Source of the DNA: Nereocystis luetkeana
Taxonomy: Eukaryota; Sar; Phaeophyceae; Laminariales; Laminariaceae
Reading direction: 5' to 3'
DNA: 64,000 bases
Assembly: GCA_031213475.1 (NCBI GenBank)
Contig: JARUPZ010000018.1
Location: 62,001 to 126,000, forward strand
Position numbers and translations under genes: made by a program. Below are positions 1 through 64,000 of this stretch, one piece after another. Within the stretch, counting starts at the first letter, position 1. Each line of letters starts with the position of its first letter. Below the pieces are notes generated by a model. That model was not told the origin of the DNA. It saw only the letters and a program-made list of their open reading frames with translations, and ran no database searches.

Positions 1-1132
1 GTTGTCCCTTTCCTATTGAAAGCAACCGGCATCCAAGTCGTGAAACCCCCCGCACCATGCCCGGCAAGCGCCCTGGTCAACACCCCAAAGCCTCAACCCA
101 CCTAGCTTAACACGCGCATGATTCCGCACTGATCGCGAAGAAACGGCGAAGCTTCGACCGGTCACAGTAGTCAGCCCCGGCCACGCCCACAGCCCAGGGC
201 GCGTTTTCGGTGTCTGCTGTGCCACACCAAAAAAGGGACATGCTAAATGCACAAAAATAACTGTTGATAGCAAAATCAGCAACACCGCCGAAGATACCAA
301 TGAAGAACCCCGAAGAACCCCTGTTGTTCGTCTTGCTCCTTCCTCTCATGCCGCTCTTCATACCTTGCCCCGCCTCCCACCGCCGGTCCCACTCCGGCGG
401 TACCGTGCGACATCTACAGTACGGCCTGCTGACACCGCGCATCCGGTCTCGTTAGACGTGGAGTCGCACATCGCGAGAAAGCTCCGCCCCCATCCGAATG
501 TTTGCCTGGTAGATGAAAACTCGACGTGCTCCGTTCCGGCATTGTAGCGATGCGAGGGCCTGTGGTCATACGACTACGGTCATGCATGGCATGAATACAC
601 CCCCCCCCCCCCCCCCCTCCACTCCCCCCAAAATCAGTTGCGAGTTGCGCCGGTCTGGTGGTAGTTCGGAAACTTGGTTGCGCGCTGACCCCGTCCCTTA
701 CGTACAAAATGTGCCTATATACAAACGTCACACGACGCGCGAAGACGGCCACCGTTCCTCGCACGCGCGACGCGGTTGCTCGACGAAAAAGCACGCGAGC
801 CGATCCCGACTTTTCCATCCACGTACCAAGGCATCGTCAGGAAGCACCGGTGCGCGCCGGAGCGCAGCACACCGCTCCGCCTCAAACACTTCACACACCA
901 TGGTTGCCGCCACTACTCCCGTTTTCAGGTTACTCGCTGTCTGCCATTTTCGGAACCGTATCAATGTCCCCGAACCGTGACCCTGACATCCGGGAGTTCA
1001 AGCGCATGGGAAGGCTCCACTGTACATAGTTCTTCCCATCCACGCCCCCCCCCCCCCTCTCCCCACCACCGCAGCCACCGCCGTCGCCACGACAACATCA
1101 CCCCCTTACCACCTTCCTTGGTCTTGCGTAGA
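1..1132. other. Downstream flank of the ChaN-like gene, no gene seen
   Basis: No ORF here resembles a known protein. Two long C-runs (about 600-617 and 1047-1058) recur as a theme across the window. Part of this stretch is presumably 3' UTR of the minus-strand gene. Confidence 0.5.
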
Positions 1133-4100
1133 TCACGCGTTGGATCCTGCACCCCTTTGCGGCGGCCCTATCTCGAGCTGCGTGAAGTACACCCAGTCCG
1201 CGAAAGAAACTCCCGGGGGGTGCTCGATGTCCGGGAGCCCCTCCGGCGTCCACCCGACGCTCACAGGAACCACGGTGAAGGGTTTCAGTCCGGTGCGGCG
1301 TTCCACCCGGTCGGGGATGCCATCGCGCGCTTGCACGTGCCCGTTTCCCGCAAGAAGAACCATTCGCCCGCCGGCCTTCTTAATATACCTTGGAATTGAG
1401 TTATGGCGCGGGGAGAAAAGGTGGGTAAATAAAAAATATCGTACGATGAACGATGGGCCTAAGTGACGGTCGTGGGCAGTCATTGGCCGGCACATTCCGC
1501 CGCAAAATAAAATATGTTTCTTTGTCCGATCTGCGGTGTCACCGAGAGGTCTTCTCTACAACCAAGTGTCGAAATCCGGTTTGCGATTACCCACAGCTGG
1601 TCGCATTTCGAAGTTGTAGTTTTGCTGTTAGCCCATATATACCTGGTATAGCCCTCGCGGGAAGCGCATGCCTGCAAACGTTCAATCACGAGATTATTAC
1701 AACATATCACTGCACCCCCAAGAGAAGCATCGAAGCATGGGGGTTCGCGACTTTCGTCCACCGCAAACGTCTATTACGGGGGACCATAGCAAAAAGGACC
1801 TACGTTACAAATAAAAACCTACATATTTCCCTATGTTTACAAAGAAGATTTCGTCTTATTTACTATGGTCTCCCGTAATAGTAACATAGATGGGAAAAAA
1901 GACACTCACTGGCTGGTAGTCTCCGCCATGTACTCGTCCCACAATGTCTGCGCCTCGTACATGCGACCCATGGCCTCGCTGTCTATCCCTCCCCCGTGCT
2001 GAAAGCCGTTGATGGTGTCCTCGAAACGCCGTCGATGTGCCTCCTGTCCCAAGTCCATCTCAGGGAGAACCTCCTTGATTCGCTTTGGCAGCCCTGCCAT
2101 ACCCACCTGAGGAAGGCAAGGGCCAGGAATTGAAGGCAAGCTACCGTGAGCGGGCGTGACATTATTTCATGTATCAATGGCGCATCCTCCTCAACATTTG
2201 AAACACAGCAAACCAGAGCAAACTTTGAGGGCGGGGGTGGTGTTGATAGTGGATCCTCCTGGACACGTACAAGCACACGCGTCGCGACTGTACGGCCGAT
2301 GCTGGGTTCGGTATATATCCTGGATTTGTAGCAGTGACGCTATAGGGGCGCTTGAGGGTTGCCCGCCGGGTCAAGCGGCGGGCCGATATGACGGTCGGAC
2401 AGAAGCCGTCCTTTTTCACACATGATACATATGTCACACGAAGCAGGACCTCAAAGGGATTCCGGTTGTTAGATTGTTAAAACAATGATCGTATTAGACA
2501 ACTCCCGGCACATGGCTCACGTTTCCACACGAAGGTGCGATAGGTGCATGCCATTGGCGAGAACGAGGGGGTTGATTTACCGCGCGCTTCCACGGTACCG
2601 CACCAGGCACTCATGCACTCATGCACTCCACACGCCAAACCAAGAACGAAAAGCATGCCTGCTTCGCGGAATCAGCGTGCGTTTGCCATATGAGACAGGA
2701 GGAAGAATCCGGAAAAAAACTACACACCGGCGATAAGAGCTATACACCGTACTACACCCATGTACGTACAGGACACCAAGCCAGTTGTTCAGTTACAACG
2801 GTAGGTACAACAGAGTGCCAGGGACAGAGAAAGGGTATCGCGTGCCCGCACTTTTCTGATCGGCGGAGGCTTTATTCAGCAGGGCCCGCCGCAAGTCCGC
2901 GCGTTACAGCTGGCACCACCGCAGCAAGCCAGCAGCGACTTGGTATCGCATTGTCCACTCTGCCAACCGGACTACAACGTGGTATCTCTGCGTCGTGGTT
3001 TCGTGACCACAGAGCTAGTGTCTCTCCATGATAAAGACTCGGCAGGGACACTGGCTGTGACGGATGTCGACGGGTAGAAAGAACGGTTTAATGTGAACAA
3101 CACACACATGCGCACCATATGTTCGTACGCTTGGTGAGTGTTGGGGTCGGTCAGGGGTACAAAAAACATTTTTCTCTCACCCTGTTGATGAGTTTCAGCA
3201 GAGACTGAGGCGCATTCAGGCCCACCAGCCGGATGCCCTGCTCGCGCGCGTAGCGGAAGATCTTGGCATACTGGTTAAAGTCGAACCCCCAGGTCTGGTC
3301 CCATTTCGTCTCCATTTTAAGAATTTGCAGGTCGCCGTGGTTGAAAACGTACCGGTCGAGAGGTCCCTGTAGACAACACGGCGCGCCGATACGAGCAGGG
3401 GAAAAAGGAGACAGGACGAAGGAAAATGCGAGGTTAGGCAGAAAAGCAAAACGACAGCAGTGGCGGGTGGGGGGGGGGGGTTGCTCTTTCTTCGTGTTGA
3501 GCGAATGCATCATTCCCGCCATCGAAGCACGCGGCTGGCGTTGGGACAACAACAGTAGCGTTATATTCGAGTTCTGCACGCGTGCGTCCACCACGGGCGA
3601 TCTCCGCAACATCCTCAGTTCTACCACTTCAATATTTCGACGCATGTTACTGGTGTATTGACCAAGCGGGAGCCCCCACACACCGTACCCAGTGGTGGAG
3701 CACACGTAATTTCGCCGCAAGACCGGGGCCTTGCAACGCTGCAGATACCCTGACGGATGTTTTTTTTTTGTTCCTGGTCTATCTGCAGCTCGTCGATCAT
3801 GGCGACGGATCAGACGGGCCCAGTCAGCTCCGCAAGGCGCCTGGACGGAGCGCGCGGCACGGCGGCAGAGGTCGACCTACGCATCAAGATTGCCCTTCTA
3901 CAGGAATTCGGTGCACCGAGTTTCTGTGCCAGGACTCTCTTGAAGAGGAGGCCGATCTCTGCCGCCGTGTCGCCCACCGCACGTTCCTTCATGATCCGAC
4001 GCTGCTGAGCGAGTTGGGTTCGTCTGGGCCGTCGCCATGATCGATGAGCCGCGGACAGCAGACAGCCTTAGCGGGAGAGGGCGTCAAATGTTTCATCCCA

Positions 4101-6413
4101 CGCTAATGGAGAAGAACAACGGACTCGAAGACACCCGGTACTACTGCTGCACGTGCTGGATTCGCATAAGACCCTTTTCTGACCTTTCCGCGAGGTCACC
4201 GAAGCGCGTAGTAGTGGCAATACTCCTAGTATTAGCTTTTCTTGCTATTCTATTTTTTCGTTTCTTGAATTTCCACAGGGTGCCCTCCGTTTCATTGTCG
4301 TGCATGCAATTAGTGTTAGTACGAAGTATAAGGTGAACGAATGACATCCGCATGACCGTATATGATAACGCGCCAACGGGCTCGATGCCCGGCGGTCTTT
4401 CTCGGAACACGGATAGCTTCGTTGATGACAGGCCTGACTGATTGCGCCACAGGGCTGGCGCGCGGCGCGCATTAAGTTCGCTCTCTCCCTTACCGGGTAC
4501 CGGGTAATATTTAGCATACGCAGCTCGTACGAACACATATATTGTACCAAGGTAGGATGGAGTACATACGTACAGTAGTACCGCGTAAGAGTATGGGAAT
4601 CATTGAGACACCTGCCATTTATGTCCTGCAAGAATGTGGTACCCGTCGCGTTGTTACCAACCCTCCCTTTCTTTGTTTCAACTTTATGGACCAAACGAGG
4701 AAGAATAAGGTCCCGGGCACCTGGCTGTTGGACGGGTATCCGTGTACCCCCCCGCCCAGAATAGCGTACACCCGCCCCGGTCGGTGAAACCTCAACGAGC
4801 TTCGTCCCGGATGGTCATACGAATACGGCCATGCGTGACATGAGCCCCCCCTCCCCCCCCCCCCCCCCCGCAAGAATTGGCGAGTGTTCGTTGGCCACGC
4901 GTACTCGGCGGGGTAAATATACACTCGTGGCAGGCTAGCTACCTGCATGCAACCTCGGAAAACTATTTAAACTATTTTCCAAATATAGGCACACGCACGC
5001 ACTCCCCGAACGCAGCGTGAGATTTCGTCTTCCTCATAGGCGGAATGTATATCCTGCATGAGCCCATATATATACATAGGTTGCAAAGATAAGTTTCGAC
5101 GAAATCCTTGATGTAAGCTTTTTTTTTCTTTTTTTTTCATGTCTGGTACCTCTGACACACTACGAGTATAAGTTGTGTCTGGTATAACGTACCAGGTACC
5201 TGGTATTTTCTTTTATAAAAAAAAAAAAAAATGCACTTCAGCTGTGCGTTCAACCGATCGGTCGATACTTTGCAAGGTGCGTGAACCGTTCGCGCAATTT
5301 CCATTATTTCCCCCGCGAATGACTACTGGCCGGTGATTCCTCCGGATGCTACCACGGTCGACGAGACGATAATACTTACAGCAGGCTCGATTTCCAATTG
5401 ATTTCGGCCAGCACCATCTCGTGCACTGAAACAGTAATGCGCACGTGAGGGCCGTGGCACACAAGACGATCGAAAGTTTGTTTACAGCAGTTCACACGTG
5501 AGGGCTATAGGGCACACACGACACTGGAAAGTTTGTACCCTGGTATGATACACGTCATCCTGTTGCCTGGCACGCAATTATGTACGTCGTACGCCCTGCT
5601 TGCTGATGTGAATCGTCACATCGTCACTGCCGTCTGTACAACTGCAGTATTATACATACGATGTCAGTGCAGCTCCGTCATTTCGACAAACTAAGGTGTC
5701 TTGTCAGTCCCCAGCTTGCGTTCGCATCATGCTTCACACACCTGCTGCTGACGATAAAACATTTCCAGCCCGATGGCCAGAGGCTCCCCCAGCGACCCGG
5801 TCACGCCGTGAATGGCCTTGATGACGTTGAACTGCATGCGGTGGTGCAGGGGGTGCGTGTGCGTCTCGCCAAGGCAGACGATCCTCTGCGAAAACCCCAC
5901 CCTCCCTGGCACGATCAAGCGCTCAGGCTCCGCCGGCACGAAGCTCCTCTTGCGGGTGTCAAATATCCGCTCCTGGGTGACATCGTACGACGGTGGGGCG
6001 CTCGGTGCCGTGAGAATCTTGGCGGCCAAGCCGACCGCGACGATCGCGGTGGTGCCAGCTAGGAACCCCTCGCGCGTGACGCTGTCGCCGGAATGTGATC
6101 CACGAGGCCCACCGCCGTTAGTCGAGGATGACGACGACGTTGTGGACATGGACAAAGGTGGGACGCGATGCCTCGTTGCCGCACCCCGAGGCTCTCCTTG
6201 CGCTGCTCCTTTCGCACCCACTCCGGAGAAGCTGGGCAACGAGAGGAAGAGGGCTGGGACCGGCAGCGTTGCTGGTGGTGGCACGAGGAAGGCTTGGGTG
6301 CCTCCGTTGCTGCTGATGCACATCAGCAGCAGTGGAAGCATCCGCAGCAAAATCGTTGCAAGTCGCGGACGAAGTGGGAGGTGACGCAGCTGTCTGTCGA
6401 GACTTGACAACAT
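1133..6413 (-). CDS. ChaN/Tiki-like (DUF399) protein, predicted plastid-targeted, four exons
   Basis: Four exons join in frame on the minus strand: 6413-5742, 3366-3181, 2106-1910 and 1388-1133, with GT-AG introns of about 2.4, 1.1 and 0.5 kb (phases 0, 0, 2), giving about 436 residues. Exon 1 has the LGETHTHPLHHRMQ motif and IGLEMFYR; exon 2 has PLDRYVF, WGFDF and VGLNAP; exon 3 has MAGLP, then FYEAQ-like MYEAQTLWDEYMAE; exon 4 has RMVLLAGNGHV. These are the ordered landmarks of the ChaN family, whose bacterial member binds haem and belongs to the Tiki/TraB fold. The N-terminus has a basic stretch, a hydrophobic run and GGTQA|FLVPP, matching the heterokont plastid signal with Phe after cleavage. 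A second hydrophobic segment (FLAGTTAIVAVGLAAKIL) follows and suggests thylakoid lumen or membrane delivery. I chose the ATG at 6413 because it gives a basic n-region; 6500 and 6341 are alternatives. Haem or iron handling in the plastid is inference. Confidence 0.85.
1774..1878. mobile_element. TA-flanked MITE, copy 1 (105 bp), in intron 3 of the ChaN-like gene
   Basis: The element starts TTACGGGGGACCATAG and ends with its near-perfect inverted complement. TA flanks both sides (1772-1773 and 1879-1880). Two more copies lie at 13855-13959 and 29583-29696. Terminal inverted repeats plus a TA target duplication fit a non-autonomous Tc1/mariner-type element. No transposase is present. Confidence 0.85.
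2945..3115 (+). repeat. Dispersed repeat R1, copy in intron 2
   Basis: This stretch shares the blocks GTGGTATCTCTGCGTCGTGG, TCGTGACCACA and GATGTCGACGGGTAGAAAGA with copies at about 48003-48240 (same strand) and, inverted, 39065-39395 and 39460-39690. No coding potential was seen. It may be a SINE-like or LINE-tail-derived repeat; the class is unknown. Confidence 0.7.
3790..4052. repeat. Diverged 260-bp palindrome in intron 1
   Basis: Two arms of about 125 bp face each other around CGGTGCACCG (about 3909-3918). The outer ends both read CGATCATGGCGACGG followed shortly by CAGACG. Inner blocks CACGGCGGCAGAG and ATCAAG/TTCAAG also match. Arm identity is roughly 70 percent by eye. It could be an old foldback MITE or an inverted duplication. 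Confidence 0.7.
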
Positions 6414-7190
6414 TGCAGAGATAGTTGCCCTTGCCCCTTTCAACCAGTCCGAGAAATGCGGACGATGTCGAAAGCACAACCAATGAATGGTTCCCAGCAC
6501 GGGTGGGTGGAAATGGCGAGGATACCTTCACGGGCCGTGGCTGGGTCGGCGGCGTTGTACTCGTACGGCGAGAGGCGAGAGTTGTTCCCACAATAGGTTT
6601 ACACTCGGAGAATGGCGTTTCTGAAATGGGGAAGTTTCTGACAGTTCCGTGGGGGCTTTTTCGCTCTCGCTCTCACATGCGCTTGGCCCCTCTCGCTTCT
6701 CGCTCACGTCGTGCGCCCTGCGTCGCACTATGACTAGAGAACAGTTGAGACCTCTCCTCTGGCGCGCCGTAGTCGGAGATCTAGATGACGATGGCATCGT
6801 CCTGCCACAGGTGGTAGGTAGGTAACGAGTTGGCAAGCTTGTGCGCACCCCCCCCCCCTACATGATGCCCCCGTATATATACTGGTATGCCGTTTTTTTT
6901 GGCACGTGCCTTTTGCCATGGGCACATTTGCCCGAATTAAAAATCTTGTGCCTTGACTGAAGGTAGGCACGCACGCACGTGCCAACGCCTATAATAACTC
7001 GGTTAAACCGTGCTGGCTGGTGTGTATGTACTCCAGCTTGGTGAAAAAAAAACGTTTCAATGAAGCTACGTACGTGTACAAAAAAATAGTATAACAAAAG
7101 AGTTGATTGGATATTTTATTGTGTTTTCCATTATCACGAGTAAACACAGCGGTAGAAGTACTGAGTTAGTTGCGTACAGACAGCAGTGCG
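6414..7190. other. Upstream flank of the ChaN-like gene, no gene seen
   Basis: The stretch presumably contains the promoter and 5' UTR of the minus-strand gene. I see no convincing TATA element. No ORF is recognisable; a C-run lies at about 6849-6858. Confidence 0.4.
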
Positions 7191-7195
7191 GGGGC

Positions 7196-8965
7196 TTTCA
7201 TGGTGCTGTTCGTTGTGGACTCATGATGGTGCTGTTTACGGCGCTTTCATAGCACCTTTCTTTGCTGAAAGTGTCACGGAGAGGTCCACGAAAAAGCCCC
7301 TTTACGTGTCCCATGGGAATCCCACATGAAATACGTTCACACCTAGGACAGATCAGATCCCATTTTCGGGATCTAGATCTTTTGGGGCAGATATATCCCT
7401 GATCTACAGGGATCTGCGGGATCTAGATCATGTTTGCTGTATAGGATCTGTGCAATCTAGATCCTATGTACACGTTTGCCTGGGTGGGATCTGTGTGATG
7501 TACATCTTATGTAGTACATGTTCCTGTGTGTGGGATCTATGTGATCTAGATCTTACACACACGTTTGCCCGGGCATGATCTGTGTGATCTGCCTGATCTG
7601 CACATGTTTGATTGGTGCGATATAAATGATCTGCGAGATCTAGATCATATATGCCTGGAGGGATCTGCATGATCTAGGTCTTACATACATGTTTCGGTGG
7701 GTGAGATCTGCATGATTTAGATCATACATGTTTCGCCAGTTGGGATCAGATCTGCGTGATCTGCAGATGCTTCATAAAGTGGGATCTGTATGATCTAGAT
7801 CTTACATACAGGTTTCACCAGGTGGGGTCTGTATGATCTGGGTGATCTGCACACGTTTGCCAGGTGGGATCTGTATGATCTGCATGATCTGCCACATTGT
7901 ACTCGCAGATGAAGATGTACGTGTTTATGTTTGCTCGCGGGTGATTATTTTCGTTGGCTCGTGTATATCGGAACCGCTATTTACGAGATCTGACATACAT
8001 TGACGACATCGCAGTCTACGGTGGTGGTGGCGGCTAGCAGCTCAAGCTCCCTCCCATCAAGCACACAGCCACAGCTGCACAAGCACGCCGTCGCTTACAA
8101 ACCACGTACGGCATGACAACTACTGTCGGGGGCGGCAGCTCTGATAGTGGCACTGGGGCAACAGATGATGTCGGCAGCGGGCCGGAAGTGGGTTTCCCGG
8201 CGGGTCCCGGAGGCGAACCGATCGAGTTGGATCTTGCACACACATTTGGCCGTGTGCGATCTGTGTGAGCTAGATCGTACACACACGTTTGCCCGGGTGG
8301 GATATGTATGATCTAGATCTTACATACATGTTTTGCCAGGTGGGATCTGCATGATCTGCGAGATCTGCACATGTTCGCGAGGTGGGATCTGTATGATCTG
8401 CGTGATCTGCACATATTTCACCAGATGTTGTCTGTATGATCTAGATCTTGCATACATGTTCGCCCGGGTATGATCTGCTGCATGATCTGCCTGATCTGCA
8501 CATGTTTGCCTGGTGGGATATATATGATCTGCGAGATCTAGATCATATATGCTTGGAGGGATCTGTATGGTCTAAATCTTACATACATGTCTCGGTGGGT
8601 GGGAGCTGTATGATCTAGATCATACACACATGTTTCCCCAGGTGGGATCTGCAGATCTGCGTGATCTGCACATGTTTCAGAAGGTGGGATCTGTATGACC
8701 TGCCTGAACTGCACATGTTTGCCGGATTGGATCTGTCTGTGTGTGATCTCCATGATCTGCACATGTTTCGCCGGGTGGGATATGTATTATCTAGCTCTTG
8801 TGCACGGCACAACTTTTACGTACCTGTGAAAAAGGGTCTAGATGATCTAGATCCTGATCTGTCCTAGGTGTGAAATCCATGGAAGGAAGAGGCCATGAAA
8901 AAGCACCACGAGAGCACCACACGAAAGTAAGTCCATAACGAACAGCACCATGAAAGCTTCATTTA
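7196..8965. repeat. Inverted arms enclosing the GATC satellite
   Basis: The left arm (about 7196-7368) and right arm (about 8846-8965) are diverged inverted copies. TTCACACCTAGGACAGATCA on the left is matched inverted by TGATCTGTCCTAGGTGTGAA on the right. Farther out, CTTTCATGGTGCTGTTCGTT is matched inverted by AACGAACAGCACCATGAAAG. The whole block looks like one foldback-type unit whose interior is satellite. Confidence 0.75.
7365..8800. repeat. GATC-rich satellite, about 43-bp monomers
   Basis: Degenerate head-to-tail monomers start GGTGGGATCTG, carry two or three TGATCT blocks (often AGATCT), and end ACATGTTTCGCCA. Spacing is 42-45 bp. The array is interrupted at about 7905-8225 by unrelated sequence. 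ORFs across it are by-products of the repeat. Confidence 0.85.
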
Positions 8966-10040
8966 GTAAAGAGCCACGAAAGCCCCATCGGAGCACATTA
9001 ACCCGCATGAAAGCCGCACGAAAACCCTATGGAGCCACCATCAGATCCATGCACCAGGTCCGCCATGAAAGTATCATGCATGGTGAAATACGCCCGATGA
9101 TCGCACTATGAAAGTCGCACGTATGCGCACGTACCTCCTCGAATCCCCATCAAAGGACCGTGAAAGCGCGTATACTCCCACGAAAGCACCCATCCGGGGA
9201 GGTAATGAAAACACCACGAGAGCCCCACGAAAGCGCAAACACCTCCATGAAAACACCACAAAGCCACACAAAACACCAATAAACGCCAAGGAAGCGCAAT
9301 CACCTCCATGAAAGCCCCACGAGAGTCCCATGAAAGCCCATGCATCTCCACGAAATCATCATGTGGGAGCCCCTGAAGTCACCAAGAAAGCGAATACACC
9401 ACCTGTTGGATATATACCACTATACCCTTCAGCCCCCATCGACACGTGGCTGGGAAGGCTATTATACGTGAGTTAACCCTAAAACGAACAAAATGTGCAC
9501 GTTATGAGTTTGTCTTCGTCTCGGCGTTGATGTCCGAAGCGACCTCCTCGCCACGCGATACTGGTGATACTTCTAGAATAATCCGCTTTCCCTTTTTTCT
9601 TGTCTCCACCACCCGTGAACGCGATGTGATCCTCGAAAATCGAACTCATCATGCAGGCTCTTATTAGTGGGTGATGCCTTTTAACCTGCGAAAGCACCAT
9701 GAACGTTGCATGGACGGCCCTTGAAAGCATCACGAAAGCACCATGGACCCCATGGAAGCGCCATGAAATTACCAGGAAATGATATTAAGACGTCACGCAA
9801 ACACCATGGGAGCCCATGAAAGCCCCAAGAAAGCCCCATGGAAGCGCATACACCACCACGAAAACAGCATGGGAGTACCATGGCGATTTTAAATAGATGT
9901 ATGCGTCTTCTTGGGCTTTCTTAGTGCTTCGATGGTACTTTCATGGTGCTTTCATGACGGTGTATACGCTTTCATGGTGCTTCCATGGGACTTTCATGCG
10001 GTTTTAAGGCGGTTCCGTTTTCATGGGCTCTCATGGTGCT
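8880..10040. repeat. GAAAGC/CCATGAAAGC short tandem arrays, switching orientation
   Basis: A degenerate motif of about 10 bp (ATGAAAGCACCACGAAAGCC) repeats at 8880-9400 and 9690-9880. It then appears inverted (GCTTTCATGG) at about 9910-10040. The spacer 9420-9680 has no recognised content. Confidence 0.75.
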
Positions 10041-10575
10041 TCCATTGGCTTTGATGGGATTGGGCGTGGGGGGAGCTAGCCCACCCAAGTCGATACCTGG
10101 CGCGGAAGGCTCGCGCGAAGTAAAGCCGCAACCTCGAACGAGGTAGACGCCCATGGTGCTGCGGCTTATGAGGCTGTTTCCATTGGCTTTGATGGGATTG
10201 GGCGTGGGGGGAGCTAGCCCACCCAAGTCGATACCTGGCGCGGAAGGCTCGCGCGAAGTAAAGCCGCAACCTCGAACGAGGTAGACGCCCATGGTGCTGC
10301 GGCTTATGAGGCTGTTCGGGCAAGCGCGGTCGAGACCGGTGGCTGGTTGCGGAAGATCGGAAAAGGGAATCGGTAGTATCACCGCTAGCCGAGCCTTTAC
10401 GATATTCCAACATGTAAACATAGGTGACAAGGAGTCCCATCGAGTGCTGATGAATGTGAGCGTTGTGCTCGCCGACCGTAGGTATGTTCTCGAACACGTA
10501 CGTTTTGGTCCGACTATGCGCACAACGTGGCAGATCAGAGGTATTTGTCCTGAGCTTCTGACATGAGGATCTCAT
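9990..10575 (-). pseudogene. Decayed gypsy RNase H/post-RNase H fragment
   Basis: In broken minus-strand frames the stretch reads MLEYRKGSASGD, then YLVRGCGF and PGIDLGGLAP. These align with LEYRKGGANGNADFLSRLP and FLIRACGL...PGVGLGRLVP of gypsy element 1 (18627-19205). It is a separate, older fragment with frameshifts and an internal tandem duplication. Confidence 0.7.
10041..10316. repeat. Exact tandem duplication, 2 x 138 bp
   Basis: 10041-10178 and 10179-10316 appear identical by eye, each running from TCCATTGGCTTTGATGGGAT to GCGGCTTATGAGGCTGTT. The unit is part of the decayed gypsy fragment. Since the surroundings are heavily mutated, the duplication must be recent. Confidence 0.92.
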
Positions 10576-11594
10576 TTTCTCATCGAAAACATGACTTCAA
10601 AGAAATGTGTCCGCGCGACCCAACCAACATAGCGCCAAGGCTAGTACTAAAAACGCAATACTATTAATAGTGAAAGTATCATAGCAACCAGCAGTTGCTG
10701 ACTTGAGGAGCTCAACCGCGGTCAGAAAATGCCAAGCCAAAAAGTGCAACCGCTACCGTGGGGTGAGTCACCAATGTACGCTAAGGTCGAAGGGGAGGTG
10801 GTCGAGGTTGCGGAGGTGGGAACGCTGAGGGTAGTAGAGGTGGTGGCAGTGTTGGCCGGGGGTCCCTAGGGGGAGAAGGAGGCCAGTTGTTGGGGCCGCG
10901 AAGACCTGTTGCGAGAGAGAGTGTTGTGCGCGTTGTTGGTTGTTGACGTATTTGTTCCAGCGGGAGTGTTGAGGGTTGTCCAAGGTGCCATCGAAGTGGA
11001 GTCCCCGGGAGTCGTTGTTGCGCTTCAAATGGTGGCGGGAGGATTTGTGCTGTACTTGCCACTCGTACTGTTGACGGTGGCACGAACGCATGCGCTACTG
11101 CCAACTTTGAATTCATCGCTGTGTAACTACTGTACGGCTTTGTACTGGTTTCCGTAACGTGTTCAATTTTTGTGCTTCCCATCAACGCACAGTTGACGAC
11201 ACATACAAATACCCACCAGCACGAATTTACGGCGAGAGCTACAACATATTTTGCAACAGGACTACAGTACTGTACACTACAGTGTATATACTGTACACAC
11301 CGAGCCATGTACTACGTACTGTACTTGTAACTTGACGGGGCTGCGGTTGCCCGGGTCTGATGGGCGCAGCACGCCATAAAATGGTGAACCCCTGGCCGCA
11401 AAACGATGAAAACCAACCTGAATACTTCGGGTCTAGTATGACATAAGGTTTGTGGCCAGATTACGGCACAGTGGTGCCTTGGCCAACGAGCGTTACCGAC
11501 ACACCTTGCACAGTGGTAGTCCCGTGTAAGGCGACGGTATGATACGTATTCTCAGTTTGCAAAACCGAGTCTCCATTTTGGTAATTGAAAATAT
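10576..11594. other. Unrecognised stretch with a Pro-rich minus-strand ORF
   Basis: A minus-strand ORF at 10781-11308 (175 codons) ends in a Pro-rich run encoded by a GGT/GGA-rich tract. Nothing in it matches a family I know. It may be chance or an exon; I see no splice-supported partner. Confidence 0.25.
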
Positions 11595-11601
11595 GTCTGC
11601 C

Positions 11602-11637
<36 letters not shown>
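11595..11637. repeat. (CTGT)n microsatellite
   Basis: About ten consecutive CTGT units, with one CTGC variant at the start. Confidence 0.97.
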
Positions 11638-11744
11638 CACATCCCTGATATTTTCGAACTTATATTGGTACGTTCCAATTATCGATATATTAGGCCGTTA
11701 CAAATGATATTCGCACGACGTATTCGACTCTTACAGACCGTATA

Positions 11745-11990
11745 TACTGAAACATACCATACCACCAGCCAATATTTAGCCATAAAATACATCCACCACA
11801 CCGCACCATCATACCATACCACCACCATACCAAATCACATACCGTGATTTTTCCATATATATACTATATCAAACCGTACCATCATATCATACCAGCATAC
11901 TATATCACAAACCGTGCCACACCGCACATCATGCCGCACCGTACCGTACCACGTACCACACCACGTACCATACCATGCCCATGCTGGGCC
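11745..11990. repeat. Degenerate TACCA/ACCAC simple repeat
   Basis: Irregular repeats of CATACCA, CACACC and CGTACCA fill the interval. No coding content was seen. Confidence 0.7.
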
Positions 11991-12019
11991 AACACCACCC
12001 GAGGGGCTCAACCATACGA

Positions 12020-12665
12020 GGACTGAACGAGTATAGATACCATCATACTGCTGTGCCAATAAACACCGCAAGTGCACAAGAGCATGCCTTCAGGGCGACA
12101 GAGTAGGAGCGAGTATAAATACCATACTGTTATACCAACACCACAAGTACATAATAAGAGCATGCGAGCAGGAGCGAGTATATATACCCTACTGCTGTCA
12201 AACACCACAAGTAAGTACACAAGAGCATTCGAGCGCGCGACGAGCGATGGCAGGGCGTTAAGTGCACAAGGGGATATGCCTTCAGGGCGACAGAGCAGGA
12301 GCGAGTACAGGTACCATACGTACTACTGCTGCTCCAACACCACAAGTACACAAAAAGAGCATGCGAGAGCGCGACGAGCGATGGCAGAGCGTCATCTCTC
12401 TGACCGCCTACTACTGCTATACCAACGCCACAAGTACACGAGAGCATGCTTTCAGGGCGGCAGAACAGGAGAAGCAAGCGGGCGACGAGCGATGGCAGAG
12501 TGTCGTCTGCTCTCTCACCGCAGAGCCTACGAGGACGCAAGGAGAGCAGCATGCCCCGCGCAGAGCACTCGAGCACACACGAGTATAGATACCCTACTAC
12601 TTTTGTTGTACCAACACCACACGAACTAGTATAGATGCCATACTGCTGTAGTACCAACACCACAC
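12020..12665. repeat. Minisatellite with GAGTATAGATACCATACTGC core
   Basis: Five or more irregular units of 60-130 bp share GAGTATAnATACC, ACTGCTGTACCAACACCACA and AGTACACAAGAGCATGC. Some units carry an extra GCGCGACGAGCGATGGCAGA block. The long ORFs on both strands here follow from the repeat. Confidence 0.8.
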
Positions 12666-12739
12666 CACGTTGAGTTTTGAAAAATGGTCTCCACAGCAGT
12701 AATTAGCTAAAAATAAGACCGACATATTTTTCCGTATAG

Positions 12740-13700
12740 GATAGGGACCAGAGATCTCCTGTCACGGTGGAACTGCTTGTTGGGGACCTTTTACTTCGCT
12801 TTTATTTTGCGATCTTCTTTGTGGTGCAGATATCTTCTGTCAATTCGTCTGTCGATTACTTTGTAACGGCTTGTTGGGGGCCTTACACGAAGTAATTATT
12901 TTGCGATATTCTGTGTGGTACAGATACCTTCTGTCTATTCGTCTGTCGATTGCTTTGTGACCGTCGTGCGTACAAGCGCCATCATGTTTCAGCAGTACAT
13001 AATAATAAGAACTCACTCAGGGCTTTTGTATCCAGCGGAGATCCCCCTGCTACCTCTGTTTACACTCCTTACTGTTGAGCAAAATATTAGCCCCTTGTAC
13101 TATTCCTGTTGCTTTATTAGTCGATGCCACCACAACCAGTGTCCGCGCCTAACCTCCGTACGCATTTATTTTGGGAACATGTTAACTATCAAGAGCGTGA
13201 CACATACTATATTTTCGTGTCATTTTCGTGCAATGTGTGTGTTCACTGTATCTTTCCGCCCGTCTTTTCGCCGCAGCTGCAGCATAAATAAACAGAAAAA
13301 CTACCGATTACGACATGATTACATGTATTTGAAGATTCCCATAGCGCCATCATGACCTTTTTTTGATAAAATTTCCGCCAGAGAGCTCTTGTCAATCTGT
13401 TGTTTATACTTTATAGCAAGCGTTGTGCGTGTTTCTTGGCACAACCGATATATTTCATTGAACAATCGACATCGAACCGACGGCAGGCAGGTGCATGTCG
13501 CAGCCGCGGTATCAAGAAACCCCGCGGTAGGAAATACGTCGGAATTGCCGTTGTTGCGGAACTGCTTGATGGGGAACACGACCCCGTCCTAAGTGAACTA
13601 CTACACTTTTTGGTACAGAGATCTCTTGTCAATCTGTCGTTTACTTTGTAGTAGCAGTCGTCAGTCGTGCTTGTTTCTTGGTACAACCATGTTCTTCATT
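12740..13700. repeat. Diverged direct repeats with TGTCAATCTGTCGTTTACTT core
   Basis: The core (cTTCTGTCAATTCGTCTGTCGATTACTTTGT and variants) occurs near 12835, 12930, 13390 and 13625. The last two share longer flanks, including GAACAATCGACATCGAACCG and ACCGACGGCAGGCAG. No gene is recognised in the interval. Confidence 0.65.
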
Positions 13701-13854
13701 GGACAACCGGCGTACAACCGACGGCAGGCAGAAATCAATCCCAAACCTAAACAGCAATACTCGAGGAGGACCTGGTGCTCGTGCCGCAGTGGAAGCTGGA
13801 GTAGTTGTACAAGGTTTCTGCGCTGTGACGCGCATCGCTTAAGTATTGTTTTTA

Positions 13855-13959
13855 TTACGGGGGGCCATAGTTAATAGGACCTGTGGTATACATACAAACC
13901 TATATATTGAACAATTTCTACGAACAATATTTGGTCCTATTAACTATGGTCCCCCGTAA
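13855..13959. mobile_element. TA-flanked MITE, copy 2 (105 bp)
   Basis: This is the best preserved copy. The left end (TTACGGGGGGCCATAGTTAA, then TAGGACC) pairs with the right end almost perfectly over about 27 bp. TA flanks at 13853-13854 and 13960-13961. Confidence 0.9.
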
Positions 13960-13961
13960 TA

Positions 13962-14798
13962 GCACTGCGAAAACGATTATATAAATGAAATCGACCCCAA
14001 TGCCGTTGTACTTGTGCGTGGCTCGTGCCGCTGCGGTGCGCTGCGGCTGGTGACACTACATTTGAAGCTGAAGTGTTGTTCCTATGCCCCCGCCGTCGTC
14101 CCTGGTTTGTTGTGTGCTCGAAGTCTATGCCGGCTGGCAGCACCTGTCACCTGTTCCGGTCCAGCTGGCGGGACATCCCGTCGTTAGCTCTACTGTATAC
14201 GACGAGGCTGAGAACGACAACAACACATCCATGGCAGTACAACAACCGCCAACACAGCTTCGTGCAGTACGGAGCTTGACCACTGCCGCCGTACATCTGT
14301 CACGTTCGTCATCCCCACTCTTCTATTGATAGTAGGCCGTGAAAGAGTCTGGTGCATCACTATTAATACCAACAACACGAAGCAGAAATGTTTCTGGCAT
14401 GTCGGAAGCCCTTTACGAACCACGACGAAGATCCCATACCCCCGCCCAGTACGACCACGAGTAGTACCGATAGCCAGCGCGCAGACGTTCAGTCTGAACC
14501 AAAACCCGCCTGCTGGGGTGCCGTCTGTGCCGGTCCGGTGCCGACTGGTCTCTCTCACCACTCTCACCAACTCCAGCTGAATTTTCACAAAAAAATCGCG
14601 CGAATTGAGAACAGCGCTCAAATGCTTTCCATCGAGGGCAATATAGTGTATATATATATAGATATATGGCGGCGACCTAAGTTGACATGATACGACTACG
14701 TAGGGTAGGAGGGTTTATAAGGGGAGTCGCCTTGTGTAGGTAGTCTACGTACTGTATACCAGGTATTAGGCAAGTGGCCTTACAGTGGGCGCCCGCAG
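13962..14798. other. Unassigned stretch, possible weak exons
   Basis: Plus-strand ORFs at 14084-14329 and 14388-14690 read as low-complexity acidic/Pro-Ser protein (VYDEAENDNNTSMAVQQPP; PFTNHDEDPIPPPSTTTSS). A candidate acceptor AG precedes 14388. I recognise no domain and could not settle a donor, so no gene is called. Confidence 0.25.
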
Positions 14799-14857
14799 TT
14801 AACCCTTTTAGAACCGCAGTCCCGTTTTGGGGACTAACCACTCAAATGTCATGTAGT

Positions 14858-15135
14858 TGTTAAGATCAGCAGGCGGGACACTTTGTATCCCTGGACAGGT
14901 CTGCCCATTAAGTCGGTACTCGTTGGTATTCACGTGTGTTGTTTGCTTAGAGAAAGAAGAAGAGCAGCTTTATTCCTTTCGTGCGCGGCGGAGACTGAGA
15001 CCAAGCTCGTGCCTCTCTGGAAAACCCCTGGTTTTGCACCTAAGATACGCCTTCCAAGTACTACAAATAGGATCCCAGTTCCAGAACCCAGGTAATTACC
15101 GAAATTTCAACCTCATTCAAGGCAGTATAATAACA
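14858..15135 (-). repeat. 3' LTR of gypsy element 1 (278 bp)
   Basis: Starts TGTTAAGATCAGCAGG and ends GGCAGTATAATAACA, with TGTTA/TAACA inverted ends. It aligns with both LTRs of element 2. Sequence from 15136 to about 15680 is the untranslated 3' region of the element. Confidence 0.9.
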
Positions 15136-15762
15136 CTAGCCCACTCTGATGAGGCGTATACGCAGAATTATGAAAAAATCATGGAAACCCCGATTCCACG
15201 AACTAGAGCATGCGTCGAAGATGCGGGTCCTCAAAACCCACTCCCACACCTCTGAACGGCAAGGCAATGAAGCCGGCGAAGTACGTGAGATGTTTTTAAA
15301 GGGAGATGTAGCCTTACGGGGCAGGGATAAATCGTCAACCAAAGCCATCGCCATGTCACCCGCAACGGAAGGGGGGGGGCGAGGAAGATGCATGGAAAAG
15401 CGAAAAGTTAATATCAAAAACGAGAAGAAAAATAATACAGAAGACGCCAAGAAACACCTAAACCCAGGCCACAACTCTGGAAACGCGCCCTGTGCCACAG
15501 ATGAGTGGCCCAATTACCCAGACCAACCCCGACACCAAGCGGGGGGGGTAGGCAGGACAAAATACGCAAAAACCATCCCCAGCCAAACCCAAGAGAAAAC
15601 AAACAAACCAGGAACACACCTAGCAGAAAAATCACCCCCCAAAGTCTAGACAAACGCTAACAAAAATATATCATGTGCAGCCGCGAAGCGAAAGTCAGCT
15701 ATCCACGGCGGCGCCTTGAGATTCGTCTACGTTGCACGGAGCCCCCGTGCAAACGCGCTAGC

Positions 15763-16620
15763 CTAGTGAAGTTGCAGACACCAAGAACCTTGTACAGCTC
15801 TTGTCGAAGTCGTGTAGCGCGCCGCAGAAAGAGGAAGCTTGATCGGTCCCGGGTCGTCCAAAACTCGAACCAAATATACTCCATCCGTTGGCGTAGTCGC
15901 GCTGAGTTTCCCGAGCCACCACAGACCGTCGTCGCCCTTGTACCAAAAATGGGCCCCGTTGGGAAGCACGGTGATGCAGTATCGGCGGAGCCAGTCGGCG
16001 TGCGAGACGCAGTCATAACTGGGTGCCAGAAACCGCTCGCCGTTACACCGAGAAAGCTCCCGTTGTGCCGCGCCGATTCTCACTTAGCGGTACAGGCGGT
16101 TGGTTTGGCGGTGTTGGTTTCGGGGTGGCCGGCCCAGTAGCGCATGGCGAAAAAGCTGAACGACCATTTCCCGTTCCCCGGATGGATGGTATAGTTCTAT
16201 CCTGTGCGTCTCGTACATCACCACGATGACGCCACTTCGACCTCTAACCGATTGGTGTCCGGTAATATTTTCCACTTCGAGTCGTTGAAGAGGGGTCGAA
16301 ACGTCGTCCTCGGTGACGTGGTACGGGGGGGACTTCTTGGAGAAGTTGTTGAGCACGTATTGCGTTAACCCCGCCGGCAAATACTTCAGCATGTCGCCAC
16401 GCTCGTGAAGGTTGGCACAGGGCTTGCAGCGTTGAACGGATACGCGCCGGCGAGTATCAGCTCCGGGCATATCGGCAGGAAAACCCCAATACAGGAGCTT
16501 TGCCCCGAGCACTTTGTAGGGGTCCGTCCTGTTGAGGGAGAGGTTGGCCTTGAGGGCCTTGGCGCGTCCGTGTCGAGCTTCGCGCCCTGGCGGATGGTGG
16601 CCGCCGTATTGTACACCCAC
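15763..16620 (-). pseudogene. Element 1: integrase C-terminus with chromodomain and Tudor-like segment
   Basis: Two frames carry the tail. 16620-16084 holds LNRTDPYKVL (a degraded GPY/F motif, cf. LNWTGPYKAL in element 2) and a chromodomain-like region (LEVENITGHQSVRGRSGVIV). 16083-15763 holds GAHFWYKGDDGLWWLGKL and YLVRVLDDPGPIKLPL, an SH3/Tudor-like strand pattern. In element 2 the same parts are in one ORF. A plausible role is steering integration to marked chromatin. Confidence 0.7.
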
Positions 16621-16912
16621 GCCCCCCGGCTAATGTCGAATTTGGGGACTGGACGCAGAGCGTCGGAGAGCACGGAGTTACGGTGGTTTACGCGAGCAAC
16701 AGTAAGGGCGTGGTGTTCGCGAACGATACGTACGCGCGCTGCTCGCGGTCCGTCGTCAAGTTGCGATAGGCGAGGCGGTCGCGGGCCAAGCTCTGGTGGC
16801 CGGCGACTCCAGCACGCTCGAAAATCGCGAGAGGGAGGCATGGCAGTCGACCCATGTGGACCTCGTTGGGAGCCAGACCCGTGGCGGCGCTGACATAGTT
16901 GTTGTACGCAAA

Positions 16913-18383
16913 TTAGACGCGAGGGAGCTGTTTATCCCAGTTGTTTTGGAGCTCGTTGACGACCATTGCTAGCATCTGGGCCATCATGAGGGTTACACGT
17001 TCCACCCCACCGTTGCCGTTTGGGTGGTAGGAGCTGGTGACAATTTTTCGAACCCAGAGAAGCTGGTGAACGGCGGGCGAGAGCTTGGAGCAGAAGTGGA
17101 GGCCGTTGTCCGAGAGGATGCTGCGCAGGCACGCCCAGAGGGGAATACACCGGTTGATGAGAATGTTAGCAGTGCCCTCAGCGGTGAACTCGGCCGCTGC
17201 GACGGCGTACATGTCGGCTCGGCGGCAGAAGCGATCAGTGTAGAGCAAGATGCAAGTATTTCCTCAAGGCGTCACCGGGAGAAGGCGGAAATAGCCAATG
17301 CTGGCGGCGATGCCGGGCCGTTCCGGCAAGAGCAACGTGATGGTGGACCACCGGACCGCTTGCCGCGACGTTTTCCGTGCTTGGCACTTCAAGCACTGGC
17401 GTAACCACCTCCGGATGCAGATGCTCATACCGATCCACCAGTAGAAACGTCCAAGCATACGTAGGGTGCGCGTGGTTCCTAGGTGACAGGAAGACGGGGA
17501 AGGGCAAGCCTGACCCAGGGGTGCATTAGTTGCTGCACGTAAATACGAATAGGCTCGTCGTTCAATATACAGGCCGTACAACCCACCGGGCGTTGCGTGG
17601 CTGCCGCAAGGGGGGGGGCGGCTGTCGAACGAGTAGAATGATGCCCGCGTCGGTGGTGTGTAAGCGGCCTTTGCTAGCCAGCTCCTGAACCTCGGAAAAG
17701 GGAGGGCGCCGGTGGGAAGAAAAACACGACAAAACGTCGGCTGGCAAAAGGCCAAGGGCTATGTAGCGCATGGCAGCGTTGCACGGGGGCTCGGCCTGTT
17801 GTTCCCGAGTACAGTCGGCGTGCAAATAGCGCGCTGTGGAATCACCGAACTGAAATTCGGCAGCTGCGCCGAGGGCATCCAAGTCGGTCGTGGTGACGGG
17901 CTGTGAGTCAGTAAACGTCGGAAGCCGTAAGAGAAGAGTTCCCACGGGCTCGGCGCGGTTGGGGTCGGACGGGATGGGTACCGTCGGGATCGACGAGGCG
18001 GCAGGAGCCGGGGCCAAAACGACGGGTGCGGGTGGTCGCGGCCGTGGGGCTCGCGGCGGAGTGATAGCACGCTGGGCGGATGGTCTAGGGGCCCCGCCAG
18101 GCCCGAAGCCATACCTAATATCAGGTGGCGCGGTGCCAGCGGCGGCGGCTGTTCGTCGGCGCGTCCGAGTGGAGATGCGGCCTGAAGGCGGCAAGATATT
18201 CAGAGGCGCCGGGTTGTCAGGCGGCGATGGGGCAGACGCGACCGGATCAGTGATCACAGCGGAATCTTCTCCCTGTGAAGTGCTCGTCGGGGGAGGATCG
18301 CGCTGGGCGACAATCGTCGCTGCAGCGGGGGCTCCTGCAGAACCCTGACTTGAAGGGAAAGACGCGGCCGGAGCAGTGCTCAC
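16913..18383 (-). pseudogene. Element 1: integrase, zinc-binding and catalytic core
   Basis: The 17264-17755 ORF contains HLGTTRTLRMLGRFYWWIG then CLKCQARK, the zinc-binding HHCC end. The 16913-17248 ORF contains ILSDNGLHF and HPNGNGGVERV, the second Asp and the Glu of the D,D35E core, with DRFCRRADM just upstream. The 17562-18383 ORF is a Pro/Ala-rich lead-in. Frames change between the pieces, so it is inactive as it stands. This whole catalytic section is missing from element 2. Confidence 0.8.
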
Positions 18384-18626
18384 GGCGGAATCTTTTCCCT
18401 GTAAAGTGCTCGTTGGGGAAGGAGCGCACTGGGCGACAATCGTCGCTGCAGCGGGGGCTTCTGCAGATCCCTGGTCGCCCCCGGAGGGTACGACAAAAAA
18501 CCGAATCGAAGTCGGCGTTGGCGGTGGGTGAAAAAGCCATCAAGCCAGGACGGCGATCGACGGTGGCGACGGAAGCAGATACACAAGCGACTAATCTCCT
18601 CGAAGGAACAGAGAGGTCGTCAAACC

Positions 18627-20161
18627 TCATACGTAGCCCGTGTGTGCAAAAACCGCGAAAATCGGAAGAGGTGAAAGGCAGCCCACCAAAACGGCACTTT
18701 CGGTGCGGGGCACTAGCCTACCCAAACCGACACCGGGGGTCAGCGAAGAGCGAGTGCGAAGCCCGCAGGCTCGGATGAGGAAGGCACCACCGTCCTTGAC
18801 GGGGGTGAGTCTGCAAGACTCACTGCGGTCGTGTTCTGTAGCGGGCTCCGGCAAGCGGGAGAGAAAATCAGCATTGCCGTTGGCGCCGCCCTTGCGGTAC
18901 TCGAGGGTGTAGTCGAACGCGGTGAGGAACTCGAGCCACCGCTGGACTCGCGCGTTGTAGCCTCCTTCTTTGCCGATGCTCTCCAGTGCTTTGTGGTCCG
19001 AAAATATGCGAAACGTCGTCCCTCCCCCATAGGTAGCCTCGGGGTCGTTAGATGGCCCAGACAACGCTGCCAGCTTCCAGGTCCACCGGGGTCCAGTGCC
19101 TCTCGGAATCGAGGGTAGCGCGGCTGATACAAGCAATGGGCCGTACCGAGCCTTGCGGTTATTCTTGTTCAAGCGCCTCACCAAGCCCGTTGATGCAGGC
19201 GTCACAGTACACGTGGAAGGGGCGGGAGTTGTCGGCCACAGCGTCCCAGTCCGGGAAGACCAAAATTGGCGGGGCAGCGAGCTCGGCGAGGATCTGGTGA
19301 ACGATAACTTCCATGACCGGCGTAAATACGTACTTAACCCCTTTCCGGAGAAAGGCGGTGAGAGGGCGGATTCTTTTAGACAGGTCGGGCAGGAATTTGT
19401 GATAATATCCCACGCCGCCCATCAGCGCACGGGCCTGCTTGAGGTTCTTGGGTATGAGCATTTTCATCAAAGTCGAAACTTTTTCAGCATTTGGGCGTAT
19501 ACCCGCGGGCGAAATGGAGTGGCCCAGAAAATTAGCGTCCGCGGCGCCGAGGCGAGCCTTCGAGGGGGAGAGCTTGAGGTTGTGTTTGCCCAGGTGTTCG
19601 AAAAGGGCTCGTATCGTCCTGGCGTGGGCCGTCGGATCAGAGTTGAAAATGATCACATCATCGAGGTAGGCCGCTATCTGCGCCAGACCTTTAATGACTC
19701 CGTTAATAACTTTGACGAACCAGCCGGGCGAAGCACTGCTGCCTTGGGGCATGACGAGCCACTCGTAGAGGCAGGCCCGTAGGAGCGCAAAACACCATGA
19801 GAAGGACGGTGTCTTTGTACGAGGTAATTTGGTGGAACGAGGAGACCAAATCGAAGAGAGAAAACATCCTTCCCTTCCCCAGGGAGTCGAGAACTTGATC
19901 CACGCGAGGAATAGGCAGCTGGCTGAGTTTGCTGATCTGGTTGAGTTTCTTGTAGTTCACTGTGATCCGAACGTCTCCCGACTTCTTCGGGATGACCACC
20001 AGCGGGCTCGAGTACGGAGAGGTCGAGTGCTGGATCAGACCCGCCGCTAGATACTGATCCAAGGTGGCCTCTATTTCGTTGGCCAGGATAGGGTTGACAC
20101 GGTGCGGCCTGGACGTGGTAGGAGCGCTTGCTTCCGGGACCAAAATCACGAATGGCAACAA
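18627..20161 (-). pseudogene. Element 1: reverse transcriptase and RNase H
   Basis: 20161-19703 has SSPLVVIPKKSGDVRITVNY and FSLFDLVSSFHQI (the motif A Asp). 19752-19159 has the catalytic YLDDVIIF and the thumb/connection GHSISPAGIRPNAEKV. RNase H spans ILVFPDWDAVADNSRPFHVY to FRIFSDHKALESIG and ADFLSRLPEPA. A frameshift separates motif A from YLDD and another falls inside RNase H. After RNase H, 18257-18500 has two units of a 126-bp repeat that is expanded in element 2. Confidence 0.88.
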
Positions 20162-20384
20162 CGAGCAGGAACAAGAATTATACTTGGACTTCGAGAAAAC
20201 GTTAGGAAATTGCAGAGAACATTCCCCAGCTGTTCGATGGCCTCAGGGGTCCAGTCTGTGCCGTGAAGGTCAAAAACCACCTCCCGCAGATGCAACGGCA
20301 AGCGTGCCCAGACGCCCAGGAACGAAGCGCGCTGTTCTGGGCTCAAACGCTCAAGCAGTGCAGGCAAGGGCGAGACCGGAGCTG

Positions 20385-21055
20385 CTAGGGGGAATCTATA
20401 ATTGCCGAGACCGGAGCCACCTCAAATAGTCCTGACGGAGGGCTGGGGGCTCGGTTGTCCTGATGCAAAACGTCCAGTGGAACGCTCAGCAGTGGGGCGT
20501 GGGCGACGCCGAGGATATCTCCAGGCTCGAGGGCCGCCACTCCAACGAGGGGAAGAGCCTGTCGCCCGGAGGCGACGAAGTGCTCCTCAACCGAGGGCAG
20601 GTCGGGCTGAGGTATCATGTCGACCAAGTAGTGCCCAGTGAGTGCCGGGGAGCCATCGCTTCGAACCAAGTCAACAGCGAGCAGTTAAGGATCGTCAGGC
20701 AGGGGGACGCCTGCAACGCCCTCGTAGAGTCAACGGAATCCTCCACCCGAGGCGGCCGGGTCGACGGCGTACACGGACATGCCTGTCGGGGCGTTGTGCA
20801 CTAACACCAGCTCACCAAAAACGCGTTGGTCTGACGGGCGAGGTGACAGAGAGCGGTAGGAGCGGCTACTGAAATGCATCCAGGTGTCATGTCCTAGCAG
20901 TATTGCAGCACTGAGGGGGGAACCACGCAGGCCCAAACTGCGAGGGAGCACGTAGGATCATTTTCTCGAAACAATTGGACGCTCAGGCGCACTCTCGTCG
21001 ATGTCTTTAGAGGGGTTGATTCGCCAACCCCCCCCCAGGAACGAGGGGCGCATTT
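20385..21055 (-). pseudogene. Element 1: end of protease and protease-RT linker
   Basis: Minus-strand frames read AAILLGHDTWMHF, the flap-distal LLGRD-type motif of a retropepsin, then VLVHNAPTGMSVYAVDP and HYLVDMIPQPDLPSVEEHF. It parallels 53260-54009 of element 2. The linker matches no domain I recognise. Confidence 0.65.
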
Positions 21056-22185
21056 CTACTCGCACGCGATGGATGCCGCATCAACCAAAAGCATGCGGCC
21101 CACCAAAACATCTCGTCGAATAAAAGTCCGTGGGGAACCAGTGTCAAGAAGCGCCACCCAACCAAAAGGTGCAAGAACGCCAGCTCCGCTGTGGATCGCG
21201 ATTTTGGTTGTAAAAGAGGCGTCATGGAGGGTAATGGTGCCCTCGACGAGGCAGGGGCCGTGTTCTGGCAGCGCGAGGAAGGGGGCGACACCAGGTGCGA
21301 CAGCCAAAACCTCGGGGCTGTGATCAGCCGGCGCGTCAGAAAAATAGGTCGAAAACTCCAAGGGAGGACCTAGGCAAGCGCGGGCCACGGCCAAAGGGCC
21401 AGGCGGCGCTGGGGAAATCTCATGTATTCTGTCAGTCGTGGTTCGAGTGCAAAATTGATGAGAAAAGGCGGGGGGTGCCAACCCGGCCTCACTTGAGCGG
21501 AGGGTGCCAACCCGGCCTCACTTGAGCGGAGGGTGTCGCGAATGGCGGAAAGAGCTTTCCCGAGAAAAATTTTGCCACGCCACCGAGAGGGGTCTTGAGC
21601 CTCGGGGTCATCTGCCCGGAGGCCGATGCCCCACACGGAGTTAAAAGGGCTGGCTTCAGCCAAACGTTTGGTGCCAGTGCTCAATAGGTGCTGCTTCATG
21701 ACCGGGTTCTGCGTGAATTTGGAAAAGGAACCAGCAAGGACGGCGTCTTCCCGAACGCGGTCCCAAGTAGCGCAGTCGAAGATATGCACGCCTCGACCGA
21801 GGCGTTTCTGTTCGCGAGGGTCTGGCGAGGCCATAATCCGCTCCGCTGTGTCGTGGTCCAGAAAAAGGCGAGCCTTTTCAGCCATCATATACTGCTCCGC
21901 GCAGGAATATGTCACCTCGTCAATAACAAAAACCGAGGGGGACCACTGCGAAAAATAGGAGGTGGGCTGCCAGAAAAGTACTGCCCGCTCCGTTGAATAC
22001 TCGAGAGTAGGGTCAAAGACCGAAGGTTTCGAGTCGTCGGTGGCCGCCGTTGCGGTGTGTGTTTGGGGGAGTGTGCTTCTCTGAGAACACTGAGCCCCTG
22101 GTGCACGAGGCGAGTCCGGTTCCACGTATACTGGCTCAGTGTCACCATTGCCCGTGGGCAAAAAATCGCCAGAAGGTTCTCTCAC
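21056..22185 (-). pseudogene. Element 1: NADAR domain and start of aspartic protease
   Basis: The ORF from 22185 contains a NADAR domain at 21523-21990: FSQWSPSVFVIDEVTYS, CAEQYMMAEKA, RLGRGVHIFDCATWDRVRED, FTQNPVMKQHLLSTG and SVWGIGL. The late motif reads GKIFLG where element 2 has GKNLLG. About nine of roughly 156 residues differ between the elements, with no stop or indel inside the domain. Just after it, a 28-bp direct tandem duplication near 21476-21533 shifts the frame. The protease then continues as 21481-21056 with VALLDTGSPRTFIRRDVL and ends at a TAG stop that element 2 shares. Confidence 0.88.
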
Positions 22186-22962
22186 TGCGCCCGATGATCT
22201 CTGTCCTGGACCAAAGGGGTAGGGGGCTGCGATTCTTCCGAATTCAACGGGTTTGCTGTTCGGTTGATCTGACCGGGGGCCGTGGAGTCACCACTGGCTC
22301 GACGAGCAGTGCCAGCTTTCTCCTGTTCCACTGGAGCCGAAGGAGTGCTGCGCACGTGGAGTGGCGTGCGCGAAGACGAAAGAGGGCCTGCAGACCCTGA
22401 AAATGACTTCGAGAACGGTGCTCGGGTGGGGGGTAACAAAGGGTCCACCGGAAAGGGCTTCCACCCTGTAGACCTGGTGGGGAAGGGGGACGAGATAGCT
22501 AATCTTGTCGATTCTTCCTCGATAGGAAAAAGGGTGGAGCGACCACCGAGGAAACGCCGAGTCAAGCTTCAACCGAGATCTCGGGGTTTCGGTGTTTGCC
22601 TTCCCGCACCTCAAACCGACCGCCACCGCATGGCCGGGGGGTGAACGAAGGGGACACCCTCGTTGACAAAAACGACGCGAAGGCGCGACACTCGTGGTAC
22701 CGCGCTGTGCGTGGTTCGGGAGAGCGGCGGTTATCGCGCCTGCTCTCGTTCCCAGATTGAGGGGAGCGGCGTTCGAGGCGCGGGCTCCCGACGCCGGGGA
22801 AGACGCCCGGGGGCTCCCCGGTAAAACCAGTAGAGGTGAGTCGCTGCGTCGGTCCGAAGCACGGAGCAACGCGCGGGGCGGGAGCGGAGCAGGTCGGCAC
22901 TGAGTGCTGAGTGAGCTTGGGACGCGAGAAGCTTGTGAAATCAATGTGATTTCTCCCGGCAA
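22182..22962 (-). pseudogene. Element 1: disordered N-terminal part of Pol
   Basis: Overlapping minus-strand frames are rich in Pro, Ser and Arg and correspond to residues 1-240 of the 55887-54073 ORF in element 2 (HAVAVGLRCGKANTETPRSR is shared). Frameshifts and small deletions separate the pieces. No fold is recognised. Confidence 0.6.
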
Positions 22963-23411
22963 TACTGGCGGCGGGCGGGAAGGAGGAGCCGAACCGCCGT
23001 CGACCTGTCAGTACCGGTGCGGAAGGTGCCTGGCTGGCGTCCTTTCTGGTTACCGTCCGAGTTAGGCGAAGCACCGTAGGGAACCCCCGAGGCGGGAGCC
23101 GGGGTGGAAGAGGCAGGGGCGGGCGAACGACCACCGTGATGGCCGGAGTCAGACTGTTGGTGCCCTCGTTCCGCGTGTGTGTTATAGCCGTCACCTTGTC
23201 TGTTCTGCTGACCTTGGCCGTGGTGCTGCCCACGCGAGTGGCCGGAATGCCGCCTGAATTTCTTTTGGTTGTGCTTGTTCGGCCGTGAGCTGTTTTCGCG
23301 GCGGTGTCTTATCACGCGTTCTTGCCAACGACGGAACGCCTCGCCGTCGTCGCCGAGCGTTCCGAGGTCGGGGTTTCAAATACCGCCAAGGTTTCGGAAG
23401 GGGGGCCTACA

Positions 23412-26400
23412 CTATCTGAGGGGGTGTGAGTCTTCGTGGCAGTTCAAACAGTGGCCTCGGTTTTTGCTGACGGCAGCCGCGCGGGCGGACGATGAAAGTA
23501 GACCGCTCCAGAGGGGAGGGTTCTCGGTTTGGACGGACATGCAAACAGCGTGAACTTCTGCATAGTGGTGTTCTTCTAGGGGCCAGCAGTTGGGAGAGGT
23601 GTCAAGCCACGAGTCGAGGCAGTCAGGTATGGATTTGTGGACGTTTATCACAAGTGGATTTTTGTGCGACCCCGTCTGCCAAGCAGGCGACTGGGGAAGC
23701 GTCCAGCCCTGGCCGCGACCAGTACGGGCGGGTCGGGGCCCCGACGGGGCGGATGACCGCACACCCGTCGAACAGGCAGGCAAATAAAAATATTTTTCGC
23801 CTCTGATGGCAGGTGTCTCATTTTTCGCGAGAGTCTCAAAAGCCAACCACATGGCGTCCAAAGTGCCAAACGGCCTCGATACCGTAGCCAAAACTCCTGG
23901 ACACAACGTGGGCATCAAGCTGGGGTACTGCTCATTCCCTGTCATCCGAACTACCCCCAAAACAACCTCCACCCCCGGTGCTAAAACACGCTCAATCCCC
24001 GTCGCTGCCGACACCACCCCTCGAAATGCACGGCTAAAATCGCAAAAGGGGGTCCCGTTAGGTACTCTCAAATTATGCAACTTGGTGTATGTAGCTGCCC
24101 CCCGTGTCGATGCGATCGAAGTGGTTACTCAGCAACCTCAGGAGGAGCGTGAACGCCTCCGGTCCAGTCGATCCGGCTTCGAGGGCGCGCGACACCTGTC
24201 CAAAACATCATCCATCAAGGTAGTGAGGGGGGCGGTCGCGGGCTTGTCAGGCGCGATGGCGCACGCGAAGGATTTCTTGAGGGGGTACTCCCAACCGGGG
24301 ATCCAATCGGTAGAACTAAGGCCTTCATCGATGCCATCGTTGCACATCATGAGAATATCAGACGCGAAGGCCTTGACCGAACGAGTGAGTTGCTGCGCGG
24401 CGTCGGAAGGGTTGATCGAAGAGGGAAAAGGTAGGACATAAATGCGAGAGATGTCTTTCGGCCCCAGGTGTTTGTACGCCCGTTGGACGTCAGCGGTGTG
24501 ATTTTCGCGGCGGCGGCAGAGTCGATCGCCGTCGTTCGGGCGTGAGCTAGGTTAGACGACACGGGTATGACACGGTCATCGGGCATGGTCAAGCGACCAA
24601 GAAGCGCCGCGGAGGAAGCAACATCCGTCATCGAGGGAATCGCTTGCCTCTTGGAGCTGGTGGTGACCTCGGGGACGGGGGCTTTGCCGCTGCCTCCCGT
24701 GGAGGAGCTGGAAGAACTGGCCTGAGAAGCGTCTCCCCGCGGGCGGTATCTCCTTGAGCGCCCGTCGCTCGAGCTCTCCTTCTCCTGGCCGCGGTTTCGC
24801 CGGCATCCAGCCCCGTTTCGCCGACATGTGACCCCGACTCGATCAGTACCCTACCCACGGCGAGACCTGCCGTTATGGCCTGTCGAGGCTCCTCCCATGC
24901 TCGGGCGCCGGCGGTCCCGGTCGTCAGCGCGGCGGTGGGAGCTGTCGCGGGCCCCAGAGCTATCGGGGACTCCCGGGTGTCGATGCCCCGGTGGGCCCGG
25001 TTGTCCGAGGGGGGGTTGAAGGGGGCGCGGGCCTGCCCCGAGCCATGTACGACGTCCGGGAGCTGGTGTCCCTGGTGACCAGGGCCCACCCGGTGCTTGC
25101 AGTGAAGGCTGTACGCGGCCGGATTAGGCCAGGACACGGTGGTGGAAAACGCGTCGTGCGCCTTCCGGAAGCTGACCACCAGAGCCATGGTGAACGGGCC
25201 TCCCAGGGGCCGTTCGACATCTAGATCCAGGCGTCGTTAATGGAGACGTCGTACCCGGGTATCTCGCATCAGAGTCGGCGAGCGGTAGAGACCACGATTT
25301 TCGCCGCCTCAGGGAGGAAGCACGGGTTGGGCTCGGCCGCCATGCAGGCCACGCTCCCCTGCAGGAAGTCCAGATCCCCGGGCCACCGGGTCCGGGCGTT
25401 GACCGCGATCGCGCCGGAGAGTTGCTCGTCCGAGGTACCAGATCCGGGGGCAGCAGTGGGGACTGGAGCGGTCGGCGTCGTGGGCGCGGCGAGGGGAAGG
25501 CTCTCAGCTGAGGCCCCTGCCTCGGCAACACGACGGGTCTTCGTGGCACTGTCCACCTGGGCAGCCCGCAGAGCTTCTCTGGCGCGGGAAATGGAGTCCC
25601 AGGCGCGGGAGGTGGAGCACGCGGCGTCCTCGGAGACCGAGGCGGCAGCATGTGAGGCGCTATCAACGGTCTCCGAGGCTCTGGCATCGGCGGCGGTGCG
25701 AGCGGCAGCTGATGCCTCTTGTTCGGCCACCGTGAGCGTTTGAGCCCGGCGTCTCGCGGTTGTTGCCGAGGAAGCCCCGAAGGTCTCGGCGGCGGCTAAG
25801 GCCCGCTCGGCCGCGACGACGTCGGGGTGATCGTCAGCGACAGCAAGATTCCGCTGGGCTACGGCAGCGTCTGACTGATCTGGCGTCGGGCGTTGTGCCG
25901 TGGTCCCCGCGTCGAGGCCCGAATTGGCGGACCAATGCTGGAAGATAGCTGCCTGGTCCTGCGCCGAGAGAGAGTTCCATGCTCCAGGTAGTCGGGGGGG
26001 CGGGGCTTGGTCACTGTCCGGTTCTTCGGTCGCCAGTCCTGCGGCCTTTGTGGTAGCCAGCCGCTTGTCAGGGGGCTCGAAGTCCACGACGTCCGCCAGA
26101 GTCGTGGGGCCCGGCAGCAGGGATGTCCTCTCTCCCGACGAGGGAGAGGAGCCGGAAGTCCTCAGGCCGCTAGTAGACCTGGCGGGGCTGGGTGACTCCT
26201 CCCTTGCTTTTGCCGTCCGTGACATGCTGAGGCGGGGACGGGCGAAAAACATCAGAGCAGGGGAGGACACCGGGGCAGAGGGGGACACCGGGGCCGGGGG
26301 AGACAGCATTCGGCGGTTCTCAGGGTCGTGGAGCGCAGAAGCAGCGGTGGCAGTAGCCGCAGCTCGTGCTTCACCAACTTGCATAGCGGCGATCAAGGCA

Positions 26401-27476
26401 TAGTGCGCCATTCGGCGAGTGCTACGAGCGCTGGGGGAGCGAGCATCGACCCCAGAAGATGTCGCGATAGAAAGGCGGTCGTCACGGTTTGTATATGTAC
26501 TAACAGCAAGTGTGGTTGGTGTTGGTACGTCTCCGGTACTGGTGGGCCTATTAAAAGCATCGCCCCCTCTTACAGCAGTATTAAAATTGGCACCAGCGCG
26601 GGAATTTCCAGCAGAATCGTCGTGGGTGGCTACAACAGCGGGGAAAACAGGCTCAATACTGAAATCCAGTGTGCCGTCTTGTGGGCGAGGCGCGGGAAAA
26701 ATTTCACGAGCGGCTGCATCGCTCCCTCTAACAGCAGTATTAAAACGCGCAGCAGTACGGACTTGCCTGGTAGAATCTTCGTTGGTGGCTACAGCAACGA
26801 GGGAAACAGGCTCAACACTGAAATCCGGTGTGTCATCGTGTGGCCGCGGCACGGGAAAAAAATCACAAGTGGCAGCATCGCTCGCGGCTATCCTACGCGT
26901 ACGAGCGAGGTCGGGCAACAGCGAAATACGAGGCAGAAAAACAGTCTTAAATACTCTCTCATCTGGCCCAGAAGCAGGTAGATCCGACGGCGAAGAGCGC
27001 AGCTGGGTGCCGTGGAGAGCGCTGCGTCCAGGTTAGTCCGACGTGCTCCAGCCCAGAGCAGAAGCAGCTGGCTCACCGGGCTGGCTGGGTACGCGCTCAG
27101 CGGAGCGGGGGCTTCCAGGTGACTTGGACGGCAGAGGGCACGAGTGGGGAGACAAAGCTGCAAGACCCAAGGCCTGGCTAGTTACGCACGACACGCGCTC
27201 CGAGGAGCGGGGGTGTCCAGTTGTCTTGGACGACAGAACTCGCCCAGCCGAGCGAGAAGGCACGGAAGAGGTCTTGAACGAGGTCCGTCTGCCAGAGGCT
27301 GCTCGAGCTTCGTCTTGGGGCTCCGGCCGAGGCTCTTGCTCCTCGTGTTGGTCTGTTGGACAAGGCGCTCTATCCCCATCGATGAGACTTGGGCGGTGGG
27401 GCACTGAGGGGCTTTGGGCCTCAGTGGCTCGGCCACCATGAGGGGAAGCAGACCCTCCTACCTCATGAGTCTTCAT
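23412..27476 (-). pseudogene. Element 1: Gag, broken
   Basis: Gag begins near 27476 (MKTHEVGGSASPHGG, matching METHEEGGSASPRGG in element 2). The 26918-25269 ORF (549 codons) carries 53-residue repeats with EIFPAPRPQDGTLDFSIEP, then a long Ala-rich, probably coiled-coil region. Capsid-like sequence follows (SSTDWIPGWEYPLKKSFA; NGTPFCDFSRAFRGV). The last piece ends CLNCHEDSHPLR then TAG, so the CCHC knuckle is cut where element 2 has CAG. Confidence 0.8.
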
Positions 27477-27566
27477 GGTGCAGTGTGCGGAGCAACCTTA
27501 CTCCAGAAAAGCAAACGGCCCGAAATGAGTAACAAAATCGTACCGACAAGTCAGCGAAAACGTCCT

Positions 27567-27582
27567 AAAGCCAAAGACGCCA
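27567..27582 (-). promoter_or_regulatory. Candidate primer-binding site, element 1
   Basis: On the minus strand TGGCGTCTTTGGCTTT lies two bases after the 5' LTR remnant. Element 2 has TGGCGTCTTCGGCTTT in the same place. A TGG start complements a tRNA CCA end; the tRNA is not identified. Confidence 0.6.
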
Positions 27583-27584
27583 CT

Positions 27585-27605
27585 TGTCAAGGCAGTAACA
27601 CAACA
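27585..27605 (-). repeat. 21-bp remnant of the 5' LTR of gypsy element 1
   Basis: Only TGT from one LTR edge and CAAGGCAGTAACACAACA from the other remain. The TAGT target duplication directly follows. About 250 bp were lost internally. Confidence 0.75.
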
Positions 27606-27652
27606 TAGTTTGCCCCCAAAACGGGACTGCGGTCCTAAAAGGGTTCATAAAC

Positions 27653-29205
27653 ATTATCAGGTATGTATGTTGAGAAAAATAGGCTCAGATTGGCACGTAA
27701 CAATAGGAAAATTGGGTTAGGAAACACAGCTCAACAGCGGGATCAACTCTAAATTATTTACACTAAAGTTATATCAAGGTCGGAAAAAGTAAGACGTTGA
27801 GCCTGGACACCAAAAAAATGACGTTTCTCAACACCGGGCGCCCTCTGTAGTACCTACGGAGTATATAAGGCGAGTGGTCGCCGTATTATACAGACGACCT
27901 CGACACAAGAACAAATAGCCAGGCCCTAGCCCCCTCTTACAACACAACATTGTTTTTCCAACCGCAGCAGCTCTCGGAGCAATGTACACCTCTTCCAGAT
28001 ATCTCGGTGCCCTTCGGCCAGTCGACGCTCAAGTGAGAAGCCGCGACGAGGCGTGTCAATCTTTGCGCAGAGCAAAATATGTTTTTCTTCTGGGCCTAGA
28101 CCCAGAGGTCCACCAACACGTGGAGAATAGATAGAGCGTTCATGGCACGAGCGGTATTTGATTTTGCTAATCATGTTCAGGGGTTGTTGGTGGGGGTGTG
28201 CGTGCTATACATAATTCGTGGTAAGGTCGCAGTGCCCGGCTTTCTTTCATGTAGCCTCGTAGCTGTATGTGGTTTTTTATGATAGTTACTGCGGGTGCTG
28301 CATATACGATGGAGTACAAGGTGAACAATAATATCCGCAAAACAGCTCCCCCAAGCGCGTCTTCGCAGTGTATCCTCCTTGTTCTCGCCTGAGCTCTAAC
28401 GTACGGGTATTGTATACAGTTCCCTTCTGTCTCGCAGGGAAATAGAGGTAATTATGTATTTTCCGAATTCGGGGAGACGAAATGCAACAACCCCAGCAGA
28501 CTTCAAGCTATCTATTCTATATTGTCGCACGTAGCCCCACAACTAGCTGCGCTCTACCACAGGCTGTTGAGCTGGACGTCAAGCTTGCGAGAAAACGCGG
28601 ATTCTGGGCGCACGATAAAACACACAGTACTTCGTATTGTACGACATATATATGTGCTCTCGAAGCTCAAACCTCAAAATATGGTGGCACTCAATCAGGT
28701 GCTACGTTTGTTGCAGGGCTGAACAGTACCTACCTACGAGTATACGAAGCGAGGCGCCTGCTGAAAGTAACAGGTACGGTAGGGTACTATAATACTTGCA
28801 GCAGCAGTGTGTAAGATGACACGCTGCAAGTGGCGCGGAACACCCCCGGCATACCGTTTAACGGCTATTGTAACCAATTATTTATTTATTTCGTCAAACG
28901 GGGAGACTATTTTTTTTCAGAATCTTTGAACTAATTATTTCCTTCCTGATGATTATGTTCTTCTTTCCTTACAATACACCTCAACCAATGAAGCTGAAGT
29001 GATGTCCATGGCCGGCAACGGGCTGGCGGGTTCCCTAAAGCACAATAGCCGCGGGGAAACGTGGCGAACTCCTGCACTCGTGCGCGGAATCGGTCTAAAC
29101 TGGGTTGCCGAAAGTAGGGGCCCTGCTGATACTGAATGGTGCTGGTCCAGGCGTCCTCTTGCCTCAATGATTTATTCCCACGCTTCGCATGCTCCGTTGT
29201 AGTTT
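27653..29205. other. Unassigned stretch with a TATA-like element
   Basis: GTATATAAGG lies at about 27861 and looks like a core promoter, possibly of a truncated retroelement or solo LTR. A minus-strand ORF at 27926-28174 (HILLCAKIDTPRRGFSLERR) and plus-strand ORFs at 28482-28814 match nothing I know. Confidence 0.3.
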
Positions 29206-29396
29206 TCTACAAAATATGTACAGAAGGCCTACGACACTATTCTACGGAGAAATGGGCAGTGCAAAAGTTTTGGTAGAAACGAGGGATCAGAGGGAAGACG
29301 TGGAGGATGATGAAAGGTATGTGCGAGAAGTAATGTGATGCTGGACGGGCAAGTATGCTGATATTTGTCAAGGAGGTGCACAGGGATGTAATATTC

Positions 29397-29439
<43 letters not shown>

Positions 29440-29527
29440 ATTGTTGTTGTTGTGTTGTTGTTGTTGTTGTTGTTCTTGTTGCTGTTGTCGTTGTGGTTGT
29501 GGTTGTTGTTGTTGTTGCTGTTGTTTT
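29397..29527. repeat. (TTG)n microsatellite
   Basis: About 130 bp of GTT/TTG triplets with occasional interruptions. The poly-Cys and poly-Val ORFs across it are artefacts. Confidence 0.97.
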
Positions 29528-29582
29528 CACAGTCATTCTCAAACGAAGGAGTCTGTGGTCACACAAAAGTGAGGGGGCCCTA

Positions 29583-29696
29583 TTACGGGGGACCATAGAC
29601 AATAGGATCAAATATTATTATAGTAAACATGGTTAAGCATATAGGTTTTTACGTATACCGAAGGTCCTACCTGGTATTTACTATGGTCCCCCGTAA
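29583..29696. mobile_element. TA-flanked MITE, copy 3 (114 bp)
   Basis: Starts TTACGGGGGACCATAG and ends CTATGGTCCCCCGTAA, with TA on both sides (29581-29582 and 29697-29698). The centre differs from copies 1 and 2. Confidence 0.88.
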
Positions 29697-32600
29697 TAGG
29701 AGGATCCGAAAAACAATTAAAAATAAAAATTCGGCTGGGGGGCACGACGCTTCTATAACCTAAAACTGAAAAATACAAGAGAAGAAGGCGCAAACAGAGC
29801 TGAAATAAATGTGCAAACTAATTATTAATAACATGGCCGCGGGTATCCATTCGACTACAGAATCAGAGTTGCCTCCATCCCCAAAAATCACCGACTCGTG
29901 GCTACAGCGGTTGCTGTCTGGAGTGCTGCCTGCCGTACGAAAAGAACGGTAGCCGTGAACGCAGAGAGGAACAGGCCTCTGCTGTCTGGGGTACTGTCAG
30001 AGGGAAGACTCGCGGACATGGCTCGACCTATGTGCAGCTACATCTTGCACAAAACACTCTGCAGGATGCGGGTCTTATTGGTCATGGCGGGTCTTTCGGC
30101 CGCCCGGCGTTTTTTTAGAAAAACGTCACCAAAGCACGCGGCGGGAGACGCGTGACTGCCCCTGCAGACCACGAGCCCTCCAAAGGGTTCGGGTTCGGGT
30201 TCGAGTTCGAGTTAGGGTCAGACCTGGGGTCGGGTTGGTCTGGGTCTACGTGCAAGGTTGGAATTGACGAGACACGTCCTGCACAAAGGCCCGCGGACAT
30301 GCAGTGAAACATAATCGAACAAAAAAACACCATACAAATATCAACGATCGCTTTATCCCGGACTGTCTGACAAAAGGTGCAGCCCAGCTGTGATACCATG
30401 TCCCTGATAATTGCGGGGGTCATCATGAATGGTATACAACTCGCCAGTACTACGAAGACCAGTGACGTAAATAACAGGTACTACTGTCTCCTAACAACAA
30501 AACCTGGAAAAAAACCGATGATTGCTGCTCTCGTGATGGTGTGCGCGCCGATTGGGGGTCTCCGTGTGCCGTCCTGCTGCCGTTCCCCATGGCCGCCTCC
30601 CCGCCTTAGTCCACTCGGCCCGCTCTTTCGCACGTACGTGCTCTCGTTGCCACTCCTTTCACTGTCGGTTCCCCTTCTCCCCTGTCTCAAAAACAAACTG
30701 CTCCTCGCACCTTGCGGTTCTGATCTGAAAAACAAAATTTCTCGCGCAGGGTGAAGTCAATCCGTCTCTTCCCCGCTAGCCGACGCCCAGTCTCCCGCCT
30801 CTTTCGTCGTCGAATCCAGCCTCCTACCGACGCAGTCAGACTGCCGTAGTTTTAGCTGGTGGTGGCGCCTGCCTCCGCGCACGGAAATCTCGATCGAGTA
30901 TTGCTACTCTGCCGCTGCCTCCTAAAAAATACCCGCGAATCGTAGGTGTCCGTGCCTGACACACCACGTATACCCAACTCTACAGCCATATCTACTGTAA
31001 GTCTCGCGGCCACACGCAGCAGCAGAAGGTATCCCTGCTTGAGGGTGAGTCCGGCCTTAGACCCGCTAGAAATACCTAATCCGCTCGCTAGAAGCCTGAG
31101 CATGCCTCGCAGCATGCTTTGCCGAGGCAGCGAGGAGGACGGAGATACATCACCTATCTATTCGAGGTATACATGCATTGCGATACTACTGTAGCAGTCG
31201 ATTCAGGAAAGCAAGGAGCCACGGTGGGGGAAAACACAGTGTCGGGGTTGATGTTGGCGGATGGTTTAGTGGGGATATCAGGAACACCAGGAACAAAGTA
31301 GAAACAACAAATAGAGAGGGCACTAGTACACTACTGTATAAAGTGGAGAGTGACAGCGAGCGTGAAAAAGTGCGCAGAAGTTGTTCGCAACGAAGAGAAG
31401 GTGAACCTGGTAACTTGTTTCAAATATAAGTTGACAGATGAATATTTGCCGATCCCGTAGACCAGTTTACATACCTTGGCGTAGAGATCTCGAAGTACTG
31501 CTCTTGGGATGCACACACAGCAAAAGTAGTAGGGAAGGGGAAAAACGCTTGGACATTATGGATGTGATCCTAACAGACTCGCACCTCCACACAAGGGTTA
31601 AGAAATTACTCTGATGAATGCGATTGTACGAAAGCTAGAATGCAGGAGAGGTGTGGGAAGGGAACACGAAGTTCGCAAAACAACTGCAAACCAAACAGCA
31701 AATATGACAGCAGCTGAAGGGTACTAAGATGCTAAAGTACGACGAGTCTTACAGAGCGACGGCAGATCAGGCAGTGCGAACGGGACCGGGAGAGGAAGCG
31801 CGGGCAGGAGCAACGCCGTCGACGGGAGCGGGTGAGATCGGCGTTTTCCCTGAACATGACCGGTTCGTGTCGTAGATGGCGCTGTTGTTGTCGTTGCTTT
31901 TGTTGGGTGGCCTTGTCTGCTGTTGTCGTCTCTACCACTGCACCACCGCAGACCGCCAATCGGTGCGCCCTTCATTTCGTTGTCGGGGCTGTTGGTGCCA
32001 TGACTTTTACCGCGTTCTGCAGAAGAAATAGCGAATATCGTCCGTACGGGGTGCGAAACGTCAAAGTTGAGAAGAACGTGGGCGCATCCACTGTCACTGT
32101 GGGAAAAGAACAGGGGCGTTGCGGTCGGTCGTCTCCTCAAACCCCTCTTATATTCGTATCTACTGCTGTAACTACTGCCGCTGCTGTTGCTGTTGCTGTT
32201 GCTGTTGCTCCTGCTGCAGCTGCTGCCGGCACCCGAGCTGGAGAACTGGGGGAACAATGCGTGTCCGTGTCCTACCTACATCTGGTGCGTACTCGTTCTC
32301 CTTCGGAAACGTTATCGCATCGCCCTCTTCCCCCGCTGACCTCTTGCCAGTTTTCCTCTTCGCTCGCCGTTGCTTCTGCGAAACGTGGTCTTGCCCCTCC
32401 GTGTCGAAGAAGCAAGAAGGAATTCACGACCAGGGTGAAAACCAGCAGCACCCTTGCGTCCAGTGTGCAGAAGCCTTCGCATCTAGCGACGACGTGATGC
32501 GCAGTTGTTCCGGGATTTCCGCCCACGCGTTCCACCAATACCCCCTGGAGAGCCTCGTTCGGCACGAGAGGTTGAGCTCGCCGGGGTAGTAGCAGTGGCT

Positions 32601-32942
32601 TCCCCCCCCTGTCGCGGGGGAACGAGCGTCGACAGACTGCCGGGATTCCAGGGTGTGTGATATCGGCCGGTTTCTCGAGACGTTGAGCGGGCGTATGGCG
32701 AAACCGGGCAGCTCGTCGAGGAACCCGAAAACGCGGCCGGCCACACGAACCGCCTCGGTCGCGAGAGTGTTGGAGTTTCCGCGGCCCTTTGCCTTCACGT
32801 CCGTGGACTTTCCTGGTCGCCTTACGTGCCCGATGACGCTTGGTCTGGCCTGGCAGTTTGGTGTCGTGCCTTCTACCTGGTTCGTGGCGCCCCGACACTC
32901 ATCCCGTCTTCTCGAGTCGGGCGGGCCTTGACCAGGTTGAAC

Positions 32943-33686
32943 ATGGCCGTTCCCCCCTGGCATCCACCGGCCTCGTTTCCACCCCCACCGTGGCCCGAAG
33001 GGCGGGGCGTGTTTTACGACGAAACCGACCCCGTGGAGAGCTCCGCTTGGGTCTACGAGTGTGGCGAGTGCGAGCTACTCCCGGCGGCCTCGTCGCGTTC
33101 CCGCAACCCTCAGGCGTCGGGGGGGGGCGTGTCACAGCTGGACGGTGGTGGCGGTGTCGATGACGCCGGAGCGACCCTGTGCCCGCACGTCGTGCGCCAA
33201 CGGATACGCACCGGCGTCAGACTACGAACACGGCAGCTAGAAGACGACGCCAGGTTACGAAGAGAGTACGAAGAGCGTATCGCCATGACCACCCGCCGCA
33301 CTCACGGGGTCGAGGCTGTGCTGTACAGGCGCGGTGACACTAACATTGCCCTGGCTCCACACAATATGGACCTCGACAGCGATGCGTACGCCAGTGGCTT
33401 CGAAGGCGAGGACGTCCCTATTCGACCGGGCGGCGGAGTAACGCTGCGTCTCACCGAAGAGGACCGCACCAGGGGTTGCCTTCTGGACGCGCTACATGGA
33501 GGTCTCAACGCGACCGCGGCGAGGTGCGAGGCTAGATGCCAAGGTCCGCACGAGCTGAGCGTAGGAGGTCAAACCCGCATAAGCGTGAGCGACGAAGAGG
33601 CAGCAGACAGCGACGGAGGGTACCGTCACCGTAGCTGTAGTCGTGGGCCCGCCGATCCAGGGGTCGTCGGGATAGAACAGCGTTGA
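32943..33686 (+). CDS. Unrecognised protein 1 of insertion Y
   Basis: The ATG at 32943 (MAVPPWHPPASFPPPPWPE) opens 247 codons; the frame extends upstream to 32826. The protein has a Pro-rich start, a CGECELL pair of Cys, an Arg/Glu-rich helical stretch (RLRTRQLEDDARLRREYEER) and an acidic middle (DSDAYASGFEGEDVP). Third positions are GC-rich in this frame, which favours the plus strand over the antisense ORFs. No known domain was seen. It could be a capsid-like or accessory protein of the element; function unknown. Confidence 0.4.
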   Translation: MAVPPWHPPASFPPPPWPEGRGVFYDETDPVESSAWVYECGECELLPAASSRSRNPQASGGGVSQLDGGGGVDDAGATLCPHVVRQRIRTGVRLRTRQLEDDARLRREYEERIAMTTRRTHGVEAVLYRRGDTNIALAPHNMDLDSDAYASGFEGEDVPIRPGGGVTLRLTEEDRTRGCLLDALHGGLNATAARCEARCQGPHELSVGGQTRISVSDEEAADSDGGYRHRSCSRGPADPGVVGIEQR

Positions 33687-33700
33687 GGTAGGCGGCTGGG

Positions 33701-34930
33701 GTGGGTTCAGAGAGGGTGCACGGGACGTGGCTTTTGTCCCGCGCCTCCCGCAACGGCGCTGAGGCCAGAGGCCGGGCGCGAGGCCGGCTGGTCTCGTGCC
33801 CTTTGCTTCGCGCGATACGAGGGAGGGTTGGGGACGACGCGTACGGCGCCGGTCCGAGCGTCAATGACGACGACGGCGGCGGTAACGTCGACGGTTTCGT
33901 GGTGCACTCGAGACTCCAGGAGTGCGTAGACAGGAACCTGATGTTCGACACCCAGGAAAACCGTCGGCTCCGTGATAACCAGCGCCAGTGTGCTAGGATT
34001 CAACGGAAAGTCGCCGGCGATAATGGCCGCTTTGTTCCCAGGTTTCTCAAGGAGGACGTGAGCAGCTTGCGGAAGCGTTCCTTCGAGGACTCCAGCAACG
34101 AGGCCTACAGCGTCGCCGACTGTGACCAGGAGCGTACCGCGGAACTGGCGGCGAGCGACCACCCGCCTGGCGAACGAATCCCTCGAGGTGTGCTCCCGCG
34201 ACAACTCATGGAGACCAGGCAACGGGCTCGCGTTGCAGAAGACGAGGACAGGTCGCGACACCGAGAGGCCAAGCTCCAAGACATGATCTCCCGCCAGATG
34301 GACGACGTAGGGTCGATTCTCGCAGAACGCCACGGAACTGCCATCGCCGGGGATTGCGTGTGTGAGGGTAGGGATCGTGAGGCCGACGATCGCGCCGCGG
34401 GTAGACGCGAGCAAGACACCCGCATTTCCTCGCGGGTTGGGGAGCCTATCTGGTGTCCCCCGGTGGTAGGCGCGGCGGAGGGGTTGGAAGGTCCGTCTGT
34501 TGGGAGGGAGCAGGCGCACGAGGACGATGAATATATCGATGGGGCGAGGTCCACGCGTCTCCTCCTAAACCGGGCACACGCCACCCTCGCCAGGGCCCTT
34601 ACACTGGAGGACGGGGAGCATGACGGCATCGATCAGGAGGGCGACTTGGCGTTCCGTGGGCGGTTGCCTCCCCCGGCCGGCGGACCGGGGTGTGTGGAAG
34701 GGCCGTTGCGCCAGGAGAGTAGGGGTGGGTGGGAGGGCAGGCAGCCGTCGGGGCCGCATGAGCCTCCTACGTTCTTCACAACAAATTCCCCGAACACCCG
34801 CGGCCAGGAAAAAAGCCAGCGGGAGCGTAAAAACTCTGGAAAAGGATATCGGCAAAAAAGAGCGCGACGACGTTGTCCTCATGTTCACGTACGAGCACGA
34901 GGATGGAACAATCGTCAGTCGGAGGACTGA
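33701..34930 (+). CDS. Unrecognised protein 2 of insertion Y, charged
   Basis: 409 codons, in a different frame and 14 bp after protein 1; internal starts such as MFDTQENRR (33941) are possible. The protein is rich in Arg, Asp and Glu, with likely coiled-coil segments (RQRARVAEDEDRSRHREAK) and a basic tail (KNSGKGYRQKRARRR). Proteins 1 and 2 may be one product split by a frameshift or short intron. A long hydrophobic-looking minus-strand ORF at 33707-34519 overlaps; I consider the plus strand more likely. No function is assigned. Confidence 0.4.
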   Translation: MGSERVHGTWLLSRASRNGAEARGRARGRLVSCPLLRAIRGRVGDDAYGAGPSVNDDDGGGNVDGFVVHSRLQECVDRNLMFDTQENRRLRDNQRQCARIQRKVAGDNGRFVPRFLKEDVSSLRKRSFEDSSNEAYSVADCDQERTAELAASDHPPGERIPRGVLPRQLMETRQRARVAEDEDRSRHREAKLQDMISRQMDDVGSILAERHGTAIAGDCVCEGRDREADDRAAGRREQDTRISSRVGEPIWCPPVVGAAEGLEGPSVGREQAHEDDEYIDGARSTRLLLNRAHATLARALTLEDGEHDGIDQEGDLAFRGRLPPPAGGPGCVEGPLRQESRGGWEGRQPSGPHEPPTFFTTNSPNTRGQEKSQRERKNSGKGYRQKRARRRCPHVHVRARGWNNRQSED

Positions 34931-35424
34931 GGCCGCCGTGGATAGGGCAACACGGTGGTGGCACGGGGACCAGTGCGACGAGGACAGAGCGACGAGGACC
35001 AGAGCGACGCAGGCTACAGTGACCGCAGCAGCGAAGGTTGAAGGGTTGTCGATCGTCGTTCGACGCGGTCCTGCCGCCCCGTGGCCACGACTTGGAGTAA
35101 CGGTTGCACGCGCCGTAGTGGTAGTGGTGGCGCCGGGGGCGGGGGTGTCGGTATTGTGGGCATCCCGAGTAACCAAGTGGTAACGGTAGTGGTGGCATAG
35201 TGGCATTAGCAGCAACGGCCGCTGGGGTGCTAAAACCCATGCAATTTGTTTGTTTTGTCGTTTTTCATGAAGATGTGCCGCATTTTAGTACGGTCATGCT
35301 TAAATTTGTACGAGTTGTTTCACACTGAAACACACGTAGGAAATTTCGAGTTTTTGAGATCGTACTGGTACGTGGGCGTGGGGTCGGGGAGTGGATGGGC
35401 TGGCGTGGGGTAGGTGGAGCAGCC

Positions 35425-35690
35425 GGTCCACCGTGTCGTTCGCTCGGCCCACCGCGTCGTTCACCCACTCGGTCGATCGCGCCGTCGCTTGAACTCGTCG
35501 CTCCGTGGTTAGTTCAGTGGCCTGGGGCCGGTTTCGTCGCTCGCCGTTGCTCAGTCGATCGCGCCGTCGGCCGCCGTCGGCCGCCGTCGGCCGCCGTCGG
35601 CCGCCTTTGTACGTTCGGCGGCCTTGGGCCGGTTTCGTCGCTCGCCGTTGCTCAGTCGGTCGCGCCGTCGGCCGCCCTCGGCCGATCTTG
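35425..35690. repeat. GC-rich minisatellite at the end of insertion Y
   Basis: A block containing GGTTTCGTCGCTCGCCGTTG and CTCAGTCGATCGCGCCGTCGG occurs twice about 107 bp apart. The first copy is extended by four GGCCGCCGTC units. Confidence 0.8.
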
Positions 35691-35729
35691 TACAGTATCA
35701 AGAGCAGAACTGGGAATGTACCCACTTTA

Positions 35730-36344
35730 GGCCACGCTGGCACCCAAGCGTCTCCTGGTCCTCGGGTTTCCGGTGACTCTTATTTCTACATGTTTTATCG
35801 GAACACAAAAAAAACATGACTTTTTCAACACGTTGCATTTAGAACTTCGGATGGTTCGTGTTCACCGGAGAGCGACCGTGACTCGAAAAAGTTTCATCAC
35901 AGCAGCTTGTGTTTCTCTCGAGATTGGTCTCCCGTAGGTTCTCAACAGAAGCCTACTCCTCGACTTAAAGGTGCTGCAGTGGTCGAAATTGGTCGAAATT
36001 TGGGGTGCACAAAAAAATGAGACAACAAACAACTCCCACCTGAACGTTTGCACGTCACTTGCGGACAGCTCCAGCTCCTCACAGGGAATTAAATTCCTCG
36101 AAATTGAGGGATGTTCCTGATGGGGTGTGTGAGGGCGTCGAGTGCGCCAGGCGGCAGTCGTAGGCAGCCAGAAACGACTCACGAGGTGTTTTTGTGTACT
36201 CAAAGTTGCCAGCGAGAAGCACAAAAATCTCGCAAAAACGCTAAAATGTTTCATTTCACGCGCGGGAGCATAATACAATGGCTACGCCACCGATGAAGAA
36301 ACGGCCGCCTCTAAAAGATTGCTGTTCTCCAGCCGGATGGTATA
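35730..36344. other. Unassigned stretch between two LINE fragments
   Basis: A minus-strand ORF at 35862-36278 (RSRLLLRTYGRPISRETQAA) has no match I recognise. The rest is A/T-rich and shows nothing I can name. Confidence 0.3.
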
Positions 36345-37600
36345 TATGTATTCGAGTCGTCGTTCACAGTCATTTACCAGGTATGCGGGCTGGCGTGCGT
36401 ACAGATGATGGCGAGCACTCAGAATCGTTTGATGTCACGCAGGGGCAACGACAAGGCTGCGGGCTGTCGCCGTTAATGTTTAACGTATTCTTTGCTGCTG
36501 TGATACACGTTGTTCTCGTACGCGTCAGCGAGGATGGAGTCATAGCAAGGGATTTGATCCACCTCGAGGAGGATGTGGTGGTCGGAAAAGAGGTGTCATT
36601 GACATGCGTGCGAAGGGCAGTGTGAGGCATGTTGTACGGCGATGACGCAGGAATTCGGTAGAGGGATTTTTGCTAAAATGACGAAAGTCATCGTGACTGT
36701 CTTCGATGCACATTATTGTCCTTTTTCGCGACATGCCGTGGCATACCGTGGCACCACCTGCGGAAAAACCTTCCACAGCATCTTCCACGGCATACCACGG
36801 AACCTTCCACGGATCTCCACGGTACATCATGAAACCCTAACCCTACCCCTGACCCTAACCCTGCCCTAGTTGCCGTGGGCATTGAGGGTGCCGTGGGGGT
36901 TGCCATAACATGCCGTGGGGATACCCTTGAGCGCCGTGGTGTATGCCGAGGGGGTTGCCATGGTACCACCCATGGCATGCTACGGCACCCCCCACGGCGG
37001 GCCATAAAATCCTATGCCACGCCATGGGATGCCGTGGGGATGCCATGGTATGTCATGGGTGGTAACATGGCCATGCCACGAAAAAGTTAAATACAGTAGT
37101 GTAGAACCCTGCCTGCGAGTCCTTGGCTTCCAGAGCCGACAGCGTGGCGACTGCACGACCTTCTCGTATGCGAATGCCCTCAAAAAGAAACGATACGAGA
37201 GCATCAAAACGGCCATCCATAAATGGAGTCTCTTCTTTGCGGGGGCCGCGGCGCGACAACACAAGGGGCAATAACCCTACCGGGTGATGTTTGCGACAAT
37301 GATCGGTGAGGAGGGCCGGACCGGAGACCAGGCGGGCAGCCAAAGACTTGGCTTAGATGCCTTGTTGAAGACCTGATCAAGGTGTTTCGAGCCAAGGAGG
37401 GGTCGACGGAAAATCCATATCCCGTTGGTGTTTGGAGTAGATACCGTCGTGTGGATCGTTGCAGCAAAGAAGGCGGGTAAGTAGTACCGGGGGGTCCTCG
37501 AGGTAGCCGAACGGTTCATGGTCTAGTGGCACAAGTACAAAGCGGAGCTGATTGGACAGCGCCATGCATCCGTTGTGGGTGGTGCCGTAGGGAATGGGAA
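36345..37600 (+). pseudogene. LINE-D reverse transcriptase fragment, interrupted
   Basis: 36345-36706 reads MRAGVRTDDGEHSESFDVTQ, GCGLSPLMFNVFFAAV and GMLYGDDAGI, the RT catalytic region, then AKMTKVIVTVFDA. Foldback element A interrupts it. After 37111 the C-terminal part follows (YESIKTAIHKWSLFFAGAAA; PLVFGVDTVVWIVAAKKAGK). It belongs to the same broad family as LINE-B and LINE-C and has several stops. Confidence 0.8.
36707..37111. mobile_element. Foldback element, copy A (405 bp), with telomere-like tract
   Basis: Runs from ATGCACATTATTGTCC to GTGTAGAACCCTG. Near the left end CTTTTTCGCGACATGCCGTGG pairs inverted with CCATGCCACGAAAAAG near the right end. The interior is built of CCGTGG/CCACGG repeats around a CCCTAA-type tract at 36835-36868. 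It sits inside the LINE-D RT ORF. Confidence 0.8.
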
Positions 37601-37682
37601 GGGGGGGGGCAACAGTAGCTTGGAAACCGCACTTGAAGAAAATACGAACGATACAGCCGACAGGGTAGCAAGTTAGGGTTGC

Positions 37683-38092
37683 ATGCACATTGTTGTCCTT
37701 TTTCGCGACATGCCGTGGCATGCCGTGGCACCACCTGCGGCAAAACCTTCCACGGCATCTTCCACGGCATACCACCGAACCTCCCACGGACCTCCACGGT
37801 ATACTGTACCAAGGAACCCCAACCTTAACTCTAAGCCTTACCCTAACCCTTACCCTAGCCCTACCTCTAACCTAGGTGCGGTGGGGGTTGCCATGGCATG
37901 CCTTCAGGTTGCCATGGAGTACCGTGGCGGTTGCCCCGGGGGTTGCCGTGGTGCCACCCATGGCATGCCACGGAACCCCCCACGGCGCCATGGAATCCTA
38001 TGCCACGCCATGGGATGCCTTGGGGATGCTATGGTATGCCATGGGTGGTACCATGGCCATGCCACGAAAAAGTGAATTAGTGTAGAACCCTG
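37683..38092. mobile_element. Foldback element, copy B (410 bp), with telomere-like tract
   Basis: Matches copy A from ATGCACATTGTTGTCC to GTGTAGAACCCTG, including the inverted CTTTTTCG ends. Its telomere-like tract (37817-37875) is a degenerate series of CCTTAA, CCCTAA and CCTCTAA units. Confidence 0.8.
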
Positions 38093-38489
38093 TAAACCTC
38101 CGCGGCTACTTCCATTGCGACGCTGTTGGGTTTCGGGTTTCCTTTGATTTTTCCCTTTCGTTCTTGTTTTTGTGTTGAGATGAAAGAGATCCCCTGCCTG
38201 GCTTACTTCGGGGTTGACGAGCCTCTTTTGCTTGGTGTTTTTGTTTGTTGTTTTTTCTTCGTTTATGTTTGCTCTTGATTATTCGTTTGCTGCGTTATTA
38301 CTAGCAGTTCCCCCAGGGGGAGGGAGACACGAAAGACAACGGTACCAACACAGCTCAACCCTTCGTGTTAGTTTTATTATTTCGTTGAGGTCGCTTCTTG
38401 CCTTTGCTTTTCTGTCCTTCCGTACGAGGTAAGTTTCTTTATTTTTTTCATCTGTCTTCCTTCTTGTCCTTACGAAAAGATGTCTTGTT

Positions 38490-38990
38490 TCGTGGGTGGA
38501 TGACGAGCCTGCGTTGTTTGTTTTGTACCTTGTATTGCCTGACGCATAATCTCCGGGGGTGGAGAACCGTTTACGAAAGCAGCCAGGAGACGACAGGCCG
38601 GGTAGCATTACTAGACCGACTATTAATACTAGGTAACACGTGTCTATGCTATTAATACTTGTACCACAAACTGCTGCGGCTGCCTGTACGAGGGGGCTTT
38701 TAGTTTCGTTTTTTGTTGTGCTTCGGTTTGCCAGTTTCTATGATATGAGTATGTGGTGGTTTTGTTTCTTTTGCTTGTTTTTGTATTGTCTCTCACATAC
38801 ATCTTCTGGGAGGCACAACCCTTTTTTGTTTCGTTTGTGTTCTCCTCGATTTGTTTTCTTTCATATAATATGTATGCACGTCGTGCCTGTCGTATCAAAT
38901 CCGACATCGGCACTGCATTATTGACCACTCTGCCTACTTTTTTACATTTTTTTTTAATTATCACTTTTACTTTCCTGCTTTATTATTTAA
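38490..38990 (+). repeat. T-rich dispersed repeat, copy 1
   Basis: Shares GGATGACGAGCCTGC, GTACCACAAACTGCTGC and CGTCGTGCCTGTCGTAT with 47310-48020, spaced by T-rich tracts. It may be LINE 3' sequence. The preceding 38093-38489 is T-rich and shows no gene. Confidence 0.6.
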
Positions 38991-39064
38991 CCCCGTTATT
39001 TAGCACTGCAGTCCCGATTCCGGGACAAATTTATAACTGGGAGGGTTTTACCCTCAACCATGTT

Positions 39065-39395
39065 CTGGACAAGCCGTGTGTGCGTTCTTCACATTGAATC
39101 GTTCTTTCTACCCGTCAACACCCATCAGCACAACCAGTGTCCGTGCCGATTCTTCAATCCTACTGCTCCTGTAGACGAGATACAAGTTATTATGTGGTCA
39201 CAAAGCTACGCCACAAAGATCCTACGTTGCCACGTACCAGGTACGCAGTAAGCACAGCAGCAGTAGTGGGCAATGCAATGCCATGTCATCATTATACTGA
39301 ACACGACAGGCACGACATACATATTATATGAAATAGAGAACCGAAAGGAATAAAGAAAAAACAAAAACAAAGAAGACTAATCGAAAGAGAAAAAG
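39065..39395 (-). repeat. Dispersed repeat R1 with T-rich leader, inverted copy
   Basis: On the minus strand it reads from a T-rich leader through ATGTATGTCGTGCCTGTCGT to GTACGTGGCAACGTAG and a poorly kept GACGGGTAGAAAGAACG end, as at 47935-48240. Confidence 0.7.
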
Positions 39396-39459
39396 TGGCC
39401 ACAGGTGTCGCCCCTTCTCCCCCCAGGTAGGCGCCTTCATTTTTTATCGCGTATAGGGC

Positions 39460-39690
39460 GTGTGTGCTCTTCACAACAAACCGTGGTTTCTACCCGTCGA
39501 CATCCTGCACACACTGCCGATTCTTGAATCCTAGAGGGATACAAGTTCTTCTGTGGTACCAAAACTACGCCACAGAGAAAAAACTGCGGTACTCTGCCAC
39601 GCGTAGTCGACTACGCAATGCCATGCCATCACACTGGATATACGACAGGCACAACATACACCTGCTACCGGTATGAAATATCGAAACGAA
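39460..39690 (-). repeat. Dispersed repeat R1, second inverted copy
   Basis: Shorter and more diverged than the copy at 39065. CTACCCGTCGACATCC, GATTCTTGAATCCTAG and ACGACAGGCACAACATACA identify it on the plus strand. Confidence 0.65.
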
Positions 39691-40169
39691 AGAAAACGAA
39701 GTAACATTATTCCCACTGCTAGTCGATTTTCATCGAAGGTTGCTAAACTCACGCTCTCGCGCCTCCCGCCAATCAAAATGTGGTATACTTACACCATAAT
39801 AAACTAAACAATCTACTACTACAACAGCAGCACTCAGTACTACAGACTATATCTATCTGCTGTGTCGTAGATATGGTCTTCCCTGTCTCAGCCTCTGTGA
39901 CCACAAAATTAGCATTTTTTTGCGATAACAAGGGATCAGGACGGACACTGGATGCACTTGTTAGTTGGGTTATGATGACGTTCTCGCATTAGCTCACTTC
40001 CCTGAAGTCCTGCGTGTGGTCGCTAAAACAGGGTGTAACAAAATCACCCTGACCCAGGCAAGGTTATTTTGCTGTTTTCAGAGAACGTTCGGAAGCTACC
40101 TGATACCTGGTACGAAGTATTCGCAGCTCTATGAAATGAAAAGAAAACAGCAGTGTAATCAATCACCAC

Positions 40170-40380
40170 GCAGAGTATTCTCGGAAGAATGAGAGAATGT
40201 GAGTTTTGTACGTACGTAAGAAGTTTAGCCAATCAGATGAATGCGATGTTTCACGGTAGCATGAATCGTAGCCCTTGGTACATACACCTTGTCTGGTACG
40301 TAGCCGCAGCCTACACGCAACGGCGCAGTGAAGCAGAGGCAACGCTACAGGTTCAAGGTGTGATACAGACTAGTTTGACT
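40170..40380 (+). repeat. Left 211-bp direct repeat of the DIRS-like element
   Basis: Runs from GCAGAGTATTCTCGG to GACTAGTTTGACT. The Gag-like ORF starts 5 bp after it, so it presumably holds promoter and leader. Confidence 0.9.
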
Positions 40381-40385
40381 TCGGG

Positions 40386-41906
40386 ATGTCCGACGAGAGC
40401 AAGTCGCCGGAGGCCGGTGCCAACGCGGCTACTGCGGCGCGAGGTGTGCAGGTTGCGTTGTTTGCTGCGCAAACACAAGCCGAGGCGAATGCGCATGCTG
40501 CTGTAGCTGCTGTGCAAGCGGAGGTCGACGCACGCCGTGCTGGACGAGCCGAAGCCGAGGCTCGCCAGGCCACCGACGCTGCTGTGGCCTCTCGCCAGGC
40601 CAACGATGCTGCTGCTACTGCTGCTGCGGCTGCTACTCCTGCTGCTACGGCTAATCCTCCATCTATGCCGGCAGCCTCGGGGGGAGTGGTATCGACAGCT
40701 GACGTGCGGCATTGGCAAAACCAGGTGTCTTCCGAGTTTTCCCGCATGGATACGGAGATCCTCGGCGTCAAGTCATCTCTGGACAACGTGCTCCTGTCTG
40801 TTGCGAGCCTTCGGGACGCCGTCGCCGGCGGCGCATCCAAGACCGCCGACGTCGAGGTCCTGATTCAGCAGTTTGTGGACAACTTTGCCGACCGTGAGCC
40901 TTCCGTGCGAGACGGCGGGGACGCGAGGGAGCGGCACGTCCAGAAATCACAGTTGACTGACGACACGGCCCTTTGGAAGAAAATGTCGTCACGCAAACAC
41001 TGGCTGCTTCGGGGACGCTTGCCTCCGAACCTCGGCGAGTCGGCCGCAGATATTCAGTCATTTGTGGGTGAGAGCGTCGACGTTACGGCGGGGGTGGCGG
41101 CTCAGCTTCGCGCTGTCAGCAACTTTGACGTGAGCATGTATGGGCCACGTGCCGACCGCCCTGTCGACCACCTGGTGTTTGTCGCTGACCGCCTGGACCT
41201 CTTGCGACAGGCTCTTATGGCGGTTCTTGCAGTTGGACTCTCGGCTGACGTCGCCGACGACCGCGCGTGCCTGGACCGGCTGGCACCCGTCGACATCTCG
41301 TTCACATTCGCGGCGGCCGGTCTTCGCCGGCATACTCTAAACAACATCCTTTTGCTTTCCGGCTCCGCGGCGCGGGCTGTTATGAGCGACATGGTAAACG
41401 ACGATCTGCGCCTGTGGGTGAACGACCTCATGAGGTTTGCCCAGCAAGTTCGTCCGTTGACTGTTCCCCCTCAGTTCAACGCCGTGTTTGACGCGCCGCC
41501 CGTCCCAGCGTTTGGTCGTACACGCCACTTTTGCTCGTCCGGTGGCGACGTCCTGAAGCTCGTGGAAGGTCTCCAAGTTCCACGCGACAGCAGGGATGGG
41601 GCACCCAAGCGGGACCAAAGCCTCGCCCCTGCCAAGACGGGTCCGCCCAGAAAGAAGAGCGCCGCGCTGTGCAGGATGTTTGCTTCCACGAGCCTATGCC
41701 GGTATTCAGACTGCAAATTCGTGCATGCGAATACCCCGGCCAACTCTTCCTCTCCTGCAGCTCTTCTCGGCGGCGGATCGGCGGCTCCAGCTGGGGGAAC
41801 GCGAGGTGGAGCGGCGGCGCAAGCCAGCGGGACGCGGGCTCTGGTGCTCTGCCCAGATGGTGGTCGCGGGGGGGCCGGGGGTGGTGGTGGCTCGGGTGCG
41901 GGATGA
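40386..41906 (+). CDS. Gag-like protein of the DIRS-like element, CCCH zinc finger
   Basis: 506 codons from MSDESKSPEAGANAATAARG. Residues 1-110 are Ala-rich and probably coiled coil. A middle region (HWQNQVSSEFSRMDTEILGV; WLLRGRLPPNLGESAADI) leads to a C-terminal CRMFASTSLCRYSDCKFVH motif (C-x8-C-x4-C-x3-H). Such single zinc fingers near the C-terminus occur in structural proteins of several retroelements and bind nucleic acid. The ORF ends at TGA (41904-41906), and the same frame stays open into the RT ORF. Readthrough is possible, as is simple nonsense mutation. Confidence 0.8.
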   Translation: MSDESKSPEAGANAATAARGVQVALFAAQTQAEANAHAAVAAVQAEVDARRAGRAEAEARQATDAAVASRQANDAAATAAAAATPAATANPPSMPAASGGVVSTADVRHWQNQVSSEFSRMDTEILGVKSSLDNVLLSVASLRDAVAGGASKTADVEVLIQQFVDNFADREPSVRDGGDARERHVQKSQLTDDTALWKKMSSRKHWLLRGRLPPNLGESAADIQSFVGESVDVTAGVAAQLRAVSNFDVSMYGPRADRPVDHLVFVADRLDLLRQALMAVLAVGLSADVADDRACLDRLAPVDISFTFAAAGLRRHTLNNILLLSGSAARAVMSDMVNDDLRLWVNDLMRFAQQVRPLTVPPQFNAVFDAPPVPAFGRTRHFCSSGGDVLKLVEGLQVPRDSRDGAPKRDQSLAPAKTGPPRKKSAALCRMFASTSLCRYSDCKFVHANTPANSSSPAALLGGGSAAPAGGTRGGAAAQASGTRALVLCPDGGRGGAGGGGGSGAG

Positions 41907-41957
41907 AGACACGGGCCCTTCCTGTCGGTTGGGCCAACACCTGGGGGGGCGGCGGCG

Positions 41958-44393
41958 GTGCGGGCCGGTGGCGGAGCGGCGACGGCGCACGTCGCCAGTT
42001 GTGGAACGGGCACTCGGCCGGCCACCCGCGAAGGAGCGGGGGGGTTGCGTAGGCGTGCGTTAGCTCTGGCTGGCGATGGCGGCGTCGGGCGTGATCGCGT
42101 CGCTGTGACTCCGGGTTCGGTTCCCTTCTCAGAGAAAGGTACGGGTGTGGGCGTGCGTGCGAGTTATTTGCCAGTTGACACGGCGTACGTGCAAGGTGCG
42201 GTCGGCGACGTGCGTCTGGATGCGTTGCGAGTAGATGAGGTAGATGCGTGGCTTGCCGCTCGGGAGGTAGTGGTGCAAGCGGTGTCTGCGCGAGGCTCAG
42301 CGAGCCTCGATCAGGTCGCGTCACTCAGCTCCTCACTCTTGCGACAGTGTCAAGGCAGTGTTCACCTTTTTCTGTCCACCATCGGCTCCTCAATTTTCTC
42401 TCCGCATATGAACGTTGCTGTCGTACAGCACTGGTTTGGTGAGATCAAGAAATTCCCTCGTATTTCTTTGTTGCTTCGTGTGCTGGCGCCGGGCGCGCCT
42501 GTCGGCATCGCACGGGGGGGGGATTTGACCACAGAACTCGAGTATGGTAATCACCCGGTCGTCGCCACGCATGCGGGGGATATCCACAATAAGATATGCG
42601 CAGACGTGGTGCACGGCCGAGCGGTGGTGTTTGATTCGCGATATGCAGACGAGATTCAGGGTCTTCGCCTTTCACCGCTGAGTGTCGTTCTCGAACCCAA
42701 ATTAAGGATTATTCACGATCTTACGTTTGCGCGCGAGGGCGGTCGGACCAGCGTTAATGGTGACACTGACTTTGACTCCGCACCATCGTGCGAGCTCGGC
42801 CATGTGCTTCGTGATGTGCTGTTACGGGTGCTGTTTTTGCGACAGACGCATGGTAGTCGCGCTCGAATCCTGTTGTGCCGTGTGGATGTCAAAGACGCTT
42901 TTCGGCAGGTTTTGGTTGATCCGGCAGGCGCGCCGAATTTTGGATACGTTTTCGGTGATCACGTTGTCGTGGATTTGCGCTTGCAGTTTGGTTGGCGCAA
43001 TAGTCCTGGGTTTTGGGGGTTAATGGCATCTGCGCTCGAGCATGCTCATACCCACTCTACCTTTCAAGGCGCAGACGTTTCCCAACAAGGGGCTGCCGCC
43101 GTTGCGCACGTTGAACTCTCCCCGCCGCGGGGAGTTCGGGTCGTTGCTATCCCGCGTGATTGTGGGCCCGTTCCTGGTTCAGGGGGCAACACCGGGAGCA
43201 TTTTTTTTGTGAGGTACTACGCGGACGATGGCATTCTTGTCGAGTTGCAATGGTGGCCGGACGGCCGCCGTTGCTTGCGTGCTGTACAGTCACTGGCGTC
43301 GGACCACTTTCGCTTGTTGGGCGAACGTGGTGTTTCCGATCCGCCCCTCCTGTCAGCCAAGAAAATTACTAATTGGGACACGCAACTGGAAGTTTTGGGA
43401 TGGATCATTGATACTGAGGCGCTTACGGTCACGTTGCCGCCCCATAAGCGCCTCAAGCTGCACAATATCCTCAAGGAGTGGCCCTCGTCTTGTGCATCTG
43501 CTTCTGCGAAGCAGGTGTCGCAGCTCGTTGGCTTCCTCATGCATGTTTCCTTTGCTGTACGTCCGGGGCGTTTTTTCGTTAACCGCTTGTTAGCTTCAGT
43601 TGGTATGCCGCGCATTGCCGCCGGAGCTAATTTTGATTGCCGTATGGCAAACCCCGGGCGGCGTCTTGCCCTGGGACCCGAGTTCCATGGTGACCTCGAG
43701 TTCTGGCGGTGGTTCGTTGAGGAAGGGTGGGACGCGCGCGGAGGAACCTTGTCGGCTCCGACGTATAATTTGCTTGAGCGCCCCCCTAGACGTACTCTTT
43801 TTTCGGACGCATCTAAAACCGCTGTCGGGGGTTTTTGCTTGGAAACTGGGGTGCATTGGCAATACGAGCTTGACGCAGGAGAGCGGTCTCGATTTTGTGG
43901 ATCGAGTAAGTCCGTTGCAGATGAGAACGATATATCAATTAACGTTCTAGAATTGCTGGGCATGGTAGTTTCTGCATGGGTTCTCGTATCTGCGTGTGAT
44001 GAACGTCCGTTCGCCATGGGGGACTGTGTGTTGTTACGTGGCGACAACGAAGCAGCCGTCTAGTGGGTGCGGCGTTGTCGAGGGGGAAAGGAGCCGAGAT
44101 CGGGCGCATTAATGCGTCTCCTCGGGGTGCTCGAGTTGTCCTCTGGTTGGCACTTTGACGACGAACACGTACGTGGAATTTTTAACGTGGCCGCTGATGG
44201 TATCTCACGGTGGGATTGTGCCTCCGTCCTCGTTAATTTGCGTGCTGTTCGACCCGACATTCCGTGGCAGGAGCAGGACCTGGGGGGTGCGGGCACATCC
44301 CTCTGTACTTCGGTGTTGGCCTCGAACTCATGCGAAACGCCATTGCGACCTCGTCTGAACGCACTTATCAGGGGGATTTTGGCGCATGGGTAG
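41958..44393 (+). CDS. Reverse transcriptase-RNase H of the DIRS-like element, TAG-interrupted
   Basis: RT motifs in order are LSPLSVVLEPKLRIIHDLTF, CRVDVKDAFRQVLVD, LQFGWRNSPGFWG and the catalytic RYYADDGILVE, then LEVLGWIIDTEALTVTLP. RNase H has LFSDASKTAVGG, NVLELLGMVVSAW and LLRGDNEAAV, and after a TAG stop at 44061-44063 continues in the same frame to HVRGIFNVAADGISRW. DIRS-type RNase H normally has a residue where the TAG lies and ends in this A-D-x-x-S-R motif. The frame ends at 44393, overlapping the recombinase frame by about 130 bp. Confidence 0.88.
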
Positions 44394-45427
44394 ACTTTCG
44401 GGTACGTTGTGACATGCCTGTATTCCTAGAGCGTGGCGGAGACAGCATGACTAACGTGTGGCATTTGTTCGAGTACGTAGCGTACGCTTTTGCCACTAAG
44501 AAATTGCGGTCGGCAACTATCGAGAGCCATTTGTCAGCGATCAAGTTTTTCCATCGAATTTCACGAGGGTTCGAACTGGACACTACCCATCCTGTTTTGG
44601 GTAATGCCCTCAAAGGAGCCGCTCGTTCGCATGCCGACGCTGGTAACCAAGCAACCGTTCGTCGGCCTGTTTCGTGGGAAATGTTGATCGCGGGCGAAAA
44701 ATTGATCTCCACATGGCAGACGGGGGGTCGTGTCTTGTGACTTGCCCTCTGCGCTTCCTTTTGTTTTTTGACTCGCGCGTCAGAAATGTCTGCGGAAACT
44801 CGGTCGCGTGTGCATGAAACTTATTGCTTGCGACGGGCCGATGTAGCGTTTTTTCGCGAGAATATTCAGCTTACCGCGTCGCAGTGGTCTGCTGCAGACC
44901 GCGTTGAGGTTAGGTTTCGTGGGTCGAAAGGGGACCAACTGCGGAAAGGGGCGGTTTTGACGCGCGTACGTTGTGGTCCGGCGTTGCGCGTGGGCGACGG
45001 TGGCGGTGCTGTCGATCTCATGATCGAATTGATGTCTTGCTATTTGTTTCTTCCCTCGTCGGCCCCACTTGCCGCTTTTGGTGTTGGTAATGGCAGATGG
45101 TCCATGTGGACACAGCAGCAAGCGACGGCAGCTCTGCGAAAAGTGGTTGCGTTGGCGGGCGTGCGTGCGGAGGAGTACGCTTTGCACTCTCTGAGGATTG
45201 GAGGCGCAACTCACTTGTCGGCGGGGGGGGCAACACCAGAGGTGTTGCAGCGTGAGGGCCGATGGGCGTCCGATGCGTACAAGACGTATGTTCGCAGTCA
45301 TGGAAAGGATGCCAGTTGGGTAGCCGACGTGATGGCCCAGGAAGGAATTAGCGGTGGGATTCAGCCGGGCCAGGGCACAGAGTGGGGGCGGGTTAACTCA
45401 CTCTTAGATTTGACTAGGCAGAAGTGA
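44264..45427 (+). CDS. Tyrosine recombinase of the DIRS-like element, one in-frame TGA
   Basis: The N-terminal core-binding half (44264-44740) reads SSERTYQGDFGAWVDF and LRSATIESHLSAIKFFHRIS. After TGA at 44738-44740 the same frame gives FLTRASEMSAETR (first catalytic Arg), RFRGSKGDQ (Lys), HSLRIGGATHLSAGG (His-x-x-Arg), GRWASDAYKTYVR (Trp and nucleophilic Tyr). All six catalytic positions are present. The enzyme would integrate the circular cDNA by strand exchange. Apart from the TGA the domain looks intact. Confidence 0.85.
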
Positions 45428-45715
45428 AACTATGAAGAAGTGTGTTATTACATGCGTTCCCTATGATATTGCAAGTCAGGGGGAAAGGGGCCGTGAGAGT
45501 ACATCCGTAAATAGGGTCGACTCCTATTTGGGTCGATGGAAGCTGGCGTCGAGAGTTCTATGCCGCCAGTTGGGTTGGGAGTTGACTCGAGTATACGGAT
45601 GTTAGCGTGGGGTTGCTGTTGGGGCAGCCCCGGGGGATCACCCCTTCTCCAACCCCCCTTCTCCGGGCGGGGGGTTGCGCATTAATATAATACAACTTCG
45701 AAAGCAAAGTACAAA
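45428..45715. other. Untranslated 3' region of the DIRS-like element
   Basis: No ORF. A GC-rich hairpin-prone stretch (GGGGCAGCCCC and neighbours) lies at about 45610-45660. Confidence 0.5.
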
Positions 45716-45926
45716 GCAGAGTATTCTCGGAAGAATGAGAGAATGTGAGTTTTGTACGTACGTAAGAAGTTTAGCCAATCAGATGAATGCGATGTTTCAC
45801 GGTAGCATGAATCGTAGCCCTTGGTACATACACCTTGTCTGGTACGTAGCCGCAGCCTACACGCAACAGCGCAGTGAAGCAGAGGCAACGCTACAGGTTC
45901 AAGGTGTGATACAGACTAGTTTGACT
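45716..45926 (+). repeat. Right 211-bp direct repeat of the DIRS-like element
   Basis: Identical to 40170-40380 by eye except CAACAGCGC here for CAACGGCGC. Confidence 0.9.
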
Positions 45927-46252
45927 CACTTACTGCTCGGGCAATAAAATAATTAGTTCTTGGCGCTCAGAGGGTAAACATATATATATCAAAATCTTCG
46001 AGGAAACTTGCTGTAGTAATTATTTATTTTCCGGTTTGGAAAAAATGCTATCTGACCAAAAGAACGAAATAAACTGACCTCGGTTTCAATTTGATTATTT
46101 CGTACTGGAAATAGAGGTAATTCTTTATTTTCCGTCTTCGGGCACACGAAAAATAAATAAATGCATCTCGATGGGAGAAAACAAATACCCTCGGGTATGC
46201 ACCAGTACGAAATAGAGCGCACGGCAGTAGTATCACACCACACAGTCCTCAA

Positions 46253-46342
46253 CCCATTTAGGACCGCAGTCCCGTTTTGGGGACAAACTACTTGAGATTT
46301 GAGTCGTCTGTCCCCGAAACGGGACTGCAGTCCTAAAAATGG
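46253..46342. mobile_element. Palindromic MITE (90 bp), uninterrupted relative of the gypsy 1 target
   Basis: The left arm CCCATTTAGGACCGCAGTCC and the right arm are inverted copies over about 34 bp, with a 25-bp centre. It can fold almost fully. Flanks are TCAA and TAAT, so no clean target duplication is visible. Confidence 0.8.
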
Positions 46343-46457
46343 TAATACTATTAATAACGAGCTGTGGGATACCATCCCGTATCACTTGGAATCAAATAGC
46401 ACCAACCAGGAACATATTATCCTCCAAAGTATTATGTTTTTCTCACAATAACTCATC

Positions 46458-46545
46458 GGCACAATGCCATGCAGTCCGTGGTCGCCGGACAGGCTCCAGT
46501 AACTCTGGAGTGGAAGAAATACCTCACCGAGGGTAAAAAATAAAA
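46458..46545 (-). repeat. Conserved LINE 3' tail segment, inverted copy
   Basis: CAGTCCGTGGTCGCCGGACA and CCAGTAACTCTGGAGTGGAA match, inverted, the LINE-B 3' region at about 63803-63885. Confidence 0.75.
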
Positions 46546-46554
46546 ACAAACAAA

Positions 46555-46960
46555 TAATAATATACGCGTACACGTTGCGAGAGCATCGAAACGACCATTC
46601 GTAAACGGCGGCTCTTCTTTGCGGGGGGCGTGGCACGGCAAAGCAAGGAGCGATTACCCAGTCGGGTAAGGTTACGGACGATAGCTGATGGGGAGAACCC
46701 GAGACCAGGCGGACGGTGTAAGACTTGGCATAGATGCATAGCCGAAGACCTTAGGGAGTTCCGAGCCACCGAAGGCTCAACGGAAGTTTCCCCCTTGGTG
46801 TTTGGAGTTGAGACCGCGTTGTGATCGACTGCAGCCAAAAAGGCGGGGAAGTGGTACCGGGGGATCCTTGAAGCAGCCGAACGGTTCATGGTGAGGTGGC
46901 ACGAGGCTGAGGCTGAGATGAGTCGGCAGCGCCGCGCATCCGCCGTGGATGGTGTCCAAG
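46555..46960 (+). pseudogene. LINE-C C-terminal fragment
   Basis: Reads ESIETTIRKRRLFFAGGVAR, ERLPSRVRLRTIADGE, RCKTWHRCIAEDLREF and, after a stop, AAKKAGKWYRGILEAAERFM. It aligns with ESVETTVRRRRLLFAGFVTR and RMGEERLPKRVMFGEM of LINE-B. Only the region after the RT domain is kept. Confidence 0.8.
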
Positions 46961-47309
46961 GGAATGGGGGGGGAGGGGGCAACAGGAGGAGTAAGTGGCA
47001 CAGAAAACCCGACCAAGGGAATGCGGAGAGGGGGGTGAACAGGAGGAGTAGAAGGGAAACTGCGGTGGTAGACGAAAGTAGGAAGGAGATGGCAGACAGG
47101 GGAACAAGGCACCAGGCCGACTAGGAAGTAGAACATGACCATATTACTAGTACCACCAACTGGTGCAACTGGTTCGAACGTGGTCTTTCCTTGTCTTCTC
47201 TTCTTATTTTGTTTTTTTCTTTCTTGCGCTGATTCTCCGTGATTTTAATTTTATTTATTTCTCTTCCTTTTCTGATTGATAAGCCGCACTGCATGAGTCG
47301 TGCGGCGTG

Positions 47310-48240
47310 GTTGGATGACGAACCTGCTCTGCTCGTTTCGTATTGTCTGACGCCAAGGGGCTCGGCATAGTTGACGAACGCAGGGCGGAGACGGCAGTCT
47401 GGGTAGCGAGGTACCAGATGGATTAGCAGGGAGAGCCTGGCTATACTACTTCGTACTCGTACCACAAACTGCTGCCGCCACCTGGAGGGTGCTTTGGTCT
47501 TTGGTCTGCCTGTTATTTTCCCATTGTTATTTTTTCCTCGGTTCTTTGTCTTAGGTCCATTCTTATCGGACAGCGCTTTTTCCTTAACTTCCAAAGTTTG
47601 GAAATAATTGGAGATATGTATCAATATACGGAGGCGTTCTGTCACTATTCGTGAAATTCTCCAGAACCAAAAATATCAAGTTCGTTAACATTCCAATACT
47701 TGGGAAAAAAAATCAGGAACATATGGAAGATAGAAAAATTGCGCGAAAAAAATGTCGAACATTTGGAAAAAACTCTCCGATTTTAGAATACTTTGTTTAC
47801 AAGCAGTGGTGTTTTTGTTATTTTTTTCTTTTTTTTTTCCAGCCCGTTCTTTTTCAAGTGTTGGCCACCTCGCCTGCGGGGGGGGGGAACGACAGATTGT
47901 TTCTTCTAGTTTTTGCTGTCATTTGTTTTTTTTTTCTCTGTCGATTTGTCTTCTTTGTTTTTGTTTTCTCTTTGATTGTTTCCTTTCGTGTCTCTATTTC
48001 ATAGAATGTGTATGTCGTGCCTGTCGTATCTATCAATAGTATATGATGACATGGCATTGCATTGCCCACTGCTGTGCTTACTGCATACCTGGTACGTGGC
48101 AACGTAGTATCTCTGTGGCGTAGCTTTGTGACCACATAACTTGTACCAGATATCTCTTCTAGGATTGAAGAATCGGCACGGACACTGGTTGTGCTGGATG
48201 TCGACGGGTAGAAAGAACGGTTTTAATGTGGCGAACACCC
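47310..48240 (+). repeat. T-rich dispersed repeat copy 2, continuing into R1
   Basis: 47310-47505 matches 38490-38705; 47935-48240 holds the T-rich leader and R1 block (GTACGTGGCAACGTAGTATC; GATGTCGACGGGTAGAAAGA). The link between the modules suggests one larger repeat unit. The preceding 46961-47300 has no gene. Confidence 0.65.
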
Positions 48241-48395
48241 ACACATGATAAAGGTCCTGGCCGACGAGGGAGGCTCGGACACCTTGGGAAGCTTCTACGA
48301 GATTGTCGTCGCTGTGTGGAGGGGAGGGCTCGTGCCGCAGCAATGACTTATGGAAGGATGCAACGATTAAGGTACTGCACAAGAAGAAAGACAGG

Positions 48396-48659
48396 TGTTA
48401 AGATCATGGACAGCGGGACACTTTGTATCCCTGAGCAGGTCTGCCTATTAAGCCGGTACTCATTGGTACTCACGTTGATGTTCGCTTAGAGATAGAAGAG
48501 CCACTTCATTCCTTCGTGCGCGACAGAGACTGGGACCACGCTCGTGCCTCTCTGGTTTTCCACCTAAGATACGCCTTCCAAGTACTACAAATACGTTCCC
48601 AGTGCCAGAACCCAGGTAATTACCGGGCTTTCAACCTCATACAAAGCAGTATCATAACA
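48396..48659 (-). repeat. 3' LTR of gypsy element 2 (264 bp)
   Basis: TGTTAAGATCATGGACAGCG to GCAGTATCATAACA. It lacks about 11 bp (around CGAAAACCCCTGG) present in the other LTR. Sequence from 48660 to about 49280 is the untranslated 3' part of the element. Confidence 0.93.
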
Positions 48660-49288
48660 CTAGCCCACTCTGATGAGCCGTATATGCAGAATTATGGGAA
48701 ATTCATGGGAACCCCGATTCCACAACTAGAACATGAGTCGAAGATGCGGCTCCTCAACACCCACTCCCACACCTCTGAACGGCAAGGCAACGAAGCCGGC
48801 AGAGTACGTAAAAAATAATGTAAGGAAGCGTAGCCTCAAGGGGCAGGAAGAAATCGTCAACGAAAAACCATCGCCATGTCCCCCGCGACGGGGGGGGGCG
48901 AGGAAGATGCGGGAAAAGTGAAAAGGGAACATAAAAAAAAGACGAGAAGAAAAATATCACGGAAGATGTCAAGATACATCGAAAACCCAGCCTACTACTC
49001 GGGAAACGTGTCCTGTGCCACAGTGAGTGGCACGATTACCCAAACCAGCCCCGACACTGAGCGGGGGGGTAGGCAGGACAGAATACGCGAAAACCATCCC
49101 TAACCAAGCCCAAGAAAAACACTCAAACAAACAATCCAGGAACACACCTGCCAGAAGAAAAAAAATCGACCCGAAAAGTCGGAAAACGTCAACAACGAGA
49201 AAGACCACCGCCCGAATCCAGGAAAACGTCAAGAAAAAAAAATTCGAGCGCAGCCAAGAAGCGAAAATCAGCTATCCACGGCGGCGCC

Positions 49289-50752
49289 TCAAGATTCGTC
49301 TACGTTACGCTGGACCCCCCGTGCAAATGCGCTAGCCAAGTGAATTTGGAGATACCAAGAGCCACGTACAGCTCTCGTCGAAGTCGTGTAGCGCGCCGGA
49401 GAAAGAGGAAGCTTGATCGGTCCCGGGTCGTCCAAAAATCGAAGTAAATATACTCCATCCGTGGGCGTAGTCGCGCTGATTTTCCCGAGCCACCACAGTC
49501 CGTCGTCGCCCTTGTACCAAAAATGGGCCCCTTTGGGAAGCACGGTGTTGCAGTATCGGCGGAGCCAGTCGGCGTGCGAGACGCAGCCATAGCCGGATGC
49601 CAGAAACCGCCGGCCGTTATTCCGAGAGAGCTCCCGTTGTGCCGCGCCGATTCTCATTCGGCGGTACAGGCGGTTGGTTTGACGATGCTGGTTCGGGGTG
49701 CCGGCCCAGTAGCGCAAAATTGCGTGGCGAGAAAGCTGAAGGTCCATTTCCCGTTCCCAGGATGGACGGGAGAGTCCAGTCCAGTACGTCTCGTACATCA
49801 CTGCGATGACGCCACCTCGACCTCGAACCGATTGGTGTCCGGTAATCTTTTCCACTTCGAGTCGGTGAAGAGGTGTCGAGACGTCGTCCTTGGTGACGTG
49901 GTACGGGGGAGATTTCTTGGAGAAGTTGTTGAGCACGTACTGCGTCAACCCCGCTGGCAAATACTTCGGCATGTCGCCACGGTCGTGGGGGTTGGCACAG
50001 GGCTTGCAGCGTTGAATTGAAACGCGCCGACGAGCATCCGCGCCGGGCATATCGGAGGGGAGATCCAAATACAGGAGCTTTGCCCCAAGAGGAGATCCGT
50101 CCGGGGTATCCGCTGCGGAGCAGGGGCGAACTGCGAGAGCTTTGTAGGGGCCTGTCCAGTTGAGTGAGAGTTTGGCCTTGAGGACCTTGGCGTCCGTGTC
50201 GGGTTTTGCCCCCTGGCGGATGGTGGCCGCCGTATTGTACATCCACGCCCAGCCGCCAACGTCAAATCTGGGGACCGGACGCAGAACATCGGCGAGGGCG
50301 GAGTTGCGGCGGTTCACGCGGGCAGCAGTGAGGGCGTGGTGTTCGCGAACAATATCGCACGCGCGCTGCTGGCGGTCCGCCGCCAAGTCGCAACAGGCGA
50401 GGTGGTCGCGGGCCAAGCTTTGGTGGCCGGCGACTCCAGCACGCTCGAAAATCGTGAGGGGAGGCGTGGCAGCCGAGGGCGAACTGAAATTCGGCAGCTG
50501 CGCCGAGGGCGTCCAAGTCATTCGTGGGGACGGACGGTGCGTCAGTTGGCAGCGGAAGCCGTAAAAGAGGGGTTCCCACGGGTTCGGCGCGGTCGCGTTC
50601 GGACGGGATGGGTACCGTCGGGGCCTACGAAGCGGCAGGAGCCGGGGCCAACACGACTGGTGCGGTCGGTCGCGGCCGTGGGGCTCGCGGCGGGGTGATA
50701 GCGCGCCGGGCTGATGGTCTAGGGGCCCCGCCGGGCCCGAAGCCATTATCAA
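49289..50752 (-). CDS. Element 2: truncated integrase tail with GPY/F, chromodomain and Tudor-like domain
   Basis: 487 codons. Residues about 135-205 are the integrase end (VREHHALTAARVNRRNSALA to LSLNWTGPYKAL, a GPY/F motif). Residues 298-350 look like a chromodomain: LEVEKITGHQSVRGRGGVIA, then ETYWTGLSRPSWEREMDL and HAILRYW. Residues 405-455 (GAHFWYKGDDGLWWLGKI; YLLRFLDDPGPIKLPL) resemble a Tudor/SH3 barrel. The catalytic core is missing: near residue 90 the lead-in LDALGAAAEFQF is joined to sequence lying downstream of the core in element 1. Chromodomains on gypsy integrases direct insertion to marked chromatin; the Tudor assignment is from pattern only. Confidence 0.78.
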   Translation of the reverse strand: MIMASGPAGPLDHQPGALSPRREPHGRDRPHQSCWPRLLPLRRPRRYPSRPNATAPNPWEPLFYGFRCQLTHRPSPRMTWTPSAQLPNFSSPSAATPPLTIFERAGVAGHQSLARDHLACCDLAADRQQRACDIVREHHALTAARVNRRNSALADVLRPVPRFDVGGWAWMYNTAATIRQGAKPDTDAKVLKAKLSLNWTGPYKALAVRPCSAADTPDGSPLGAKLLYLDLPSDMPGADARRRVSIQRCKPCANPHDRGDMPKYLPAGLTQYVLNNFSKKSPPYHVTKDDVSTPLHRLEVEKITGHQSVRGRGGVIAVMYETYWTGLSRPSWEREMDLQLSRHAILRYWAGTPNQHRQTNRLYRRMRIGAAQRELSRNNGRRFLASGYGCVSHADWLRRYCNTVLPKGAHFWYKGDDGLWWLGKISATTPTDGVYLLRFLDDPGPIKLPLSPARYTTSTRAVRGSWYLQIHLASAFARGVQRNVDES

Positions 50753-50869
50753 CAGCAGGCGGCGCGGAGCCAGCGGTGGCGGTTGTTCGTCGGCGCGTCC
50801 GAGTGGAGATGCGGCCGGAAGACGGCAAAACGGTTGGAGGCGCCGGGGTGCCAGGCGGCGATGGGGTAG

Positions 50870-51500
50870 ACGCTGCCGGATCAGTGATCACAGTGGAATC
50901 TTCTCCCTGTGAAATGCTCGTCGGGGGAGGAGCGCGCTGGGCGACAATCGTCGCTGCAGCGGGGCTTCGGCATTGCCCTGGCCGGGAGGGGCAGACGCGG
51001 CCGGATCAGTGATCACAGCGGAATCTTCTCCCTGTAAAAATACCCGTCGGGGGAGGAGCGTGCTGGGCGACAATCGTCGCTGCAGCGGAGGCTTCGGCAT
51101 TGCCCTGGCCGGGAGGGGCAGACGCGGCCGGAACAGTGCTCACGGCGGAATCTTCTCTCTGTAAAGTGCTCGTCGGGGGAGGAGCGTGCTGGGCGACAAT
51201 CGTCGCTACAGCGGGGGGGCTTCTGCATTGACCTGGCCTGAAGGGTCAGACGCGGCCGGAGCAGTGCTCACGGCGGAATCTTGTCCCAGTAAAAAGCTCG
51301 TCGGGGGAGGAGCGTGCTGGGCGACAATCGTCGCTACAGCGGGGGCTTCTGCAGAGCCCTGGCCTGAAGGGGCAGACGCGGCCGGAGCAGGGCTCACGGC
51401 GGAATCTTGTCCCTGTAAAATGCTCGTCGGGGGAGGAGCGCGCTGGGCGACAATCATCGCTGCAGCGGGGGCTTCTGCAGAGCCCTGGTCACCCCCGGGG
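50870..51500 (-). repeat. 126-bp (42-residue) tandem repeats in Pol, five units
   Basis: GCGACAATCGTCGCT recurs at 50941, 51067, 51193, 51321 and 51447, spaced 126, 126, 128 and 126 bp. The 128-bp unit has two extra G in a G-run and shifts the frame. Element 1 has only two units (18307 and 18433). The encoded unit is Pro/Ala/Ser-rich and probably a flexible linker. Confidence 0.9.
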
Positions 51501-51868
51501 GGTACGACAAAAAGCGAAGCGAAAGTGGCGTTGGCGGCGGGTGACCAAACCCTCAAGCCAGGACGGCGATCGACGGTGGAGACGGAAGCAGAGACACGAG
51601 CGACGAATCTCCCCGAAAGAGCAGAGAGGTCGTCAATCCTCATACGTAGCCCGTGTGTGCGAAAATCGCGAAAGTCCGAAGAGGTGAAAGGCAGCCCACC
51701 CAAGACGGCACGTTCGATGCGGGGCACCAGCCCACCCAAACCGACACCGGGGGTCGGGGAAGAGCGAGTGCGAAGCCCGCAGGCCTGGACGAGGAAGACA
51801 TTCCCGTCCTCTACGGGTGTGAGGCTGCTAGACCCACTGCGGTCGTGTTCCGTGGCCGGCTCTGGCAC
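51206..51868 (-). pseudogene. Element 2: end of RNase H region and repeat linker
   Basis: Starts MPEPATEHDRSGSSSLTPVE, just after the RNase H LSRLPEPA boundary, and runs into the 42-residue repeats. FLVQACGLRTRSSPTPGVGL corresponds to element 1 and to the older fragment at 9990-10575. Frame continuity into the integrase tail is lost at the 128-bp repeat. Confidence 0.65.
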
Positions 51869-51949
51869 GTGAGAGAGAAAATCAGCTTTGCCGTTGGCGC
51901 TGCCCTTGCGGTACTCGAGGGTGTAGTCGAACGCTGTGAGAAACTCGAG

Positions 51950-53082
51950 TCACCGCTGAACTCGCGCGTTGTGATCCCCTACTTTGCCGATGCTCTCAAG
52001 TGCCTTGTGGTCCGAAAAGATGCGAAACGTCGTCCCTCCCCCATAGGTAGCCGCGGAGTCGCTTGATAGCCCAGACAATGCTGCCCGCTTCGAGGTCCAA
52101 CGGGGTCCTGTGTCTCTCGGAATCGAGAGTAGCGCGGCTGATATAAGCAATGGGCCGTACCGAGCCGTCCAATTGTTCTTGTTCAAGCACGGCACCAAAA
52201 CCGTCGATGAGGCGTCACAGTACACGCGAAAGGGGCGGGAGCCGTCGGCTACAGCGTCCCAGTCCGGGAAGACCAAAATTGGCGGGGCAGCGAGCTCGGC
52301 GAGGATCTGGCGAACGATAACTTCCATGGCCGGCGTAAAGACGTACTTAACCCCCTTCCGGAGGAGGGCAGTGAGAGGCCGGACCCTTTTAGACAGGTCG
52401 GGCAGGAATTTGCGATAATATCCCACGCCGCCCATCAATGCTCGGACCTGCTTGAGGTTCTTGGGCATGGGAATTTTCAACAAAGCCGAACTTTTTCCGC
52501 ATTGGGGCGTATACTCGCGGGCGAAATGGAGTGGCCCAGAAAATTAGCGTCCGTGACGCCGAGGCGAGCCTTCGAGGGGGAGAGCTTGAGGTTGTGTTCG
52601 CGCAGGCGTTCGAAAAGGGCTCATATCGCCTTGACGTGGGCCGTCGGATCAGAGTCGAACACGATCACATCATCGAGGTAGGCCGCTACCTGTGCCAGGC
52701 CTTTGATGACTTCGTTAATAACTTTGACGAACCAACCGGGCGAAGCACTGCTGCCTTGGGGCATGACGAGCCACTCGTAGAGTCCCTTAGGAGTGCAAAA
52801 TGCCGTGAGGGGGACGGTGTCTTTGTGCGCCGTAATTTGGTGGAACGAGGAGACCAAATCGAAGAGAGAAAACACCCGTCCCTTCCCCAGGGAGTCGAGA
52901 ACTTGATCCACGCGAGGAATAGGCAGCTGGCTGAGTTTGCTGATCTGGTTGAGTTTCTTGTAGTTCACTGTGATCCGAACGTCTCCCGACTTCTTCGGGA
53001 TGACCACCAGCGGGCTCGAGTACTGAGAGGTCGAGTGCTGGATCAGACCCGCCGCTAGATACTGATCCAAGGTGGCCTCCAC
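51950..53082 (-). pseudogene. Element 2: reverse transcriptase and RNase H
   Basis: 53082-52621 carries SSPLVVIPKKSGDVRITVNY, FSLFDLVSSFHQI, LYEWLVMPQGSSASPGWF and AAYLDDVIVF (catalytic Asp pair near 52670). 52483-51950 carries ALMGGVGYYRKFLPDLSKR, PPILVFPDWDAVADGSRPFR and FRIFSDHKALESIG. The intervening stretch (about 52490-52620) and the RNase H contain frameshifts; 52190-51996 holds SVRPIAYISRATLDSERHRT in another frame. The polymerase domain is cleaner than in element 1. Confidence 0.88.
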
Positions 53083-53259
53083 TTCCTAGGCCAGGATGAG
53101 GTTGATGCGGTGCGGCCTGGACGTGACTGGAGGGCTTCCTTCCGGGACCGAAATCACGAAAGGCATCAACGAGCAGGAACCAAAATCAGATTTGGACTTC
53201 GAGAATACGTCCGGAAAATCGCAGAGAACATCTCCCAGTTGTTCGATGGTCTCAGGGGT

Positions 53260-54009
53260 TCAGTCCGTGCCGTTAAGGCCAAAAGCCACCTCCCGCAGAT
53301 GCAGCGGCAAACGTGCCCAGACGCCCAGGAACGAAACGCGCTGTTCTAGGTTCAAACGCTCAAGCAGTGCAGGCGAAGGAGAGCTCGGAGCTGCTAGGGG
53401 GGAAGTTGAAACTGGCGAGACCAGAGCCAACTCAAATAGTCCTGACGGAGGGCTGGGGGCTCGGTTGTCCTGATGCAAAACGTCCAGTGGAACGCTCAGC
53501 AGTGGGGCGTGGGCGACGCCGAGGATATCTCCAGGCTCGAGGGCCGCCACTCCAACGAGGGGAAGAGCCTGTCGCCCGGAGGCGACGAAGTGCTCCTCAA
53601 CCGAGGGCAGGTCGGGCTGAGGTATCATGTCGACCAAGTAGTGCCCAGTGAGTGCCGGGGAGCCATCGCTTCGAACCAAATTAACCACAAGGAGTTGAGG
53701 ATCGTCAGACAGGGTGACGCCTGCCGCGCCCTCGTAACGGAGATGGAAGCCTCCACCCGAAGCGGCGGGGTCGATGGCGCACACGGACATGCCTGTCGGG
53801 GTGTGGTGAAGTAACTCCAACTCGCCAAAAACGCGATTGTCTGACGGCCGGGGTGGGAGAGAGCGGTAGGAGCGGCTATTAAAACGCATCCAGCTGTCAC
53901 GTCCCAGCAGTATTGCATGCTGCATCACTGAGGGGGGAACCACGCAGGCCCAAACTGCGAGGGAGCACGTAGGATCATTTTCTCGAAACAATTGGACGCT
54001 CAGGCGCAC
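53260..54009 (-). CDS. Element 2: second half of protease and protease-RT linker
   Basis: The frame is the same as the upstream ORF and is separated from it only by TAG at 54073-54075. Residues 1-50 include MQHAILLGRDSWMRF, the hydrophobic-hydrophobic-G-R-D motif near the C-terminus of gypsy retropepsins. The next 200 residues (ELLHHTPTGMSVCAIDP; GHYLVDMIPQPDLPSVEEHF; VGVAALEPGDILGVAHAPLL) form a linker seen in many gypsy Pols and lead towards RT after a frame change. Confidence 0.75.
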   Translation of the reverse strand: MRLSVQLFRENDPTCSLAVWACVVPPSVMQHAILLGRDSWMRFNSRSYRSLPPRPSDNRVFGELELLHHTPTGMSVCAIDPAASGGGFHLRYEGAAGVTLSDDPQLLVVNLVRSDGSPALTGHYLVDMIPQPDLPSVEEHFVASGRQALPLVGVAALEPGDILGVAHAPLLSVPLDVLHQDNRAPSPPSGLFELALVSPVSTSPLAAPSSPSPALLERLNLEQRVSFLGVWARLPLHLREVAFGLNGTD

Positions 54010-54072
54010 TCTCGTCGATGTCTTTAGAGGGGTTGATTCGCCAACCCCCCCCCAGGAACGAGGGGCGCATTT

Positions 54073-55887
54073 CTACTCGCACGCGATGGATGCCGCACCA
54101 ACCGTGAGCATGCGATCCAAAACATCTTGCCGAATGAAGGTCTGTGGGGAGCCAGTGTCAAGAAGCGCCACCCAACCAAAAGGTGCAAGAACGCCAGCTC
54201 CGCTGTGGATCGCGATCTTGGTTGTAAAAGAGGCGTCATGGAGGGTAATGGTGCCCTCGACGAGGCAGGGGCCGTGTTCTGGCAGCGCGAGGGAGGGGGG
54301 GACACCAGGTGCGACAGCCAAAACCTCGGGGCTGTGATCAGCCGGCGCGTCAGAAAAATAGGTCGAAAACTCCAAGGGAGGACCTAGGCAAGCGCGGGCC
54401 ACGGCCAAAGGGCCAGGCGGCGCTGGGGAAATCTCATGTATTCTGTCAGTCGTGGTTCGAGTGCAAAATTGATGAGAAAAGGCGGGGGGTGCCAACCCGG
54501 CCTCACTTGAGCGGAGGGTGTCGCGAATGGCGGAAAGAGCTGTCCCGAGCAAATTTTTGCCACGCCACCGAGAGGGGTCTTGAGCCTCGGGGTCATCTGC
54601 CCGGAGGCCGATGCCCCACACGGAGTCAAAAGGGCTGGCTTCAGCCAAACGTTTGGTGCCAGTGCTCAATAGGTGCTGCTTCATGACCGGGTTCTGCGTG
54701 AATTTGGCAAAGGAACCAGCAAGGACGGCGTCTTCCCGAACGCGGTCCCAAGTAGTGCAGTCGAAGTTATGCACGCCTCGACCGAGGCGTTTCTGTCCGC
54801 GAGGGTCTGGCGAGGCCATAATCCGCTCCGCTGTGTCGTGGTCCAGAAAAAGGCGAGCCTTCTCAGCCATCATATACTGCTCCGCGCAGGAATATGTCAC
54901 CTCGTCAATAACAAAAACCGAGGGGGACCACTGCGAAAAATAGGAGGGGGGCTGCCAGAAAAGTACTGCCCGCTCCGTTGAATACTCGAGAGTAGGGTCA
55001 AAGACCGAAGGTTTCGAGTCGTCGGTGGCCGCCGTTGCGGTGTGTGTTTGGGGGAGTGTGCTTCTCTGAGAACACTGAGCCCCTGGTGCACGAGGCGAGT
55101 CCGGTTCCACGTATACTGGCTCAGTGTCACCATTGCCCGTGGGCAAAAAATCGCCAGAAGGTTCTCTCACTGCGCCCGATGATCTCTGTCCTGGACCAAA
55201 GGGGGCAGGGGGCTTTGAGCCCGTTCTGCTTGACGAGAGCTGCGATTCTTCCGAATTTAACGGGTATGCAGTCCGGTTGATCTGATCGGAGGCTGTGGAG
55301 TCACCACTGGCTCGACGGGCAGTACCAGGTGTTTCCTGTTCCACTGGAGCCGAAGGAGCGCGGCGCACGTGGAGTGCCGTGCGCGAAGACGAAAGAGGGC
55401 CTGCAGACCCTGTAGACGACTTCAAGAACGGTGCTCCGGTGGGGGGCAACAAAGGGTCCACCGGAGAGGACTTCCGTCCTGTAGACCTGGTGGGGAAGGG
55501 GGACGAGGTAGCTAATCTTGTCGACTCTTCCTTAATAGGAAAAAGGATTGAATGGCCACCGTTATTGCGAGGAAACGCCGAGTCGGGCTTCAACCGAGAT
55601 CTCGGGGTTTCGGTGTTTGCATTCCCGCACCTCAAACCGACCGCCACCGCATGGCCGGGAGGTGAAAGAAGGGGACACTCTCGCTGGAAAGAACGACGCG
55701 ACGGCGCGACACGCGTGGTGCCGTGCGGTGCGTGGTTCGGGAGAGGGGCGTTTATCTCGCCTGCTCTCGTGCCCAGGGTGAGGGGAGCGGCGTTCGAGGC
55801 GCGGGCTCCCGACGTCGGCGAAGACGCCCGGGGACTCCCCGGTAGAACCGGAGCTGAGTCGCTGCGTCGGCCCGAAGTACGGAGCAA
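54073..55887 (-). CDS. Element 2: NADAR (YbiA-like) domain fused to aspartic protease
   Basis: 604 codons. Residues 1-290 are Pro/Ser/Arg-rich and probably disordered. Residues 305-460 (54508-54975) match the NADAR family in order: LFWQPPSYFSQWSPSVFVID, TYSCAEQYMMAEKARLF, RIMASPDPRGQKRLGRGV, TTWDRVREDAVLAGSFAKFT, QNPVMKQHLLSTGTKRLAEA, VWGIGL and GKNLLGTALSAIRDTLR. NADAR proteins are N-glycosidases on ADP-ribose-linked or riboflavin-pathway substrates. Residues 571-590 (GWVALLDTGSPQTFIRQDVL) carry the D-T-G active site of the retropepsin. The ORF ends at TAG before the protease is complete. The domain sits where some retroviruses carry dUTPase, so packaging with Pol is plausible. Confidence 0.92.
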   Translation of the reverse strand: MLRTSGRRSDSAPVLPGSPRASSPTSGARASNAAPLTLGTRAGEINAPLPNHAPHGTTRVAPSRRSFQRECPLLSPPGHAVAVGLRCGNANTETPRSRLKPDSAFPRNNGGHSILFPIKEESTRLATSSPFPTRSTGRKSSPVDPLLPPTGAPFLKSSTGSAGPLSSSRTALHVRRAPSAPVEQETPGTARRASGDSTASDQINRTAYPLNSEESQLSSSRTGSKPPAPFGPGQRSSGAVREPSGDFLPTGNGDTEPVYVEPDSPRAPGAQCSQRSTLPQTHTATAATDDSKPSVFDPTLEYSTERAVLFWQPPSYFSQWSPSVFVIDEVTYSCAEQYMMAEKARLFLDHDTAERIMASPDPRGQKRLGRGVHNFDCTTWDRVREDAVLAGSFAKFTQNPVMKQHLLSTGTKRLAEASPFDSVWGIGLRADDPEAQDPSRWRGKNLLGTALSAIRDTLRSSEAGLAPPAFSHQFCTRTTTDRIHEISPAPPGPLAVARACLGPPLEFSTYFSDAPADHSPEVLAVAPGVPPSLALPEHGPCLVEGTITLHDASFTTKIAIHSGAGVLAPFGWVALLDTGSPQTFIRQDVLDRMLTVGAASIACE

Positions 55888-56027
55888 CGCACGGAGGGGG
55901 GGAGCGGCGCAGGGCGACGCAGAGTGCTGAGCGAGCCTGGGACGCGTGTATCTAGTGAAATCAATGTATGTTCTCCCGGCAATGCTGGCGGCGGGCGGGC
56001 AGGAGGAGCCGAACCGCCGTCGACCTG

Positions 56028-58964
56028 TCAGTTGCCGTCGCGGAAGGTGCCTGGATGGCGTCCGTTGGGGTTACCGTCCGAACTATGCGAGGCACCGTAG
56101 CGAACCCCCGACGCGGGAGCGGCGGTGGAAGAGGCAGAGTTGGTCGAACCACCACCGTAGTAGCCGGAGTTAGACTGTTGGTGCCCTCGTTCCGCGTGTG
56201 TGTTGTAGCCGTCACCTTGTCTGTGGCCCTGGCCGTGATGCTGTCCACGCGAATGGTCTGACCGTCGCCTGTTTTTTTTGTGGTTGTTCTTGTTCGGCCG
56301 TGAGGTATTTTCGCGGCGATGTCGGGTCATGCGTTCTTGCCAACGACGGAATGCCGCTCCGTCGTCGCCGAGAGTTACTAGGTCGGGGTTAAGAATACCG
56401 CTGAGGTTTTGAAAGGGGTGCCTACACTGTCTGAGGGAGTGTGAGTCTTTGTGGCAGTTCAAACAGCGGCCTCGGGTTTCGCTGAGGGCGGCCGCGCGGG
56501 CGGACGATGAAAGTAGACCGCTCCAGAGAGGGGGGTCCTCGGTGTGGATAGACATGCAAACAGCGTGAACTTCAGCATAGTGGTGTTCTTCTAGGGGCCA
56601 GCAGTTGGAAGCGGTGTCAAGCCACGGGTCGAGGCAGTCAGGGATGGATTTGTGGACGTTCATCACAAGCGGATTATTGCGCGACCCCGTCTGCCAAACA
56701 GGCGACTGAGGAAGCGTCCGACCCTGGCCGCGACCATTACCGGCGGGCCGGGGCCCCGACGGGGCGGATGACCGCCCACTCGTCGAAGAAGCAGGCATAG
56801 AAAAATATTTTTCGCCGTTGATGGCAGGTGTCTCATTATTTGCGAGAGTCTCAAAAGCCAGCCACATCGCGTCCAAAGTACCAAACGGCCTCGATACCGT
56901 AGCCAAAACTCCCGGGTACAACGTGGGCATCAAGCTGGGGAACTGCTCGTTCACTGCCATCCGAACAACCTCCAAAACAACCTCCACCCCCGGAGCCAAA
57001 ACACGCTCAGTCCCCGTCGCTGCCGACATCACTCCACGAAAAGCACGGCTAAAATCGCAAAAGGGGGTCCCGTTAGGTACGCCAAAATTATGCAACTTGG
57101 TGTAGCTGGCCCCCGTGTCGGTGCGATCGAAGTCGTTGCTCAGCAGCCTCAGGAGGAGCGTGAACGCTTCCGGTCCCGTCGATCCAGCTGCGAGGGCGCG
57201 CGACACCTGCCCAAAAAAATAATCCATCAAGGTAGTGAGGGGGGCGGTCGTGAGCCTGTCAGGTGCGATGGCGCGCGCGAAAGATTTCTTGAGGGGGTAC
57301 TCCCAACCGGGGATCCAATCGGTAGAACTGAGGCCTTCGTGGCTGCCATTGTTGCGCATCATGAGAATATCAGACGTGGAGGCCTTAACCGAACGAGTTA
57401 GTTGCTGCGCGGCGTCAGAAGGGTTGATCGAGGAGGGAAAAGGTAGAACGGAAATGCGTGAAATATCCTTCAGTCCCAGGTGTTTGTACGCCCGTTGGAC
57501 GTCTGCGGTGTGCTTTTTCGCGGCGGCGGCGGCGGCGGAGTCGATCGCCGCCGTGCGAGCGTGGGCAAGGTTAGACGACACGGGCATGGCGCGGTCCTCG
57601 TACATGGTCAGGTGACCAAGAAGCGCGGCGGGGGAAGCAACTTCCGCCAACGAGGGAACCACTTGCCTCTTGGAGCCGGTGGTGACTTCGGGAACGGGGC
57701 TTTCGCCGCTGCCGTCCGTGGAGGACCTCGAAGAGTTGGCCTGAGACGCGTCTCCCCACGGGCGGTAGCTCCAATTTCGCCCGTCGCTCGAGCTGTCCTT
57801 CCCCTGGCCCCGGTTCCGCCGCCGACCAGCCCCGTTTCGCCGAAACGTGCTCCTGCCATGGTCTGAACCCTGTCCGCGGCGGGCCTTGCCGTCTTGGCCT
57901 GTCGAGGCTCCCCCCGTGCTTGGACGCCGGCGGTCCCGGGCGTCATCGCGGCGGTAGGGGTGGTCACGGGCCCCAGAGCCGTCGGGGACTCCCCGGTGTT
58001 GGTGCCCCGGGGGTCGGTGAGTCCTGTCGTCCGAGAGGGGGTCGGAGGGGGCGTGGGCCTGACCCAAGCCCTGTCCGACGTCCGGGAACCGTTGTCCCTG
58101 GGCGCCGAGATCGGCCTGACGCTTGCAGTGGCGCCCATACTCCGTCGGGGTCGGCCAAAAAACGGTGGTGGAGCACACGTCGTGGGTCTGCCGCAGGCTC
58201 ATCACGAGAGCCATGGTGTGCTCCCGGCGTTGCTGGACCTTCCAACTGTCGCCCGCCATGACGAGCCAAGCGTCGTGCACGGAGAGGTCGTCTTCGGGCA
58301 TGTCCAGTCGGAGTTCGCGAGCGGCAGAGACGACCCTCGAAGCCGCCTCAAGGGAAAAGCGCGATTTTGGGCCGGCGGCCATGCAGGCGACACTCCCCTG
58401 GAAGAAATCCAGATCCCCGGTACGCTTGATCCGGGCGTCGCCCGCGATGGCGCCAGGAGGGAGCGTGGCGGAGGAGCCAAAACCGGGGGCTGGAGTGGCG
58501 GTTGTCGCGGCCTCAGCGAGGGGAAGGCGCTCCCCTGAGTTTCTTGTCTCGGCAACACGACGGGGCTTCGTGCTGCTGTCCGCCCGCGCCGCCCGCAGAG
58601 TTTCCCTGGCGCGGGATATAGTCTCCTGGGCGCAGGAGACAGGGCGCGCGGCGTCCTCCGATGCCACGGCGGCCTCCTTCGAAGCGTTGTTTGCGGCCTC
58701 TGAAGCAGTGGTAGCGTCGGCGGCGGTGCGAGCGGCCGCTGATGCCACATTCTCGGCCACCGTGAGCGCCTGCGCCCGGCGGCGGGCGGTTTCCGTCGAG
58801 GTCGCTCCGAGGGTCTCGGCGGCAGTCAAGGCCCGTTCGGCCGTCGCGACATCGGGGTGATCGTCGGCTGCAAGAGGCCATGAACCCCCGCCGAGGCCCG
58901 GCACGTCTGACCAGCGCCGGATGAGGGCCGCCTGGGCCTTGACCGAGAGGGAGGTCCAGGCCAC
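56028..58964 (-). CDS. Element 2: main Gag ORF, capsid-like region and CCHC knuckle
   Basis: 978 codons. An Ala-rich probable coiled coil fills the first 150 residues (ERALTAAETLGATSTETARR). Middle region: Arg/Gly-rich stretch, then a capsid-like segment (SSTDWIPGWEYPLKKSFARA; TLMDYFFGQVSRALAAG; NGTPFCDFSRAFRGVMSAA; FGTLDAMWLAFETLANNE). Residues 834-847 are CLNCHKDSHSLRQC, an exact C-x2-C-x4-H-x4-C knuckle. The tail is basic and His/Gly-rich. The true start is upstream: a G-run at about 58971-58985 shifts the frame relative to 58826-59275. Pol is in a different frame, so ribosomal frameshifting or separate translation would be needed. Confidence 0.85.
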   Translation of the reverse strand: MAWTSLSVKAQAALIRRWSDVPGLGGGSWPLAADDHPDVATAERALTAAETLGATSTETARRRAQALTVAENVASAAARTAADATTASEAANNASKEAAVASEDAARPVSCAQETISRARETLRAARADSSTKPRRVAETRNSGERLPLAEAATTATPAPGFGSSATLPPGAIAGDARIKRTGDLDFFQGSVACMAAGPKSRFSLEAASRVVSAARELRLDMPEDDLSVHDAWLVMAGDSWKVQQRREHTMALVMSLRQTHDVCSTTVFWPTPTEYGRHCKRQADLGAQGQRFPDVGQGLGQAHAPSDPLSDDRTHRPPGHQHRGVPDGSGARDHPYRRDDARDRRRPSTGGASTGQDGKARRGQGSDHGRSTFRRNGAGRRRNRGQGKDSSSDGRNWSYRPWGDASQANSSRSSTDGSGESPVPEVTTGSKRQVVPSLAEVASPAALLGHLTMYEDRAMPVSSNLAHARTAAIDSAAAAAAKKHTADVQRAYKHLGLKDISRISVLPFPSSINPSDAAQQLTRSVKASTSDILMMRNNGSHEGLSSTDWIPGWEYPLKKSFARAIAPDRLTTAPLTTLMDYFFGQVSRALAAGSTGPEAFTLLLRLLSNDFDRTDTGASYTKLHNFGVPNGTPFCDFSRAFRGVMSAATGTERVLAPGVEVVLEVVRMAVNEQFPSLMPTLYPGVLATVSRPFGTLDAMWLAFETLANNETPAINGEKYFSMPASSTSGRSSAPSGPRPAGNGRGQGRTLPQSPVWQTGSRNNPLVMNVHKSIPDCLDPWLDTASNCWPLEEHHYAEVHAVCMSIHTEDPPLWSGLLSSSARAAALSETRGRCLNCHKDSHSLRQCRHPFQNLSGILNPDLVTLGDDGAAFRRWQERMTRHRRENTSRPNKNNHKKNRRRSDHSRGQHHGQGHRQGDGYNTHAERGHQQSNSGYYGGGSTNSASSTAAPASGVRYGASHSSDGNPNGRHPGTFRDGN

Positions 58965-61397
58965 TGGTAGTTGGGGGGGGGCGGGGCTTGACCCCCGTTC
59001 AGCGCTGTCTCCCTAGCGGCGCCTTGCATCGTCGTCCGCTCCTCGTCCTTGGAACTGCGGGCCTCGTAGTCCACAGCGTCGTCCAAATCCGTCCGGCCCG
59101 GACGCTGGGGTGCCCGCTCTCCCGACGAGGGAGAGGAGCCGTAAGTCCTCAGGCCGCTGGCAGACCTGGCGGGGCTGGGGGACTCCTCCTTCGTCTTTGG
59201 TGTCCGTGGCATGCTGAGTCGGGGACGGGCGAAAAACATCGGGGCAGGGGAGGGCACCGGGGCAGGGGGGGACACCGGGGCCGGGGGGGCGGCATTCGGC
59301 GGAACTCAGGGTCGTGTAACGAAGGAGCTGCGGTGGTAGTATCCTCGGCTCGTGCTTTAGCAACTTGTCTAGCGGCGATGAGGGCATGGTGAGCCATTCG
59401 GTGAGCACTACGAGCGCTTGGGGAGCCAGCATCGATCCGAGAAGGTGGCGCGATAGATATGCGGTCGTCACGGGGTGTACGTGTACTAACATCCAGTGCG
59501 TTTGGTGCAGGTACGTCGCCGGTACTGGGGGGGCTATAATAAGCATCGCCCCTTCCAACAGCAGTATTATATATTTTTTCTCAGCACATTATCCAGCAGA
59601 ATCGTCGCGGTTCGCTACAGCAGCGGGTTTGGTAGGCGCTATACTGAATTCCACGATGGCGTCTTGTGGGCGGGGCGCAGGAAAAAAATCTCGAGCGGCC
59701 GTCTCGCTCCCTCTAGCAGCAGTCTCAAAACTTGCAGCAGTACTGTAGGTTCCAGCAGAATCGGCGTGGGTGGCTACGGCAGAGGAAAAGGCAGGTGCAC
59801 TACTAAAATGCAGTGTGCCGTTTTGAGGGCGGGTTGTGGGAAAAATGTCACGAGCGGCCATATCGCTCCCTCTAACAGCAGCATCAAAGCTCGCAGCCGT
59901 ACTGGAATTTTCAGCAGAAGCGGCGCGGGTGGGCACAGCAGCGGGCAACGCAGGCGCAATACCGAAAACCAGTGTGCCGTCTTGTGGGCGAGGCGTGGGA
60001 AAAAAATCACGAGCGACCATATCGCTCCCTCTAACAGCAGCATCAAAACTGCAGCCGTGCTGGATTGTTCAGCAGAAACGGCGCGGGCGGGCACAGCAGC
60101 GGGCAACGCAGGCGCAATACCGAGATCCAGAGTGCCGTCATGTGAGCGAGGCATGGAAAAAATTCACGAGCGCCCGTATCGCTCCTTCTAACAGCAGCAC
60201 AACTCGAACCAGTACTGGAGTTGCCAGGATCTCTGTTTGTTGCTACAGCAGCGTGGGAAGTAGGCTCAATACTGAAATCCTGTGTGCCGTCTTGTGGGCG
60301 AGGCGCGGGAAAAATCTCACGAGCGGCCGCATCTCCCCCTCTAACAGCAGTATTGAAACGCGCAGCAGTACGGAATTTCCACGCGGAATCGTCGTTTGCA
60401 GCTACAGCAGTGAGGGAAGTGGGCTCAATATTGAAATCCAGTGTGTCATCGTGAGGTTCAGGCACGGAAAAAATCGCATCGTGCGCTCGCGTTGCAAACA
60501 TTCACGAGAGGCAGCATCGCTCGCGGCTATCCTACGCGTACGAGCGAGGTCGGGCAGCAGTGGAATCATGCGAGGCGGAACAACAGTCTCAATCACTCTC
60601 TCATCTGGCCCAGGAGCAGGTAGGTCCGACGGCGAAAGGCGCAGCTGGGTGGCGTGGAAAACGCTACGTCCAGGCGCGCCCGGCGCTCTCCGGCCCAGTG
60701 CAGAAGCAGCTGGCTCAACGCTCTCAGCGGAGCCAGGTGGCTTGGACGGCAGTAAAACGCTACGTCCAGGTTTGTCCGGCGCTCTCCGGCCCATAGCAGA
60801 AGCAGCTGGCTCCACGCTCTCAGCGGAGCCAGGTGGCTTGGACGGCAGTAAAAAGCTACGTCGAGGTTTGTCCGGCGCTCTCCGGCCCAGAGCAGAAGCA
60901 GCTGGCTCCACGCTCTCAGCGGAGCCAGGTGGCTTGGACGGCAGTAGGCACGAGTGGGGAGTCAAAACTGCAAAACCCAAGGCTTGGCTGGTTACGCACG
61001 CCACGCGCTCCGAAGAGTCTGACGCTCTCCGACCCAGAGCGGGAGAAGCTGGCTCAACGCTCTCAGCGGAGCCAGGTGGCTTGGACGACAGAGCTCGTCC
61101 CGACGAGCGAGAAGGCTCGGAAAAGGTCTTGAACGAGGTCCGTCTGCCGGAAGCTGCTCGAGATTCGCCAAGGGGCCCCAGCCCTGGGTCTTCGGACGGG
61201 CGAGTTGTACAAGGCGCGCGATCCACGTCGTCATCACGGGGCACCTGCCGAGACACACGCTCCGCTTGGTGGTCTGTTGTACAAGGCGCTCGGTCTCCAT
61301 CGACGAGCCTTGGGCGGTGGGGCACTGGGCGGCTCTGGGCCTCAGTGTCTCGTCCACCACGAGGGGAAGCAGACCCTCCCTCCTCGTGAGTCTCCAT
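58826..61397 (-). pseudogene. Element 2: N-terminal Gag with two repeat arrays
   Basis: Starts at METHEEGGSASPRGG (61397); the frame also extends upstream. At 60640-61090 a 96-bp (32-residue) unit LLPSKPPGSAESVEPAASAL occurs about three times plus diverged copies. At 59558-60500 a unit of about 159 bp (53 residues; FPAPRPQDGTLDF core) occurs about six times, versus two or three in element 1. Frameshifts between units break the ORF. The region then reads SPSPARSASGLRTYGSSPSS into the main Gag. Confidence 0.75.
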
Positions 61398-61490
61398 CGT
61401 GCAGTGGAGCAAACTGACTCTAAAAAAAAAGCTAAACGAAAGCAAAAACAGAGTGAAAAAACAATTGTACCGGCAAAAAGGCAAAAAGCC

Positions 61491-61507
61491 CAAAGCCGAA
61501 GACGCCA
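61491..61507 (-). promoter_or_regulatory. Candidate primer-binding site, element 2
   Basis: TGGCGTCTTCGGCTTTG on the minus strand, two bases inside the 5' LTR, conserved in element 1. The cognate tRNA was not identified. Confidence 0.6.
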
Positions 61508-61509
61508 CT

Positions 61510-61784
61510 TGTTAAGATCATGGACAGCGGGACACTTTGTATCCCTGGGCAGGTCTGCCTATGAAGCCGGTACTCATTGGTACTCACGTTGATGTTCGCT
61601 TAGAGATAGAAGAGCCACTTCATTCCTTCGTGCACGACAGAGACTGGGACCACGCTCGTGCCTCTCTCGAAAACCCCTGGTTTTCCACCTAAGATACGCC
61701 TTCCAAGTACTACAAATACGTTCCCAGTGCTAGAACCTAGGTAATTACCGGGCTTTCAACCTCATACAAAGCAGTATCATAACA
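61510..61784 (-). repeat. 5' LTR of gypsy element 2 (275 bp)
   Basis: Same ends as the 3' LTR (TGTTAAGATCATGG; AGTATCATAACA). Differences by eye are a few substitutions and one block of about 11 bp. Confidence 0.93.
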
Positions 61785-63406
61785 CAGGACGGAGTGTGGT
61801 AACTATCGTGGCATTTCCCTTGTCGCGCATGCCGGCAAAGTACTCCTCAAAGGCCTCGCGCGCCGACTCAGCGACTACTGCGAACGGGACAGCATCCTGC
61901 CAGAGGAGCAGTGTGGCTTTAGGCCCGAACGATCGACGGTCGACATGATGTTCGTGGTGCGACGCTTGCAGGAATTGGCAAGGAAGAAGGGCACTTCGCT
62001 GTTCATGTGCTTTGTCGACCTCACCAAAGCCTATGACTCCGTCGACCGAACCCTCCTGTGGGCTGTCTTGGCTCGCTTTGGCTTGCCACCTAGAAAACTC
62101 ACCGTTATCCGCCAATTCCACGATGGCAAGCGAGCATGCGTGCGGCTGGATGACGGTGAGTGCTCAGATATGTTCGACGTGAAACAGGGCCTACGGCAAG
62201 GGTGTGTGCTCGCGCCATTGTTGTTCAACATGTTTTTTACAGCGGTGCTGCGTGTGGCGGAAAAACGTTTCGCTGCTGATAAACCCATCACGGACAGCTT
62301 GGTGCAACTCCAACAAAAGCAGGAGAAGAAGAAAAAGAAGAGGGGGAAGGCACGGGCCGGGCACGCCGACGGACAGGGGAATGATAAAGAGGCCCAGACA
62401 CTGTGGGCTACCTGGTATGCTCTATGCTGACGATGCGGGCATAGTATCGAGATCACCCAACGGCCTGGGTAGGATGATGACGGGGATCGTGTCTGTATGT
62501 GCCGCTTTCGGCCTGACGGTCTCGGAGGCCAAGACGGAGATAATATGTCTGCAAACAAAAGATGAGGGGAACATGCCGTTCACCGTCACCGCAGCCGGCC
62601 AAGTGTACAAACAAACGACCGAGTTTGTGTATCTGGGCGGGGCTATCAGCGCAGATTGGACGGGGAGAAGTGTCGAGGTAACGCGTCGACCCCAGAGGGC
62701 ATGGGCATGCTTCGGACGGTATAAGATGGAAATTTATGACCGCCCGGGTGTGCGCCTACGCCTGAAGGTGCGAATGCTGAGAGCCGAGGTGATCGAAACG
62801 TTGCTCTACGGTTGCGTTACTTGGAGCCCGAGCAAGACTGATTACGGTAGGCTACGGGAGGTCCACCACAAGATGCTCCTCCGATGCATCGGCTGGCGAC
62901 AACGAAAGCGCGAAGACCACATTCTATCCTATGCTAGCGCGCTTCTCAGGACAAAATCTGAGAGCGTTGAGACGACGGTACGCAGACGTAGGCTCTTGTT
63001 TGCGGGCTTTGTAACACGCATGGGAGAGGAGCGTCTGCCGAAGAGGGTGATGTTTGGGGAGATGGTTGGGGGTAAGGGTTACTCCGGAGGACAGGAGTGG
63101 GACTGGATGAGGTACCTTGAGGAGGACCTCAAGGAGTTCGGCATCAAGCTCGAAGGGTGGCGCGAGGCAGCACAGAAAGCCGGCAGAAGGTTCCGACGGG
63201 TCGAGGAAGGGGCGGAGACCTTCATGCGGAAATGGCATACAGATGAGAAGGAGGCCTCGGCAGAACGGCATAGAATAGCTGCAACCACGATCACAGCCGT
63301 TGACGCCAACGCGAGTGCGCAGAATGGCAGGGAAGAGGGGGGGGCGAAAGGGGGACGAGGGGGAATGGGGGGGGAGGGGGGGGAGGCGGTCTGCCCAACA
63401 GACTGA

Positions 63407-64000
63407 AGCCTGGTTGATAGATGGCCATCATCGTCATGATGCACTCCCTTCTTTGGGGCCCAAGCAACTAGTATGGTGCCACCTGGGCAACTTTGCGTGT
63501 CTGTATGCTCCAGTGCCTGCCTTTCGTATTTTCTTTCCCCCCCGCTCGTGATTATCGCTTTTTGTCCCTTCTTTTTTTCATCTTTCTTTCAGTCCCGTTT
63601 GTACCTCTTTGTGTCTCTGTTAGTATGGTCCATTTTGCCGTTGTTTGCGTTTTGCTATCTGCTTCTGTTTTTGTTTCGTTTTTTTTGCTTCGCTTCACTT
63701 TTTTTTTTAGGTTTTGTCTTCTATTAATAGCCTCCTTTTTGCTTCCCTGATGTCCGCAGTGGTGGTGAGTATGCTTGTTTTTTGTTTTTGCCTCTGTTTT
63801 ACTACCGAGGTATTTCTTCCACTCCAGAGTTACTGGAGCCTGTCCTGCGACCACGGACTGCATTGTATTGTGAGCTAATGTGAGAACAACAACAACTGAA
63901 GCACACATCTAAGATTCTACAGCACAGACGAAAAGTGAGGCCCGCGCACGTACGTATCAGGTACATGCGGTATACGATATTTTTAGAAGTAAGAGACCGA
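63407..64000 (+). other. LINE-B 3' region and right edge of the window
   Basis: After the LINE-B stop comes a G-rich then T-rich tract and, at 63803-63885, a conserved tail (GTTACTGGAGCCTGTCC; CGACCACGGACTGCATTG) seen inverted at 46458-46545. No further gene is visible. Confidence 0.6.

Follow-up and report, generated by a model that had tools for sequence, protein, structure and literature searches.

The window (the whole 64,000-nt stretch of Nereocystis luetkeana DNA that was analysed) contains two minus-strand copies of one kind of Ty3/gypsy element, in which a NADAR domain sits inside Pol ahead of the protease, and across the wider family to which these copies belong this domain is very probably both catalytically competent and under selection. 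A NADAR-bearing Gypsy lineage, with Gypsy-12_Ec32 as an example, has been described in Ectocarpus sp. 7 (Dinatale et al. 2025, PMC12477816), so the combination is already known in kind, although the preliminary description of this DNA was not aware of such a retrotransposon. Among the open-access papers listed, the others being judged from titles and the starts of abstracts, it is the only one that appears to describe such an element. What is new relative to the Ectocarpus work is that different lineages retain the active site and that NADAR appears as constrained as the protease. Also new are the finding that its nearest kin seem to be brown-algal rather than bacterial, and the recognition that the window's own two copies are unusable as evidence of selection.

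Two decayed elements in the window

Element 2 spans 48396-61784 and is bounded by the two LTRs (264 and 275 nt) and the target-site duplication (CAGG, read by eye) that define a Ty3/gypsy insertion; its LTRs differ by 5 mismatches in 264 aligned sites (1.9%) together with one 11-nt gap (Table 1). Element 1 starts at 14858 and retains one LTR and a 21-nt remnant of the other, the TAGT after 27605 being the same four bases, as read by eye, that precede 14858. As the flanking duplications differ (CAGG and TAGT), the two elements represent separate insertions. A search for tRNA genes within the 64,000-nt window, relevant to the candidate primer binding site of element 2, found none.

Table 1. Features of the two NADAR-bearing elements, with the evidence for each
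Feature	Position	Strand	Evidence and remarks
3' LTR, element 1	14858..15135	(-)	TAGT outside; end set by eye at TAACA
5' LTR remnant (21 nt), element 1	27585..27605	(-)	followed by TAGT at 27606-27609; by eye
Integrase zinc-binding domain, element 1	17366..17491	(-)	Pfam Integrase_H2C2, E 2.3e-11
Low-divergence tract, element 1	20909..22219	(-)	counterpart of 53926..55204
NADAR domain, element 1	21523..21990	(-)	Pfam PF08719, E 1.7e-46; active-site D replaced by N, GKN motif altered
3' LTR, element 2	48396..48659	(-)	CAGG outside
Chromodomain-like segment near Pol C-terminus, element 2	49706..49858	(-)	Pfam Chromo, E 0.16; weak, below cut-off
RNase H, element 2	51953..52240	(-)	RT_RNaseH, E 1.7e-4; 22.1 bits, below the cut-off of 24.8
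Reverse transcriptase (part), element 2	52627..53001	(-)	Pfam RVT_1, E 8.3e-21
Low-divergence tract, element 2	53926..55204	(-)	25 of 1279 aligned sites differ from element 1
Aspartic protease region, element 2	54076..54279	(-)	LLDTGS at residue 575; by eye
Pol N-terminal ORF, element 2	54076..56070	(-)	stop to stop; N-terminal stretch, NADAR, protease
NADAR domain, element 2	54508..54975	(-)	Pfam PF08719, E 1.8e-49; residues 305-460 of Pol ORF
Gag ORF, element 2	56031..59012	(-)	stop to stop, from ORF list; zinc-knuckle-like stretch by eye
Candidate primer binding site, element 2	61495..61507	(-)	TGGCGTCTTCGGC; by eye
5' LTR, element 2	61510..61784	(-)	CAGG outside

The two loci represent, in decayed form, a Ty3/gypsy lineage with the Pol order NADAR, protease, reverse transcriptase (RT), RNase H and integrase, pieced together from the two copies, with integrase recognised only in element 1. 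Pfam matches to NADAR and RT in both elements (RT in element 1 at E 3.6e-17), the integrase zinc-binding domain in element 1 and the LTRs bear out the placement of NADAR within a gypsy Pol. The RNase H matches fall below the Pfam cut-off in both elements; they follow RT in each, and in element 1 Integrase_H2C2 comes next, whilst element 2 lacks the stretch of about 1 kb in which this domain lies (993 gap columns). Pfam did not match the catalytic integrase core, nor Chromo in the piece of element 1 that was scanned, and it matched nothing in the protease region of element 2, which is assigned by its motif. The zinc-knuckle-like stretch of Gag in element 2 likewise drew no support from a Pfam scan, and an XXXYYYZ slippery heptamer was absent from the 150 nt containing the Gag-Pol overlap of that element.

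The protease motif LLDTGS had been placed in the same ORF as NADAR in both copies. This is so in element 2, where NADAR (residues 305-460) and LLDTGS (575) share one 604-aa ORF, whereas the protease of element 1 lies in a separate ORF at 21059-21517. The frame of element 1 shifts just past NADAR, where there are 29 gap columns in the 200-nt bin and, by eye, a short duplication; in element 2 the break is an in-frame stop at 54073-54075, directly after the protease. Given the post-protease stop and the missing 1 kb in element 2, and the broken frame after NADAR in element 1, neither Pol is intact.

Several further features were observed in and around these elements. Beyond the weak chromodomain match, at 49292-49860, a WxxG...RFLDDPG-like stretch present in both elements resembles a Tudor domain by eye; Pfam matched nothing at E <= 1 in the piece from element 1. 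Tandem repeats of about 126 nt occur in the Pol region, in five copies in element 2 (50785-51471) and two in element 1 (18226-18473), and in element 2 the main Gag ORF is preceded by repeats of about 159 nt and about 96 nt (59575-60473 and 60658-61092). A 423-aa protein on an ENA contig (P0204) is 94% identical to the window Pol N-terminus and the first part of NADAR, so a third near copy exists. Elsewhere in the window, 40170-45926 is a separate, apparently young LTR-type element with 211-nt direct terminal repeats that are 99.5% identical; it has two plus-strand ORFs, 40386-41906 (506 aa) and 41958-44063 (701 aa), neither of which Pfam matched at E <= 0.05. A cluster of diverged repeats occupies 7411-8800.

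Fold and active site of the NADAR domain

The proposal that residues 305-460 are a NADAR domain is confirmed by the Pfam profile PF08719, which both copies match over positions 2-163 of 163 with 168.5 bits (element 2) and 158.9 bits (element 1) against a cut-off of 35.1. Each copy encodes 156 residues uninterrupted by a stop or indel, as first described. The sequence landmarks said to be common to both copies are shared in part: two of the four differ in element 1, which reads ATWDRVRED in place of TTW... and GKIFLG in place of GKNLLG.

A sequence search of the PDB at E <= 0.01 returned two entries, the Phytophthora nicotianae NADAR 8bau (E 5.1e-17) and E. coli YbiA 2b3w (E 2e-7). An AlphaFold2 model built from 49 sequences has a mean pLDDT of 97.2, and the comparison with YbiA that had been suggested as a check on the assignment bears it out: with this model Foldseek retrieved the same two structures as the sole matches at E <= 0.001 (2 of 35), namely 8bau with bound ADP-ribose (E 6.2e-13, TMq 0.82) and 2b3w (E 3.1e-8, TMq 0.75). 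The domain is thus predicted to adopt the fold of the ADP-ribose-bound Phytophthora protein.

Residue roles were taken from section 12 of PMC11543638 and transferred through alignment to the PDB sequences. By this alignment the hydrolysis residues, two glutamates and a lysine, are present in both window copies: the equivalents of E43 and K50 are E and K, and the E125 position is also E, the residue that marks the YbiA subfamily. The same section gives D at this position in BC4488 and H in phage types. On alignment, then, the window domain is a YbiA-subfamily NADAR with the residues needed for catalysis. The catalytic glutamates, the lysine and the fold are shared with 8bau and 2b3w; these two proteins differ from the window domain in having no retrotransposon link and in the D86 and Y84 contacts, the D86-equivalent ligand contact being C in the window. 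The R93-equivalent is R in the window, and the D130 position is occupied by N in element 1, which also has the altered GKN motif.

The YbiA-type glutamate also bears on the idea that the domain, like YbiA-type enzymes, cleans up riboflavin-pathway or damaged nucleotide intermediates and so provides a cleaner pool for RT, by analogy with dUTPase. According to PMC11543638 and PMC9503650, NADARs act as N-glycosidases on riboflavin intermediates, and the window domain has the glutamate in question. A cellular enzyme would presumably already do this job, however, and there is no evident reason for fusing it to Pol, so we consider this role quite unlikely.

Recent homogenisation of a tract shared by the two copies

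The intact state of the domain at both loci, amid broken frames, had been singled out as notable. An inference from it fails, because NADAR and the protease lie within a tract that has recently been homogenised between insertions about 33 kb apart. Divergence between the elements is 2.0% in the tract compared with 9.9% and 11.0% in the stretches either side, and a segment this similar arose in none of 500 site shuffles and in none of 500 block shuffles. This recent exchange probably took place through gene conversion, or else through template switching before insertion, and since the divergence of the tract is close to that of the element 2 LTRs, it may date from about the time when element 2 inserted. 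Another stretch, at 53431-53679, has 249 identical sites and is weaker against block shuffles.

The NADAR domains of the two copies differ at 10 positions, 9 of them nonsynonymous and 1 synonymous. Against a simple neutral expectation of 0.73 nonsynonymous this is no difference (one-sided P 0.20). As the tract was also recently homogenised, we reject the two window copies as evidence of selection. The lack of visible constraint since the exchange is what might be expected if the domain were a passenger, a captured host or bacterial piece without a role. Against this stand the kept active site and the conservation of NADAR, across lineages, to a degree similar to that of the protease, with flanks at about 20% identity (see below), and we regard a passenger as very improbable indeed.

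Conservation among related proteins

A protein search with residues 300-604 gave 176 proteins at E <= 1e-5, of which the best 120 were examined. Within these 120, Pfam NADAR is matched in 115 and the protease motif is found in 78, 74 of which also match NADAR; in all 74 of these listed relatives NADAR lies upstream of the protease, or 75 of 75 when the window ORF is counted. The many NADAR-protease proteins contradict a one-off host capture, the finding that would have undermined the original interpretation. The five proteins of the 120 that have no Pfam NADAR match start within or after the last quarter of the domain (P0240 is ambiguous) and so look truncated; the search was seeded on NADAR and is poorly suited to finding kin that lack it. 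In one 1348-aa relative, which stands for 126 sequences, NADAR, RT and RNase H are all encoded by the same ORF. By eye, a clam (Mercenaria) protein (P0164) apparently has two NADAR domains in tandem. When viral contigs were scanned with a 300-residue NADAR-protease query, 27 loci were found at 40-56% identity; the longest match ended at query residue 173, and the protease was thus seen in none of them.

Compared with the window, the 64 of 113 protease-bearing proteins that were long enough have a median identity of 54% in NADAR, 48% in the protease region and 20% in the linker; upstream of NADAR it is 19% (63 proteins). Since NADAR is conserved much as the protease is whilst the flanks stand at around 20%, selection seems to keep the domain, and at the protein level this is indicated for the wider family as a whole.

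The active site tells a similar story in the 74 NADAR-protease proteins. The equivalents of K50, E125, D130 and W133 are kept in 71, 70, 72 and 71 of the 74, and that of E43 in 52 of the 55 that have a letter there (19 have a gap). Other positions depart from the structurally characterised proteins: the D86-equivalent is D in 0 of 74, the Y84-equivalent is F in 72 of 74, and the R93-equivalent is R in 13 of 74. That several adenine-side contacts vary could suggest that the domain is a binding module for packaging or targeting in which catalysis is of no importance, its ligand being RNA, ADP-ribose or ADP-ribosylated chromatin proteins, and Gypsy lineages of Ectocarpus do carry chromatin-reader domains (PMC12477816). 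Retention of the catalytic E, K and E at the frequencies given above argues against this, and a purely binding role seems to us rather improbable.

The Ectocarpus and window elements are alike in having a YbiA-family NADAR towards the N-terminus of their Gypsy Pol and in its conservation within the lineage. The Ectocarpus elements are reported to have a C-terminal chromodomain, to which the weak Chromo match of element 2 may be compared; the window copies differ in being broken, and the likeness between the families is one of description rather than of sequence.

Ancestry of the domain

Dinatale et al. suggested that NADAR may have been acquired horizontally, because nearly all of its blastp matches beyond Ectocarpus came from bacteria. 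In a quick tree built from 175 rows, each covering at least 140 query residues, a branch with SH-aLRT 95 has on one side 53 of the 54 protease-bearing rows, both window copies, 30 unlabelled rows and all five eukaryotic stand-alone NADARs (from Scytosiphon, two from Ectocarpus, from Pylaiella, and one EukProt protein), with the named bacteria on the other; the sole protease-bearing row outside the group is the long-branched P0195. A more careful tree used 52 rows hand-picked from the quick-tree set, in which the 20 'element' rows comprise the two window copies, 11 rows with the protease motif and 7 chosen by their place in the quick tree or by eye. Here the 20 element rows and the five stand-alone proteins fall on one side of a branch supported at 97/94, and the same branch uniting element and brown-algal rows is found at 98/89 under another sampling of 49 rows. 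The NADAR of the stramenopile Chrysoparadoxa groups with bacterial and unlabelled rows.

Bacterial transfer as suggested in print is made less likely by the grouping with brown-algal stand-alone NADARs (97/94), and the trees favour a source for the element domain in the brown-algal NADAR stock over a recent bacterial capture. The five stand-alone proteins are probably host genes, because they have no protease motif and have N-termini of their own. By eye, the brown-algal P0008, P0010 and P0014, and the metagenome protein P0233, have a zinc-finger-like N-terminus; a zinc-finger pattern matched P0010, P0014 and P0233, and Pfam gave no match for the N-termini of P0008, P0010 and P0233.

We dropped a single origin of the fusion as a supported claim. 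The 20 element rows form one group in the best 52-row tree but lack support there (43/0), and in the 49-row tree, which includes the divergent P0195 (protease motif) and P0192 (protease by eye), they do not form one group, the brown-algal rows nesting among them (88/82). Forcing the element rows together in that tree is not rejected (AU p 0.282, or p 0.405 with the brown-algal rows included). Capture of a host gene by the element and derivation of the host genes from the element both fit these trees, and the two directions cannot be told apart.

Possible function

Removal of ADP-ribose from guanosine, in DNA as well as in RNA, is reported for NADARs in PMC11543638, PMC11833690 and PMC11125620, and in the last of these YbiA is described as active in vitro, yet it did not protect cells from DarT1. 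This published activity and the conserved catalytic residues are consistent with a packaged enzyme that removes ADP-ribose, as was first proposed. Lying near the start of Pol, NADAR would enter the virus-like particle together with RT and integrase, and would strip ADP-ribose from guanines of the element RNA or of new single-stranded cDNA. Host ADP-ribosylation, or stray modification, would then not block reverse transcription or integration. The domain itself would have come from the NADAR stock to which the brown-algal stand-alone proteins belong, and not recently from bacteria. We give this explanation as a whole, a guanine-ADP-ribosyl hydrolase carried by Pol that protects element RNA/cDNA, an even chance of being correct. 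That nucleic-acid ADP-ribose is the main target of the domain we hold tentatively, at slightly less than even. We know of no host ADP-ribosylation of element nucleic acid.

The domain might instead act on small NAD-derived molecules or on ADP-ribosylated host-defence proteins, rather than on the nucleic acid of the element. Part of PMC9503650 proposes both of these roles for viral NADARs, the RNA-virus versions being embedded in polyproteins with the polymerase, and one relative of the window domain, the metagenome protein P0241, has NADAR fused to Nudix and ADP-ribosylglycohydrolase domains. The assays in the relevant parts of the three papers on guanosine cited above, however, use guanosine-ADP-ribose in nucleic acids, and fusion to Pol puts NADAR alongside nucleic acid, so a small-molecule or protein substrate appears unlikely. 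We also considered bacterial gene neighbourhoods as a clue to the substrate. Among 10 proteins scanned from 6 of 79 loci (neighbours only for two loci) there were no ADP-ribose genes, the ten being four NADARs, two regulators, a DinB protein, a transporter, a CoA-ligase and an LRR protein, and this line was dropped as it says nothing on ADP-ribose.

Returning to a hydrolase acting on element nucleic acid, comparisons may be drawn with other replicating elements. The ORF1 of an oyster Tx1 element (PMC12477816) is likewise a retrotransposon protein with a NADAR, differing in that the element is a LINE and its NADAR divergent. Polyproteins of positive-strand RNA viruses, as described in part of PMC9503650, likewise place an ADP-ribose-processing domain (NADAR or a macrodomain) within a replicative polyprotein, in viruses that differ in having no reverse transcription. 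By analogy, these NADAR domains and macrodomains are the nearest functional parallel to the domain described here.

A more far-reaching possibility is counter-defence, in which brown algae would ADP-ribosylate foreign RNA or cDNA at its guanines inside virus-like particles, and these Gypsy elements would have taken a NADAR of the host lineage to undo this. We think it improbable at present; if it were true, eukaryotes would be using nucleic-acid ADP-ribosylation as a defence against transposons. More generally, if selection keeps an ADP-ribose-removing enzyme within the Pol of a retrotransposon, this would imply a part for ADP-ribosylation in the life cycle of such elements, and the enzyme would offer a direct way to ask whether eukaryotes label the nucleic acids of transposons by ADP-ribosylation.
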